From assembly GCA_002753565.1 (NCBI GenBank), contig PEAM01000032.1, positions 1-42,739 on the forward strand: a stretch of 42,739 bases of DNA. Direction: 5' to 3'. The notes beneath the pieces were generated by a model, which searched no databases, had not been told where the DNA came from, and was given only the letters and a program-made list of their open reading frames with translations. Positions 1 to 42,739 of this stretch are shown one piece after another. This stretch comes from Magnetococcales bacterium. Lineage in GTDB: Bacteria > Pseudomonadota > Magnetococcia > Magnetococcales > JADFYX01. Numbering within the stretch: the stretch's first letter is position 1; each line of letters opens with the position of its first letter. The position numbers were made by a program, and so were the translations under genes.

Positions 1-167
1 AACCTAGAAACGGCAGTTGTTAGCCCATACTTGGCATAACCTCTTGATTCACCTGCTGTCATAGAAAAAAGTCTCATCACCCATTGGGTGACGTCGATTT
101 TTTCTATGGCAGCAGCTAAACCAATATCTTGCACCATTCATGCACTTCCAACTGCCGTTTCTAGGTT
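1..167. repeat. Long nested palindromic repeat (MITE-like or REP-like)
   Basis: The outer arms 1-19 and 149-167 are perfect reverse complements. Nested inside, 53-70 pairs with 98-115 (one mismatch), and 77-83 pairs with 85-91 around a single central base. The element could extend left of the window. It carries no open frame of its own. The first codons of a long upstream-extended reading of the next gene (from 140) fall in its right arm, which argues that translation starts further downstream. It could be a non-autonomous mobile element, a folded RNA or a cruciform; an integron attC site was considered but the conserved core motifs are not clear. Confidence 0.7.
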
Positions 168-274
168 TAACGGTAAGAATTTCGCATTCAAGCTTTAAAG
201 GCTCTTGGCCCATTGAGCGTCAATACCCTCCAGGAAGGGTGGATAGGATCGATGACATGCTTCTAAAAGAGAAT

Positions 275-2143
275 ATGTCGACAAAAAAATATTACATGAT
301 ATCCGCCACCATTTTTTTGCTTTATGGCATGACGGTGGCTGCTGCAACCTTTTTGATCAACTATAATATGCAGTTTAAAAGTGTTTCAAAAGATTTGAGG
401 GCAAGCTTCTCACTGGAACAGTCCCGAATCCGCAAGGCGACACGCGTATTCCTCGGCAATTCCGAGGAGTATCTCCGGGCGCTTTCATCCAGTGAGTTTG
501 TTCAAACATTTCTTGATGATAGGAGCGAAAAAAATAGGCAGACTCTGAACGAGCATTTTCGGACTTTTGCCTTGAGCAACGCCAATATCATGCAGTTGCG
601 ACTGTTGGGTGTGGATGGCATGGAGTTGGTCCGAATCAATAGAACATGGGGAACCCCTGAGGTTTCCATGATGGCGCAACATGATCTGCAGGATAAAAGC
701 AATCGATACTACTTTACAGAGGTTGCTAAATTGCGCTCGGGTGAGTTTTGGTATTCGGCCCTCGACCTCAATATGGAAAAGGGCGAGATTGAAAAGCCCA
801 TTAAACCAACCCTACGCATTGCTACCCCACTATATAATCAAGGAAAATTCCAGGGAATATTGATTGTCAATCTGCATATTGCCCGTTTTCTGGACTCCCT
901 GGGCTCCTCTTCTCTTTTCCATATTTATTTGATCGACAAAGAGGGGGAATTTATCTGGCACCCAGAAAACCAGAAGTCGTGGAGCCGGTATCTGCCCGAA
1001 CGGCCCAATCTCACCAGAGAGTTTCCAGCCCTTGCCGAACGGGTGCTCAATAATACGACCATCAGGAGTGATGAGCTGTTTGGTTTTGTGCTTGCTGAGC
1101 AGCTCCCCAACCGAGACCATCTGAAAGTTTTTTTGATTCCACGAGAGTCTCTCGTTAAAGAGCTCTATAGTGCCAACAGAACAAGTGCCTCCATTGTGGC
1201 GGGAATTGTCTTGCTTATTTCGGTACCTCTGGCTTGGTTGATTGCACTGATTCCTGCCAGGATGCAGGAGAAAATCAATGAAGTAACCGATAAGCTGTAC
1301 GAATACCACAAAATTGTCGATAGAAATATCTATACATCTACAACGGATGAAAACGGTCGTATTACCAATGTAAGCAGTGCTTTTTGTGATGTGACACAAT
1401 TTTCTGCAACAGAGTTGATTGGTGCATCCCACAAAGTGATTCGACATCCCGATACGGCTGATGTGCTTTATCAGGATATGTGGGAACAGTTATCCCAGGG
1501 CAGGCAGTGGATGGGGGAGCTGCAAAACCGCAAAAAAAATGGCGAGGCGTTTTGGCAGCATCTTATTATTACGCCACAGTTTGATGGAAGAGGGCATATT
1601 AGTGGCTATACGGGTGTTGGCACGGACGTGACGGATAAGAAAGAGGTTGAGCGTGTTTCAAAAATGGATCGCTTGACGGGTCTGTACAACCGGCACCATC
1701 TTGATGAAATACTCCAGTCGGAGATGGATCGGTTTTTCCGCTACAACACCTCATTCAGCCTCATTCTGTTTGATATTGACAGGTTTAAACAGGTCAACGA
1801 TACCTTTGGTCACCAAGTGGGGGATGATGTTCTGGTACAGATGGCAGAGATCTTACAAAAAGGGGTGAGAAAAGTGGACACCGCCGGTCGCTGGGGGGGA
1901 GAAGAGTTTATTGTGATCTGCCCTTCTGCAGCCCAGAATCAGGCTGCCCAACTGGCGGAAAAATTAAGAAAAGAGATCGAAGCGACCGATTTTCCTCTGG
2001 TAGGCACTGTCACATCCAGTTTTGGTGTCTCAGAAATAGGCCAGAATGAGACAGTAGACGTGTTGATCAAAAGGGTAGATACAGCGCTGTATCAAGCCAA
2101 GAAAGAGGGGCGCAACCGGGTTGTGGTTGGGGGGGTAGGATAG
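275..2143 (+). CDS. Membrane diguanylate cyclase: Cache sensor, PAS, GGDEF
   Basis: Makes the second messenger c-di-GMP from two GTP at the inner membrane. An N-terminal membrane segment is followed by a periplasmic Cache-like region of about 270 residues, a second membrane segment (VAGIVLLISVPLAWLIALI), a PAS domain starting at STTDENGRITNVS, and a C-terminal GGDEF domain. The catalytic signature is GGEEF, and the RKVD inhibitory site lies five residues before it, so product feedback inhibition is likely. Start chosen at ATG 275 behind AAAAGAGA; ATG 257, behind AGGA, is an equally possible start. The frame stays open up to 140 but that part lies in the palindromic repeat. The ligand sensed is unknown. 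tag follows 36 nt downstream. Function is certain at family level; the physiological output is not. Confidence 0.9.
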   Translation: MSTKKYYMISATIFLLYGMTVAAATFLINYNMQFKSVSKDLRASFSLEQSRIRKATRVFLGNSEEYLRALSSSEFVQTFLDDRSEKNRQTLNEHFRTFALSNANIMQLRLLGVDGMELVRINRTWGTPEVSMMAQHDLQDKSNRYYFTEVAKLRSGEFWYSALDLNMEKGEIEKPIKPTLRIATPLYNQGKFQGILIVNLHIARFLDSLGSSSLFHIYLIDKEGEFIWHPENQKSWSRYLPERPNLTREFPALAERVLNNTTIRSDELFGFVLAEQLPNRDHLKVFLIPRESLVKELYSANRTSASIVAGIVLLISVPLAWLIALIPARMQEKINEVTDKLYEYHKIVDRNIYTSTTDENGRITNVSSAFCDVTQFSATELIGASHKVIRHPDTADVLYQDMWEQLSQGRQWMGELQNRKKNGEAFWQHLIITPQFDGRGHISGYTGVGTDVTDKKEVERVSKMDRLTGLYNRHHLDEILQSEMDRFFRYNTSFSLILFDIDRFKQVNDTFGHQVGDDVLVQMAEILQKGVRKVDTAGRWGGEEFIVICPSAAQNQAAQLAEKLRKEIEATDFPLVGTVTSSFGVSEIGQNETVDVLIKRVDTALYQAKKEGRNRVVVGGVG

Positions 2144-2179
2144 GTTGAAAAGAGTTGAGCACAACGGGAAAATCATCCA

Positions 2180-2758
2180 TTGAGAGAGACAAAAAAAAAC
2201 CGATGCGGTTGGGCTGGATTGGGAAAGCCCTACTATCTCGCCTATCACGACGAGGAGTGGGGGGTTCCTGTTCACGATGACCGGCGCCATTTCGAATTTC
2301 TTATTCTGGAGGGAGCCCAGGCTGGGCTCAGTTGGGACACCATTTTGCGCAAACGAGAAGGGTATCGGCAGGCCTTTGATCAATTCGACCCCGAGATTGT
2401 TGCCCGATATGGCCAAGAAAAAAGGGATGCCTTGCGGCTGGACGCGGGCATTGTTCGCAATCGGCTGAAAATAAAGAGCGCTGTTCAGAATGCACGCATA
2501 TTTTTAACAATCCAAGAGGAGTTTGGCAGCTTCGATAGCTACATTTGGTGGTTTGTGCAGGATAAACCGATTATTAACGCCTGGCAAAGCATGGCCCAGG
2601 TACCTGCCACCAGCCCGGAGAGTGATGCCCTCTCGAAGGATTTGAAAAAACGGGGAATGAGCTTTGTCGGCAGCACCATTATCTATGCCCATCTGCAGGC
2701 CACCGGCTTGGTGATGGACCATACCACCGACTGCTTCCGCTATGCTGAACTCATCTAA
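2180..2758 (+). CDS. tag: DNA-3-methyladenine glycosylase I
   Basis: Base-excision repair enzyme that removes 3-methyladenine from alkylated DNA. The 192-residue length matches the family. The zinc-site residues of Tag are recognisable: Cys9 (RCGW), His23 (YHDEEWG), and His181/Cys185 in the C-terminal HTTDC motif. The helix-hairpin-helix region with AGLSWDTILRKR is also typical. The start is TTG at 2180, about ten bases after GGGAA; no better in-frame start gives the conserved N-terminus. Its stop overlaps the stop of the convergent sigma-factor gene by four bases, so no separate terminator fits between them. It may be cotranscribed with the diguanylate cyclase (36-nt gap). Confidence 0.93.
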   Translation: MRETKKNRCGWAGLGKPYYLAYHDEEWGVPVHDDRRHFEFLILEGAQAGLSWDTILRKREGYRQAFDQFDPEIVARYGQEKRDALRLDAGIVRNRLKIKSAVQNARIFLTIQEEFGSFDSYIWWFVQDKPIINAWQSMAQVPATSPESDALSKDLKKRGMSFVGSTIIYAHLQATGLVMDHTTDCFRYAELI

Positions 2759-3642
2759 AGCACAATCTCCCGTGCCTCGGGTACGGTTTGAAAGAAATCC
2801 TTCAATTTTTCCATCGCTCTTTTTTCAATCTGGCGAACACGTTCTCGACTGATGGAGAGTTGTTGTGACAGCGTCTCAAGGGTTGTCACCTGATCTGAGA
2901 GGAATCGGGCCGAGATAATGGTCTTCTCTCGGGGGTTGAGACGGTCCATTCCTTGCTGAATCAGAGAGCCCATCTGCTCTTTTTTCTGAGCGGACAGGAG
3001 TTGAAACTCCTGGTTGGGTTGTTGATCGACAAGCAGGTCGATCATCTCGCCGTCCCCCTCCAAAACAGGTTGGTTTAAGGAGGTATCCGCGCCACTCATT
3101 CTGGCATCTACCTCCAGGATGGTGGTGGGGTCGGTACCAAATTTGTCAGCCAACTCGTTCGCCTCATCCCAATTGAGTTGAGAGAGAGACCCCTTGGCCT
3201 GGCGGAGCTTGAAAAAGAGCTGCCGTTTGAGTTGAGTGGTGGCAATCCGTACCATACGCCAGGAACGGAGGATAAAGTCGTGAATGGCAGCCCGTATCCA
3301 CCAGACGGCATAGGAAGAGAGCCGATTGCCTCGTTCAGGATCAAATTTTTTAACCGCCTGCATCAGCCCCAACGTCCCCTCTTGGACCAGATCCGACAAA
3401 TTCAATCGATAGTTGCGATAGTCCCTGGCTGTAGAGACAACGAGCCTCAAATAGGAGTGGACCAGCTGATGGGCCGCTTCCAGGTCATTCTTTTTTTGGA
3501 ATCTGCTCGCCAACTGGTACTCCTCATCCGCCGAGAGAACAGGGGCCTGCCAAACACTCCGCAGAAAGGCTTGAAAGGCGCTACCGTTGTCTAAGGCAGG
3601 CAGGTTTAAAGCGTGATGAGCGACAACAGGCCAATGGGACAT
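2755..3642 (-). CDS. rpoH: RpoH-type heat-shock sigma factor (sigma-32)
   Basis: Sigma factor that directs RNA polymerase to heat-shock promoters. Region 1.2 (SAFQAFLRSVWQAPVLSADEEYQLA), region 2 (DLVQEGTLGLMQAVKKFDPERGNRLSSYAVWWIRAAI) and region 4 with a helix-turn-helix (TLETLSQQLSISRERVRQIEKRAMEKL) are in order. The segment KRQLFFKLRQAKGSL matches the RpoH box that distinguishes sigma-32 from other group 3 sigmas. The start is ATG 3642 behind GGAGGG at ideal spacing; the open frame continues upstream to 3753 without homology. A sigma-32-like promoter lies 90-120 bp upstream, suggesting positive autoregulation. Neighbours hsp20 and cbpA have similar promoters. Whether this is the only RpoH in the genome cannot be seen. 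Confidence 0.93.
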   Translation of the reverse strand: MSHWPVVAHHALNLPALDNGSAFQAFLRSVWQAPVLSADEEYQLASRFQKKNDLEAAHQLVHSYLRLVVSTARDYRNYRLNLSDLVQEGTLGLMQAVKKFDPERGNRLSSYAVWWIRAAIHDFILRSWRMVRIATTQLKRQLFFKLRQAKGSLSQLNWDEANELADKFGTDPTTILEVDARMSGADTSLNQPVLEGDGEMIDLLVDQQPNQEFQLLSAQKKEQMGSLIQQGMDRLNPREKTIISARFLSDQVTTLETLSQQLSISRERVRQIEKRAMEKLKDFFQTVPEAREIVL

Positions 3643-3732
3643 GGATAAAACCCTCCAAACAGATGGTAACCAAGGTAACAGGGTTGATCGACCTACCGAA
3701 GAGGCCACCTGATTACCTCTTTCTTCTCCTTT

Positions 3733-3761
3733 AGATGGTAATGGTTCAGGCAAGTTTCAAG
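3733..3761 (-). promoter_or_regulatory. Sigma-32-like promoter for rpoH
   Basis: Reading leftward: CTTGAAA (3761-3755, preceded by CT, matching the sigma-32 -35 element) then a 14-bp spacer and TACCATCT (3740-3733, compare CCCCATNT). The predicted transcript starts near 3725 and gives a leader of about 80 nt before the ATG at 3642. This is the strongest of three such promoters in the window. Confidence 0.65.
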
Positions 3762-3843
3762 AGGATGAGGATTATTTTTAACGAAGCTCTCTCTTTGGGT
3801 TGAGAGGAGTGAAAAATTTCTGCCAATAAAAAGTCCTCTACCT

Positions 3844-3871
3844 CTTGTAAAGCCAAAAGGGCTGCCTATCT
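3844..3871 (+). promoter_or_regulatory. Sigma-32-like promoter for hsp20
   Basis: CTTGTAA (3844-3850), a 13-bp spacer, and GCCTATCT (3864-3871) resemble the sigma-32 consensus CTTGAAA-N13/14-CCCCATNT. It lies about 55 bp upstream of the Hsp20 start codon and shares its TATCT-type -10 with the promoter upstream of the dnaJ-like gene. Confidence 0.55.
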
Positions 3872-3924
3872 CTATGGGCAAGATGGTCGTACCACGATCA
3901 AACCAACTATTACAGGAGAATACC

Positions 3925-4362
3925 ATGTCCACATTCGTCACTTATGACCCGTTTCAAAATGTTCGCTCTCTTCAAGGGGAGATCAACCGGATTTTTGAAC
4001 GAGATGCCCATGATAGTACCGGTCAGTTAACCCAATGGCCCATGCGGGTAGATATTCGGGAAGATGAGAATCATATTGTTGTCAAGGCAGACCTTCCCGG
4101 TATGGAGCAGAAGGATATTCATGTCAACGTCGATAACGGCATGCTGACCATCTCTGGGGAGCGCAAATTTGATGATGAGGCGCGCAAGGAGAGCTATCAT
4201 CGGGTAGAGCGAGCCTATGGTCGATTTAGTCGCACGTTCCAACTGCCCAATACCACCGATATGGGTAAGATTGAGGCAACCTATAAAAATGGGGTGCTGC
4301 AGGTAACGCTACCCAAGCTGGAAGAGGCCAAACCTCGCTCCATTCAGGTTAATGTCCAGTAA
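3925..4362 (+). CDS. Small heat-shock protein, Hsp20/alpha-crystallin family
   Basis: ATP-independent holdase that binds unfolding proteins in the cytoplasm. At 145 residues it has the usual length. The alpha-crystallin domain covers roughly residues 35-140, with VDIREDENHIVVKADLPGM at its start, a GMLTISGER strand and the C-terminal signature YKNGVLQVTLPK. The start is ATG 3925, behind AGGAG; the frame is open upstream to 3874 but without homology. It is transcribed away from the rpoH gene and has its own sigma-32-like promoter, consistent with heat induction. Confidence 0.95.
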   Translation: MSTFVTYDPFQNVRSLQGEINRIFERDAHDSTGQLTQWPMRVDIREDENHIVVKADLPGMEQKDIHVNVDNGMLTISGERKFDDEARKESYHRVERAYGRFSRTFQLPNTTDMGKIEATYKNGVLQVTLPKLEEAKPRSIQVNVQ

Positions 4363-4409
4363 AGGGGGCCTCTGTTGAGTCGGTGTGGGTGAAGACAACC
4401 TCTTGTTGA

Positions 4410-4447
4410 AAAAAGCAGGAGCCGGTCCCAGAACAACAGGGACCGGC
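4410..4447 (-). terminator. Intrinsic terminator of the 4493-5929 gene
   Basis: GCCGGTCCC (4421-4429) pairs with GGGACCGGC (4439-4447) over a 9-nt loop. On the minus strand the hairpin is followed within about six bases by a run of six T (4415-4410). It lies 46 bp beyond the stop codon of the minus-strand diguanylate cyclase and may also stop hsp20 transcripts coming the other way. Confidence 0.65.
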
Positions 4448-4492
4448 CTCCCCGGTGGAAGTGTGGGCTGCGCGCGCATTCGTGGCGACAAA

Positions 4493-5929
4493 TCAGGTTG
4501 ACTGTACCACCTGATTGCGCCCACCCCCCTTGGCGCGATAAAGGGCTTGGTCTGCTCGATTGACAAGACTTTCAAAAGTCTCCCCCTCATGTTGCTGCGC
4601 CACCCCCAGACTGACGGTTACGGTCAGCTCCCCTTGGGGGGTGGAGTGGGTTGTCTGTTCGATGGTCTGGCGGAGTTTCTCTGCCAACCCAACCGCCTGA
4701 GCGTGACTGCAGGCCGGTAGCAGGGCAAGATACTCCTCCCCACCCCAACGGCCCACCACGTCAGAATCTCGCACACTCTTTTGAGAGGCTTGGGCGATGG
4801 TACGAATAACCTGATCACCCACCGGGTGCCCATAGCGGTCGTTAACCCGTTTAAAGCGATCGATATCGAAGAGAATTATCGAAAAATCCTCTTTGCGCCG
4901 GTGGGAGGTTTTAAGGAACCTGTCAGAAAGAATCTCAACACCATGACGGTTGGATAGCCCGGTCAGGTTATCTGTGGTTGCCATCTGTTCAAGCCGATTT
5001 TGATATCCTCCAATGGTCAAATTGGCGATAATGAGAACAATAACCGTGATTCCAGCACAAATGAGCAGGTTCATGAGCAGGGCATTATAGATCATCTCCT
5101 GGGCGGGATCATCCTCTTGCTCAACCATTAAATACCATTTAAATTCAGAGACAAACCGACTGTTTAAAAAGACCGTATGGCCACTGTTTCTGTACTCAAA
5201 ACCCCCACTTTTTGACGTGAGAATCTGATCAGCCAACTGGTCTATTCCAGCATGTTGACGAATATTTCCCAAACGCTGCAAGCTGACTCCATAGAGCTTG
5301 ACGTTCCCTTCCTGGTCAATAAAATAGACCTGTCGTCCATAGCGTTTCTGGTAGGATTCAATCAGCTGTTTAACCCGCTCCATCTGCAAACCAACCCCGG
5401 TTACACCAATAAACCGTCCGTTAAAGTCAAACACTTTATAGTTGATGAAAATGGTTAATGAAGAGGGGTTGGCGGTATCGGTATCCACATTGATCTCATA
5501 ATCTTCCTCCATCCCACGAACCCGAAAAAACCAGACATCTTGTGGGTCGCCCTCACGTATGGTTTTCAAGATTCCCGTTGAGTGATAGTATTTTCGGGTT
5601 GCCTCGGAGATGAAAAAACTGGTGACGGTATCATTCCGTTCATGAATCTCTTTTAAATATCGGAACATGGCGCCGGTATCTTGCTCGCCGGAAACAATCC
5701 ATTCCCGCAAAAAAGTATCGTGGGCCATTTGGGATGAGATAAAAATGGTTTTGATCAGATCCTGCTGTATCTCTGAATAGATATTGTCGCTGGTCAGAGG
5801 GAGAGTGCTGGAGGCCATTTTATCCGACAGGGAGTTGTGCGCAACAAAATAACTCACCAGGCTTGTGGTAAAAAATCCGCTGACAAGGAGGAGGGTGAGG
5901 ATTAAGAAAAATTTTCTTTTAATTGACAT
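4493..5929 (-). CDS. Membrane diguanylate cyclase: Cache sensor, GGDEF
   Basis: Second c-di-GMP synthase of the region. An N-terminal membrane anchor (residues about 8-28) is followed by a periplasmic Cache-type sensor of about 250 residues (YEINVDTDTANPSSLTIFINY and GRFIGVTGVGLQM are typical), a second membrane helix near residues 285-305, and a GGDEF domain. The active site reads GGEEY and the inhibitory RDSD motif is five residues before it. There is no PAS domain, unlike the cyclase at 275-2143, so the two are not recent duplicates. It stands alone between hsp20 and the dnaJ-like gene and ends at a clear terminator. The ligand is unknown; small carboxylates or amines are common for Cache domains. 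Confidence 0.92.
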   Translation of the reverse strand: MSIKRKFFLILTLLLVSGFFTTSLVSYFVAHNSLSDKMASSTLPLTSDNIYSEIQQDLIKTIFISSQMAHDTFLREWIVSGEQDTGAMFRYLKEIHERNDTVTSFFISEATRKYYHSTGILKTIREGDPQDVWFFRVRGMEEDYEINVDTDTANPSSLTIFINYKVFDFNGRFIGVTGVGLQMERVKQLIESYQKRYGRQVYFIDQEGNVKLYGVSLQRLGNIRQHAGIDQLADQILTSKSGGFEYRNSGHTVFLNSRFVSEFKWYLMVEQEDDPAQEMIYNALLMNLLICAGITVIVLIIANLTIGGYQNRLEQMATTDNLTGLSNRHGVEILSDRFLKTSHRRKEDFSIILFDIDRFKRVNDRYGHPVGDQVIRTIAQASQKSVRDSDVVGRWGGEEYLALLPACSHAQAVGLAEKLRQTIEQTTHSTPQGELTVTVSLGVAQQHEGETFESLVNRADQALYRAKGGGRNQVVQST

Positions 5930-5972
5930 AACTATTTTGGAGTCCGTTCATCATTCACTCATTTTCAGATGA

Positions 5973-5995
5973 TTAAAAGAGCTTAGCTCCTTTAA
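5973..5995 (-). terminator. Probable AT-rich terminator of the dnaJ-like gene
   Basis: TTAAAAGAGCT (5973-5983) pairs with AGCTCCTTTAA (5985-5995) with one mismatch around a one-base loop. On the minus strand the 3' arm runs out in TTTTAAT. It lies about 60 bp past the stop of the gene at 6058-7026. The stem is AT-rich and the T run is short, so strength is uncertain. Confidence 0.4.
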
Positions 5996-6057
5996 AAAAG
6001 CACCCTGAAAAAAAACGTTGTCGGCAGAAGAGTAGATATGGCTTTAAGGGTATCCTG

Positions 6058-7026
6058 TTAGTAGTGTAAACCAGATCGTGGGTCAAAAGGCATCTCTTTT
6101 TGCATCTGTCGGTAGTATGCCCGATTGGATTCACTCTTGGCCTGGGGCAGTACCACATTGAGAACCACCGTGTAATTGCCTGGTGGCTTTCCAGGGAGAC
6201 CCCGCCCTTTTAAAACCAATTGTTTGCCCGATTGGCTCCCTTCCGGAATGGTCAACTTGACTTGGCCTCCAAGGGTGGGAACCGTAACCGTTGCCCCCAG
6301 AGCCGCTTCCCAAGGAGCCAGAGGGAGATCCAGATAGAGATCCCGTCCTTCCAGGCGAAAGTGACGATGAGGTTTGATCTTGACTTCAAGAAACAGCTCA
6401 CCAATGCCGCCATTGTTGTGGCCATCTTTGGCGCCCAATCTGATTTTTTGACCCTCTTTTACCCCCGCAGGAATGGATACCTTGATACTTCTGTTCCCCG
6501 TGGGACCATGCAGGTTAAAGTTCCGCTTGCAGCCATGAAAAGCCTCCTCCAGGGAGATCTCTACGGTATGGCTGGTGGGGGCCGGCTTTGGAGCTTGATT
6601 GAAAGCGTGCGAAAAACCCGCCGATCCCGGTCCACCACTTCTTGAGAAATGGTTGAACCATGCGCCTCCCGGCTTGCCTCGTGTCTCTTGACCGAAGAGG
6701 TTGTTGAACATTTCATTCACATCAAAAGGCATCTCGGATGTGTTGGCATTGAAACCGGTTCTGCCACGACCACCAGGTTGACCGGAAAAGGAGCCTCCCT
6801 GTTTCCAGTAGTGATACAGTTGGTCATACTCCGCCCGTTTTTTTGTATCCCCCAAGACATCATACGCCTCAGAGATCTCTTTAAAACGGCTCTCGCTACC
6901 TAGGCTTTTGTTGACATCAGGATGGTGTTGTTGGGCCAGTTTTCTAAACTTTTTTTTAATCTCATCCTGAGTGGCCGACTGTTCAAGGCCGATTACCTTG
7001 TAAAAATCCTTAAACTCACTGCCCAT
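6058..7026 (-). CDS. cbpA: CbpA-type DnaJ co-chaperone
   Basis: J-domain co-chaperone that stimulates Hsp70 ATPase activity; the CbpA class lacks the zinc finger of DnaJ. The J domain covers residues 6-72 with the essential HPD motif (QQHHPDVNK). A Gly/Phe-rich linker (about 80-150) follows, then two beta-sandwich substrate-binding domains (VEISLEEAFHGCKRNF and later GATVTVPTLGGQVKLTIPEG), with no CxxCxGxG repeats. A sigma-32-like promoter lies about 150 bp upstream, fitting the neighbouring rpoH and hsp20. The name cbpA reflects domain architecture; DNA binding is not shown. Confidence 0.9.
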   Translation of the reverse strand: MGSEFKDFYKVIGLEQSATQDEIKKKFRKLAQQHHPDVNKSLGSESRFKEISEAYDVLGDTKKRAEYDQLYHYWKQGGSFSGQPGGRGRTGFNANTSEMPFDVNEMFNNLFGQETRGKPGGAWFNHFSRSGGPGSAGFSHAFNQAPKPAPTSHTVEISLEEAFHGCKRNFNLHGPTGNRSIKVSIPAGVKEGQKIRLGAKDGHNNGGIGELFLEVKIKPHRHFRLEGRDLYLDLPLAPWEAALGATVTVPTLGGQVKLTIPEGSQSGKQLVLKGRGLPGKPPGNYTVVLNVVLPQAKSESNRAYYRQMQKEMPFDPRSGLHY

Positions 7027-7173
7027 GACTATCTCCCAAATTAAACGGGGTCTGTTGGTTGAAAAAAAGGGTGGAGAGGTGGAAGAGTCCTGTCATCGAA
7101 TGAAAAGCGGTTACCAGGTTAAACCGGGTGCTATCCATGGGCTGCTATCCTACTCCCACTATACCTAACGTTG

Positions 7174-7202
7174 AGATAAGGTAGGAGAAGAGAAATATCA
7201 AG
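7174..7202 (-). promoter_or_regulatory. Sigma-32-like promoter upstream of the dnaJ-like gene
   Basis: Leftward: CTTGATA (7202-7196, preceded by CC), a 14-bp spacer and CCTTATCT (7181-7174). A 9-bp perfect inverted repeat (7180-7188 with 7205-7213) brackets the -35 and spacer and could be an operator. The predicted leader to the ATG at 7026 is about 140 nt. Confidence 0.55.
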
Positions 7203-7387
7203 GGTCTCCTACCCAGGCGGAGCCATTGTGGCATAGGCAGGGACCATATCCCTTAATTTGGAGCAAATGTCAATATCCGACGCACCAGATACCGCACCTT
7301 GTACAATCTCTTGAGTGGGTAGAAAAGGGCGCTGCCATGGTGTGCTTGTTGGTGAGTGGGCCAGGTTTGGCAGGTGTGTGGATTCTG

Positions 7388-7429
7388 ATAAAAAGCAGGC
7401 CGACCCCGTCTTGGAAAAGGGGGCCGGCC
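7388..7429 (-). terminator. Intrinsic terminator of the rimK-like gene
   Basis: GGCCGACCCC (7398-7407) pairs imperfectly with the G/C-rich arm 7419-7429. On the minus strand it is followed by a run of five T at 7394-7390. Its 5' flank and stem resemble the terminator at 4410-4447 (AAAAGCAGG next to a GGCC/CCGG stem), suggesting a common terminator type in this genome. Confidence 0.55.
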
Positions 7430-7461
7430 CACTTTAAGTATATCGGTTGGTTATCTGCCCG

Positions 7462-8436
7462 CTATTCGCTCTTTTCGTCACCCTTTTCAGGGGTTTTTTC
7501 CAAGCTTTTTTCGGCGCTCTTCTCAGCAACCTTCTTTTTACTGCTGGTTTTGCGGTTTTCTCGGTTTTCTCGGCTTTCTAAAAACTGGATAATCTTTCCA
7601 GCGACGTCAACATTGGTGGCTTTTTCCAGACCTTCCAACCCTGGCGAAGAGTTGACCTCCATGACGACCGGGCCATGGTTGGACCTTAACATATCCACAC
7701 CACAAACATTCAGCCCCATCAATTTGGCGGAACGGACGGCGGTGGAGCGCTCTTCCGGGGTGATGCGGATGGACTTGGCGTGGCCGCCTCTGTGAAGGTT
7801 GGAGCGGAAATCCTCTTCATTACCCTGACGCAACATGGCCGCCACCACTTTGTCACCAATAACCAGACAACGAATATCGGATGATCCCGCCTCTTTGATA
7901 TATTCTTGAACCAAAATATTGGCGTTCAGCCCTCGGAACGCTTCGATCATGCTCTTGGCAGAACGGTGGGTCTCAGCCAAAACCACACCAATCCCCTGGG
8001 TCCCTTCCAGCAATTTAATCACCACAGGGGCACCCCCCACCATATCGATGAGATCGTCAGTGAACTGGGTGGAGTGGGCAAACCCCGTAACAGGAAGGCC
8101 GATCCCAGCCCGTGAGAGAATCTGTAAACAGCGCAGTTTATCTCGTGATTTGGCTATAGCCTCGCTGCTGTTGAGGGTATAGACACCCATCATTTCAAAC
8201 TGGTTTAAAACAGCCAGACCATAAAAGGTGATGGAAGCACCGATTCTGGGAATAATGGCATCAAATCCGGTCAGACTTTTACCACCATAGCGGGCTTGAG
8301 GCCGGTGGGAAGTAATGTTCATATAGACTTTAAGTGTGTCGATAATCTCAATATCGTGTCCTCTGGATCTGGCTGCCTCCAAGAGTCTCTGATGAGAATA
8401 CAACTTGGCATTTCTGGCTAGCATGGCGATTTTCAT
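7462..8436 (-). CDS. rimK: RimK-type ATP-grasp ligase (S6 glutamate ligase family)
   Basis: ATP-dependent carboxylate-amine ligase; RimK adds glutamates to the C-terminus of ribosomal protein S6, and relatives make other amide bonds. The protein matches RimK from its first residues ([22 protein letters not shown]) through the ATP-grasp core ([40 protein letters not shown]) to the metal-binding end ([14 protein letters not shown]). After about residue 288 there is an extra tail of roughly 36 residues made almost only of Lys, Glu, Ser, Asn and Arg, not part of the catalytic fold. It is monocistronic, with a terminator 33 bp downstream and a long empty region upstream. The substrate is inferred from the family. 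Confidence 0.88.
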
Positions 8437-8851
8437 AAGTGCTCTTCCTCCAGTTTTTAGTCAATTTGGCTTAACAATCCATTGTATTCTATTTTGCCCT
8501 TTCCTCTTGGAATTTATCCCTGAAAAACTGGTCTGTCCGAGAAGTACAAAAGGCTTCTGCAATTTTGATATATAGCTCTTTTTGCAAAGAAATGAAAAAA
8601 AGTAAAAGAGAGAAAGAGTGGCCGGTTGTTTCTGCTGTAGTTGGTGGTGGTTCAGGTCAGGGTATCCCTTGAAACAGTCAACTATTATGATATCCCTGAA
8701 CCAGGTTTTCTCTCAGCCAAAAACCTGCCACGCTCGTTTTCAAGTTTGACGTGTTTGACGATGGGATAGGTCTGATGATCTTTTTTAACCGATGAAAGAT
8801 AGCACATTTCTTCCTGTAAATACAATAAGGGTGCGTTTTTTTTGAAAGCGG
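8437..8851. other. Intergenic region, no gene recognised
   Basis: About 415 bp between two minus-strand genes. It must hold the rimK promoter on its left side, but no convincing -35/-10 pair was picked. An imperfect inverted repeat (around 8649-8667 with 8689-8702) could form a weak hairpin. AT-rich tracts occur at 8575-8620 and 8815-8845. No open frame with protein-like composition was found. Confidence 0.5.
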
Positions 8852-10399
8852 TTATCCAGCTTGACCGCTGCCCTTTTCAGGTGGTTTATCCCTTTCCTGG
8901 TCTAACGTTGGGGGCGATTGACACTCCTTTGAAGGAGGCTCTTTCTTGATCAGGGCGCCGTAGGGGAAATAAAACAGGTTTCGCAGTCCGGCAACATTGG
9001 AAATATTGCGGGCAAATTTTCGTACCTCATACTGGAGCCCCTCTCGAACGGTCTCTTTATCCGCTGTACCGGACTCTTGGATGGTAATCAAGCGGTGCAG
9101 GGCGTGAGAGCCTAAAAAAAAGGAGAGAATAAAGATAAAGTCCAGCCCTGACAGGTTGACCGTAGGAAAATGGAGAAGGGTGGTGCCGGCGTTTTTAAGG
9201 TCGAATGTCAGCGATAACGTGTGGTCTGCTGTCCAGGTTGCCAGGGTTCCTCCGACAATTGGCCCAAGCATGGCGGCAATCCCGGAAACCAGAGAGCGCA
9301 TGGCAAGATATTGGGTGGCTTCCCCTTTGGGGGCCAGCTTCATGGCAATATTGCTGGAAGAAAGATTCACCCCCGCCGAAGAGACCCCACTCAAGGCGTG
9401 GATGGTAACAAGCAGAGGCAGAGTGAGCAGATAATGGTCCGGCATGGAGGTGAACGGCCAGATCAGCATGGTTAAAATCAGGATGGGGCCAGACTCCATC
9501 AATACCGAGCGGTTGCTGAAACGGTCGGCCAGAATACCCCAGATGCGGATAAAAAGGATGTTGGCCATTTGGCTCACCATAGCCAAAGCCATGATCAGGG
9601 TCATGGAGAGGTGGAGGCGGTTGAGCATGTAGACGGCAAAAAAGGGGGTTGCCAAATTAACCGCAAAGTTCCAGCTGGCCAGAAAGATTAAGAGTTGCCG
9701 AAAATTTTTATCTCGAAAGGGTTTGCCAAGGGTGGCAAACCAATCATCCTGATCGGGAGGGGGCATCTGCGGTTCAGGAATTTTAGACAGAGCCCAAACC
9801 CCCGAAAGCCCCAGCAATCCACCCAGGATGAACATGGCTGAGTAGATGTGAAGCAGGGAATAGGCCGGCTTAAGGAGGTCGACCCCATAACCGGCCACCA
9901 TGCCAAACAGGGAGCCGGCCAGGGTGGAGAAGATGATCCGGTTGGCGGCATGCTGCCCGCGCCGCTCTTCAGGGATAAGATCTCGCATCCAAGAGTGGTA
10001 GGATAACGAGGCCATGGTCCCCAGGCTGAAATACATGAACAAAAAGAAGAACAGGTAACCGGAGGTTGTGGTGCCAGGAAAGAGCCAGGGTAGTGCCGCG
10101 GCAAAAAACCAGAACATGCGACTGAAAAAAGCCCCCATCACCGCCAATCGCTTGCGCTGACGGACACGGCGAATGAGAAAAATAGCCGGTATCTGGGCAA
10201 TTTGGGAAAAAGGGGCCAGGGCGGCAATCAGGCCAACCTGAAAGGGGGTTGCTCCCAAAAGCAGGGCAAAAGCAACCAGAAAGGCGCCTCCGGTCACCAC
10301 ACCCATAATCTGGCTGCTGACACCATCGACAAGAAGCATTCGCATGCCTCGATCAAGTTCTGCTGGGGAAATCTGACTTTGTGGTGAAAGGAATCTCAT
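8852..10399 (-). CDS. MFS transporter, paralogue of the gene at 11809
   Basis: About 515 residues with some twelve hydrophobic segments arranged as two halves, the major facilitator pattern. The substrate is not recognisable. It is clearly paralogous to the protein at 11809-13329: both begin with an S-x-x-E-L-D-x-G-x-R-M-L-L motif, share a GGAFLVAFAL helix and the loop FSNRSVLMESGPI, and end with a cytoplasmic tail containing SNVAGLR. The start is ATG 10399 behind GGAG; a GTG at 10414 is also possible, but 10399 aligns with the paralogue's N-terminus. It follows the PsiE-like gene by a short gap and is probably cotranscribed with it. Confidence 0.82.
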   Translation of the reverse strand: MRFLSPQSQISPAELDRGMRMLLVDGVSSQIMGVVTGGAFLVAFALLLGATPFQVGLIAALAPFSQIAQIPAIFLIRRVRQRKRLAVMGAFFSRMFWFFAAALPWLFPGTTTSGYLFFFLFMYFSLGTMASLSYHSWMRDLIPEERRGQHAANRIIFSTLAGSLFGMVAGYGVDLLKPAYSLLHIYSAMFILGGLLGLSGVWALSKIPEPQMPPPDQDDWFATLGKPFRDKNFRQLLIFLASWNFAVNLATPFFAVYMLNRLHLSMTLIMALAMVSQMANILFIRIWGILADRFSNRSVLMESGPILILTMLIWPFTSMPDHYLLTLPLLVTIHALSGVSSAGVNLSSSNIAMKLAPKGEATQYLAMRSLVSGIAAMLGPIVGGTLATWTADHTLSLTFDLKNAGTTLLHFPTVNLSGLDFIFILSFFLGSHALHRLITIQESGTADKETVREGLQYEVRKFARNISNVAGLRNLFYFPYGALIKKEPPSKECQSPPTLDQERDKPPEKGSGQAG

Positions 10400-10426
10400 T
10401 GTCGATGGCTCCACACTCCGGGTGGA

Positions 10427-10906
10427 TTACTCCTTCTCTTTACCACTGGAGGCGGACCGTTTGGTTGGTGGCATGCTGGGAGAGACAACCACCGATGCCG
10501 TGCGTATCAGACCCAGGGCGATGATCAGCACACTGAAGGCGTAAATATCCAGGGAGGCCATTTTATCTTGGAACAGCTTGATCATGACCTCTCTTATGAC
10601 AAAAACAATGGCGGCATCAATGATAAATACCAGTCGCAGGCGTTTCAACTCAAAATATTCCACCAGGGAACGGGAGAGCTCTATCAGGATAAACAGAGAG
10701 AGAACATCGGCAATGAGCGCTTGGTAGCTTCCTGTTACTGTACCGGACATCAACAGGGTTCCCAGACCAAGAAAGAGCTTGCCCGCACCGATGGCAATAC
10801 CCAAGGTGAGAAAAAGCAGGATCACCCCAAAGACGGCATTGGTAATGTTGAAAAAGTAGGGGAGTAGACGTTCACGACAAAAAAAGTTCGACATCTGTTC
10901 AATCAT
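10427..10906 (-). CDS. PsiE-like inner-membrane protein
   Basis: A 159-residue protein with four hydrophobic helices and the pattern of the phosphate-starvation-inducible PsiE family: LIADVLSLFILIELSRSLVEYFE, then IDAAIVFVIREVMIKLF and a last helix FSVLIIALGLIRTASVVV. The biochemical role of the family is unknown. The Lys/Ser-rich tail is short. It starts 27 bp before the MFS gene, which it probably precedes in one transcript. Its divergent neighbour is the DUF599 gene. Confidence 0.75.
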   Translation of the reverse strand: MIEQMSNFFCRERLLPYFFNITNAVFGVILLFLTLGIAIGAGKLFLGLGTLLMSGTVTGSYQALIADVLSLFILIELSRSLVEYFELKRLRLVFIIDAAIVFVIREVMIKLFQDKMASLDIYAFSVLIIALGLIRTASVVVSPSMPPTKRSASSGKEKE

Positions 10907-11060
10907 CCTGATCTCTCGTTAATGAGTAAGAAACGGCACTCCTGTGCCTGTGAGGTGTGGCCATCTCTTGACAATGAGAAGAACACCTTGTTGAAAGCCA
11001 CTGTTCTGGGGCATATTAGCCAGAATTATACATTAATTGTCTCACGATGGAATGGAAACC

Positions 11061-11723
11061 ATGAGTTTAACCGAGTTTGGAATGGTCGCATCCTCTTTCA
11101 CGTTATTGGGTGGTTATCATCTTTTGTTGTGGCGCCGGGTGAGGCGAACACCGGAACAGACCACCATTGGCGCCAATCAATCTGCCCGGCGCGCCTGGGT
11201 GGATATGATTATTGATGAAAAGCAGGATCTTCTGGCCGTTCACAACCTGCGTAACTGGACGACAGCCTCCAGCCTCCTCGCCACCTCTGCCGTTATTATC
11301 GGCCTGTCCCTCATGGGGGGGGCCTTCACCCCAGATGGTAACTCCGCCATTCACAATGCCATGAATCTTTTTGGCGAACGGAGCGAGCAGTTGGCTACGG
11401 TAAAAATCTTTGGTTTGGCGGTGACGTTTTTGGCGGCTTTTTTTAGTTTTACCATTGCCATTCGCCATTTTAACTATGTCGGCTTTCTTATCTCCCTTCC
11501 CCGAAAGGCACCGGATCGCTTTCCCGTGGTGTTGGTGGCCGAAAACCTTAGCCGGGCTGCCAACGGCTATACGGTGGGCATGCGGCTCTATTTTTTAAGC
11601 ATACCCATTGCCATGTGGATTTTTGGCCCAACCTGGATGTTTCTCTCTACCATTATGCTGCTATTAGCCCTGCGGCACATGGACTTTCGCCCAAAGCTCA
11701 ATCCAAACCGTGCCCCTCAATAA
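11061..11723 (+). CDS. DUF599 family membrane protein
   Basis: About 220 residues with four hydrophobic segments. The DUF599 signature is clear: LLAVHNLRNWTTASSLLATSAVIIGLSLM near the N-terminal third and FTIAIRHFNYVGFLI further on. The function is unknown. The start is ATG 11061, preceded by GGAATGG; an ATG at 11052 and a TTG at 11037 are in frame but have no good ribosome site. It precedes the second MFS gene by 85 bp and is probably its operon partner, mirroring the PsiE-like/MFS pair across the divergent region. Confidence 0.75.
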   Translation: MSLTEFGMVASSFTLLGGYHLLLWRRVRRTPEQTTIGANQSARRAWVDMIIDEKQDLLAVHNLRNWTTASSLLATSAVIIGLSLMGGAFTPDGNSAIHNAMNLFGERSEQLATVKIFGLAVTFLAAFFSFTIAIRHFNYVGFLISLPRKAPDRFPVVLVAENLSRAANGYTVGMRLYFLSIPIAMWIFGPTWMFLSTIMLLLALRHMDFRPKLNPNRAPQ

Positions 11724-11808
11724 CCCTCTGGGGGGGGGTTGTTAATACAAATAAAAGCATGTACAATTGGAGGCTGGTTGAAACTTTTTTTACCAGTGAG
11801 ACCGCCAA

Positions 11809-13329
11809 TTGATAGACTTTACCCCCAAAGAGAGCATCAGTTCCAAAGAGTTGGATCACGGGTTGCGCATGTTGCTGTACGATGGCGCCTGCACCCAGGT
11901 GATGGGTGTCCTGGCGGGGGGGGCCTTTCTGGTGGCTTTTGCCCTCCACCTGGGCGCTTCTCCCATGATGATCGGCCTGATCGCTGCTCTGGGGCCGCTT
12001 ACCCAAATTCTCCAAATACCGGCTATTCTACTCATCGACAAACTACGTCGGCGCCGGGCGGTGGTGGTTATCGCCTCCCTGGCCAGCCGGATTTTCTGGC
12101 TTCCCGCTGCCCTGCTGCCGTGGATTGCTCCTGAACCGCTGCAGGCTCCTCTTCTTCTGCTCTGTCTTTTTCTCTATTATGGGTTGGGTACGGTGTCGGG
12201 TCTGGCCTGGACCTCCTGGATGCAGGATTTTATTCCGTCCAAGATCTTAGGGCAATACATGGGGCGGCGCATGGCCATCGCTGTTGGTGTTGGTGCTGTG
12301 GTCAGTCTGGCGGCTGGATTGGGGGTGGATTTTGGCAAAAAATGGTTTGATGAGGTCACCCTCTATGCGTTCTACCTTGGGGTAGGTGGTCTGTTCGGTC
12401 TGGCTGGGGTCTTTTTTCTGGCTCGCACCCCCGAACCCAGCATGAAAGTGACCTCTACAGACAATTTTTTACAACTGCTTAAAGAGCCGTTTCTCGATAA
12501 AAACTTTCGACAACTTCTTATCTTTCTCGGCTCGTGGAGCTTCGCTGCCAACATGGCGGCCCCCTTTTTTACTGTCTACATGCTCCAACGTCTGCACATC
12601 AGTATGGGATGGATTGTGGGTTTTTCTGTTCTCAGTCAACTGTCCAACATGGCCGCTTTGCGCCTGTGGGGGCGATTGGCCGACCGGTTCAGCAACCGTT
12701 CGGTACTCATGGAGTCTGGCCCCATTTTTATTCTTTCCCTTCTTATCTGGCCTTTCACCTCCATGCCGGACACCTATTTTTTGACCCTGCCGCTGTTGGC
12801 CCTGATCCATATTCTTACCGGTATCTCCACCGCCGGTGTGATGCTGGGTAGTGGCAATATCGCCCTGAAGCTGGCCCCCAAGGGGCGCTCCACCAGTTAT
12901 CTGGCGGTCAACGGAATGGTCTCTGGTCTGGCGGCTACGTTAAGCCCTCTGTTGGGCGGCCTGTTGGCTACCTTGCTGGATGGTGAGGCGTTGACCATGG
13001 ATCTGAAATGGAGCTCCGCGGCCGGAGCCACACGGCTGTTTTTACATGCGGTGGATATTCGCGGTCTGGATTTTCTGTTTATCCTGGCGTTTGTTTTTGG
13101 GATCTATGCCCTTCACCGACTTCTCTCCGTCCAGGAGGAGGGGACCGTGGAAAAAGGGGTGGCTCTTCAGGCTTTTCATGTGGAGGTGCGCCGGGCGGTT
13201 CAGAGCATCTCCAACGTGGCGGGTTTGCGTATTCTAACCTCCTTCCCCTTCGGAAAACTGGTTGCTTCTCCCTCAAAACAGCCTACTATCAAGGTGCGTA
13301 TCACCCAGTCAGATAGCCAAGCCGGATGA
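11809..13329 (+). CDS. MFS transporter, paralogue of the gene at 8852
   Basis: A 506-residue carrier with the same two-half, twelve-helix layout as the divergent paralogue. The proposed start is TTG 11809; this keeps the N-terminal block SSKELDHGLRMLLYDGA that aligns with the paralogue, although the ribosome site is weak. A cytoplasmic stretch between the last helix and the C-terminus carries SISNVAGLRILTSFPFGKL, closely matching SNVAGLRNLFYFPYGAL in the other copy. This tail motif is not a general MFS feature and may be a shared regulatory or interaction site. Substrate unknown. The dispersed repeat at 13339 begins ten bases after the stop. Confidence 0.82.
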   Translation: MIDFTPKESISSKELDHGLRMLLYDGACTQVMGVLAGGAFLVAFALHLGASPMMIGLIAALGPLTQILQIPAILLIDKLRRRRAVVVIASLASRIFWLPAALLPWIAPEPLQAPLLLLCLFLYYGLGTVSGLAWTSWMQDFIPSKILGQYMGRRMAIAVGVGAVVSLAAGLGVDFGKKWFDEVTLYAFYLGVGGLFGLAGVFFLARTPEPSMKVTSTDNFLQLLKEPFLDKNFRQLLIFLGSWSFAANMAAPFFTVYMLQRLHISMGWIVGFSVLSQLSNMAALRLWGRLADRFSNRSVLMESGPIFILSLLIWPFTSMPDTYFLTLPLLALIHILTGISTAGVMLGSGNIALKLAPKGRSTSYLAVNGMVSGLAATLSPLLGGLLATLLDGEALTMDLKWSSAAGATRLFLHAVDIRGLDFLFILAFVFGIYALHRLLSVQEEGTVEKGVALQAFHVEVRRAVQSISNVAGLRILTSFPFGKLVASPSKQPTIKVRITQSDSQAG

Positions 13330-13338
13330 GCCAGGATT

Positions 13339-13551
13339 GTCAGTTAAAACTAAATTTGGACAATGGTTAAAGGCAAAGTCAACACCTTGGGAGGCCTTGC
13401 AGGCCCCCAAACCCCCACGATTTTAAAATTAAAATAACAAAGTCAAAGGCTTAGGGTCTTAGGCGCTGCCCAAACCCGCTGGGAAGGCATTGATGCCTTC
13501 CCAGCCCCATCCGCAATCGTTTTGTACAAATTTGATTTGAAATCTCTATAA
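13339..13551 (+). repeat. Dispersed ~215-bp repeat, copy 1
   Basis: This sequence recurs in inverse orientation at 29369-29585 with high identity across its length. The ends are imperfect terminal inverted repeats of about 17 bp (13347-13363 and 13522-13538; consensus AAACCAAATTTGGACAA). Inside is a strong hairpin with a perfect 13-bp stem (13478-13490 with 13493-13505) and a second G/C palindromic block near 13390-13415. It has no coding frame. It looks like a MITE or large REP-type element. Both copies sit right behind the last gene of a plus-strand unit. Confidence 0.85.
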
Positions 13552-13563
13552 CCATTGTCCCCA

Positions 13564-13608
13564 TTTTTTTTTGGGCTAACTGTAAAAAACAGTCGGTCCC
13601 AAAAAAAA
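13564..13608. other. Extended hairpin next to the OmpA terminator
   Basis: A T run plus GGG (13564-13575) pairs with CCC plus an A run (13598-13608), and inside it ACTGT (13579-13583) pairs with ACAGT (13589-13593). With the adjoining terminator hairpin this makes a compact double-hairpin between convergent genes. It could act on rightward transcripts from the MFS unit. Confidence 0.5.
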
Positions 13609-13638
13609 GAGGCGCCGTCTCTATGGAAACGGCGCCTC
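13601..13638 (-). terminator. Intrinsic terminator of the OmpA-like gene
   Basis: GAGGCGCCGT (13609-13618) and ACGGCGCCTC (13629-13638) form a perfect 10-bp G/C-rich stem with a 10-nt loop. On the minus strand it is followed directly by a run of eight T (13608-13601). It lies 24 bp beyond the stop of the gene at 13662. Confidence 0.85.
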
Positions 13639-13661
13639 CAGCCTGCTAAGAAACCTCAACC

Positions 13662-14627
13662 TTACGGCATAAGTTCCATCTGAACTCGACGGTTCATGGC
13701 CCGACCGTCACGGGTTTCGTTGTTGGCAATAGGCCTGTTCTCGCCAAATCCCCTGGTCATCAGTCGGTCTGAGGAGACCCCCCGTGAGACCAGTTCGTTA
13801 AAGACCGTTCTGGCCCGTTTATCCGAAAGCCTCTGATTGAAGGCATCGCTGCCTCTGGAGTCGGTATGTCCTTGAATTTCTACCTTGAGGAGCGGATTCT
13901 TTCTGAAAACCGTTGCCGCATTGTCAAGAATAACCTCTCCTCCGGGCTTGATGGAGGAGCGACTGGTATCGAAGTTGAGGTTTTGAAGAACCCAACAGCC
14001 CTGGATATTGACCGTTGCGCCAATGGGTGTGCCTGGACATCTGTCACGGGCATCAATAACGCCGTCTTTATCGGTGTCCGGTGGGCAGCCATCAGGATTA
14101 ACCTTCAGGTTGGGTGGTGTCCCTGGGCAGCGATCTTTGTCGTCTGTTACGCCATCCCCATCTTCATCTGGGATACAACCGTTACGGTCAACCTTGGCTC
14201 CTCTTGGGGTTCTGGGACATTGGTCATCGGCATCAAAGACACCATCGCCATCGGAATCGATAGGACATCCATCATCATCAACCTTGACACCTCTTGGGGT
14301 ATCTGGGCACTGGTCCTCACCATCGTGAACACCGTCACCATCGGAATCGATAGGACATCCGTCGGATGATACCTTCACACCTGACGGGGTATCGGGGCAT
14401 TGATCATCCGGGTCCATGACGCCATCGCCATCGCTGTCGACAACTTTTTTGCCAAACGGGCAGAAATAACATTGGGTCCCTGTGCTGGCAAGGGTGTTGT
14501 TTCCAGACTGCGGGTGCCACTGTGCATAGCCTTTGCGTTCACCAAAATTTTCTCTCGGGGCGGTGAAAACGCATCCAGCAAGCGTCATCACCAACAGGGT
14601 TATTCCTAATAGCTTCAATAATTTCAT
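13662..14627 (-). CDS. OmpA-like lipoprotein with five thrombospondin type 3 repeats
   Basis: Outer-membrane-linked peptidoglycan-binding protein. A lipoprotein signal peptide ends in the lipobox LAGC (Cys19). Five tandem repeats of about 26 residues follow (residues about 63-205), each with the Asp-rich calcium-binding pattern DSDGDGV-x-D-x-x-D-x-C-P-x-TP-x-G. The C-terminal 110 residues are an OmpA domain, with NFDTSRSSIKPG, EIQGHTDSRGSDAFNQRLSDKRA and GFGENRPIANN. The usual OmpA beta-barrel is absent; the repeats replace it as a rigid spacer. The gene is 104 bp downstream of the dikinase unit in the same orientation and could be read with it. A strong terminator follows. Confidence 0.92.
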   Translation of the reverse strand: MKLLKLLGITLLVMTLAGCVFTAPRENFGERKGYAQWHPQSGNNTLASTGTQCYFCPFGKKVVDSDGDGVMDPDDQCPDTPSGVKVSSDGCPIDSDGDGVHDGEDQCPDTPRGVKVDDDGCPIDSDGDGVFDADDQCPRTPRGAKVDRNGCIPDEDGDGVTDDKDRCPGTPPNLKVNPDGCPPDTDKDGVIDARDRCPGTPIGATVNIQGCWVLQNLNFDTSRSSIKPGGEVILDNAATVFRKNPLLKVEIQGHTDSRGSDAFNQRLSDKRARTVFNELVSRGVSSDRLMTRGFGENRPIANNETRDGRAMNRRVQMELMP

Positions 14628-14731
14628 TCTATTATATCCTTACTATCCGGGTTGATGGATTGAAATAAGTCGTAATCTTTCTGTTTAATTGAGCATCCTA
14701 TTGTACTCCCTTATAAGGGCTGCTATCTCGC

Positions 14732-16060
14732 TTATTCGCCGCCAGAAGCTTTAATCTCCTCCTTTTTTCCCTGCTCGTTAACGGTGACCGCCATTCGGGT
14801 TTGAACCAATCGGTCGATGGCAGCGCCAAGGCGTGAGTGGTCCCAAGCTGAGTTTTTCTTCATGACATTTGAAATCAGAGCGACAAAATAGCGTTTCTGT
14901 TCCGGCCCGGTAGGGGCTGGTGATTCGATGATCGCCAGGGAGTTCATTAAATTGTCTCGATTACCCTGGTATTTTCCGCATGTAAAGCCCGCTTCGGCTT
15001 GGCAGCGGTAGAACGACCCACTTTTAAAAAAAGCTGAAGAAGCGGCCAACTCCGGCGCAAAGATGTAGCGGTATCGACGGCTGGTGGTATAGAGAAATTT
15101 TTTCATCTCCAGGCTTGACCATAAATCCACCAAGCGGCCCTGCTCCAGACGCAGAAGAAAACGCGCCATCTCTCGGGGTGTCGCCACCGATCCCCCTTCA
15201 CCGGGAATAAGTGTTTTGGCGGTTTTGGTCCAGAAACTACCTACTTTAAAGTGTTTCCACCTAAGGCCGACCGCCTCCATGGGTTCAACCACGGCGCTGC
15301 GGGCCAGATGCCAAAGGGCCGGTTTGGGGGTGGTGCGAAAAAAGTGTGCCTCTTCCTCTTTGGATGGCGGATAGCGATCCCCAAAGTGGCGCAACAAAAC
15401 GGTCTCTTTCCAGACTGTTGCAGCGGCCCCGTTGGCAGATGCAGAGATCATGTGGTCGACCCATTCGGCCAAGGTAAAGTGATCGCCGGGTTGGATGGTG
15501 GCAGAACGTACGGTGTTGGTTTGGGGGTCATAAAGAGGCACCTTATGTTCATCCCATTTCACCCACTCTCCTGCGGTCACTCTTCGGCTGCGTAAAAGAG
15601 TGCGACGCGCCTCGATATCTGGGAAGGCGCGAGCCAGTTCGTGAAACAGGCCCAGCATGGTCAAAACCTTGCCAACGCTACCCGGCATCTGAGGGCGATC
15701 GGCACGAACCCCCGCCCAGACCAGCCGAGAGGGATCGCTCATATCTGCCACAACCACACCATAAGAGGGGTCCCGGCTCAAAAATACCCCCTCAAGGGCC
15801 TTTTGCAGGGCAGGGTCCCGGTGGCTTTCATCCAGATCGAGGGTTGGATCGGTTTGGGTCAGGTTGAGACGAATGGTCTGACTCTCCTGTCTTGCGCCTT
15901 CGGGTAGTCGCGGTGCCCCTCGGGCACCCTGCTTGGGATCAAATCCCTGCAGGCGGCTGATGCCCATCTCCTGCCAGCCATCCAGGGGATAGGCAAACAG
16001 ATTGGCTGCGCTGGCTGTCAGCACAAAGCTGACCAGCAGGGTATACAGCATGGGCTTCAT
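14732..16060 (-). CDS. Exported beta-lactamase-fold serine hydrolase (dikinase unit, gene 4)
   Basis: A 442-residue protein with an N-terminal signal peptide (FVLTASAANLFA) and the three active-site motifs of penicillin-recognising enzymes: S128-V-G-K131, an S-A-N triad in MISASANGAAA, and K-S-G in AFFKSGSFYRC. Two cysteines in the segment after K-S-G could form a disulfide, as expected for a periplasmic protein. The segment between the motifs is longer than in class A beta-lactamases, so a carboxypeptidase, esterase or non-catalytic binding role is as likely as antibiotic hydrolysis. The start codon overlaps the stop of the dikinase gene as ATGA. A related but shorter protein is encoded at 19001. 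The native substrate is unknown. Confidence 0.78.
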   Translation of the reverse strand: MKPMLYTLLVSFVLTASAANLFAYPLDGWQEMGISRLQGFDPKQGARGAPRLPEGARQESQTIRLNLTQTDPTLDLDESHRDPALQKALEGVFLSRDPSYGVVVADMSDPSRLVWAGVRADRPQMPGSVGKVLTMLGLFHELARAFPDIEARRTLLRSRRVTAGEWVKWDEHKVPLYDPQTNTVRSATIQPGDHFTLAEWVDHMISASANGAAATVWKETVLLRHFGDRYPPSKEEEAHFFRTTPKPALWHLARSAVVEPMEAVGLRWKHFKVGSFWTKTAKTLIPGEGGSVATPREMARFLLRLEQGRLVDLWSSLEMKKFLYTTSRRYRYIFAPELAASSAFFKSGSFYRCQAEAGFTCGKYQGNRDNLMNSLAIIESPAPTGPEQKRYFVALISNVMKKNSAWDHSRLGAAIDRLVQTRMAVTVNEQGKKEEIKASGGE

Positions 16061-18999
16061 GGGGTGTCTCCCCTTTTTTCTGCCCCAATATAAAGGGGTT
16101 GGTCAAGGTTTATGGTGCCCTCAGAGGTGGGAAGGGGCAGCTGCTCGGCTACCCGCTGGTCTGCCACCTGTGCCCCTCTCTGTACCAACGGTCGAATCTG
16201 CATCAGCCACACTTTTCCTTCGGCAAAAGCGAACTCCACATCCCAAGGCAAAAGAGCGCCCGACGCATCTTTGGCCGGAGGATAACGCTGCGCCACCTCC
16301 TGGGCCAGTTCACGCAGCTGCATCAACTCTTTGTCATTGAGCACCGGACCGGTTAGAGCCGGTCGCCAGCCAACACCGCCTTGGGGCAGGAGAACCCGTT
16401 TGTAGGGGGCTTTGGCTTCGGCTAGTACTATATGGGTATTGTCGGGGCGCAATACAAGGGTCTGGGCACTTTCATTATCGACGGCACCTCCCACCCCCCA
16501 GGCGACAGAGACCGTGATACCCGGACCACCACCGGTCAGGTCGGTGGTGACTAAAACCCCGGATTTTTCCGCCGACACACTCTGCATCAGCAACACAGAG
16601 GCATAGACATCCTCGGGATTGGAGAGAATCTGGCTGCGCCACGACATGCTGCGCCACGTATAGACCGAAGCCCATACTCGGCTGATCCCTTCAACCTGCT
16701 GCTGAAACCCCACCACATGGGGTACGGTCTCGTTAAGGCCGGCACCGGTAAAACCCGGCAGATCCTCCACGTTGGTATCGGAGCGGACAAACAGGCCAAC
16801 CCCCTCCAACTCACCAAACTCCTCTATCATGGTCTTGGCCAACAGGGTGCGGGTTGGTTGATCCAGAGTGAGTTTTAACACCGCTTGCCGTGCCAACTCC
16901 AGCTCGTGTTTAAAGGCCGCTTCATCCAGCAGGCCGGCTCTTAGTTTCTTGAAGGCCTGGCGTGCCCGTTTGAGGGGGGCATCCTCTCCGGCCCCCACAT
17001 GGCGGGCAAAAATACCAAACGGCAGAGCCACCGCAGGGGCAACCCGGCCAGGGAAAAGACGTGCCAGCTCCCCCACATTGGCGGCTTTGGGACCGACAAC
17101 CCGTCCAGAAAGAGCAGCATGCAGAGCTTTGAGGGGCAGGGGGGTCTCCAAAGAGAGATCCGGTGCGGGAGCGATAATACGCTCTTGATTTTGAAAATCA
17201 GGTCCCGCCTTTACCGTGGAACGCTCTTCGACCAGATGCAGAATGGCGCGTCCATCGGTGGCTGCAATAAGTTCAACAAGGCGACCATCGTAGGGGGTCA
17301 AGCTCCGACCTACCTCAGGCGTGATCCCCACATTGGGGATGCCCAGATTGCGTGCCAGCATCTGTACGTGAGATAACGGATTGCCTTCACCCAGGGTGAT
17401 AATACCCGCCACCGGTGACAGATCCGATACAGTCTCTGGCAGCAGAACAATATCGTTGCGCCCCATCTCCACGCCATCACGAATTTTTGCCGCATCCAGA
17501 ATACGCAGCCGCCCCTGGGCCAGGCCGGGGTTCAGCGCCCACATGCCCGATTTTTGTTCCCCAAAGAGCAGAGAGGCACTACCCACCGCTTGGCGGGCAT
17601 CAGCCATCAGAACCTCCACCGTGTCAGCCAGGGGCATGAGGATCGAGCCACGCAACAGGTCATCGACAAAGCGGGCTGCTACAGGTTCCAAGGCGCCGTA
17701 CCAGGTTAAAGGCTCAGAAAAAGCGTGGCGCACGCTCCCCTCTGCCCACTGCATGGGCAGTCGCAAACGCTGGATATGGCGCCCATACACCTGGGCTGCC
17801 TTCTCCTTATTGTCAGACAGCAGGTGGGTTAAGGGTTCCTGCAGAGCCTGCCACTCTCCGGGTGAGATCCAGCCGGTAAACCGAGCCGCTTCCAGCAGAG
17901 TTTTAACCCGAATCACTGCTCCACGGCGAGAAGCCGGTTGAGGAAGAGCCCTGGCTCTGGCAAGGAGTTCTGCTTCGAGTTCTGCCATGATTTCCAGGCG
18001 CTGCAGGCGGCCCGGCCCATCCTGGGCACGTAGCAGCGTCCCATGCAGGGCTCTCATGGCCTCCACCAGGAGGGCTACTCTGATCTCAGGATCTGGCTCC
18101 CCTTTGGCTCGGTTTAAGGGGGTTCGCACCCCACCATCGGACTCCGGCAGGGATCGGGCCAGAGCCGCAATCCGCCCCTCTCGCCCCTCAATCCCATAGA
18201 GTTGCTCCAGTTCTGCGGTCAGTTCAAGCCCCATCTGGCGATCGGCCGGAGGTAAAGAGGGGTTGGCAGCCAGCCAGTCATGGACGCGGGATGCGCTCAG
18301 GGTGTCGGGACGACCATGAATTTCCACCCGCATGGGTTCAAAATCCCGCCATTTTTCAGCCAAGGTTTGGGAGAGGCGACGAATCAGTCGGGTGGGATCG
18401 TTGCCGCCACCGTGATGGGGAATGGTCCGAACCAGCTCTCGTGCCAGAATAAAATGGTCCACCATCCAGGTACGGTCTGCCAGCAGCGCCAGCAGCAGCT
18501 TTCGCCCGGACTCCTGCTCGTCTTCTATCTGAACATGGCCTCGGTAGCTTTTGGCCTTACGCATGACCCAGCCGTCGTCCACTTCCAGCAGATAGCGCTC
18601 CAGAGGTAAGGCCCTCAGGCGTATCTGCCGGGGTGTCTCTGTGAGAAGCTCTGACGGTTTCAAGGCCGCAAAGAGTGTCCCCACAGGCCAACCCAACTCT
18701 GCCAGCCGTCGCTGTTGGGCAGAGTGCTGACCGTGTTGACGCCCGCCACCATGCTTGGCGCAGGCAAAGGGTTTTGGGGGGAGAACAGCCCCATCTTTGC
18801 AAAACCAACGGATGGCATCGAAAGGGCCCCGAGGGTTGGCTTTCATGGCGGCAACCAGAAGGCGAGCCTCTTTGAGAATAGCCTCTTTGGGCGGACGCAT
18901 GAACTCGGGAGGAGCGCTGACAGCCACCGAGGAGAGACATAACAGGGTCAGACCAGCGGCTAGTTGGATGAAAGGCAGGATAGAACGGCTCTGGTCCAT
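16057..18999 (-). CDS. Exported GWD-like dikinase (PEP/pyruvate-binding fold)
   Basis: About 980 residues. A Sec-type signal peptide (helix FIQLAAGLTLLCLSSVAV, cleavage after VSA) is followed by some 480 residues not recognised. A swivelling phosphohistidine domain centres on His544 in NPLSHVQMLARNLGIPNVGI. Last comes an ATP-binding PPDK_N-type domain (Lys638 in GPKAANVGEL; Arg739 in VRSDTNVEDLPGFTGAGL; end at WLMQIRPLV, about 936). His domain before ATP domain is the order of glucan water dikinases, the reverse of PEP synthase and PPDK, and the motifs LSHV..ARN and NVEDL.G..AGL also look GWD-like. Such enzymes transfer the beta-phosphate of ATP to a glucan. Start: ATG 18999 behind GGGGGAAAA, one base after the stop of gene 2. 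Export of an ATP-dependent dikinase is odd. The glycan acceptor is inferred. Confidence 0.75.
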   Translation of the reverse strand: MDQSRSILPFIQLAAGLTLLCLSSVAVSAPPEFMRPPKEAILKEARLLVAAMKANPRGPFDAIRWFCKDGAVLPPKPFACAKHGGGRQHGQHSAQQRRLAELGWPVGTLFAALKPSELLTETPRQIRLRALPLERYLLEVDDGWVMRKAKSYRGHVQIEDEQESGRKLLLALLADRTWMVDHFILARELVRTIPHHGGGNDPTRLIRRLSQTLAEKWRDFEPMRVEIHGRPDTLSASRVHDWLAANPSLPPADRQMGLELTAELEQLYGIEGREGRIAALARSLPESDGGVRTPLNRAKGEPDPEIRVALLVEAMRALHGTLLRAQDGPGRLQRLEIMAELEAELLARARALPQPASRRGAVIRVKTLLEAARFTGWISPGEWQALQEPLTHLLSDNKEKAAQVYGRHIQRLRLPMQWAEGSVRHAFSEPLTWYGALEPVAARFVDDLLRGSILMPLADTVEVLMADARQAVGSASLLFGEQKSGMWALNPGLAQGRLRILDAAKIRDGVEMGRNDIVLLPETVSDLSPVAGIITLGEGNPLSHVQMLARNLGIPNVGITPEVGRSLTPYDGRLVELIAATDGRAILHLVEERSTVKAGPDFQNQERIIAPAPDLSLETPLPLKALHAALSGRVVGPKAANVGELARLFPGRVAPAVALPFGIFARHVGAGEDAPLKRARQAFKKLRAGLLDEAAFKHELELARQAVLKLTLDQPTRTLLAKTMIEEFGELEGVGLFVRSDTNVEDLPGFTGAGLNETVPHVVGFQQQVEGISRVWASVYTWRSMSWRSQILSNPEDVYASVLLMQSVSAEKSGVLVTTDLTGGGPGITVSVAWGVGGAVDNESAQTLVLRPDNTHIVLAEAKAPYKRVLLPQGGVGWRPALTGPVLNDKELMQLRELAQEVAQRYPPAKDASGALLPWDVEFAFAEGKVWLMQIRPLVQRGAQVADQRVAEQLPLPTSEGTINLDQPLYIGAEKRGDTP

Positions 19000-19000
19000 C

Positions 19001-19948
19001 TTATTTTCCCCCTGTTCGGGTGGTGTTGGAGGTTGCTCTGTTGGGCGCAAGCGGTAAAACCGTCTCTATGGCGGGCACCAGTGCCTGCAGAATATTTTCG
19101 CCGTTGGTATCTTCAACCATGCCCACCAGAATATAGCGGCGCCATTGGGGGCCCCAAACCAAGGCAGCATCGGCGTGCCATATTTTCCAGGTACCGGATT
19201 TTCGATAAATTTTAGCCTCAGGGGCGGCACGGCGTAAGGCTTTGACAAATTTGTGGTTGATTTTTGGGTCGACCAGCAGATCCAGCATCTCTTGAGAGCG
19301 TTGCGGGTTGACCAGACGTCCGGTAGCCAGAAGATAAAAGAAACGGCAGACCTGGGTGACGGTGGCGCCATGGGATAACCCATGGATGGGGTCTGGCCGC
19401 CTTCGACCAGCCTGTTGATACCGTTTTCCCACCCACAGCCCGCCGCCCAGGGTTTCGTCATACAGGTGATAGCGAGGATCTGTCAGTACCTGATTAACCC
19501 GGTCCAACCCACCCAAACGGTCGATCATTCGGGTGGCGGCCGCGTTGCTGGAGACTCGGATCATGGCAGCCAGGTCGGCATTGATGGCCTTTGTTCTCTC
19601 GAGAGTGCCCTCCTCAAACTGTTGGAATGCCGCCAGCAAAATAGCGATTTTGGGTAGGCTGGCGGCATACATCATGGAGCGACCGTTGATTCGGGCAAAG
19701 CGTGGCTGCAGCGGATGGGAGAGGTCAACAAGACCCACAGCCATCTTGCCTCGGTCCATCAGACGGGCCCAGGCTCTGTTTTCCCTTAAGCGGCGGATGA
19801 GTTTTTCCTGCATGGCCTCATCAACCTGCTCATAGAGGGGTGACCAGGGCAGGTTGGAGGCGGTGACAGGCAAGGGGGGGGGCGCGGCCCAAACGGCTGT
19901 CATACCACTCATGACCAAAACCAATGCCAGACCAAAAATGCGCATCAT
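19001..19948 (-). CDS. Exported beta-lactamase-fold serine hydrolase (dikinase unit, gene 2)
   Basis: A 315-residue protein of class A beta-lactamase fold. A signal peptide (MMRIFGLALVLVMSGMTAVWA) precedes the catalytic motifs S97-L-P-K100, S133-S-N135 and K-S-G in IYRKSGTW. The Glu166 region of true class A beta-lactamases is not obvious, so antibiotic hydrolysis should not be assumed. The start is ATG 19948, sharing one base with the stop of the transporter gene (TGATG), which gives the signal peptide; the upstream extension of the frame to 20401 lies inside the transporter gene. Its own stop is one base before the dikinase start. The pairing with the hydrolase at 14732 suggests related steps on peptidoglycan or a lipid-linked glycan. 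Confidence 0.8.
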   Translation of the reverse strand: MMRIFGLALVLVMSGMTAVWAAPPPLPVTASNLPWSPLYEQVDEAMQEKLIRRLRENRAWARLMDRGKMAVGLVDLSHPLQPRFARINGRSMMYAASLPKIAILLAAFQQFEEGTLERTKAINADLAAMIRVSSNAAATRMIDRLGGLDRVNQVLTDPRYHLYDETLGGGLWVGKRYQQAGRRRPDPIHGLSHGATVTQVCRFFYLLATGRLVNPQRSQEMLDLLVDPKINHKFVKALRRAAPEAKIYRKSGTWKIWHADAALVWGPQWRRYILVGMVEDTNGENILQALVPAIETVLPLAPNRATSNTTRTGGK

Positions 19949-21351
19949 CACTCTTTTCCCAAGGTTGGAAACCGTCTGCGTCGCTCCCGGAGGATGGCAA
20001 CCGCAACCCCCATCCAAGCCAGAATAAGAGCCATGTTTAAATAGAAAAAGCTCTCGGTATTCCACGCCATGAGACGCACCCCCGCCAGCACGGTAAGAGC
20101 CGCCAAAACATCGCCCAAGCGGACACATACCGTATCGATAGCGGTTTTGGCTTTGTAGAGAATCTCTTGAGGAACAGGTAACCACAACACATGACGGGCG
20201 GTATTGGTTACCGAGTAGTTGACCGCATTTTCCGCCGTTTTTCCCCAGGTTAGAGCGGTAATCCCCCCCAGGGAGGAGATGGCGGCGTAACCGGCCAGGG
20301 AAATAAGCGGCGGTGTCAGCATCAAGGCCGTTAATCCACCGTGGCGCAGCAGACGGGAGACCACAAAAGCCTGCAACAACACCCCGATCAGATTGACCCA
20401 AAAGTACAGCCGACCATAAAAGGTGGTGGTGGCATCACGTAGAATCCGGCTGGCACTCTCCCCTTCCAGCCCCTCCAGTGAGGCTTTCAGAGTCTCTTGA
20501 ACCACCGCAAATAGAATGTTTTCGCCATTGGTAACCACCCAGTTGAGCAGCAGCATGAACAGGGCAATAAGAAACAGGTAACGGTCGGTAAATATCAGCC
20601 TCAGCCCGCCGCGAGAGCCCTTTTTTGCCGGCTCCAAGCTCTTTTTTTCCGCCCTGGCTGACCCATGGCCTGTTCGGTCGATGTGATGAATAATCCAGAG
20701 GGCGACTAAAAGAGGCAGAGGGGCAACCAGCAACAGATGGTAGGCGTCAAGGTTGAGGGCTTTAACCAGGCGATCGGTAATCCAACTACCGGCAACCGCA
20801 CCAATGGAGGCACCCAGCGCAATAAACGGAAAGAGCCGTCGTCCGGCGGCTTCATTGTATAGATCTGCCGCATAGGCCCAAAACTGGGCAATGACCATGA
20901 CGGCAAAAATACCCACCCAGACATAAAACGCCAACCCGGCAAAGGGCATGTTGTCCAACAAAAAACCGGGACGAAGCAGCCAGAAAAGCGGGAAAAGTGT
21001 CGAAAAAAACAGGCCGACCAAGGTTAACAGGCGTACCCTGGACCAGCGGTTGGCATAATAGGCATAGAGGGGCATGATGCCTATTAAAACCACCGTCTGC
21101 AAAAAACTGGAATAGCCCTTTACCTCCAGTTTGGACAGAGAAGAGAACAGGGAGACAGCCAACCAACCCTCCCGTACCGGCTTGACCAGGTAGTAGGCGA
21201 CCAGAATCAGGAATACACAGGCAAACAGCCACAACGCCCCCGTGGACTCATGGGGCATGATGCGGGTAAACGGCGATAAAATCCGCGAGATTCGAAGGCC
21301 GGATTGGGAAGGGGGAGAGGCCCCCTGCTGAGGTTCGGAGAGTTGGGTCAT
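19948..21351 (-). CDS. Nucleotide-transporter-like carrier (NTT/AAA family related)
   Basis: A 467-residue membrane protein with about twelve hydrophobic helices. The motifs YYLVKPVREGW after the first helix and VIAQFWAYAADLYNEAAGRRLFPFIALGASIGAVAG in helices 4-5 resemble ATP/ADP translocases of obligate intracellular bacteria and their free-living relatives rather than sugar carriers. The substrate is not proven. It is the first gene of the four-gene unit, with a good sigma-70 promoter about 90 bp upstream and a TGATG junction to the next gene. Because a downstream product is an exported ATP-using dikinase, supply of a nucleotide to the periplasm is an attractive inference. It could instead move lipids, glycans or peptidoglycan fragments. 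Confidence 0.7.
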   Translation of the reverse strand: MTQLSEPQQGASPPSQSGLRISRILSPFTRIMPHESTGALWLFACVFLILVAYYLVKPVREGWLAVSLFSSLSKLEVKGYSSFLQTVVLIGIMPLYAYYANRWSRVRLLTLVGLFFSTLFPLFWLLRPGFLLDNMPFAGLAFYVWVGIFAVMVIAQFWAYAADLYNEAAGRRLFPFIALGASIGAVAGSWITDRLVKALNLDAYHLLLVAPLPLLVALWIIHHIDRTGHGSARAEKKSLEPAKKGSRGGLRLIFTDRYLFLIALFMLLLNWVVTNGENILFAVVQETLKASLEGLEGESASRILRDATTTFYGRLYFWVNLIGVLLQAFVVSRLLRHGGLTALMLTPPLISLAGYAAISSLGGITALTWGKTAENAVNYSVTNTARHVLWLPVPQEILYKAKTAIDTVCVRLGDVLAALTVLAGVRLMAWNTESFFYLNMALILAWMGVAVAILRERRRRFPTLGKE

Positions 21352-21441
21352 GGGCCTTTTCTATACCGAGTTGCCTTGTTTGGCACTGATCCAGGCTCCA
21401 ATGAGGCGAATTGTCTATTATCAACACTAATTATCCTTTTG

Positions 21442-21469
21442 ATTATACACTATAACTCAGCATTGGCAA
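21442..21469 (-). promoter_or_regulatory. Sigma-70 promoter of the dikinase unit
   Basis: Leftward TTGCCA (21469-21464), a 16-bp spacer and a perfect TATAAT (21447-21442). The start of transcription would be near 21435, giving a leader of about 84 nt to the ATG at 21351. It is divergent from the promoter at 21504. Confidence 0.65.
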
Positions 21470-21503
21470 TAAAAAACGTAAGTCAGCTGGAGGCTAAGGA
21501 TTT

Positions 21504-21532
21504 TTGACTGTTTTTGGCATGGATCGTATCTT
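21504..21532 (+). promoter_or_regulatory. Sigma-70 promoter of a structured RNA
   Basis: TTGACT (21504-21509), a 17-bp spacer and TATCTT (21527-21532). The expected start site at 21538-21540 coincides with the 5' arm of a long-range stem, supporting an RNA gene or structured leader there. Confidence 0.65.
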
Positions 21533-21537
21533 TTCAA

Positions 21538-21709
21538 GGGCTGGGGAGTGTGGCATACTCTCCGCCATGTGGGAAGGGGCAGATCCAACGCCCTAAGCCA
21601 GGCAGTGCGGGAGCCCATACTCTTTTTTATTCACACAAGAGGAACAGCTTGGCTCTTACCTGAACAAGAGCAGTTCTTGCTTCAGGCAGGGGTCCCCACA
21701 CCCGAGCCT
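21538..21709 (+). ncRNA. Structured small RNA, possibly 6S-like
   Basis: The bases after the promoter (21538-21553) pair with 21696-21709 in a closing stem of about 13 bp interrupted by one mismatch and a two-base bulge (GGGCT/AGCCT, GGG/CCC, TGTGG/CCACA). In the 3' half, CCTGAACAAGA (21659-21669) and TCTTGCTTCAGG (21675-21686) form a strong hairpin with a one-base bulge. The middle pairs AGCCA (21596-21600) with TGGCT (21650-21654). A ~172-nt rod with a closing stem, an open centre and a hairpin on the 3' side of the centre is the layout of 6S RNA, the sigma-70 polymerase regulator. No terminator is obvious, so it could instead be the leader of the cotransporter gene starting 41 bp downstream. 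Confidence 0.5.
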
Positions 21710-21750
21710 ACCCCCACAACTTGATGGATCAACAATTAAGGAAAATAATC

Positions 21751-23568
21751 ATGTGGAACGAACTGGTGGATGGATTGAGATCAAAAATGGTACGCCTGGG
21801 CCTGCTCGGTCTGCTCATCATGATACCGGCTACCCTGTCGGCTGGTGCGACAGAAACTGGCCAGGCCATTACGTGGTCACTCTTGATCATGAACCTGCTG
21901 GGGGGACTCGCCCTGTTTCTGTTTGGACTGGAAATGCTCGCCGACTCTCTGAAGCTGGTAGCCGGAGACCGAATGCGCATGATCCTCTCCTCACTGACCA
22001 CCAACCGCTTCTCTGGCGCTCTTACCGGGGCAGGTGTGACGGCGGTGGTGCAGTCCTCTTCGGTGACGACGGTGCTTGTGGTGGGTTTTGTCAGCGCGGG
22101 ACTGATGACCGCAGAGCAGTCTCTGGGTATCATTATGGGGGCCAACATCGGCAGTACCATGACCTCCCAGTTGATTGCATTCAATGTGACCAAACATGCC
22201 ATGTGGCTGGTGACATTGGGGTTTGCCATCACTTTTTTGGCCAAAGAGGATTGGCTGAAACAGATTGGCAAGGTGGTTATGGGGTTGGGGCTGATTTTCT
22301 TTGGTATGGGGTTCATGTCCGCAGCCATGCAGCCCCTGCGCAACTATGCACCGTTTCTTGAACTGATGACCAAGATGTCCAACCCCCTGTTGGGGATTCT
22401 TGTCGGAACCCTCTTTACGGCGTTAATCCAGTCCTCGGCAGCCACCATGGGCATTGTCATTGTCATGGCTGGTCAGGGGATGGTGACTCTGGAGGGGGGG
22501 ATAGCGTTGGCGTTCGGAGCTAATATCGGCACCTGTGCTACCGCTCTATTGGCCTCCATCGGTAAACCCAGTGCCGCCGTACGAGTCGCTCTGTTTCATA
22601 TTCTGTTCAATGTGCTGGGTGTTGTCATCTGGCTGCCCTTTATCGGCTATCTGACCGATTTTGTCGCCTGGCTCTCCCCCGCCAGTACCGAGCTGGAGGG
22701 GATGGCGCGTCTGGCGGTGGAAGCGCCCCGGCAAATTGCCAACGCCAATACTGTTTTCAACGTCGTCAATACGGCACTTTTTATCTGGTTTACCGGCCCT
22801 CTTTCCCGGCTGCTGACACGATTGGCTCCGGATAAGGTGGTTGCGGCCGATACAACGTCAACCTTTAAACCGGTCTACCTGGATAACCTGCTCTTATCCA
22901 ACCCGGCGATTGCCCTACAGGTTGCCCGGCTTGAGGTGCTCAGCCTGGGAGAGCGGGTTCAGGCTATGGTTGCCAAGGTTCCTGAGGTGATTTTGAGCGA
23001 CAGCGCCCAACAGCTGAGTCAGGTGGAGGAAAAAGATCAGGAGATTGATGGGCTGCATCAGGAGATTATGGAATTTCTTGGTGAACTCTCCCGACACGCC
23101 CTCACCAAAGAGCAGACCAGCGACCATCTCAAGCTGGCAGAGACGGTAGACTATCTGGAGCAGTTGGCGGATGTGGTCGAATCGGACCTGGTGCGGCTTG
23201 GCCGAGAGCGGGCCAGTTCGGAGGTCGCTCTCAGTCCGGTTTTTAGTGAACTTTTCATCCCATTGCACCGTCTTGTGGAGGAAAGTCTCGAAGCTGTCTT
23301 GCTGGCCCTCTCTACGGGTGATGTCAGGCTGGCCAGGCAGGCTCGGGACCGAAAAGAGGAGATGGGGGCTATTCTCTCCTCTGAGGCGTTTCAAAAACTC
23401 CGTTCTCACGATCCCGAGGCCCCCTCTCGACTGGAAATCTATGCTATCGAGAAGGATGCCCTCGAAAAAACCAAAAGGCTCTTCTATTTTGTTCGCCGTA
23501 TGGCGCGGAGCCAGACCGGACGCAAAAAGCAGAAAAACCGGTTGGAGCCTCTGCCAACCTCCGTATGA
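21751..23568 (+). CDS. Na+/phosphate cotransporter with PhoU-like tail
   Basis: A 605-residue member of the NptA/YjbB-type Na/Pi cotransporter family. Two inverted membrane repeats carry the QSSS motif (TAVVQSSSVTTVLVVGF) and the QSSA motif (TALIQSSAATMGIVIVM), which form the substrate site. After about residue 380 the protein becomes soluble and helical, like PhoU, with two antiparallel helix bundles. Start: ATG 21751 behind AAGGAAAA; in-frame ATG 21724 and TTG 21721 lie upstream without a comparable ribosome site. Some relatives export phosphate. The structured RNA just upstream may be its leader. A PsiE-like gene is in the window but not linked to it. Confidence 0.9.
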   Translation: MWNELVDGLRSKMVRLGLLGLLIMIPATLSAGATETGQAITWSLLIMNLLGGLALFLFGLEMLADSLKLVAGDRMRMILSSLTTNRFSGALTGAGVTAVVQSSSVTTVLVVGFVSAGLMTAEQSLGIIMGANIGSTMTSQLIAFNVTKHAMWLVTLGFAITFLAKEDWLKQIGKVVMGLGLIFFGMGFMSAAMQPLRNYAPFLELMTKMSNPLLGILVGTLFTALIQSSAATMGIVIVMAGQGMVTLEGGIALAFGANIGTCATALLASIGKPSAAVRVALFHILFNVLGVVIWLPFIGYLTDFVAWLSPASTELEGMARLAVEAPRQIANANTVFNVVNTALFIWFTGPLSRLLTRLAPDKVVAADTTSTFKPVYLDNLLLSNPAIALQVARLEVLSLGERVQAMVAKVPEVILSDSAQQLSQVEEKDQEIDGLHQEIMEFLGELSRHALTKEQTSDHLKLAETVDYLEQLADVVESDLVRLGRERASSEVALSPVFSELFIPLHRLVEESLEAVLLALSTGDVRLARQARDRKEEMGAILSSEAFQKLRSHDPEAPSRLEIYAIEKDALEKTKRLFYFVRRMARSQTGRKKQKNRLEPLPTSV

Positions 23569-23643
23569 TGGCGAAGTGGTAGCGTAGGTATTTTTTTAGA
23601 GTGGGTTTGACACAGGTGCTGTTAACCAACCAGGAGATCATGA

Positions 23644-24375
23644 ATGAACGTCAGGTTTTATCCATCGCTGTCTTTACTCTTCTTGTTCCTTCTTTTCGGC
23701 TGTTCAACCGCCTATGAAGCCAAGCCCGTCCCCATGAAGATGCCGTCGGCTTTCGAAAACAGGCAATCCATCGGGGCGACTCAAATAGGGGCGAGGGCCT
23801 TTCCCGACACCAAGGAGGCTGAGGATTTTTTTGGCTTTAATATTACTGGTGCCGGACTATTGCCTGTGCAAATTGTCATCGATAACCAGGGAAGCCACGC
23901 TTATGAGATTAAATCGTCGCAAACCTTTCTTGTCAGCAAGGATGGCTCTTTGTGGTCCATATTGGACCGGAAAACGGTTTATGAGCGGTCATCAAAATTT
24001 TCAGAATCCAAAGCGATGATGAAGGAGGGGGCCTATAAAGGGATGCTGGGGGCTGCTGCCGGGAGCGTTATTGGTGCAGCCATTGGGGTTATTTCAGGAG
24101 AAAGTGTGGCCAAGTCGACCGGAAAAGGGGCTGCTGTGGGTGCGGCCGCTGGCGTCGTGATTGGGGGGGTTGGAGGGTATGGCTCCAACGAGCCAATGAA
24201 CCGTATTAAAGAGGATCTTAATAAAAAAACCTTGGAGAATAAACCCATTCCAGTCAATGAGCTAACCTATGGGTTTCTCTTCTTTCCCATAGAGGCCAAA
24301 ACGGCGCAACAGTTACGGTTACAGCTTAAAGACATGAAATCTCAAGAGGTGCATACGTTAACCCTGCCTTTGTAG
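23644..24375 (+). CDS. Lipoprotein with a glycine-zipper segment, unknown function
   Basis: A 243-residue protein with a signal peptide ending in the lipobox LLFGC (Cys20), so probably anchored to the outer membrane. The middle (about residues 130-180) is a Gly/Ala zipper (GMLGAAAGSVIGAAIGVISG, then GKGAAVGAAAGVVIGG) of the type that inserts into or oligomerises in membranes. The flanking regions have no recognised domain. The start at 23644 is supported by AGGAG eight bases upstream. It stands between the cotransporter and the NAGGN operon without sharing an obvious transcript with either. Confidence 0.72.
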   Translation: MNVRFYPSLSLLFLFLLFGCSTAYEAKPVPMKMPSAFENRQSIGATQIGARAFPDTKEAEDFFGFNITGAGLLPVQIVIDNQGSHAYEIKSSQTFLVSKDGSLWSILDRKTVYERSSKFSESKAMMKEGAYKGMLGAAAGSVIGAAIGVISGESVAKSTGKGAAVGAAAGVVIGGVGGYGSNEPMNRIKEDLNKKTLENKPIPVNELTYGFLFFPIEAKTAQQLRLQLKDMKSQEVHTLTLPL

Positions 24376-24650
24376 GGGCAGCTGCTAGTAGCAAACGTAT
24401 GCCGGGGTCTGGGGCTGTATACCGCGTCCGGTCTCCTGGATATAAATTTTGTTTATAAAAAGGGGTGATAATCACTGCGGGTGGGTGTCACCTTCAACAC
24501 GCTATTTTTTGGACGATAGGGATGATTTTCCAGGGCGCCAGAGAGGGTTTTGGCGGTGTGTGAGTTGATAAAATAATGATTATGCGGTGAAGTATCTCTC
24601 TCCTTGTGCTATGTTTACCCTTTTTATGTGTAAAAAACAGGGAGGTAACA

Positions 24651-26423
24651 GTGTGTGGAATATGCGGTGAAATCAGGTTTGACGGAAGTGCTGCTTCTGT
24701 CTCAGATGTTCAAAAAATAGCTGAAAAATTATCCCCCAGGGGGCCAGACGGCGCCGGAGTCCTGGCTAGAGATCGAGTCTGTTTTGCTCATCGCCGACTG
24801 AAAATTATTGATCTGAGTGACAACTCAGCTCAGCCCATGACCGACCCGGAACTGGGGTTGACCCTCGTTTTTAACGGCTGTATCTACAACTATGCCGAAC
24901 TTCGACAAGAACTAACCCAAAAAGGCTATCGTTTTTTCTCTCAAGGTGATTCAGAGGTCATACTGAAGGCCTATCACGCTTGGGGTACGGCCTGTGTGCA
25001 GCGGTTTCAGGGTATGTTTGCCTTTGCCCTGTGGGAGCGGGAGAGTGGTCGGGTTGTGCTGGCTCGTGATCGTCTGGGGATTAAGCCCCTCTATCTAAGC
25101 CAGGGTAATCACTCTCTGCGTTTCTCCTCCAGCCTCACCTCTCTGTTAACCCTGAACGATATCGATAAGAGCATCAATCCGATCGCTCTACACCACTACA
25201 TGAGTTTTCATGCGGTGGTTCCACCACCTCACACCCTGATCAACGGTATCCAAAAACTCCCTCCGGCGACTGTTTCGGTGATCGAGGCCGATGGCCGCCG
25301 CCGTGATGAATCCTATTGGGAGCTCACCTTCAACCCTCATCCAGGAGATGAGAAAAAAAGTGAGGGTCAGTGGCAAGAGGAGATTTTGGCCGCCTTGCGT
25401 CTGGCGGTCAAGCGGCGTTTGGTGGCCGATGTACCGGTTGGGGTTCTGCTCTCTGGTGGGTTGGACTCCAGCCTGATTGTTGCTTTGTTGGCCGAAGCAG
25501 GGCAGACGGGTCTCAACACCTTTTCTGTCGGCTTTGAGTCCATTGGTAGCGAGGAGGGGGATGAGTTCCGCTACTCCGACCTGGTTGCCGACCACTTCTC
25601 CACCCGGCACCACAAGATCACCATTCCCACCACCGAGCTGCTCGATGTGCTGCCTGATGTGATTGGCAGTATGTCAGAGCCTATGGTCAGCCACGATAAT
25701 GTAGGCTTCTATCTGCTCTCTCGAGAGGTAACCAAGCAGGTCAAGGTGGTTCAGAGCGGGCAGGGGGCTGATGAGGTTTTTGCCGGTTATCACTGGTATC
25801 CGCCGATGAGCCACTCCACCAATCCAGCTGATGACTATGCGCGGGTTTTTATGGACCGCAACCCGGAGGAGATGGCTAAAACCCTGCAGCCACAATGGCT
25901 GAGTCAAGATTATAGTCGGGCATTCATCGATGAACATTTTTCCCGCCCTGGAGCGGATGCTGCCGTGGATAAGGCTCTGCGTATGGATACCACGGTGATG
26001 TTGGTGGATGATCCGGTCAAACGGGTGGACAATATGACCATGGCTTGGGGGCTGGAGGCCCGTGTGCCCTTTTTGGATCATGAACTTGTCGAGCTGGCGG
26101 CTCGCACACCGGCTCCCCTGAAAATGGCTCAAGAGGGTAAAGGGATTTTAAAAGATGTCGCACGTGGTGTGGTTCCCGATGCGGTGATCGATCGGCCCAA
26201 AGGCTATTTTCCGGTCCCGGCCCTTAAATATATTAAAGGCACGGTGCTCAACCGGGTGCGAGAGGCGTTGGTCTGTCAGACAGCCCGAGAACGCAACCTG
26301 TTTAATCCCACCATGGTTGAGACCCTCCTCGCTGACCCCACGGCCCACATTACCCCGTTGCGTGGCTCTAAACTTTGGCAGATTGCCCTATTGGAGCTTT
26401 GGTTGCAAAAGCATAACCTGTAA
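24651..26423 (+). CDS. asnO: N-acetylglutaminylglutamine amidotransferase (NAGGN osmolyte)
   Basis: Asparagine-synthase-type amidotransferase that converts the dipeptide N-acetylglutaminylglutamine to its amide, a compatible solute. The start is GTG 24651 behind GGGAGG at ideal spacing; this places Cys2 (CGICGE) at the mature N-terminus as the glutaminase nucleophile, which decides the start against the upstream-open frame from 24606. The class II glutaminase domain spans about 1-200, and the synthase domain carries the PP-loop SGGLDSS near residue 265. It is the first gene of asnO-ngg-peptidase. An 11-bp direct repeat (24581-24591 and 24661-24671) flanks the start. The 275 bp upstream hold no gene and no clear promoter. 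Confidence 0.93.
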   Translation: MCGICGEIRFDGSAASVSDVQKIAEKLSPRGPDGAGVLARDRVCFAHRRLKIIDLSDNSAQPMTDPELGLTLVFNGCIYNYAELRQELTQKGYRFFSQGDSEVILKAYHAWGTACVQRFQGMFAFALWERESGRVVLARDRLGIKPLYLSQGNHSLRFSSSLTSLLTLNDIDKSINPIALHHYMSFHAVVPPPHTLINGIQKLPPATVSVIEADGRRRDESYWELTFNPHPGDEKKSEGQWQEEILAALRLAVKRRLVADVPVGVLLSGGLDSSLIVALLAEAGQTGLNTFSVGFESIGSEEGDEFRYSDLVADHFSTRHHKITIPTTELLDVLPDVIGSMSEPMVSHDNVGFYLLSREVTKQVKVVQSGQGADEVFAGYHWYPPMSHSTNPADDYARVFMDRNPEEMAKTLQPQWLSQDYSRAFIDEHFSRPGADAAVDKALRMDTTVMLVDDPVKRVDNMTMAWGLEARVPFLDHELVELAARTPAPLKMAQEGKGILKDVARGVVPDAVIDRPKGYFPVPALKYIKGTVLNRVREALVCQTARERNLFNPTMVETLLADPTAHITPLRGSKLWQIALLELWLQKHNL

Positions 26424-26438
26424 AAATAGGATTGACTC

Positions 26439-28205
26439 ATGTCCAATGAAGAACTACCCAGTACCATGGACCCACAAAAAATGGCTTCTCTTAAACATTG
26501 GGGAGATCCACCCGACGAACCCGGTATGGATCAGATGCAGAAAAATGTGGTGGTGGATTGTGGTTGGGGCCGCCTGATTTTTGGCCAAACCTTCGAAGAC
26601 TCCTCTGCTCTGGTAGAGGTGCTACGTGAAGAAAAAGAGGGGAGGCGTGATCTGGCCCTCTATGTTCGAGATCCCCATGTTTTAATCTCCCATGCACCTC
26701 AAGAGCTGTTTTTAGACCCCTCCCATACCTATCGTCTTGCCTTTGATGGTCAGCCTCTGGGGCTATCCAAGGCGGATGGTTTTAGTGTCTCCTTGATGAA
26801 AAGCGTTCGAGAGGGGGAAGAGGCCAACCGTATTTTAGCCCAGCACGGCATGATTCGGGTAGGACGGGACTCGTATCAGCAGATACTTGATTCAGAGGCT
26901 GTCTCGGTTTTTATTGCCAAAGATAACCGCAACGGAGCCATTCTTGGCATTGCCACCGGTGTGGATCATCATAAGGCCATCAACGACCCGGATAATGGTT
27001 CCAGCCTCTGGTCCATTGCTGTGGACCCTCAATGCCCCTACTCGGGGGTGGGAGAGCGAATTGTCGTGGAGATGGCCCGCCTCTATCGTGATCACGGCCG
27101 TAGTTTTTTAGATCTTTCTGTTTTCCATAATAACAATCAAGCGATCTCCCTCTACGAAAAACTGGGGTTTGAAAAAGTCCCGGTTTACTGCCTGAAACAT
27201 AAAAACTGCATCAACGAGAAGCTTTTTTCCGGCCCTCAGCCGGGGGTAGAGCTGAATATCTACTCTCGGATTATTATTGATGAGGCTCGTCGGCGTGGGA
27301 TTATGGTGGATGTTCTGGACCGGGGCGAATCCTATTTCAAGCTGACTTTTGGCGGACGTTCCATCACCTGCCGGGAGTCTTTGAGCGAGTTGACCTCTGC
27401 CATAGCCATGAGTCGATGTCAGGATAAATCGGTCACCCTGCGGCTATTGAAGGAGGCGGCCCTCAGTGTGCCTGAGCAGATTAGCGCTGCCGACCGGGAG
27501 GAGGTGGAGGCCTTTATTCAGCATCACCAGCGTGTTGTGGTGAAACCGGCCAATGGCGAGCAGGGGCAGAATGTCCGTGTCGACCTGCGCGGTGTACCGG
27601 AGGTGCTGGAGGCCATTGAGACCATCGGTACCCCAGCCAAAGAGATTATTGTGGAGGAGTTGGTCAGAGGGGAGGATCTGCGCATTATTGTCATTGATGA
27701 AGAGGTGGTAGCTGCCGCTGTTCGTAAACCGCCGCTTGTGACGGGTAATGGTCAGCAGACTGTCTCCCAGTTGATTGAAAAACAGAGTCGTCGAAGATCT
27801 GCAGCCACCCACGGGGAGAGTCAAATTCCCATGGATGATGAGACCATCCGTTGTGTCCGGCAGTTGGGTTATCAGATGGATTCGGTGTTGCCGGTTGGGG
27901 TGACTTTAACCGTGCGAAAAACGGCCAATCTCCATACCGGTGGGGTGATACAGGATGTCACCCCCATTCTTAACCCGATCCTCTCCCAAGCTGCGGTTAC
28001 CGCGGCCCAAACGTTGGATATTCCGGTTGTCGGTCTGGACTTTATGGTGCCCGATGTGCGGGGTAGTGAGTATTATATCATCGAGGCCAACGAAAGGCCG
28101 GGGCTGGCCAACCATGAACCCCAGCCGACGGCAGAACGATTTATCGACCTGCTCTTTCCTCAAACCAGACCGATGAGTTCATCCTGCGTGGAGCCAATTT
28201 TATGA
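26439..28205 (+). CDS. ngg: N-acetylglutaminylglutamine synthetase (GNAT plus ATP-grasp)
   Basis: A 588-residue fusion that makes the N-acetylated glutamine dipeptide of the NAGGN pathway. The acetyltransferase half (about residues 110-265) has the GNAT core (SSLWSIAVDPQCPYSGVGERIVVEMARLY and NNNQAISLYEKLGFEKV). The C-terminal half (about 325-580) is an ATP-grasp ligase of the cyanophycin-synthetase/RimK type (VVVKPANGEQGQNVRVDLRG, metal-site end IIEANERPGL). The start ATG 26439 follows AGGA. It begins 16 bp after asnO and its stop overlaps the next gene as ATGA. Fusion and gene order match the conserved three-gene NAGGN cluster. Confidence 0.93.
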   Translation: MSNEELPSTMDPQKMASLKHWGDPPDEPGMDQMQKNVVVDCGWGRLIFGQTFEDSSALVEVLREEKEGRRDLALYVRDPHVLISHAPQELFLDPSHTYRLAFDGQPLGLSKADGFSVSLMKSVREGEEANRILAQHGMIRVGRDSYQQILDSEAVSVFIAKDNRNGAILGIATGVDHHKAINDPDNGSSLWSIAVDPQCPYSGVGERIVVEMARLYRDHGRSFLDLSVFHNNNQAISLYEKLGFEKVPVYCLKHKNCINEKLFSGPQPGVELNIYSRIIIDEARRRGIMVDVLDRGESYFKLTFGGRSITCRESLSELTSAIAMSRCQDKSVTLRLLKEAALSVPEQISAADREEVEAFIQHHQRVVVKPANGEQGQNVRVDLRGVPEVLEAIETIGTPAKEIIVEELVRGEDLRIIVIDEEVVAAAVRKPPLVTGNGQQTVSQLIEKQSRRRSAATHGESQIPMDDETIRCVRQLGYQMDSVLPVGVTLTVRKTANLHTGGVIQDVTPILNPILSQAAVTAAQTLDIPVVGLDFMVPDVRGSEYYIIEANERPGLANHEPQPTAERFIDLLFPQTRPMSSSCVEPIL

Positions 28206-29344
28206 GTAGTCTACAGCCTGATATCGATTATATCAAACAGATCCTTCACACTCTGATGCAGATTCCCAGCCCTTCAGGCATGACCGACGAGATCGTAAAA
28301 TTTGTCTGTAAAGAGCTGGATCAGCTACAGATGCCATATGAATTAACCCGCCGTGGGGCGATTCGTGCCAGCCTTGATGGGAGGTCCGACTTTATTCGTC
28401 GGGCGGTGGCGGCTCACCTGGATACGTTGGGTGCCATGGTTAAATCCATCCAGTCGGATGGTCGGCTGGGGGTGGTACCTATCGGATTCTGGTCTTCCCG
28501 TTTTGCCGAAGGGGCGAGAGTAACCATCTATACCGATCAAGGAAAACATCGAGGGACCATTCTACCTCGCAAGGCCTCCGGTCATGTCTATAACGAGGAG
28601 GTCGATACACAGCCGACCCAATGGGCCAGTGTCGAGGTGCGTATCGATGAGCCGTGCACAACCTTGGAGGGGGTGTGGGCTTTGGGCATTCGGGTTGGAG
28701 ATTTTATCTCGGTGGACTCACAGCCGGAGTTTTTGGATAACGGTTTTATCAATGGCCGTCACCTGGATGATAAAGCAGGGGTTGCCTGCATTTTGGCAGC
28801 ACTTAAAAAAATCCGTGATGAAAATCTGCCGGTACCGGTGGGGTGCAGTATTCTCTTTACCATATCCGAAGAGGTGGGCGTGGGGGCCTCTCATGTTCTC
28901 CACGGCAATGTTGCCGAGATGGTCTCGGTGGATAATGGGACCATTGCTCCCAACCAGAACACCTGTGAATATGGTGCCACGTTGGCCATGCAGGACTCCA
29001 GCGGACCCTTTGACCGCCATCTGACACGGTTTCTCATCTCCCTGTGTCAGGAACACGCTATCGAATACAGTCGGGATGTCTTTTTGCACTACCGTAGCGA
29101 TGCTGCCTCGGCTCTAGAGGCGGGCAATGATATTCGAACTGCCCTGATCTGCTTTGCTCTGGATGCCTCCCACGGTTATGAGCGTACCCATATCCGCTCT
29201 CTTCAAAATGTGACCCAACTGCTCACCGCCTACATGACATCACAACCTCTGTTTAAGAGCGATGAGAATGTGTTTGGCTCCGACTCAGAGTTCCCCATTA
29301 TAGCCAACTCTTTGGAGCAAAAGCCTGCTGGGAGGGAGGGTTGA
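28202..29344 (+). CDS. M42-family peptidase of the NAGGN cluster
   Basis: A 380-residue zinc aminopeptidase-like protein. The metal ligands of the M42 family are in place: His in AHLDTLGAMV, bridging Asp in GRHLDDKAG, the Glu pair in ISEEVGVGA, Asp in VDNGTIAPN, and the final His in DASHGYERTH. This family member travels with asnO and ngg in many genomes; its role (turnover or maturation of the osmolyte dipeptide) is inferred. The start overlaps the ngg stop by four bases, implying translational coupling. A dispersed repeat starts 25 bp after its stop. Confidence 0.92.
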   Translation: MSSLQPDIDYIKQILHTLMQIPSPSGMTDEIVKFVCKELDQLQMPYELTRRGAIRASLDGRSDFIRRAVAAHLDTLGAMVKSIQSDGRLGVVPIGFWSSRFAEGARVTIYTDQGKHRGTILPRKASGHVYNEEVDTQPTQWASVEVRIDEPCTTLEGVWALGIRVGDFISVDSQPEFLDNGFINGRHLDDKAGVACILAALKKIRDENLPVPVGCSILFTISEEVGVGASHVLHGNVAEMVSVDNGTIAPNQNTCEYGATLAMQDSSGPFDRHLTRFLISLCQEHAIEYSRDVFLHYRSDAASALEAGNDIRTALICFALDASHGYERTHIRSLQNVTQLLTAYMTSQPLFKSDENVFGSDSEFPIIANSLEQKPAGREG

Positions 29345-29368
29345 ACCCAGAGATGGGTTTGGTCAGCC

Positions 29369-29585
29369 GTTATAGAGATTTTAAACCAAATTTGGACAAA
29401 ACCATGGCGGATGGGTCTGGGAAGGTATGAATGCCTTCCCAGCGGGTTTGGGTAGCGCTCAAGTTCCTAAGTATTTGACTTTGCTTTTTTTTTAATTTTA
29501 AAAGCGTGGGGGTTTGGGGGCCTGTAAGGCCTCCCAAGGTGTTGAGTTTTCCTTAAACCGTTGTCCCAATTTGGTTTTAATTGAC
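29369..29585 (-). repeat. Dispersed ~215-bp repeat, copy 2
   Basis: This is the inverse copy of 13339-13551. Its terminal inverted repeats lie near 29383-29399 and 29561-29577, and its internal hairpin is at 29417-29442, with G-T pairs replacing some of the perfect pairs of copy 1. Differences are scattered substitutions and small indels, including a longer T run near 29485. It is noncoding. Both copies lie immediately downstream of a plus-strand gene but in opposite orientation relative to it. Confidence 0.85.
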
Positions 29586-29680
29586 TGTGCTCGCTCTAAC
29601 CTTTTGATAACAGCTATATCTACACCTTGATTTCTCAGGGAAGTACGGCTATTTGAGAAAAAGAACTCAGGTCAAATGAC

Positions 29681-29715
29681 AAAAAAAATGGCTTGCGACA
29701 CCCGTTACAAGCCAT
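29681..29715 (-). terminator. Orphan minus-strand terminator
   Basis: ATGGCTTG (29688-29695) pairs with CAAGCCAT (29708-29715) over a 12-nt loop, and on the minus strand is followed by a run of eight T (29688-29681). No minus-strand gene ends nearby: the next genes on both sides are on the plus strand. It may end a short unannotated leftward RNA. The remaining bases 29586-29811 hold nothing else recognised. Confidence 0.5.
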
Positions 29716-29811
29716 CTTGAGTCAAACACAACAATACAGAAGAAGAGTCTTACCGAACCGAGGGTGGTTGGGCCGTTTACTGATTGAACCCCACTGTGCA
29801 GAATAGGAAAA

Positions 29812-30771
29812 TTGAGCACAATGACGGAAGAGAATCCCCTTTTTATCGGTGTCAGCCAGTGCCTGCTGGGTGAAGAGGTGCGTTATGATGGTGGGCACAA
29901 GCGAGAGGAGTATTTAGTCAATACTTTGGGTCAATACGTCACCTTTATTCCGATCTGCCCGGAGGTAGAGGCCGGTTTTGGTGTTCCCAGGGAGCCTTTG
30001 CAGCTGGAGGGTGACCCCCTCAACCCCCAGGTGATCAGCCATCGTACCCGGCGTGATCTAACCAAGCCTCTTGCCGAGGCCAGTGCAAACCTTGTTTCAC
30101 ACCTTGCCAAAACTCCCCTGCACGGCCTTATCCTGAAAAAAAACTCCCCCTCCTGTGGTCTGCAGAGAGTTCGAGTGTATCAAAATTCCAGCAGGCCAGG
30201 GGGCAAAGGGGTTGGCCTGTTTGCCCATGGTCTGCTTAATGCCCTGCCTCTTTTGCCTGTGGAAGAGGAGGGGGGGCTCAAGGAGCCCAAAGGGCGGGAA
30301 AACTTTATCGAGAAGGTTTTTGTCTATCACCGCTGGATGGCCCTAAGGGGTGATCCATCGGCCAAGGGCTTGGTTGGTTTTCACGCCCGCCACAAATTTT
30401 TAATCATGGCTCACAGTCCGGTTCATATGCGACGGTTGGGAAATCTTGTCGGAGGCATGAAAAAAGATCAGCAGCCACCGTGGGATGAGTACGGCGTTGT
30501 GCTGATGGAGGCTATGAGCCGGATAGCGACAGCCAAAAAACAGGTGGATGTCATCCAGCATATGATGGGATTTCTAAAAAATAAGATGGCTACAGATGAA
30601 AAAGCTGAAATGATGGCGTTGTTGGCATCGTACAAAGAGGGCCAGGTTCCTCTCCTTGTGCCGATTACCCTGTTAAACCACTATGTGCGCCGCTACGAAG
30701 TGTCCTATCTATCCGATCAATGGTATCTTCAGCCTCATCCTGCCGAATTAGCGTTGCGAAACCATGCGTAA
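29812..30771 (+). CDS. DUF523-DUF1722 fusion protein
   Basis: A 319-residue protein. The N-terminal DUF523 domain (about 10-160) has the family's conserved cysteines in SQCLLG, IPICPE and SPSCG; characterised DUF523 members (TudS) use such cysteines to hold an iron-sulfur cluster and remove sulfur from thiouracil. The C-terminal DUF1722 domain (about 185-310) includes FHARHKFLIMAHSPVHMRRLG and has no known activity. The likely start is TTG 29812 behind AGGA; ATG 29821 is possible but is farther from that site. It overlaps the next gene by eight bases. Its role here is unknown; nucleobase desulfuration is only a family hint. Confidence 0.85.
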   Translation: MSTMTEENPLFIGVSQCLLGEEVRYDGGHKREEYLVNTLGQYVTFIPICPEVEAGFGVPREPLQLEGDPLNPQVISHRTRRDLTKPLAEASANLVSHLAKTPLHGLILKKNSPSCGLQRVRVYQNSSRPGGKGVGLFAHGLLNALPLLPVEEEGGLKEPKGRENFIEKVFVYHRWMALRGDPSAKGLVGFHARHKFLIMAHSPVHMRRLGNLVGGMKKDQQPPWDEYGVVLMEAMSRIATAKKQVDVIQHMMGFLKNKMATDEKAEMMALLASYKEGQVPLLVPITLLNHYVRRYEVSYLSDQWYLQPHPAELALRNHA

Positions 30772-31171
30772 AACCAAAGCAACCCAAATGCTCTTTCTTC
30801 TTCTGGGGTTGGGGTTTGTGGGTATCGCTCTTCTGGGGGTTTTCTTGCCGGTATTGCCAACCACTCCCTTCCTGATCATTGCTCTGGCCTGCTTTTCACG
30901 TAGTTCACAACGGCTCCACGACTGGCTCTACCATCATCCCCTATTCGGGCCAACTCTGCAGTCCTGGCATCAGTACCAAGTGATCCCTCCTTTTATCAAG
31001 GTTGTAGCTGTCACAGCCATGGGAATCAGCTTTATCTTTATGATTTTGATGACTGATACCCCGCTGGTTGCTGTTGTTTGCGTTGCCCTTTTGATGGGGT
31101 ATGGAGGGTGGTACATCCTTTCGAAGCCCAGTACGCCACCGGTTCAGGAAACTTGGAACGAAAGAAGGTGA
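30764..31171 (+). CDS. DUF454 (YbaN-like) inner-membrane protein
   Basis: A 135-residue protein with the DUF454 signature LGVFLPVLPTTPFLIIALACFSRSS in its first hydrophobic hairpin and DWLYHHPLFGPTLQSW after it, followed by two more membrane helices. No biochemical function is established. It starts within the end of the DUF523-DUF1722 gene (8-nt overlap), so the two are cotranscribed. Its last codons adjoin the IS21-type remnant, which could mean that its natural downstream sequence has been replaced. Confidence 0.85.
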   Translation: MRKTKATQMLFLLLGLGFVGIALLGVFLPVLPTTPFLIIALACFSRSSQRLHDWLYHHPLFGPTLQSWHQYQVIPPFIKVVAVTAMGISFIFMILMTDTPLVAVVCVALLMGYGGWYILSKPSTPPVQETWNERR

Positions 31172-31300
31172 CACAGCTGGGTCCATTCATTGAGCGATTG
31201 GAATCCATGCTTGAAGAGGATTGGCCACAACCTCGGAAAAGACGATTGGCAGCCAAACGGTTGTATGAGGATCTGGAGCGGGAGGGTGGATCATCCAGCT
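31168..31300 (+). pseudogene. Remnant of IS21-family transposase IstA
   Basis: An open stretch encodes about 44 residues including LGPFIERLESMLEEDWPQPR followed by KRRLAAKRLYEDLEREGGSS. This closely resembles the N-terminal part of IstA (pattern: acidic helix, then PRKxR-x-A-K-R-hydrophobic, then short acidic helix). It lacks a proper start, the upstream helix-turn-helix and all of the catalytic domain. It begins at the stop of the DUF454 gene and lies at the left edge of the restriction island, so it probably marks an old insertion. The rest of 31301-31409 shows nothing. Confidence 0.55.
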
Positions 31301-31409
31301 TTCCACGGACACATTGGAGTAAATCAATCATTTTTGTGGTTCCTTCATCAGCTATTTATCTCTACAAAACAACAATCGCACTTCTGAACAGATTCCCAGT
31401 TGAACGCCG

Positions 31410-31820
31410 TCACCACTTTTTCCTATCCAGCAGCGCCATGAGGTTGCGCTTGCGCCGGTGTTCATTGCGCACGCCGACCACGATCGCCGGAAACTCCTCC
31501 GCCAATGGGGCCTTTTGATCCCTCGCCAGCCAGGCCAGCCCCACCGCCACACAGTGCTTGCAGAACTCGTCATCCTCACCCAGCGGGCAGGAGCATTCGT
31601 GTTCCAGCTCGTCGTCCTCGACCCAGAGCTGAACCTTGTAGGTGCGCGTGCCCTGCACCTTGCCGGTGATGACCCCATCGTTCTCCTTCAGGCTGGCGAC
31701 GGCCCCGTCCTGGAAGTATTCATTCCCGCGCCAGTAGTAGCGGTTTCCCGCCAGCTCCATCATGGTGGCGGTGGTCAGGGCTTTTTCCAGCAAGTTGGGT
31801 TGGTTCTTCTTTCGTGCCAT
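31410..31820 (-). CDS. Short SWIM zinc-finger protein, possibly truncated
   Basis: A 136-residue protein. The SWIM motif C-x-C-x8-C-x-H is at residues 76-89 (ECSCPLGEDDEFCKHC), after a beta-rich segment (ITGKVQGTRTYKVQLWVEDD). SWIM domains bind DNA or proteins in ATPases, transposases and regulators. Many bacterial SWIM proteins of this type are several hundred residues long, so this may be only the N-terminal part, cut short close to the IS21 remnant. It is the last gene of the leftward restriction operon, 46 bp after hsdR. Confidence 0.72.
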   Translation of the reverse strand: MARKKNQPNLLEKALTTATMMELAGNRYYWRGNEYFQDGAVASLKENDGVITGKVQGTRTYKVQLWVEDDELEHECSCPLGEDDEFCKHCVAVGLAWLARDQKAPLAEEFPAIVVGVRNEHRRKRNLMALLDRKKW

Positions 31821-31866
31821 GTGCTGAAGCCTACGCGATCAAATATTCCGCACCATTGAATACCCC

Positions 31867-34800
31867 TTACCCGTTTCCATCCGCAGGAATGGACTCGTAA
31901 ATCACTTTGGAAAGCACAGCAAACGCTGCATTCTCAAAGGCCTTGTCATCCATGTAGCGGGTGACGATCTTGTCGTTCTCGCTCATGCGCTGGATCATCA
32001 TGTCGTCGACCATCTTGCGCAGGCCGAGTTGGAATTTATCGAATGGGTTGGCTTGGCGCATTTTGACCACCTGAGGATCTTTGGTCGCTTTCTCGCGGAT
32101 CTGCTCGAAGAACAGCCGGTCCTCCTCGGTGAAGTTGGTGCCAAAACGCTCATTCAGCACATCGATAATTTCTGAAAGTGGAGCCTTGTCCTCTTTCGCC
32201 TTTCCTGTGCCTACATCGGTGGGGCTCTTCACGCCATCGGATTCACCTTCGCCCAGGTCGATGCTGCCGGAAAAAATCCGCTCCATTCGGTAATACTGGA
32301 GGCCCACTTCGTCGCCGAGTTTGACCGTGGTGCCGTCCTGGTCCATTTCCAGATGCGACACCAGAAACCTGCCAAAGCTGTAGAGCATTTCCAGGTCGGG
32401 ATCCGCATAGGGGATGACCTGGCTCAGGAAGGCGTAAACACGCACGTAGCCGCTGAGCTTGTCCCGGAAGGTGCGCCGCTCTTCATCTTCCGCCATGGCT
32501 TTGAACCGATCCACGGCAGGTTGCAGGTGTTTCTGAAGATGGGCGTGATCCGCCGAGGACTGCTTCGCAGGGCTTCGGTAGAACACCCGGGCAAACGCCT
32601 CCACTTCGTTCCAGTGGTAAACCTGCATTTCATCCAACTCGTGCTTGATTTTTTCGAGCTGGGAGGGGTCGGAACTTTCCTGAAGGCTGGTGGCGTCGTA
32701 ATAGGGTTTGAAGGCGCGGTAGATGTCCTCTGCCTCGTTGACGAAATCGAGAACGAAGGGCGCTTCCTTGCCGGGCACCATGCGGTTGAGGCGTGACAGG
32801 GTTTGCACGGCTTGCACCCCATCCAAACGCTTATCCACGTACATGGTCATCAGCAAAGGCTGGTCAAAGCCGGTCTGGTACTTGTTGGCCACCAGGAGCA
32901 CCTGGTAATCCGACGAGGCAAACCGTTCCGGCAGTTGGTTTTCCCCGATGGGCTTGCCGTTGACCACGTCCGTATTCATGCCCGGTTCGGTATACTCCAG
33001 ACCGGTATCCGGATCCTTGACCGTACCGCTAAAGGCCACCAGTGGCCGGATATCAATGTACCCACGCTGTTCGATATACTTCTTGAACGCCAACATGTAC
33101 TTGACGGCCTGGATTCGGGAGGTGGTCACCACCATTGCCTTGGCGCGGCCGCCGAGGTGGTGCATGACGTGCCCCCGGAAGTGCTCCACGATCACTTCGA
33201 TTTTTTGAGCGATGTTGGTGGGGTGCATCACCAGGAATTTGGCCAGCGCCCGAGCGGCCTTCTTTTTGGGAAGGTCGGGATCATCCTCAACCGCTTTGAC
33301 CAGTTTGAAGTAGGTCTTGTAGGTGGTGTAGTTCTTCACCACATCCAGGATGAAGCCCTCCTCGATGGCTTGCCGCATGCTGTAGAGGTGGAATGGCTGT
33401 GGTGCTCCGGTGGTTCCAGGTCGTCCGAACAGTTCCAGAGTCTTTCCTTTGGGCGTGGCTGTGAAGGCAAAGAAGCTCAGATTGGGTTGCCGCCCTCTGG
33501 ACTGCATCACCTGGTTGAGGCGGTCTTCCCAGTCCGGTTCTTCCTCGGGATTGGCCGCATCGGTGTTGGCTCCCAGGATCTCTTTTAACTCTCTGGCGGT
33601 CTCGCCGGTCTGGGATGAGTGAGCCTCATCCACGATGACCGCATAACGGCGTTTGCCAATCTCCTCTTCCCAGGCACGAGCTTTGGCCCGCTCCTCTTCG
33701 GTAGAGCTGTCCACCCGGTCCGCTCCGGCGGCATGCAACAGCCCTCGCAGCACGAAGGGGAATTTTTGCAGCGTGGTTATGACGATCTTGGTGCCGTCAA
33801 TGAGGGCTTCAGCCAGCTGCTTGGAGTCCCGGTCGATAGCCTTGACCACCCCTTGGGCGTGTTCGATCTGGTAGATGGCATCCTGCAATTGGCGGTCGAG
33901 CACCTGCCGGTCGGTGATGACGATGACGCAATCATAAATCTTGCGGTCATCGGCGTTATGCAGACTGGCCAGGCGATGGGAAAGCCAGGAGATGGAGTTG
34001 GTCTTGCCGCTTCCCGCCGAGTGCTGAATCAGATAGTTCTGCCCCGGGCCTTCCTCACGAGCGGACTGGACCAACTCGCGTACCGCCCCCAGTTGATGGA
34101 AGCGGGGGAAGATCATGGTCTCCTTGGTGACGATTCGCTGTCCCCCTTGGCCATCCGCCCGTTTCTCCTCTTTTTTCTCGACGAAAAGGAAGTGCCCGAG
34201 GATATCGAGAAAGCTGTCCCGCTCAAGAACCTCCTGCCACAGGTAGCCCGTGCGGTAACCAGACGGATGCTGCGGATTGCCCGCGCCGCACTGAATGGCC
34301 CCCGGATCACTGCCCCGATTGAAGGGCAGAAAAAAGGTCTTGGACCCGGAAAGCCGGGTGGCCATGTGGACTTCATCGGGATCGGCGGCGAAGTGGACCA
34401 AAGCCCGTTTCTTGAAATCAAACAGCGGAGCCCGGGGATTGCGGTCCTGCTTGTACTGTCGGATGGCGTTGCGCCATGACTGCCCGGTGCCTGGGTTTTT
34501 CAGCTCACAGGTCGCCACCGGCAGACCGTTGACGGCAAACAGGAGGTCAATGGTGCTATGGTCGTCTGGATGGCAAGGCACCTGCCGGGTAACGGTCAGG
34601 CGGTTCTGCTCATAAAGAGCCAGAACGTCAGGGTTCAGGCCATGGGCGGGTTTGAAATAGGCCAGCCGGAAGGTCTTGCCGTAGAACTTGAAGCCGTGGC
34701 GCAGTACGTGGAGAGAACCCTTGATTCCCAGTTCCTTGACCAGCGCGGTGAGCAACATGGATTCCAGACCGGCTCCATGCAGGGTGCGCATCTCCTGCCA

Positions 34801-34956
34801 CAGTTTTGGCTGGGTGGCTTCGATGAAGGCGTACACCTGAGCGGGAAACAACGCCTTGTCCTGGTCCCATTCCGCATTGGTGCCCCGCCGCCAACCACCC
34901 TCCAGGAGCATTTGCTCGACGTTGGTTTCAAAGGCGTTTTCATTGGTTTGGGCCAT
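31867..34956 (-). CDS. hsdR: Type I restriction enzyme, R subunit
   Basis: A 1029-residue motor and nuclease subunit that translocates and cuts unmodified DNA in complex with HsdM and HsdS. An N-terminal nuclease domain (about 10-270) has the ELK of the PD-(D/E)xK site (ATCELKNPGTGQSW). The helicase follows with Walker A QHSAGSGKTNSISWL near residue 317, DEAHSSQ near 438, and motif VI-like QTLSRLNRM. The length is normal. The start follows AGGAATTAAGCT. It is separated from hsdM and hsdS by the TIR-like and toxin-antitoxin genes but stays in the same operon (15-bp gap to the TIR gene). No inactivating defect is visible. Confidence 0.95.
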   Translation of the reverse strand: MAQTNENAFETNVEQMLLEGGWRRGTNAEWDQDKALFPAQVYAFIEATQPKLWQEMRTLHGAGLESMLLTALVKELGIKGSLHVLRHGFKFYGKTFRLAYFKPAHGLNPDVLALYEQNRLTVTRQVPCHPDDHSTIDLLFAVNGLPVATCELKNPGTGQSWRNAIRQYKQDRNPRAPLFDFKKRALVHFAADPDEVHMATRLSGSKTFFLPFNRGSDPGAIQCGAGNPQHPSGYRTGYLWQEVLERDSFLDILGHFLFVEKKEEKRADGQGGQRIVTKETMIFPRFHQLGAVRELVQSAREEGPGQNYLIQHSAGSGKTNSISWLSHRLASLHNADDRKIYDCVIVITDRQVLDRQLQDAIYQIEHAQGVVKAIDRDSKQLAEALIDGTKIVITTLQKFPFVLRGLLHAAGADRVDSSTEEERAKARAWEEEIGKRRYAVIVDEAHSSQTGETARELKEILGANTDAANPEEEPDWEDRLNQVMQSRGRQPNLSFFAFTATPKGKTLELFGRPGTTGAPQPFHLYSMRQAIEEGFILDVVKNYTTYKTYFKLVKAVEDDPDLPKKKAARALAKFLVMHPTNIAQKIEVIVEHFRGHVMHHLGGRAKAMVVTTSRIQAVKYMLAFKKYIEQRGYIDIRPLVAFSGTVKDPDTGLEYTEPGMNTDVVNGKPIGENQLPERFASSDYQVLLVANKYQTGFDQPLLMTMYVDKRLDGVQAVQTLSRLNRMVPGKEAPFVLDFVNEAEDIYRAFKPYYDATSLQESSDPSQLEKIKHELDEMQVYHWNEVEAFARVFYRSPAKQSSADHAHLQKHLQPAVDRFKAMAEDEERRTFRDKLSGYVRVYAFLSQVIPYADPDLEMLYSFGRFLVSHLEMDQDGTTVKLGDEVGLQYYRMERIFSGSIDLGEGESDGVKSPTDVGTGKAKEDKAPLSEIIDVLNERFGTNFTEEDRLFFEQIREKATKDPQVVKMRQANPFDKFQLGLRKMVDDMMIQRMSENDKIVTRYMDDKAFENAAFAVLSKVIYESIPADGNG

Positions 34957-34971
34957 AGCTTAATTCCTTAT

Positions 34972-35715
34972 CTATGCCGATGCTGTAGAGATAGACGAAG
35001 CATCGATATCGAACCCAGATTCTTTCAGACGCTGGCCCAGCTTTGGCACGATCTCTCGGATGTGGTCGTTATAACCGAGCCGAATAATTCCTTGAAGATC
35101 GGATGGTAGCTCCAGATGCCCTTTGACAATGAGAGCCATCCGTTCACGAGTCAGTGAGGAGAGGAGCATGCCGGTTTCAAGGAGGACATTCTGACGCGCC
35201 CTGGGCTCGGCCTTCTCAATACCATCCTTTTTGGCGTAACCCACATCATCAGGCGTCATTAGGACAATGCCAAAGTCCGAGGTGTGGTCCTTCCCGATGT
35301 GTCCTTCCAGAGCCTCAATGATGGTTTTGCCGCCACCTGAGGAGTTCATCAGAATGAAAGGTTGAAGTCCGAGCCGATGCAACACCAACTCCAACTGGTC
35401 CCTGGCATCAACGTCGTGCCCATGGACAATGAAAATGTTACCTTTTGATGGGGGGTGGCTGATTACACTGATTGGCGAACCAGCGGCTTGATTGCCAGAT
35501 GAAACCCTTTCCCAGGCAGATTCCATTTCCTGTTTGATTTGGGGCTTTCCTTGTATCTGAATAGTTCCCTTGGATTCCCACCAATTCAGCACGCCTTTGT
35601 TGCGTGAACGGAAGGTGTGCTTCCCCTGTCCATCAGATTCCCACTCGCCCTGAATACCGGTGGATTCAAAGGCGGCTTTGAGTTCTTCAAAAGTTCCGTG
35701 AAATGAATTTGGCAT
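34972..35715 (-). CDS. TIR-like nucleotide-binding protein (defence effector)
   Basis: A 247-residue protein with a C-terminal TIR-like domain of the predicted nucleotide-binding type (Pfam family 10137) at about 92-240: IFIVHGHD, then FGIVLMTPDD and RARQNVLLETGML with the presumed catalytic Glu180. An N-terminal module of about 70 residues (SFHGTFEELKAAFESTGIQG) is often seen with this domain and may sense a signal. Characterised relatives in anti-phage systems degrade NAD+ or cut cell growth when triggered. Here it sits between hepT and hsdR in a type I restriction operon. No cyclic-nucleotide synthase is encoded nearby, so the trigger is unknown. Confidence 0.85.
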   Translation of the reverse strand: MPNSFHGTFEELKAAFESTGIQGEWESDGQGKHTFRSRNKGVLNWWESKGTIQIQGKPQIKQEMESAWERVSSGNQAAGSPISVISHPPSKGNIFIVHGHDVDARDQLELVLHRLGLQPFILMNSSGGGKTIIEALEGHIGKDHTSDFGIVLMTPDDVGYAKKDGIEKAEPRARQNVLLETGMLLSSLTRERMALIVKGHLELPSDLQGIIRLGYNDHIREIVPKLGQRLKESGFDIDASSISTASA

Positions 35716-35790
35716 AGCTGGCCTCAGTGTCTTATATCAATTTTGTCGGTAACATCAGTAGAAAGGGGAAATTGACGGCTTGGCCCATGC

Positions 35791-36219
35791 TCATGCCTCC
35801 GAATTCTCACTATCCCGCCGCAGGATGGTTTGCGGGTAGTCCAGCAGGTCATCCAGATGGGTGGTGATGATGGCGATGGTGATGGGTAGTTGCAGGGTCT
35901 GGTAGTCGTGAACGGCGATGTTGCGGAAACCGACCATGGGTTTGAGTTTTTCGGCCATTTCCATGGGAATCCATTCGCCCCGGGCGAGCAGGTCGAAGAC
36001 ATCCCGGGCGCTCTGCGGCACGCCCAGTCGCTCCCGGCGGATGAGGTGTTGGCCCATGTCCAGGGCGGCTTCACAGGCCCGCTGGATGTTGAGGATGGCG
36101 GCATCCTGGCGGGTGAAGTCGCTGGCAAAGGTCTTGGGATTTTTGTTGTATTCCTCCCGGGCGCGGGCCACGCAGCGTTCGATGGTGGCGGCCTTGTTGA
36201 TCAACACCTCATCGGCCAT
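35791..36219 (-). CDS. hepT: HepT-like ribonuclease/toxin (DUF86)
   Basis: A 142-residue HEPN-fold protein. The RNase motif R-x4-H-x-Y is intact at residues 99-106 (RNIAVHDY). HepT cleaves RNA and is silenced by the nucleotidyltransferase MntA, which adds AMP units to its tyrosine. The start is ATG 36219, giving the HEPN domain from its first helix; the frame is open upstream to 36519 in the antitoxin gene. It overlaps mntA by 11 nt. The pair is embedded between hsdS and the TIR-like gene, which suggests an addiction module for the operon. Confidence 0.88.
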   Translation of the reverse strand: MADEVLINKAATIERCVARAREEYNKNPKTFASDFTRQDAAILNIQRACEAALDMGQHLIRRERLGVPQSARDVFDLLARGEWIPMEMAEKLKPMVGFRNIAVHDYQTLQLPITIAIITTHLDDLLDYPQTILRRDSENSEA

Positions 36220-36604
36220 GGATGGAGCCCTCCCGTTGGATGATGGCCATGAGCGGAGCACGGGCCTCGTCCAGGGCGGTCTTTTCGCTGAGGATGAAAC
36301 TTGCGTAGAGATCCGCCTGATGGTCCTTGGCCCACAGTTGTTCGCCGGTGGTGATGACACGGTGCTGCATGACCGTGCTGGCGGTGCGCAGGTCCAGCAG
36401 ATCCACCGAGCAGCCGACCAGATCAGCCAGCTTACCGGCCAGATGCCAGAGAGTGACGGGATCGACCTTGCCTTCCACCAGCACGGCCAAATCCAGATCG
36501 CTTTGTGGCCCGGCGTCACCGCTGATGCGGCTGCCGAAGGCGTAAATGGCCAGCAGCTTCGGCAACTGTTGGCGAAGATGCCCGATGAGCGCCGCCCGGT
36601 TCAT
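36209..36604 (-). CDS. mntA: MntA-like nucleotidyltransferase antitoxin
   Basis: A 131-residue minimal nucleotidyltransferase. The catalytic signature GS-x10-DxD is complete: G24-S25 in YAFGSRISGD and D36-L-D38 in QSDLDLAVLV. MntA antitoxins inactivate HepT by AMPylation. The start codon overlaps the hsdS stop as ATGA and the 3' end overlaps hepT, so all three are translationally coupled. The gene order antitoxin-toxin is usual for the family. Confidence 0.9.
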   Translation of the reverse strand: MNRAALIGHLRQQLPKLLAIYAFGSRISGDAGPQSDLDLAVLVEGKVDPVTLWHLAGKLADLVGCSVDLLDLRTASTVMQHRVITTGEQLWAKDHQADLYASFILSEKTALDEARAPLMAIIQREGSIHGR

Positions 36605-37938
36605 GCTGCCTGCTCCCGCACGTCAATCTTGCCGGTGACGGTGGCGGTGATCAGGGCGGTGCGGTACTCTTGCAACCGAATGATGGCGGCCTCAACCTTT
36701 TCGGTCAGGCGATCCAGTTTGGCGGTTTCTCGGTTAAGGTAGTTGGTTATGGCAGATTGTTCGGTTTGAGCAGGACATGGAACCTGCAACTCACCTATTG
36801 AATCTCTGTTAATTTTTGGCATAGCCACTCTTGCTGATTCAAGCGTGGCCCACGTTGAAAACTGATCTGATAGAAGCATCCAGAAAATATAAGAGCTATC
36901 TTCAAGATGTCTCCATCGTATTGGGTACATATCCGCACTGCACAAACAATCAATAGAAGCTATTGCTACCTTGCGAAGTTCTGGGCGAATTTTTGAGTAG
37001 ATCACATCACCTTCATTGCAGAAGTATTTTCCACTAATAGCAGCTTGCTCTTCGGCTGTTGTCACATCCAAGAGGCGTCCGGTTCCAGACTCAATATGCT
37101 CAGGACCAACAAGCAGCATAGATGCATACGGCTCATTTTGTGGATTTACTTGACCATTCGCTATTTGTATTGACCGTGAAAACTTCTTTACCTCCCACCC
37201 CTCCGGCACCTCCCCCAGCCAGTCGATGCCGGAATCCTTGAAGCGGGTGTGGGGGTCCAGGCCGAATTCCCGGGCGGCGTCGGGGGGCAGGCCATGGGTG
37301 ACGGTGCGGGAGATCAGCGCCGTGCGCTTCTCCTTGAGTCGGGCGATCAACGCCCGCTTCTTGCCAATCAACCGATCAATCTTCCCAGTCTGCTCATCCA
37401 GGAAATCGGCAATGCTGATTTGTTCGGAGAACCTTGGGGTTAATACCGTAAACCCGCCCAACTCCTCCGCATTAAGATGGGGTTGAGCAGCCCGCAACCT
37501 AGCTAAATATATCTGACTTTCAAGAAGGTACTTGGACAACAAGACCCAAGCGAGAAATCTTGGATGTGCTTGGGTCGCTGTTAACACCATATCGTAACCT
37601 GCTATGCATCCAGCCACGTCACCAGTGACGATGGAAGAGTCCCCGGTATATGCGCCACTGCGAACGACCAATATCTCATCTTGTTCTAACGTTGGACGTC
37701 GCCCCCAAGGTACATCATTGGGGTCAACCCGCTTCACTGATGATAGGTCTACCTTGCCGAAGTTAATGTCCGTAGCTCGGATGAATGGGATCCCATCCGG
37801 ATCATCAGATGGAGGCTCGCCCAAACCATACCGAATAGATCCGAGATGTTTAATACGCTTTAACTCCCAATGCTCCGGCACCTGACCAAGCCACTGCACG
37901 CCGCTATCTTTGTACTGGGGATAAGGCTTTCTGTTCAT
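36601..37938 (-). CDS. hsdS: Type I restriction enzyme, specificity subunit
   Basis: A 445-residue DNA-recognition subunit. Two target-recognition domains are each introduced by the same phrase: YKDSGVQWLGQVPEHWELKR at the N-terminus and FKDSGIDWLGEVPEGWEVKK in the middle. Each is followed by a conserved helical spacer (DEQTGKIDRLIGKKRALIARLKEKR and NRETAKLDRLTEKVEAAIIRLQEYR). This internal symmetry lets HsdS read a split target. The start is ATG 37938 behind GAGGA; an upstream start at 37980 gives non-homologous residues. It lies 11 bp after the 126-residue gene and overlaps mntA by ATGA. Confidence 0.95.
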   Translation of the reverse strand: MNRKPYPQYKDSGVQWLGQVPEHWELKRIKHLGSIRYGLGEPPSDDPDGIPFIRATDINFGKVDLSSVKRVDPNDVPWGRRPTLEQDEILVVRSGAYTGDSSIVTGDVAGCIAGYDMVLTATQAHPRFLAWVLLSKYLLESQIYLARLRAAQPHLNAEELGGFTVLTPRFSEQISIADFLDEQTGKIDRLIGKKRALIARLKEKRTALISRTVTHGLPPDAAREFGLDPHTRFKDSGIDWLGEVPEGWEVKKFSRSIQIANGQVNPQNEPYASMLLVGPEHIESGTGRLLDVTTAEEQAAISGKYFCNEGDVIYSKIRPELRKVAIASIDCLCSADMYPIRWRHLEDSSYIFWMLLSDQFSTWATLESARVAMPKINRDSIGELQVPCPAQTEQSAITNYLNRETAKLDRLTEKVEAAIIRLQEYRTALITATVTGKIDVREQAA

Positions 37939-37949
37939 CGTCCTCATCC

Positions 37950-38330
37950 TCACTGGTTGACGGCGGCCCGGTAGAGCCAATCCCGGGCGGCGGCCTTGGC
38001 GCGCAGGCGCTTGGCCTTCTTTTCAATCTGGCTCTTGGAATGGGCGGAGAAGTCGATCACCGTGTGTTCCGGGAATGGCTCGGGATCTGGCCGAGCGGGC
38101 AAATCCAGCTCCGAACATTCCACCACCGTAACCCCCATCACCCCCACGGAGTGGCAGTCATGACGGCGGGTGAAATGTTCCCAGGCCGGTTCCGGATCGA
38201 TGTCGTCGCCATTGTAGACCGAGAGCAGGTTTTCATCCTTGGGCGTGGGACGGAAGGCCTGAGAGGTCACCCGCCCATCCTGGATGAAGCTGGGGTGGAT
38301 CTGGCGAAGGAGGATGGTATCCGGGATCAT
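37950..38330 (-). CDS. Unrecognised 126-residue protein in the restriction operon
   Basis: No known domain was recognised. The protein begins MIPDTILLRQIHPSFIQDG and has a central segment with VGVMGVTVVECSELDLPARP; the last 35 residues are strongly basic (SKSQIEKKAKRLRAKAAARD), which could bind nucleic acid or a partner. Both ends are constrained: its start overlaps the stop of the 381-residue gene as ATGA, and hsdS starts 11 bp later. This tight fit makes it a real gene and a likely partner of the protein encoded just before it. Confidence 0.75.
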   Translation of the reverse strand: MIPDTILLRQIHPSFIQDGRVTSQAFRPTPKDENLLSVYNGDDIDPEPAWEHFTRRHDCHSVGVMGVTVVECSELDLPARPDPEPFPEHTVIDFSAHSKSQIEKKAKRLRAKAAARDWLYRAAVNQ

Positions 38331-39472
38331 GCGCCGCCCTCCGCCGACAAGGTACGAATCTGCTCCACCATCCAGTTCCAGTCAGCCGCTTCTGTCAGGT
38401 TCAAGTTCCTGTCCTGTTCCGCGTCCGTCGCCATGTTCAGGTCCTGCCATGCTGCCCTTTTGGAACCCAGATCCACTTCCAGGGAAATCTCATACCCCCC
38501 CAAGGCCCATTCGGCCTGAATGCCTCCTTCGCCCGTGGGATAGAGATAGGGCAAAGGCAGATCCTCGGGGTAATGGCTCTCAAAGGTATTGGCGAACCAA
38601 TCCAATCCCTCCCGTGAGGGTGCGAGCCCCTTGCCATCCAGCCAACCGTCCTTAAGGGCATAAAACTCCTCCAGCCGGGCGGCCACATCCAATGGATCCA
38701 GAATGCTGATGTGCTCGACCTCCTCGATGCTTTTGAGCCGCCCGGATCGGTCAAACCGACCAATTCCCTGAATCAACACGCGATCACCAGTTTGATAGCC
38801 GCGAGTAGCATCCAAAACCGTTTCCAACTGTTGCAGACCCATGTCAGCGACAATTTTTGAACCACCATTGGTTTCCAACTCAAAGGTCATGCTTGCCTGA
38901 TCAATTTTTGGCACAGTGCCACGCAAAACCACTTCATCGGTGTGCTCATTAATCTTTGATGCCAATACAAGTTTGCGACGTGTAGATTTGTCCAGTCGTG
39001 CGGGACGGCCGGTATTGCCCGGGTCGAATTCGATCACCTCTCCATCCTGTAATCCTCGACCGATTCGGTCAAAATAGCTCAGCAGGTTTTCAGGAAGATA
39101 GTCGGTTATATTCTCATCATTAGCAGCGGCGTTGATGGCACCGCAAATACTCTCCCGGGCTTTTTCAAAGTAAGTAAATTTTGGGGGGGGCAAATCGGCC
39201 GCTGGAAATAGATTTCTGTCATTTTCAATAAAAACAGCGATATTAGGAACAGCGCTACCGTCTTCAATATCGGTTATTTTGAGTGATATCCCCTTGCTAA
39301 AGCCTCTAGGCGAACGTTCTCTACCCGTGGCCTTACGAAAACACCACTTAGCCACTTCAATGACCATCTCTTCCAGGACAGCCAGATCCTTGAGCATCTC
39401 CAGCGGAATGGCGTGCCCATCGAATCGAGGCCCCACCATACGGGGTTGCATAAAGGGGATCGGATCGTTCAT
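38327..39472 (-). CDS. Unrecognised 381-residue protein in the restriction operon
   Basis: No domain was assigned with confidence. Features seen: a helical N-terminus (PLEMLKDLAVLEEMVIEVAKWCFRKATGR), a beta-rich middle with repeated VVLRGTVPKIDQASMTFELE and GDRVLIQGIGRFDRSGRL that could be a small barrel, and a C-terminal region rich in aromatic residues (DWFANTFESHYPEDLPLPYL, then EWALGGYEISLEVDL). The start is ATG 39472, overlapping the hsdM stop as ATGA; the open frame extends to 39565 but inside hsdM. It is likely to function with the following 126-residue protein, with which it also overlaps by four bases. It is not a standard HsdM/S/R component. Confidence 0.78.
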   Translation of the reverse strand: MNDPIPFMQPRMVGPRFDGHAIPLEMLKDLAVLEEMVIEVAKWCFRKATGRERSPRGFSKGISLKITDIEDGSAVPNIAVFIENDRNLFPAADLPPPKFTYFEKARESICGAINAAANDENITDYLPENLLSYFDRIGRGLQDGEVIEFDPGNTGRPARLDKSTRRKLVLASKINEHTDEVVLRGTVPKIDQASMTFELETNGGSKIVADMGLQQLETVLDATRGYQTGDRVLIQGIGRFDRSGRLKSIEEVEHISILDPLDVAARLEEFYALKDGWLDGKGLAPSREGLDWFANTFESHYPEDLPLPYLYPTGEGGIQAEWALGGYEISLEVDLGSKRAAWQDLNMATDAEQDRNLNLTEAADWNWMVEQIRTLSAEGGA

Positions 39473-41658
39473 GCGGTCACCTCCCTGAGCAATGCCACAA
39501 TCTCTTCTTCCAGCCCCCTGATGTCCTGCTCGATATCCTCCAGGGGGCGCGGCGGCTCGTAACAATAGAAATGGCGGTTGAAGGGAATCTCGTAGCCCAC
39601 CTTGGTCTTGGATTCGTCAATCCAGGCATCCGGCACGTGGGGCTTCACCTCCCTCTGGAAGTAATCCTGAATGCTCTCCTTCAGGGGCACGGATTCGGTA
39701 TCGCGCAACTCCGAATCAGGCTCAGGATTCCCTTTGCGGTCAGTGCAGATGGTGGCGGTCTCATCCCGTTCGGAGAGGGCCGCCAATACCGCCTTCAGTT
39801 CGGGGGCTGAGAGCTTCACCCCCCGGGCGCGGTCGATCTCCCGCAAAGCGATGAGGAACGCTTTACGGTCCTTGTAGAGCTTTTTCCCGTGCTTTTCGGC
39901 AAATGCGGCCAACAGGTCACGAATGGCCTGCTGCCGCTTTTCACCTTCCGCGATCTCCCGTTGGCGGATGGTTTCGTTCTTCTTCTTGCTGGTGGCCAGA
40001 TTGCGAAAAGTGGTCTGGTCTTTCAGTCGGGCAACGCGCTCGGGGGAAACCTGGAAATTGAGCTTCAGGGGGCGTTCCACGGTGATCTTGTGGTAGCCGA
40101 AATCCTCGTTGTCGAAGATCTTGCTGACCACCAGCTCTTTCCATCGTTGCCCGGATGGTGGCTCATCACTGGGTTGTTGATCTGCAACGCGAAAGACTTT
40201 CTCTCTCTCGCCAAACAGAACCCAGCGCGTTTCACCATCAAGGTAGCTATCGTAGACCTTGGTAATCTCTGCGATGTGATCAGGATCATTGGGATGTTGA
40301 TCGTCAGAGGGATCCCCGATGCGACGGCGCTTATTGCCCAGGGATTTCTCCATGGCCACCCAGAAATTCCGGGCATCAATCAACTGAACCTTGCCCTTGC
40401 GGTGCGGCTCCTTGCGATTGGTAATGATCCACACGTAGGTGGCGATGCCAGTGTTGTAGAAAAGCTGCTCCGGCATAGCGACGATGGCTTCCAGCCAGTT
40501 GTTTTCAATGATCCAGCGGCGGATTTCACTCTCACCGCTGCCCGCATCCCCTGTGAAGAGCGGGGAGCCGTTGAAAACGATACCAATCCGGCTGCCACCA
40601 CCATCAGGCGTCCGCATCTTACTGATCATGTGTTGCAGGAAGAGCAACGCCCCGTCATTGATGCGCGGCGTTCCCGCACCGAATCGGCCCGCGAACCCCA
40701 AGGTGGCAGCTTCGTGCTCAATGGCCTTTTGCTGTTGTTTCCACTCCACCCCGAAGGGCGGATTGGCCAGCATGTAATCAAAGGTGGAAGGCCGACCCTC
40801 CTCATTGCCGGGTTTGAACCCATCACGGGAGAAGGTGTCTCCCTGAACGATGTTCTCGGAGTCCTCCCCCTTGATGAGCATGTCCGATTTGCAGACCGCC
40901 CACGCCTCATCATTCCAGTCCTGACCATACAGCTGGGGCTGGGCGTCAGAATTCAATTGCCGAATGTAGCTTTCCGCCACGGAAAGCATGCCACCGGTAC
41001 CGCAGGCGGGGTCATAGATGGTTTTCACCACATGGCTGCTGGCTAGGTCATCTTCGGAGGCCAACAGCAGGTTGACCATCAGTTTGATTACCTCACGGGG
41101 GGTGAAATGCTCCCCAGCCTCCTCATTCGACTGTTCCGCCCCGATCCGGATCAGCTCCTCGAACACATACCCCATCTGCATGCTGTCCACGCGCCCCAGG
41201 GACAGGTCCATGGAGGCGAATTTCTTGATAACTTCAAACAGGATGTTCTTTTCGGACATGCGGGCGATTTGCTGGTCGAAGGCAAACCGCTCCATGATGG
41301 CCCGCACATTGGGGGAAAATCCGTTGATGTAGCTGTTCAGGTTTGGGGCCAGATTGTTGGGGTCGTTCAGCAGGGAGTGTTCCGCGGCCTTATCCATCTG
41401 CAGACGGGAGAGGTTGAAAAACCGGTACCCCGTCACCCTTTCCAGCAGCCTGCGGACAACGGTATCGGGTTTGGTCTTGATTTCCTGATGCTTCGCCAGC
41501 GCGGCCTGTTTCGTGGGGGCCAAAAGGCAGTCGAAACGGCGCAGGACCGTGAGAGGCAGAATGACCTTGCGATATTCATTGCGCTTGTAGGGGCCACGGA
41601 GCAGGTTGCAGACGCTCCAGATATCGTTGGCTAACTGGTGATGGGTTTCTCCGTTCAT
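39469..41658 (-). CDS. hsdM: Type I restriction enzyme, adenine methyltransferase subunit
   Basis: A 729-residue N6-adenine methylase that protects host DNA and is required for restriction. An N-terminal helical HsdM domain (residues about 5-140) is followed by the S-adenosylmethionine motif DPACGTGG (216-223) and the catalytic NPPF (299-302). The protein is longer than the classical EcoKI HsdM (about 530), with roughly 200 extra C-terminal residues containing FLIALREIDRARGVKLSAPE and a coiled C-terminus. It is the first intact gene of the operon, 12 bp after the broken XRE gene. The stop overlaps the next start. Confidence 0.95.
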   Translation of the reverse strand: MNGETHHQLANDIWSVCNLLRGPYKRNEYRKVILPLTVLRRFDCLLAPTKQAALAKHQEIKTKPDTVVRRLLERVTGYRFFNLSRLQMDKAAEHSLLNDPNNLAPNLNSYINGFSPNVRAIMERFAFDQQIARMSEKNILFEVIKKFASMDLSLGRVDSMQMGYVFEELIRIGAEQSNEEAGEHFTPREVIKLMVNLLLASEDDLASSHVVKTIYDPACGTGGMLSVAESYIRQLNSDAQPQLYGQDWNDEAWAVCKSDMLIKGEDSENIVQGDTFSRDGFKPGNEEGRPSTFDYMLANPPFGVEWKQQQKAIEHEAATLGFAGRFGAGTPRINDGALLFLQHMISKMRTPDGGGSRIGIVFNGSPLFTGDAGSGESEIRRWIIENNWLEAIVAMPEQLFYNTGIATYVWIITNRKEPHRKGKVQLIDARNFWVAMEKSLGNKRRRIGDPSDDQHPNDPDHIAEITKVYDSYLDGETRWVLFGEREKVFRVADQQPSDEPPSGQRWKELVVSKIFDNEDFGYHKITVERPLKLNFQVSPERVARLKDQTTFRNLATSKKKNETIRQREIAEGEKRQQAIRDLLAAFAEKHGKKLYKDRKAFLIALREIDRARGVKLSAPELKAVLAALSERDETATICTDRKGNPEPDSELRDTESVPLKESIQDYFQREVKPHVPDAWIDESKTKVGYEIPFNRHFYCYEPPRPLEDIEQDIRGLEEEIVALLREVTA

Positions 41659-41670
41659 CCTCAGCGATCC

Positions 41671-41885
41671 TTATGATGACAGCCGACCGGCCCGGGTCAT
41701 TTTTGAATAGAAATCGTCAAATTGCCTGCGCGCCAACTTGGATGGATTGGTTTTGCCGTTTTCCCAGCGGTTGACCGTAGCAAAGCTCACGCCAAGTGCA
41801 TGGGCAAGCTCCTCCTGGCTCATTTCCAACTGCTCTGGCGGACGTCCTTCACCAAGGCTGCGAATTCGTCACGATCCAAGGGCAT
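41671..41885 (-). pseudogene. XRE-family helix-turn-helix regulator with a frameshift
   Basis: Two fragments together make one small regulator. The first, from ATG 41885, reads [20 protein letters not shown] and stops at 41820. The second, in another frame, reads [20 protein letters not shown] followed by [14 protein letters not shown] and ends at 41671; this is a classic helix-turn-helix. The two frames would join with a one-base change near 41825-41835 (giving ...VRQ[10 protein letters not shown]...). The stop of one and an ATG of the other overlap as ATGA, so reinitiation could still make the DNA-binding part. It precedes hsdM by 12 bp and was probably its autoregulator. A sequencing error is possible. 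Confidence 0.65.
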
Positions 41886-41994
41886 GGCGCTTAAGCTCTC
41901 ATTTCGATATGCTTTTAGTTTGCCGCCCGATCGACGGATGGCAAGCGAGTTTCGAATATAACATCTGCAACAGCACTTGCAAAATGGAATCACC

Positions 41995-42558
41995 ATGTCT
42001 CTGAACCTGGCCAACACCGTCATCACCTTCCTGAAGGACCGCCCGGACGAGAAGTTTACCGCCCGGCAGATTGCGGAGTGGGTGTTCCAGACCTTCCCGG
42101 AAGAGTGTCAGGCGAAGAAGGCCAAGAGCCTGTACGTGAAAAGTGATGACGATCTGATCCGCCAGATCCAGTCGGAAGTCGGCCCCCGCATGATGGACTC
42201 CAAGAAGGCCGTTCAGATCAAGACCACGGAGGGCCGACCTCGGAAGTACTACTTTACCGGCAAGTCGGATGAGGATGAGGTGGCCCGGGCAGAATCAGAG
42301 GTAGAGACTACCGGGGACACATCCTCTGCTCAACCGGCCAAGGTAAAGGAGGTGGACCTCTACCCGGCATTGGCCTCCTGGCTGCGCGCCGAGCATGGGC
42401 TCTACGCCATGCGCATTGATGAGAAGCGCTCCTCCAACCAGCGCGGCCCCAACGGCAACAAGTGGCTCTATCCGGATCTGGTGGGTATGGAGGACCTGAG
42501 CACCGAATGGGATCGGGAGGCGTGGACAACTCCCTCATGGCCCGCACCATTCGGCTGA
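41995..42558 (+). pseudogene. COG2958-type HARE-HTH protein, 3' end lost
   Basis: An N-terminal HARE-HTH-like winged helix (LANTVITFLKDRPDEKFTAR, then LIRQIQSEVGPRM) and the start of the COG2958 C-terminal domain (LYPALASWLRAEHGLYAMRI, later GNKWLYPDLVGMEDLSTEWD). Full-length relatives continue well past this point with a probable nuclease-like domain, whereas this frame ends with about ten unrelated residues after WDREAW at the junction near 42524. The start ATG 41995 is preceded only by a weak GGAAT; an in-frame ATG at 41977 is possible. It is divergent from the restriction operon and may once have belonged to the defence island. The truncated product may be non-functional. Confidence 0.75.
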
Positions 42559-42635
42559 ACTTCCTGGCCCCGGCCATCGTCGAGGCCATCCTCGATGGCT
42601 CCTATCCCGACACCATCATGGTCAGTCCCCGATAA
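42525..42635 (+). pseudogene. C-terminal fragment of a site-specific recombinase
   Basis: A 36-codon stretch in a different frame from the COG2958 gene encodes SLMARTIRLNFLAPAIVEAI followed by LDGSYP. This is a typical C-terminal end of recombinase-family proteins (pattern RxxRLxFLAPxIVEAILxGxQP). It starts exactly where the COG2958 homology breaks off and stops at 42635 just before the IS3 end. It is a leftover from a recombination event, not an expressed gene. Confidence 0.55.
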
Positions 42636-42739
42636 AGTGGACGCTCAGTTAAGCTACTTTGCCCAATCTCTCAAACTCCTCCGGGCTTGTATACCCCAAT
42701 GCTGAGTGTTTTCGCTCACGATTATAGAAAACCTCAATA
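42627..42739 (-). mobile_element. IS3-family insertion sequence, right end
   Basis: The transposase gene end at 42649 is followed by CCCCGATAAAGTGGAC (42627-42642), which read on the minus strand (GTCCACTTTATCGGGG) looks like an IS3-group terminal inverted repeat. The element runs off the window, so its other end and any target-site duplication cannot be seen. Confidence 0.65.
42649..42739 (-). CDS. IS3-family transposase OrfB, C-terminal part (runs off window)
   Basis: The last 29 residues of the integrase-type transposase are visible: IEVFYNRERKHSALGYTSPE followed by EFERLGKVA and TAA at 42649-42651. This is the conserved C-terminal end of the rve integrase domain in IS3/IS150-group transposases. 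The DDE catalytic residues lie beyond the window. Its presence marks the right side of the defence island as a recombination hot spot. Confidence 0.85.
   Translation of the reverse strand, partial: IEVFYNRERKHSALGYTSPEEFERLGKVA

Follow-up and report, generated by a model that had tools for sequence, protein, structure and literature searches.

The question raised by this locus is whether four adjacent genes for an NTT-family carrier, a dikinase (DIK) and two serine enzymes (BLA1 and BLA2) belong together and, if so, which function they would serve. The window, i.e. the whole stretch of DNA analysed (42,739 nucleotides), is carried by a Magnetococcales genome of 3.87 Mb. The original prediction had described four genes read in one direction with tight junctions, one good promoter and signal peptides on three products, and had assigned to them an ATP-driven modification of an envelope glycan in the periplasm. 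The arrangement was confirmed as four minus-strand genes at 14732-21351, with the following features:

21442-21469, minus strand: likely promoter of the four-gene unit, TTGCCA-16-TATAAT, 11/12 consensus (pattern match only)
19948-21351, minus strand: NTT-family (TLC/AAA) carrier, 467 aa, type I
19001-19948, minus strand: BLA1, predicted secreted PBP-A-like serine enzyme, 315 aa, Pfam Beta-lactamase2 77.9 bits, signal peptide
16057-18999, minus strand: DIK, predicted secreted dikinase, 980 aa, ATG at 18999, PPDK_N 95.4 bits
17575-18912, minus strand: predicted N-terminal helical acceptor domain of DIK, residues ~30-475 (AF2 model)
17230-17574, minus strand: swivel (phosphohistidine) domain of DIK, residues ~476-590, PEP-utilizers match at 520-558, putative catalytic His544 with codon 17368-17370
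16165-17181, minus strand: C-terminal ATP-grasp domain of DIK, residues ~607-945 (Foldseek matches, invariant residues)
14732-16060, minus strand: BLA2, predicted secreted serine enzyme with beta-lactamase/PBP fold, 442 aa, Beta-lactamase2 29.2 bits, signal peptide

The junctions within the unit, read from the letters, are GTGATGATG, TAAGATGG and CCATGAAG, as had been claimed. A scan for promoter-like sites gave 7 hits (3.8 +/- 2.0 expected); the best of the window is the sigma-70-like site upstream of the carrier gene with 11/12 positions, and the remaining six reach 9/12. RNA families were not found within the window.

Co-occurrence was determined in two genome samples. Among 398 genomes of the phylum, a full-length catalytic DIK is encoded in 22 and BLA2 in the identical 22, 21 of which also have BLA1. 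As 19 of the 22 genomes come from a single genus, which the named records identify as Mariprofundus, a second test was run in another class, using 124 Gammaproteobacteria genomes with one genome per genus. Ten of these contain a catalytic DIK and the same ten contain BLA2; BLA1 was found in nine of them and in a further genome, G432, where BLA2 is present as well but the locus is cut by a contig end. The carrier is adjacent to DIK in 6/10.

Neighbourhoods were compared for 79 DIK loci, which come from Gamma-, Beta-, Zeta- and deltaproteobacterial lineages and from Acidobacteria, Nitrospirae and Gemmatimonadota. Of these loci, 70 have BLA2, 58 have BLA1 and 43 have an NTT, and no further family recurs in more than 6. 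A Na/Pi cotransporter was rejected as a member of the system since it is not recurrent across these loci, and so was the OmpA-like lipoprotein, which had been put forward as a neighbour fitting an envelope role. For well-flanked loci (≥ 5 kb available on both sides of DIK), a first count gave BLA2 in 36/37, BLA1 in 31/37 and NTT in 23/37; with better profiles the values were 35/36, 33/36 and 25/36, and all four genes were present in 24/36. DIK and BLA2 share a strand in 69/69 cases, 37 of which show an overlap of exactly 4 nt. In the strict sense only DIK and BLA2 form the unit, most often with overlapping ends; BLA1 lies near, and so does the carrier in about two thirds of the well-flanked loci. 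In the remaining third or so an NTT carrier was not found near DIK, and in genome G069 none was detected anywhere using the window carrier as query.

A search for the four-gene order with DIK as seed, which had been suggested as a check, thus recovers the membership but not a fixed arrangement: order and strand of BLA1 and of the carrier differ between genomes, so frozen synteny alone does not explain why membership is conserved. That the genes belong together holds far beyond this genome, and they are not rare companions elsewhere. The simplest rival, old neighbours without a joint function, could draw on the dominance of one genus in the phylum sample, but it is very improbable given that membership stays while order and strand vary, that co-occurrence persists across Gammaproteobacteria genomes all of different genera, and that the NTT lineage changes at the locus (see below). 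As judged from these comparisons, the four genes are a conserved module and not a local coincidence, and their linkage is well supported. DIK together with BLA2 is also present in cultured isolates (Mariprofundus ferrooxydans PV-1, Parahaliea, Halioglobus and Guyparkeria); being compact and patchy in distribution besides, the module is open to genetics.

Signal-peptide-like N-termini were scored by a simple scripted rule, which accepts 0-5% of interior control segments. According to this rule, signal peptides are predicted for DIK, BLA1 and BLA2 of the window, in agreement with the original prediction, and for 66/72 DIK, 28/28 BLA1 and 27/31 BLA2 relatives. Invariant cysteine pairs occur in DIK (C67/C80) and in BLA2 (C353/C361, both Cys in 31/31), which would fit an oxidising compartment. 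The three enzymes look secreted, a localisation based on signal-peptide prediction.

DIK is matched by Pfam PPDK_N (95.4 bits, cut-off 27), as are 30/30 of the members scanned; PEP-utilizers gives 19.3 in the protein scan, just below the cut-off of 23.1. The AlphaFold2 model (pLDDT 89.6, pTM 0.88) is helical up to residue ~475, followed by the swivel domain (476-590), a flexible linker and the ATP-grasp domain (607-945). His544, by alignment the counterpart of the catalytic His in PEP synthase, is invariant in 72/72 sequences, and so are the ATP-grasp residues K638, R739, D920, E922, Q934 and R936. In Foldseek, the ATP-grasp domain matches rifampin phosphotransferase best (5hv2/5hv3/5hv1, E ~1e-13), besides HpeI and PEP synthase. 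With both an ATP-grasp domain and the catalytic His recognisable in its sequence, DIK is assigned to the PPDK/PEP-synthase dikinase superfamily. Two other proteins of the genome have stronger PEP-utilizers matches, hence DIK is an additional enzyme.

The N-terminal part differs from known dikinases. A PEP/pyruvate TIM barrel was found neither by Pfam nor in the model, in which the N-terminal region is helical. Modelled separately, residues 28-480 are all-helical (pLDDT 92.4); the domain of 445 residues had no match in the PDB at E ≤ 0.001 (Foldseek) and no Pfam family match among 30 members, by which a carbohydrate-binding fold was rejected together with the TIM barrel. Its conserved core comprises C67, C80, a GGGxQHG motif, W144, R153, E159, R207 and H228. 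According to the model, this part of DIK is a new acceptor domain.

These results bear on the glycan kinase of the GWD type that had been proposed first, acting on periplasmic glucan, capsule or a peptidoglycan sugar. Glucan water dikinase (GWD) consists of an acceptor part, a phosphohistidine domain and a C-terminal ATP-grasp domain, in this order. The designation "GWD-like" stands as far as the swivel precedes a C-terminal ATP-grasp domain, and the secretion signals would suit a periplasmic kinase; it does not extend to the 445 N-terminal residues with their unmatched helical fold. A carbohydrate-binding fold had been sought there by structure prediction and an all-helical domain without solved relative was obtained, so nothing in it points to a glycan, and a glycan substrate is not supported. 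Moreover, neither a GWD-specific nor a CBM Pfam family was found in 30 members, and the recurrent neighbours at the 79 loci include neither a glycosidase nor a glycosyltransferase. We consider the GWD-type kinase improbable.

Both serine enzymes match Beta-lactamase2 above the cut-off of 22, and so do 30/31 BLA2 relatives. The active-site motifs SxxK, SxN and KSG are kept in 28/28 BLA1 sequences (S97/K100, S133/N135, K250-G252) and in 31/31 BLA2 sequences (S128/K131, S208/N210, K346-G348). The best solved relative of BLA1 is PBP-A Tll2115 (E ~1e-4); for BLA2 no solved relative was found by sequence at E < 0.01. PBP-A Tll2115 is a D,D-carboxypeptidase and endopeptidase, and PBP-A has been described from cyanobacteria only (PMC11189452). 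By fold and motifs, both enzymes may act on stem peptides of peptidoglycan.

Since BLA1 and BLA2 fall into Beta-lactamase2 and the best fold match of the DIK ATP-grasp domain is rifampin phosphotransferase, antibiotic detoxification has to be considered, with DIK as a secreted relative of that phosphotransferase and two beta-lactamases at its side. We give this only a slight chance. The domain order of DIK is a different one and its acceptor has no match among solved structures, not even with the rifampin-binding domain; scores with the class A resistance models stay far below the cut-offs (bla_class_A 22.9, cut-off 200). In the putative omega-loop of BLA1 no invariant Glu was recognised and D164 is found in 26/28, the position being uncertain as the loop alignment is. 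At E 1e-40, DIK was absent from all 72,556 plasmid records searched, and a plasmid-borne resistance module was rejected on this ground. Anti-phage defence was rejected as well, as there was no PADLOC match.

For the carrier, Pfam TLC gives 26.7 bits on the window protein (cut-off 21) and matches 25/29 module carriers at E ≤ 0.01. A genome search with PF03219 returned no match in its own genome, though the direct protein scan passes the cut-off. A profile of the 29 module carriers matches the solved NTTs 9j3n and 9j3j over nearly full length (E 3e-32 and 6.5e-24), hence membership in the NTT family is sound. Residues K155, E245, E385 and K527 of AtNTT1 were placed via the profile alignment (chain positions 71, 161, 301 and 443; offset 84). 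The window carrier has S82, G147, E277 and D414 there, i.e. three of the four are changed. Window-type carriers have S/A/G/Y, G, E/D and D at these sites, and carriers of the other type W, D, E/D and K; K155 and E245 are thus replaced in all module carriers, and the E385 position is acidic in 29/29. K57, K402 and R411, all invariant, may contact phosphate groups.

In AtNTT1, K155E abolishes binding of ADP and ATP, K527E abolishes binding of ATP but not of ADP, and E245K blocks exchange (PMC3306366). Ordinary ATP/ADP exchange can therefore not be assumed for the module carrier. Of the carrier as originally described, the family assignment stands and the ATP/ADP exchange does not follow from the residues present (S, G, E, D). 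One might speculate that an exchange of ATP for AMP is one reason for the changes. NTT carriers have been reported as unexpectedly widespread in free-living bacteria and mostly uncharacterised there; a NAD transporter is among the NTTs characterised outside the main clade, and one NTT assayed showed no nucleotide transport (PMC5381601).

It is against this background that a module with other chemistry has to be weighed: the carrier would move another nucleotide or a phosphorylated metabolite instead of ATP, DIK would use a different donor or act on that metabolite, and the system would serve scavenging or salvage and not the envelope. The loss of AtNTT1 K155, E245 and K527 in window-type carriers, the varied record of characterised NTTs and the missing carrier near some DIK loci would all agree with this, but the ATP-grasp residues checked in DIK are kept throughout, and salvage gives no obvious role to two serine enzymes of the D,D-peptidase type. 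This alternative is unlikely, but it is a serious one.

Two genomes indicate what happens when the module decays. G239 has a DIK homologue without the histidine and the ATP motifs and has neither BLA2 nor BLA1; in G405, a stop codon lies inside the DIK swivel domain, BLA1 is absent, and a carrier was not found in the 20 kb read. The parts of the module seem to be lost together where the system decays. The module carriers fall into types, window type and other, which are 19-25% identical. In a quick tree of DIK, the window-type (type I) carrier appears in separate places and well-supported branches force at least 2 changes, which suggests that at loci of this kind one NTT took the place of another, the presence of an NTT being kept though its lineage changes. 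Such a replacement would imply selection for an NTT. Several recruitments of carriers, read from the carrier tree, were not kept as a conclusion, since the corrected tree does not force independent recruitment.

In the genome of the window, the module was likely acquired by transfer as a unit. None of four genomes of the same genus has DIK or BLA2. The closest aligned relatives of all four proteins are those of one module in Pseudomaricurvus (identity 52% for DIK, 54% for the carrier, 60% for BLA2 and 64% for BLA1), which has the same order, carrier-BLA1-DIK-BLA2, but a longer gap between BLA1 and DIK. The G+C content of the module is 57.1%, whereas the remainder of the window has 52.3%, with other parts of it reaching 58%.

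Sequence comparison supports the joint conservation of the genes, the signal peptides, intact active sites in DIK, BLA1 and BLA2, and the family of the carrier. For the whole, the best reading is that the carrier moves nucleotide, a periplasmic DIK phosphorylates an envelope component and the serine enzymes process it; we give it about an even chance of being right, and donor, substrate, chemistry, direction of transport and location are what we infer in it. According to this reading, the carrier would move nucleotide across the inner membrane, in the simplest case ATP outwards and AMP, the product of the dikinase, inwards. Periplasmic DIK would split ATP, park the phosphoryl group on His544 and hand it to a substrate held by the new helical domain. 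As BLA1 and BLA2 share fold and active site with D,D-peptidases and related serine enzymes, this substrate would most likely be derived from peptidoglycan or be another envelope component, which BLA1 and BLA2 might trim before or after its phosphorylation. The more specific version, a periplasmic ATP economy in which the carrier exports ATP for AMP, the altered binding residues reflect this exchange, DIK phosphorylates the envelope and two serine enzymes are dedicated to it, is tentative and rather doubtful.

To our knowledge, the periplasm is generally held to contain no ATP. A conserved secreted dikinase with an NTT-family carrier would power chemistry outside the inner membrane, and through the module the NTT carriers of free-living bacteria would gain a possible role. 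Shared by many unrelated environmental bacteria, it suggests an undescribed use of nucleotide energy at this site. A paper describing the module was not found in the open-access literature; it may be described elsewhere. While the protein superfamilies are known, their combination, the secreted dikinase subfamily and the acceptor fold were not found described in that literature.

Among known systems, GWD and phosphoglucan water dikinase (PWD) share with DIK the order of acceptor, swivel and C-terminal ATP-grasp domain. DIK differs by its all-helical N-terminus without carbohydrate-binding module, by the lack of a GWD Pfam match, and in being bacterial and predicted to be secreted. Rifampin phosphotransferase (RPH) and HpeHI, CreHI and PpsAB, which are two-component dikinases of small molecules, provide the nearest solved ATP-grasp domains and use the same mechanism of ATP-grasp and swivel His, by which ATP is converted to AMP; a secretion signal is not described for them (PMC12167813), and their acceptor domain is unmatched in DIK. 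RPH is ordered ATP-grasp, acceptor (rifampin-binding) and swivel, in contrast to acceptor, swivel and ATP-grasp in DIK. For HpeH and relatives a GG-xxx-H motif is described, whereas the His motif of DIK is GEGNxLSH. AtNTT1 and chlamydial Npt1 are homologous to the module carriers over nearly the full length and share the acidic residue at the E385 position, but K155 and E245 are replaced in the module and K527 is Asp in one of the two types. Furthermore, the hosts of the module are free-living, and enzyme partners of this kind are not described for NTTs in the literature found. PBP-A (Tll2115), a D,D-peptidase related closely to the class A beta-lactamases, shares the SxxK, SxN and K-[ST]-G active site with BLA1; the similarity is weak (E ~1e-4), and the spacing between SxxK and SxN is 36 residues in BLA1 compared to 61 in PBP-A.

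Near the four-gene module, the window holds the following genes:

8852-10414, minus strand, MFS-type membrane protein of about 510 aa
11809-13329, plus strand, MFS-type membrane protein of about 510 aa
13662-14627, minus strand, OmpA-like lipoprotein that contains thrombospondin type 3 repeats; 104 nt separate its gene from BLA2, which lies upstream
21721-23568, plus strand, Na+/Pi cotransporter that has PhoU domains; its gene and that of the carrier are divergent

The position of a phosphate uptake protein beside a module predicted to release phosphate is suggestive; in the neighbourhood comparison, the cotransporter did not recur at other loci of DIK, the predicted dikinase. The same comparison gave no conserved link between the module and the OmpA-like lipoprotein. 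After the lipoprotein gene comes a strong terminator-like hairpin at 13608-13639. The two MFS-type proteins are alike, lie on opposite strands and are apparently paralogues.

Two DIK loci from other genomes depart from an intact module:

L169 (G405), 6832-9885, DIK frame interrupted within the swivel domain by an in-frame TAG
L049 (G239:C1:454000-473900), ORF 8057-10972, full-length DIK homologue

The G405 genome lacks BLA1, and L169 represents either a module in decay or an assembly error. The L049 homologue has neither the catalytic histidine nor the ATP-binding motifs, and its BLA1 and BLA2 partners are absent; it is either a pseudoenzyme or a scaffold with a new function.

At the loci L033, L035, L037 and L043 of Mariprofundus-type genomes, the module is flanked by two BLA1 paralogues, between which the carrier gene is often located.

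Follow-up and report, generated by a model that had tools for sequence, protein, structure and literature searches.

Plant glucan water dikinases (GWD) consist of a large N-terminal acceptor part, followed by a phosphohistidine domain and then an ATP-grasp domain. The periplasm is generally regarded as a compartment without ATP. In GWD and phosphoglucan water dikinase (PWD) the beta-phosphate of ATP is transferred to a histidine and from there to the acceptor, and the gamma-phosphate is passed on to water (PMC7569903, PMC12892837). Homologues of the NTT carriers exist in free-living bacteria, where their function is an open question (PMC5381601). In the published twisted-stalk sfz neighbourhood the gene beside that of the SH3-CotH protein Sfz6 was named ATP-ADP antiporter, and in the portion of that report considered here the authors do not propose that it supplies ATP to the CotH protein (PMC8250860).

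We analyzed a stretch of 42,739 nucleotides from a Magnetococcales bacterium, hereafter the window, which contains the gene for a dikinase (DIK) in a compact gene cluster (Table 1). The gene order is NTT, HYD_A, DIK, HYD_B and then an OmpA/TSP3 lipoprotein, and the frames from NTT to HYD_B are coupled: NTT and HYD_A overlap by 4 bp, the end of HYD_A abuts the start of DIK, and HYD_B and the DIK stop again overlap by 4 bp. A single CDS fills the DIK coordinates exactly, running on the minus strand from an ATG at 18999 to a stop that ends at 16057, with a purine-rich AGGGGGA immediately 5’ of the ATG. The first-pass annotation had described the dikinase and overlooked the operon, in which an NTT homologue and two exported serine hydrolases travel with DIK. 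We put the chances at about even that this cluster encodes a phosphorylation module of the envelope, complete with a dedicated ATP carrier.

Table 1. Features of the DIK cluster and of the second NTT pairing; positions refer to the window unless another locus is named.
Feature	Position	Strand	Remarks
NTT/TLC-family (ATP/ADP carrier-like) membrane protein, P0003	19948..21351	(-)	first cluster gene; divergent
HYD_A, exported serine hydrolase, beta-lactamase/PBP fold	19001..19951	(-)	SLPK, SSN, KSG motifs
DIK, predicted exported dikinase CDS, 980 aa	16057..18999	(-)	ATG start; Pfam PPDK_N + PEP-utilizers
Predicted Sec-type signal peptide of DIK, ~residues 1-28/29	18913..18999	(-)	Arg5, hydrophobic core, AxA-like site
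N-terminal mostly helical domain of DIK, residues 34-476	17572..18900	(-)	candidate acceptor-binding part
Phosphohistidine swivel domain of DIK, ~residues 486-589	17233..17544	(-)	His544 in GEGNPLSHVQMLARN
ATP-grasp (PPDK_N) domain of DIK, ~residues 618-947	16159..17148	(-)	Lys638, Arg739, Glu922, Gln934, Arg936
HYD_B, exported serine hydrolase, beta-lactamase/PBP fold	14732..16060	(-)	SVGK, SAN, KSG motifs
OmpA/TSP3 lipoprotein adjoining module	13662..14627	(-)	54% identical orthologue beside module in G009
Second NTT + CotH pair	L077 3636-9594; also L084-L089, L101-L103		ten Zetaproteobacteria-like genomes

A phosphohistidine domain (His544) ahead of an ATP domain (Lys638, Arg739) had been proposed in the first-pass annotation, and Pfam recovered this arrangement: PEP-utilizers matches residues 520–558 (E 9e-4, under the family cut-off) and PPDK_N matches residues 634–947 (E 5e-27). 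The His domain was matched by PEP-utilizers in 20/21 homologues, with a best E of 5e-6. With the candidate acceptor part in front, the domain order is thus acceptor part, His, ATP. An AlphaFold model computed from the 21 homologues (mean pLDDT 78.6) divides into these three parts, the N-terminal one being mostly helical. In this predicted model the ATP domain superposes on 5hv1 with a Z of 32.8 (305 residues, rmsd 2.7), and structures of rifampicin phosphotransferase (Rph) and PEP synthase (PEPS) align with it at Z of ~29–33 over ~300 residues; the His domain superposes on those of Rph, pyruvate kinase and Enzyme I structures. The catalytic His, Lys and Arg, the E..Q.R end of the ATP domain and the fold place DIK in the PPDK-type dikinase superfamily. 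Because of this family membership (PMC4844700, PMC7569903) and of the intact active site, DIK is likely to follow dikinase chemistry, in which phosphate from ATP would pass through a phosphohistidine to an acceptor with release of AMP and Pi.

DIK shares with Rph and PEP synthase/PPDK the ATP-grasp fold, the His swivel domain and the conserved Lys, Arg, Glu, Gln and Arg, but differs from them by its reversed domain order, by the absence of a rifampicin-binding or PEP/pyruvate domain and by its predicted export. Examined with the same profiles, reference PEP synthase and Rph proteins showed the ATP domain before the His domain, which agrees with the earlier statement that the order in DIK is unlike that of PEP synthase. 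A tree had also been suggested at that stage. In our ATP-domain tree, which has long branches and covers sampled PEPS and Rph proteins and not PPDK, GWD or PWD, the DIK family together with a Streptomyces His-ATP protein is split from both groups with a support of 100/99; the first-pass annotation had named a place inside PEP synthase or Rph as evidence against it, and DIK takes no such place among the sampled sequences. An assignment to PEP synthase or PPDK was rejected, as DIK has no PEP/pyruvate domain, no ATP-His-PEP order and no PEP-binding barrel at the C-terminus and scores far under the cut-off of the PEPS models. Rph was rejected as well: the match to NCBIfam RIF_Ptrans_rph reaches 63 of 999 bits, under the cut-off and in the ATP domain only, the ATP-RIF-His order is not seen, and DIK lies outside the sampled Rph group.

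In comparison to plant GWD1 and PWD, DIK has the same succession of N-terminal part, His domain and ATP-grasp domain, and dikinase chemistry is expected for all of them. It is unlike them in its bacterial export signal, in an N-terminal domain without a recognised relative and in its operon with a carrier and hydrolases. One alternative to the module is that DIK is an exported bacterial member of the GWD/PWD lineage which phosphorylates an exopolysaccharide or a storage-like alpha-glucan, its operon partners being incidental. The domain order, the motifs LSHV..ARN and NVEDL.G..AGL, which are both present in DIK, and the tree split from PEPS and Rph speak for this alternative, as do weak matches to GWD1_pHisD (PF22973), the best of which scores 18.1 bits in G009. 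However, all of these matches stay under the 27-bit cut-off with none in the window protein, and neither CBM45 nor another carbohydrate-binding module was found by Pfam in DIK or the 21 homologues. Nor are the partners incidental, since HYD_B co-occurs perfectly with DIK. We regard the alternative as unlikely. Of the GWD resemblance claimed by the first-pass annotation, the order is borne out and both motifs are present as candidate signatures, but the order is not exclusive to GWD, since a Streptomyces PEP/pyruvate-binding protein (L108 2061-4067) also carries His before ATP, together with a NAEDLPGF..AG motif. This protein is a possible relative of DIK outside the module; genes for an ATP-grasp protein and an MFS transporter lie beside its own. 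A PDB sequence-profile search with DIK returned PEPS/Rph-type ATP domains only and no GWD. Kinship with plant GWD is plausible and DIK may work like a GWD, while its features suggest an additional dikinase family with its own candidate acceptor domain.

This candidate acceptor domain contains the motif WFC.DG...C..GGG.Q with the invariant Cys67 and Cys80, and many aromatic, acidic and basic residues are invariant in the homologue alignment. When modelled alone it reached a pLDDT of 85.8. Foldseek with this lone model found nothing at E ≤ 0.001, and VIA-align gave short helical matches only, with Z ≤ 9.4 over 64 residues. Without a confident structural match the domain therefore provides no clue to the substrate.

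Homologues of DIK were found in two further families of the same order as the window, in one genus elsewhere in the phylum (~20 genomes) and in three genomes of the phylum of a Gemmatimonadetes MAG. We term the genus Zetaproteobacteria-like because its cluster of a second NTT and CotH matches the published sfz neighbourhood. The aligned homologues range down to ~33% identity. His544, Lys638, Arg739, Glu922, Gln934 and Arg936 are invariant in 21/21 of them, from at least three lineages. This bears out the earlier view that the catalytic His, Lys and Arg are retained, and decay of DIK is unlikely. The most divergent homologue, from G239 (L052 9057-11972), lies apart from any partner genes and no longer carries His544, Lys638, Arg739, Glu922 and Arg936, while the signal peptide and the cysteine pair are kept. 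Judged from these residues this orphan is a putative exported pseudoenzyme; as a single case it fits catalysis being retained where the partners are retained. Plasmid records contained only PEPS/Rph-type ATP domains and no full-length relative of DIK.

An N-terminal signal peptide had been noted before, and the charged, hydrophobic and AxA-like stretch expected of it is present in the window protein as well as in nearly all homologues, as judged by hydropathy and AxA-like sites. The cleavage position is approximate: a cut between AVS and A fits best, there is no lipobox, and an alternative site is imperfect as Pro follows VSA. Beyond the N-terminal stretch, hydropathy revealed no second membrane-grade segment in the window protein or in nearly all homologues. 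Cys67 and Cys80 are invariant in the 21 aligned homologues and mostly the sole cysteines of the mature chain; a mature DIK with two cysteines that form an invariant pair fits export. The imperfect site in the window protein could be taken to mean that the stretch is an uncleaved anchor and that the enzyme faces the cytoplasm. With AxA sites in most homologues, the cysteine pair and signal peptides on both HYD_A and HYD_B against it, we consider this scarcely credible, and DIK is likely to be exported out of the cytoplasm.

Both hydrolases are matched above threshold by Pfam Beta-lactamase2 and retain SxxK, SxN and KSG motifs, and their signal peptides are present in nearly all genomes. Two neighbours with a beta-lactamase fold, together with Rph ATP domains as best structural matches of DIK, might indicate an ATP-consuming detoxifier of the envelope, in which DIK would inactivate one antibiotic in the manner of Rph and the hydrolases would inactivate others. 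However, in the NCBIfam class A beta-lactamase model HYD_A scores 22.9 of 200 and HYD_B has no match, and a conserved Glu166-like ExxN motif is absent from the alignments of both. DIK also lies outside the sampled Rph group, and the cluster is kept in one fixed form across many species and by nearly all members of one genus, which resembles a housekeeping function more than a resistance trait. Detoxification is highly improbable. The hydrolases point loosely to the cell wall.

Loci with the proposed phosphorylation module were found in genomes of three kinds, namely Magnetococcales-like, Zetaproteobacteria-like and those of the Gemmatimonadetes phylum. DIK adjoins HYD_B in 23/24 loci, and HYD_A lies beside the two in 20/21 loci where the contig permits a view. 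NTT is found inside the cluster in eight loci from three lineages (the window, G009, G054, G080, G143, G262 and two of the Gemmatimonadetes phylum); several genomes carry their NTT orthologue elsewhere. The OmpA/TSP3 lipoprotein is a probable accessory of the module, as judged from its position. Searches of open-licence papers returned no description of the module. Next to DIK in L017 lies a gene for a PfkB-type kinase, which was considered for AMP salvage and rejected, as it is not conserved beside other DIK copies. In the window, a Na+/Pi cotransporter gene with a PhoU domain (21721-23568) is divergent from the NTT gene, and a phosphate-starvation gene, PsiE, is located at 10427-10906; neither was found near the module at other loci.

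We also determined the distribution of the genes among 100 relatives. The same 10 genomes carry both DIK and HYD_B, and the other 90 carry neither (Fisher, 6e-14 by genome and 2.5e-6 by genus). Homologues of NTT are present in 9/10 relatives with DIK and in 10/90 without; by genus this association is weaker, with P = 0.02. Shared ancestry inflates such counts, and they are not independent of it. Considering all genomes with DIK, 24/26 contain an NTT homologue. In G005, DIK and HYD_B are present and NTT was not detected, so that either the system can work without NTT or a different carrier or source takes its place there.

The NTT protein of the cluster reaches 26.7 bits with Pfam TLC (cut-off 21) in its C-terminal part only and 34.8 of 387 bits with NCBIfam TIGR00769, far under the cut-off. 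Searched as a profile, it matches two ADP,ATP carriers of solved structure at E of 5e-24 and 3e-16, with most of their length aligned. By these matches we class it as a divergent member of the NTT/TLC family. As a putative carrier it is like those of plastids (NTT1), Chlamydia and Rickettsia in this alignment and in a conserved KxxID motif, but it is very divergent, comes from an apparently free-living host and is tied to a predicted exported enzyme.

A second NTT adjoins an SH3-CotH or CotH protein in 10/10 Zetaproteobacteria-like loci examined; in the one neighbour scanned, CotH was found with E 1e-48 in addition to SH3 domains. By these domain matches the arrangement is a second pairing of an NTT with a predicted exported kinase-fold protein. 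The sfz cluster resembles the DIK module in that an NTT-family gene lies beside a gene for an exported kinase-fold protein and in that the same genus-level group carries the DIK module, but its exported protein is CotH and not a dikinase. Neighbours of NTTs in other Pseudomonadota had no common theme by eye. A further NTT homologue in G009 (L083 7209-10335) faces a 5’-nucleotidase gene with an apparent signal peptide.

The cluster’s NTT might instead import or exchange another nucleotide or metabolite, while DIK uses ATP from lysis or outer-membrane traffic, or another phosphate donor. Its divergent sequence, the lack of a tested function for NTTs of free-living bacteria (PMC5381601) and the DIK of G005 without a detected NTT are compatible with this, but the conservation of the cluster in three lineages and the pairing of the second NTT with CotH are not readily explained by it. 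We consider such a role doubtful, and ATP supply by NTT has a roughly equal chance of being right or wrong. The ATP-free compartment had been left as a puzzle by the first-pass annotation, which the carrier homologue of the operon may answer.

In the phosphorylation module as we propose it, an inner-membrane carrier, the NTT-like protein, would swap cytoplasmic ATP for spent nucleotide, and exported DIK would bind the supplied ATP in its ATP-grasp domain. The beta-phosphate would be transferred to His544, AMP being released and the gamma-phosphate passing to water as Pi. The phosphohistidine domain would then swing to the N-terminal helical domain, and DIK would phosphorylate an envelope acceptor, which we infer to be of glycan type, a glycan or a polymer related to peptidoglycan being the likeliest candidate. 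HYD_A and HYD_B would share a wall substrate with DIK or act on one linked to it. The sequence basis covers the domain order, the intact catalytic residues, the export signals, the conserved operon and the co-occurrence.

Judging from the cluster, some free-living bacteria may provide their envelope with ATP for phosphorylating something there. As a conserved operon links an ATP/ADP-carrier homologue to an exported enzyme that uses ATP, a single set of genes allows tests both of ATP in the periplasm and of what such carrier homologues do in free-living bacteria. It is possible, at somewhat less than even chances, that an NTT-family carrier of free-living bacteria supplies periplasmic ATP for a new exported dikinase family and that the parallel NTT-CotH pair does likewise for a protein or polymer kinase.

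Further genes were noticed in the window. The PsiE and DUF599 genes are flanked by two MFS transporter genes (8852-10414 and 11809-13329), which are related to each other and lie on opposite strands. Genes for an asparagine synthase, a GNAT/RimK ATP-grasp fusion and an M42 peptidase follow in a row at 24606-29344. Type I restriction-modification genes (HsdR, HsdS and HsdM) occupy 31867-41658, and a gene for a CAP12/Pycsar-type TIR protein (34972-35715) is embedded among them.
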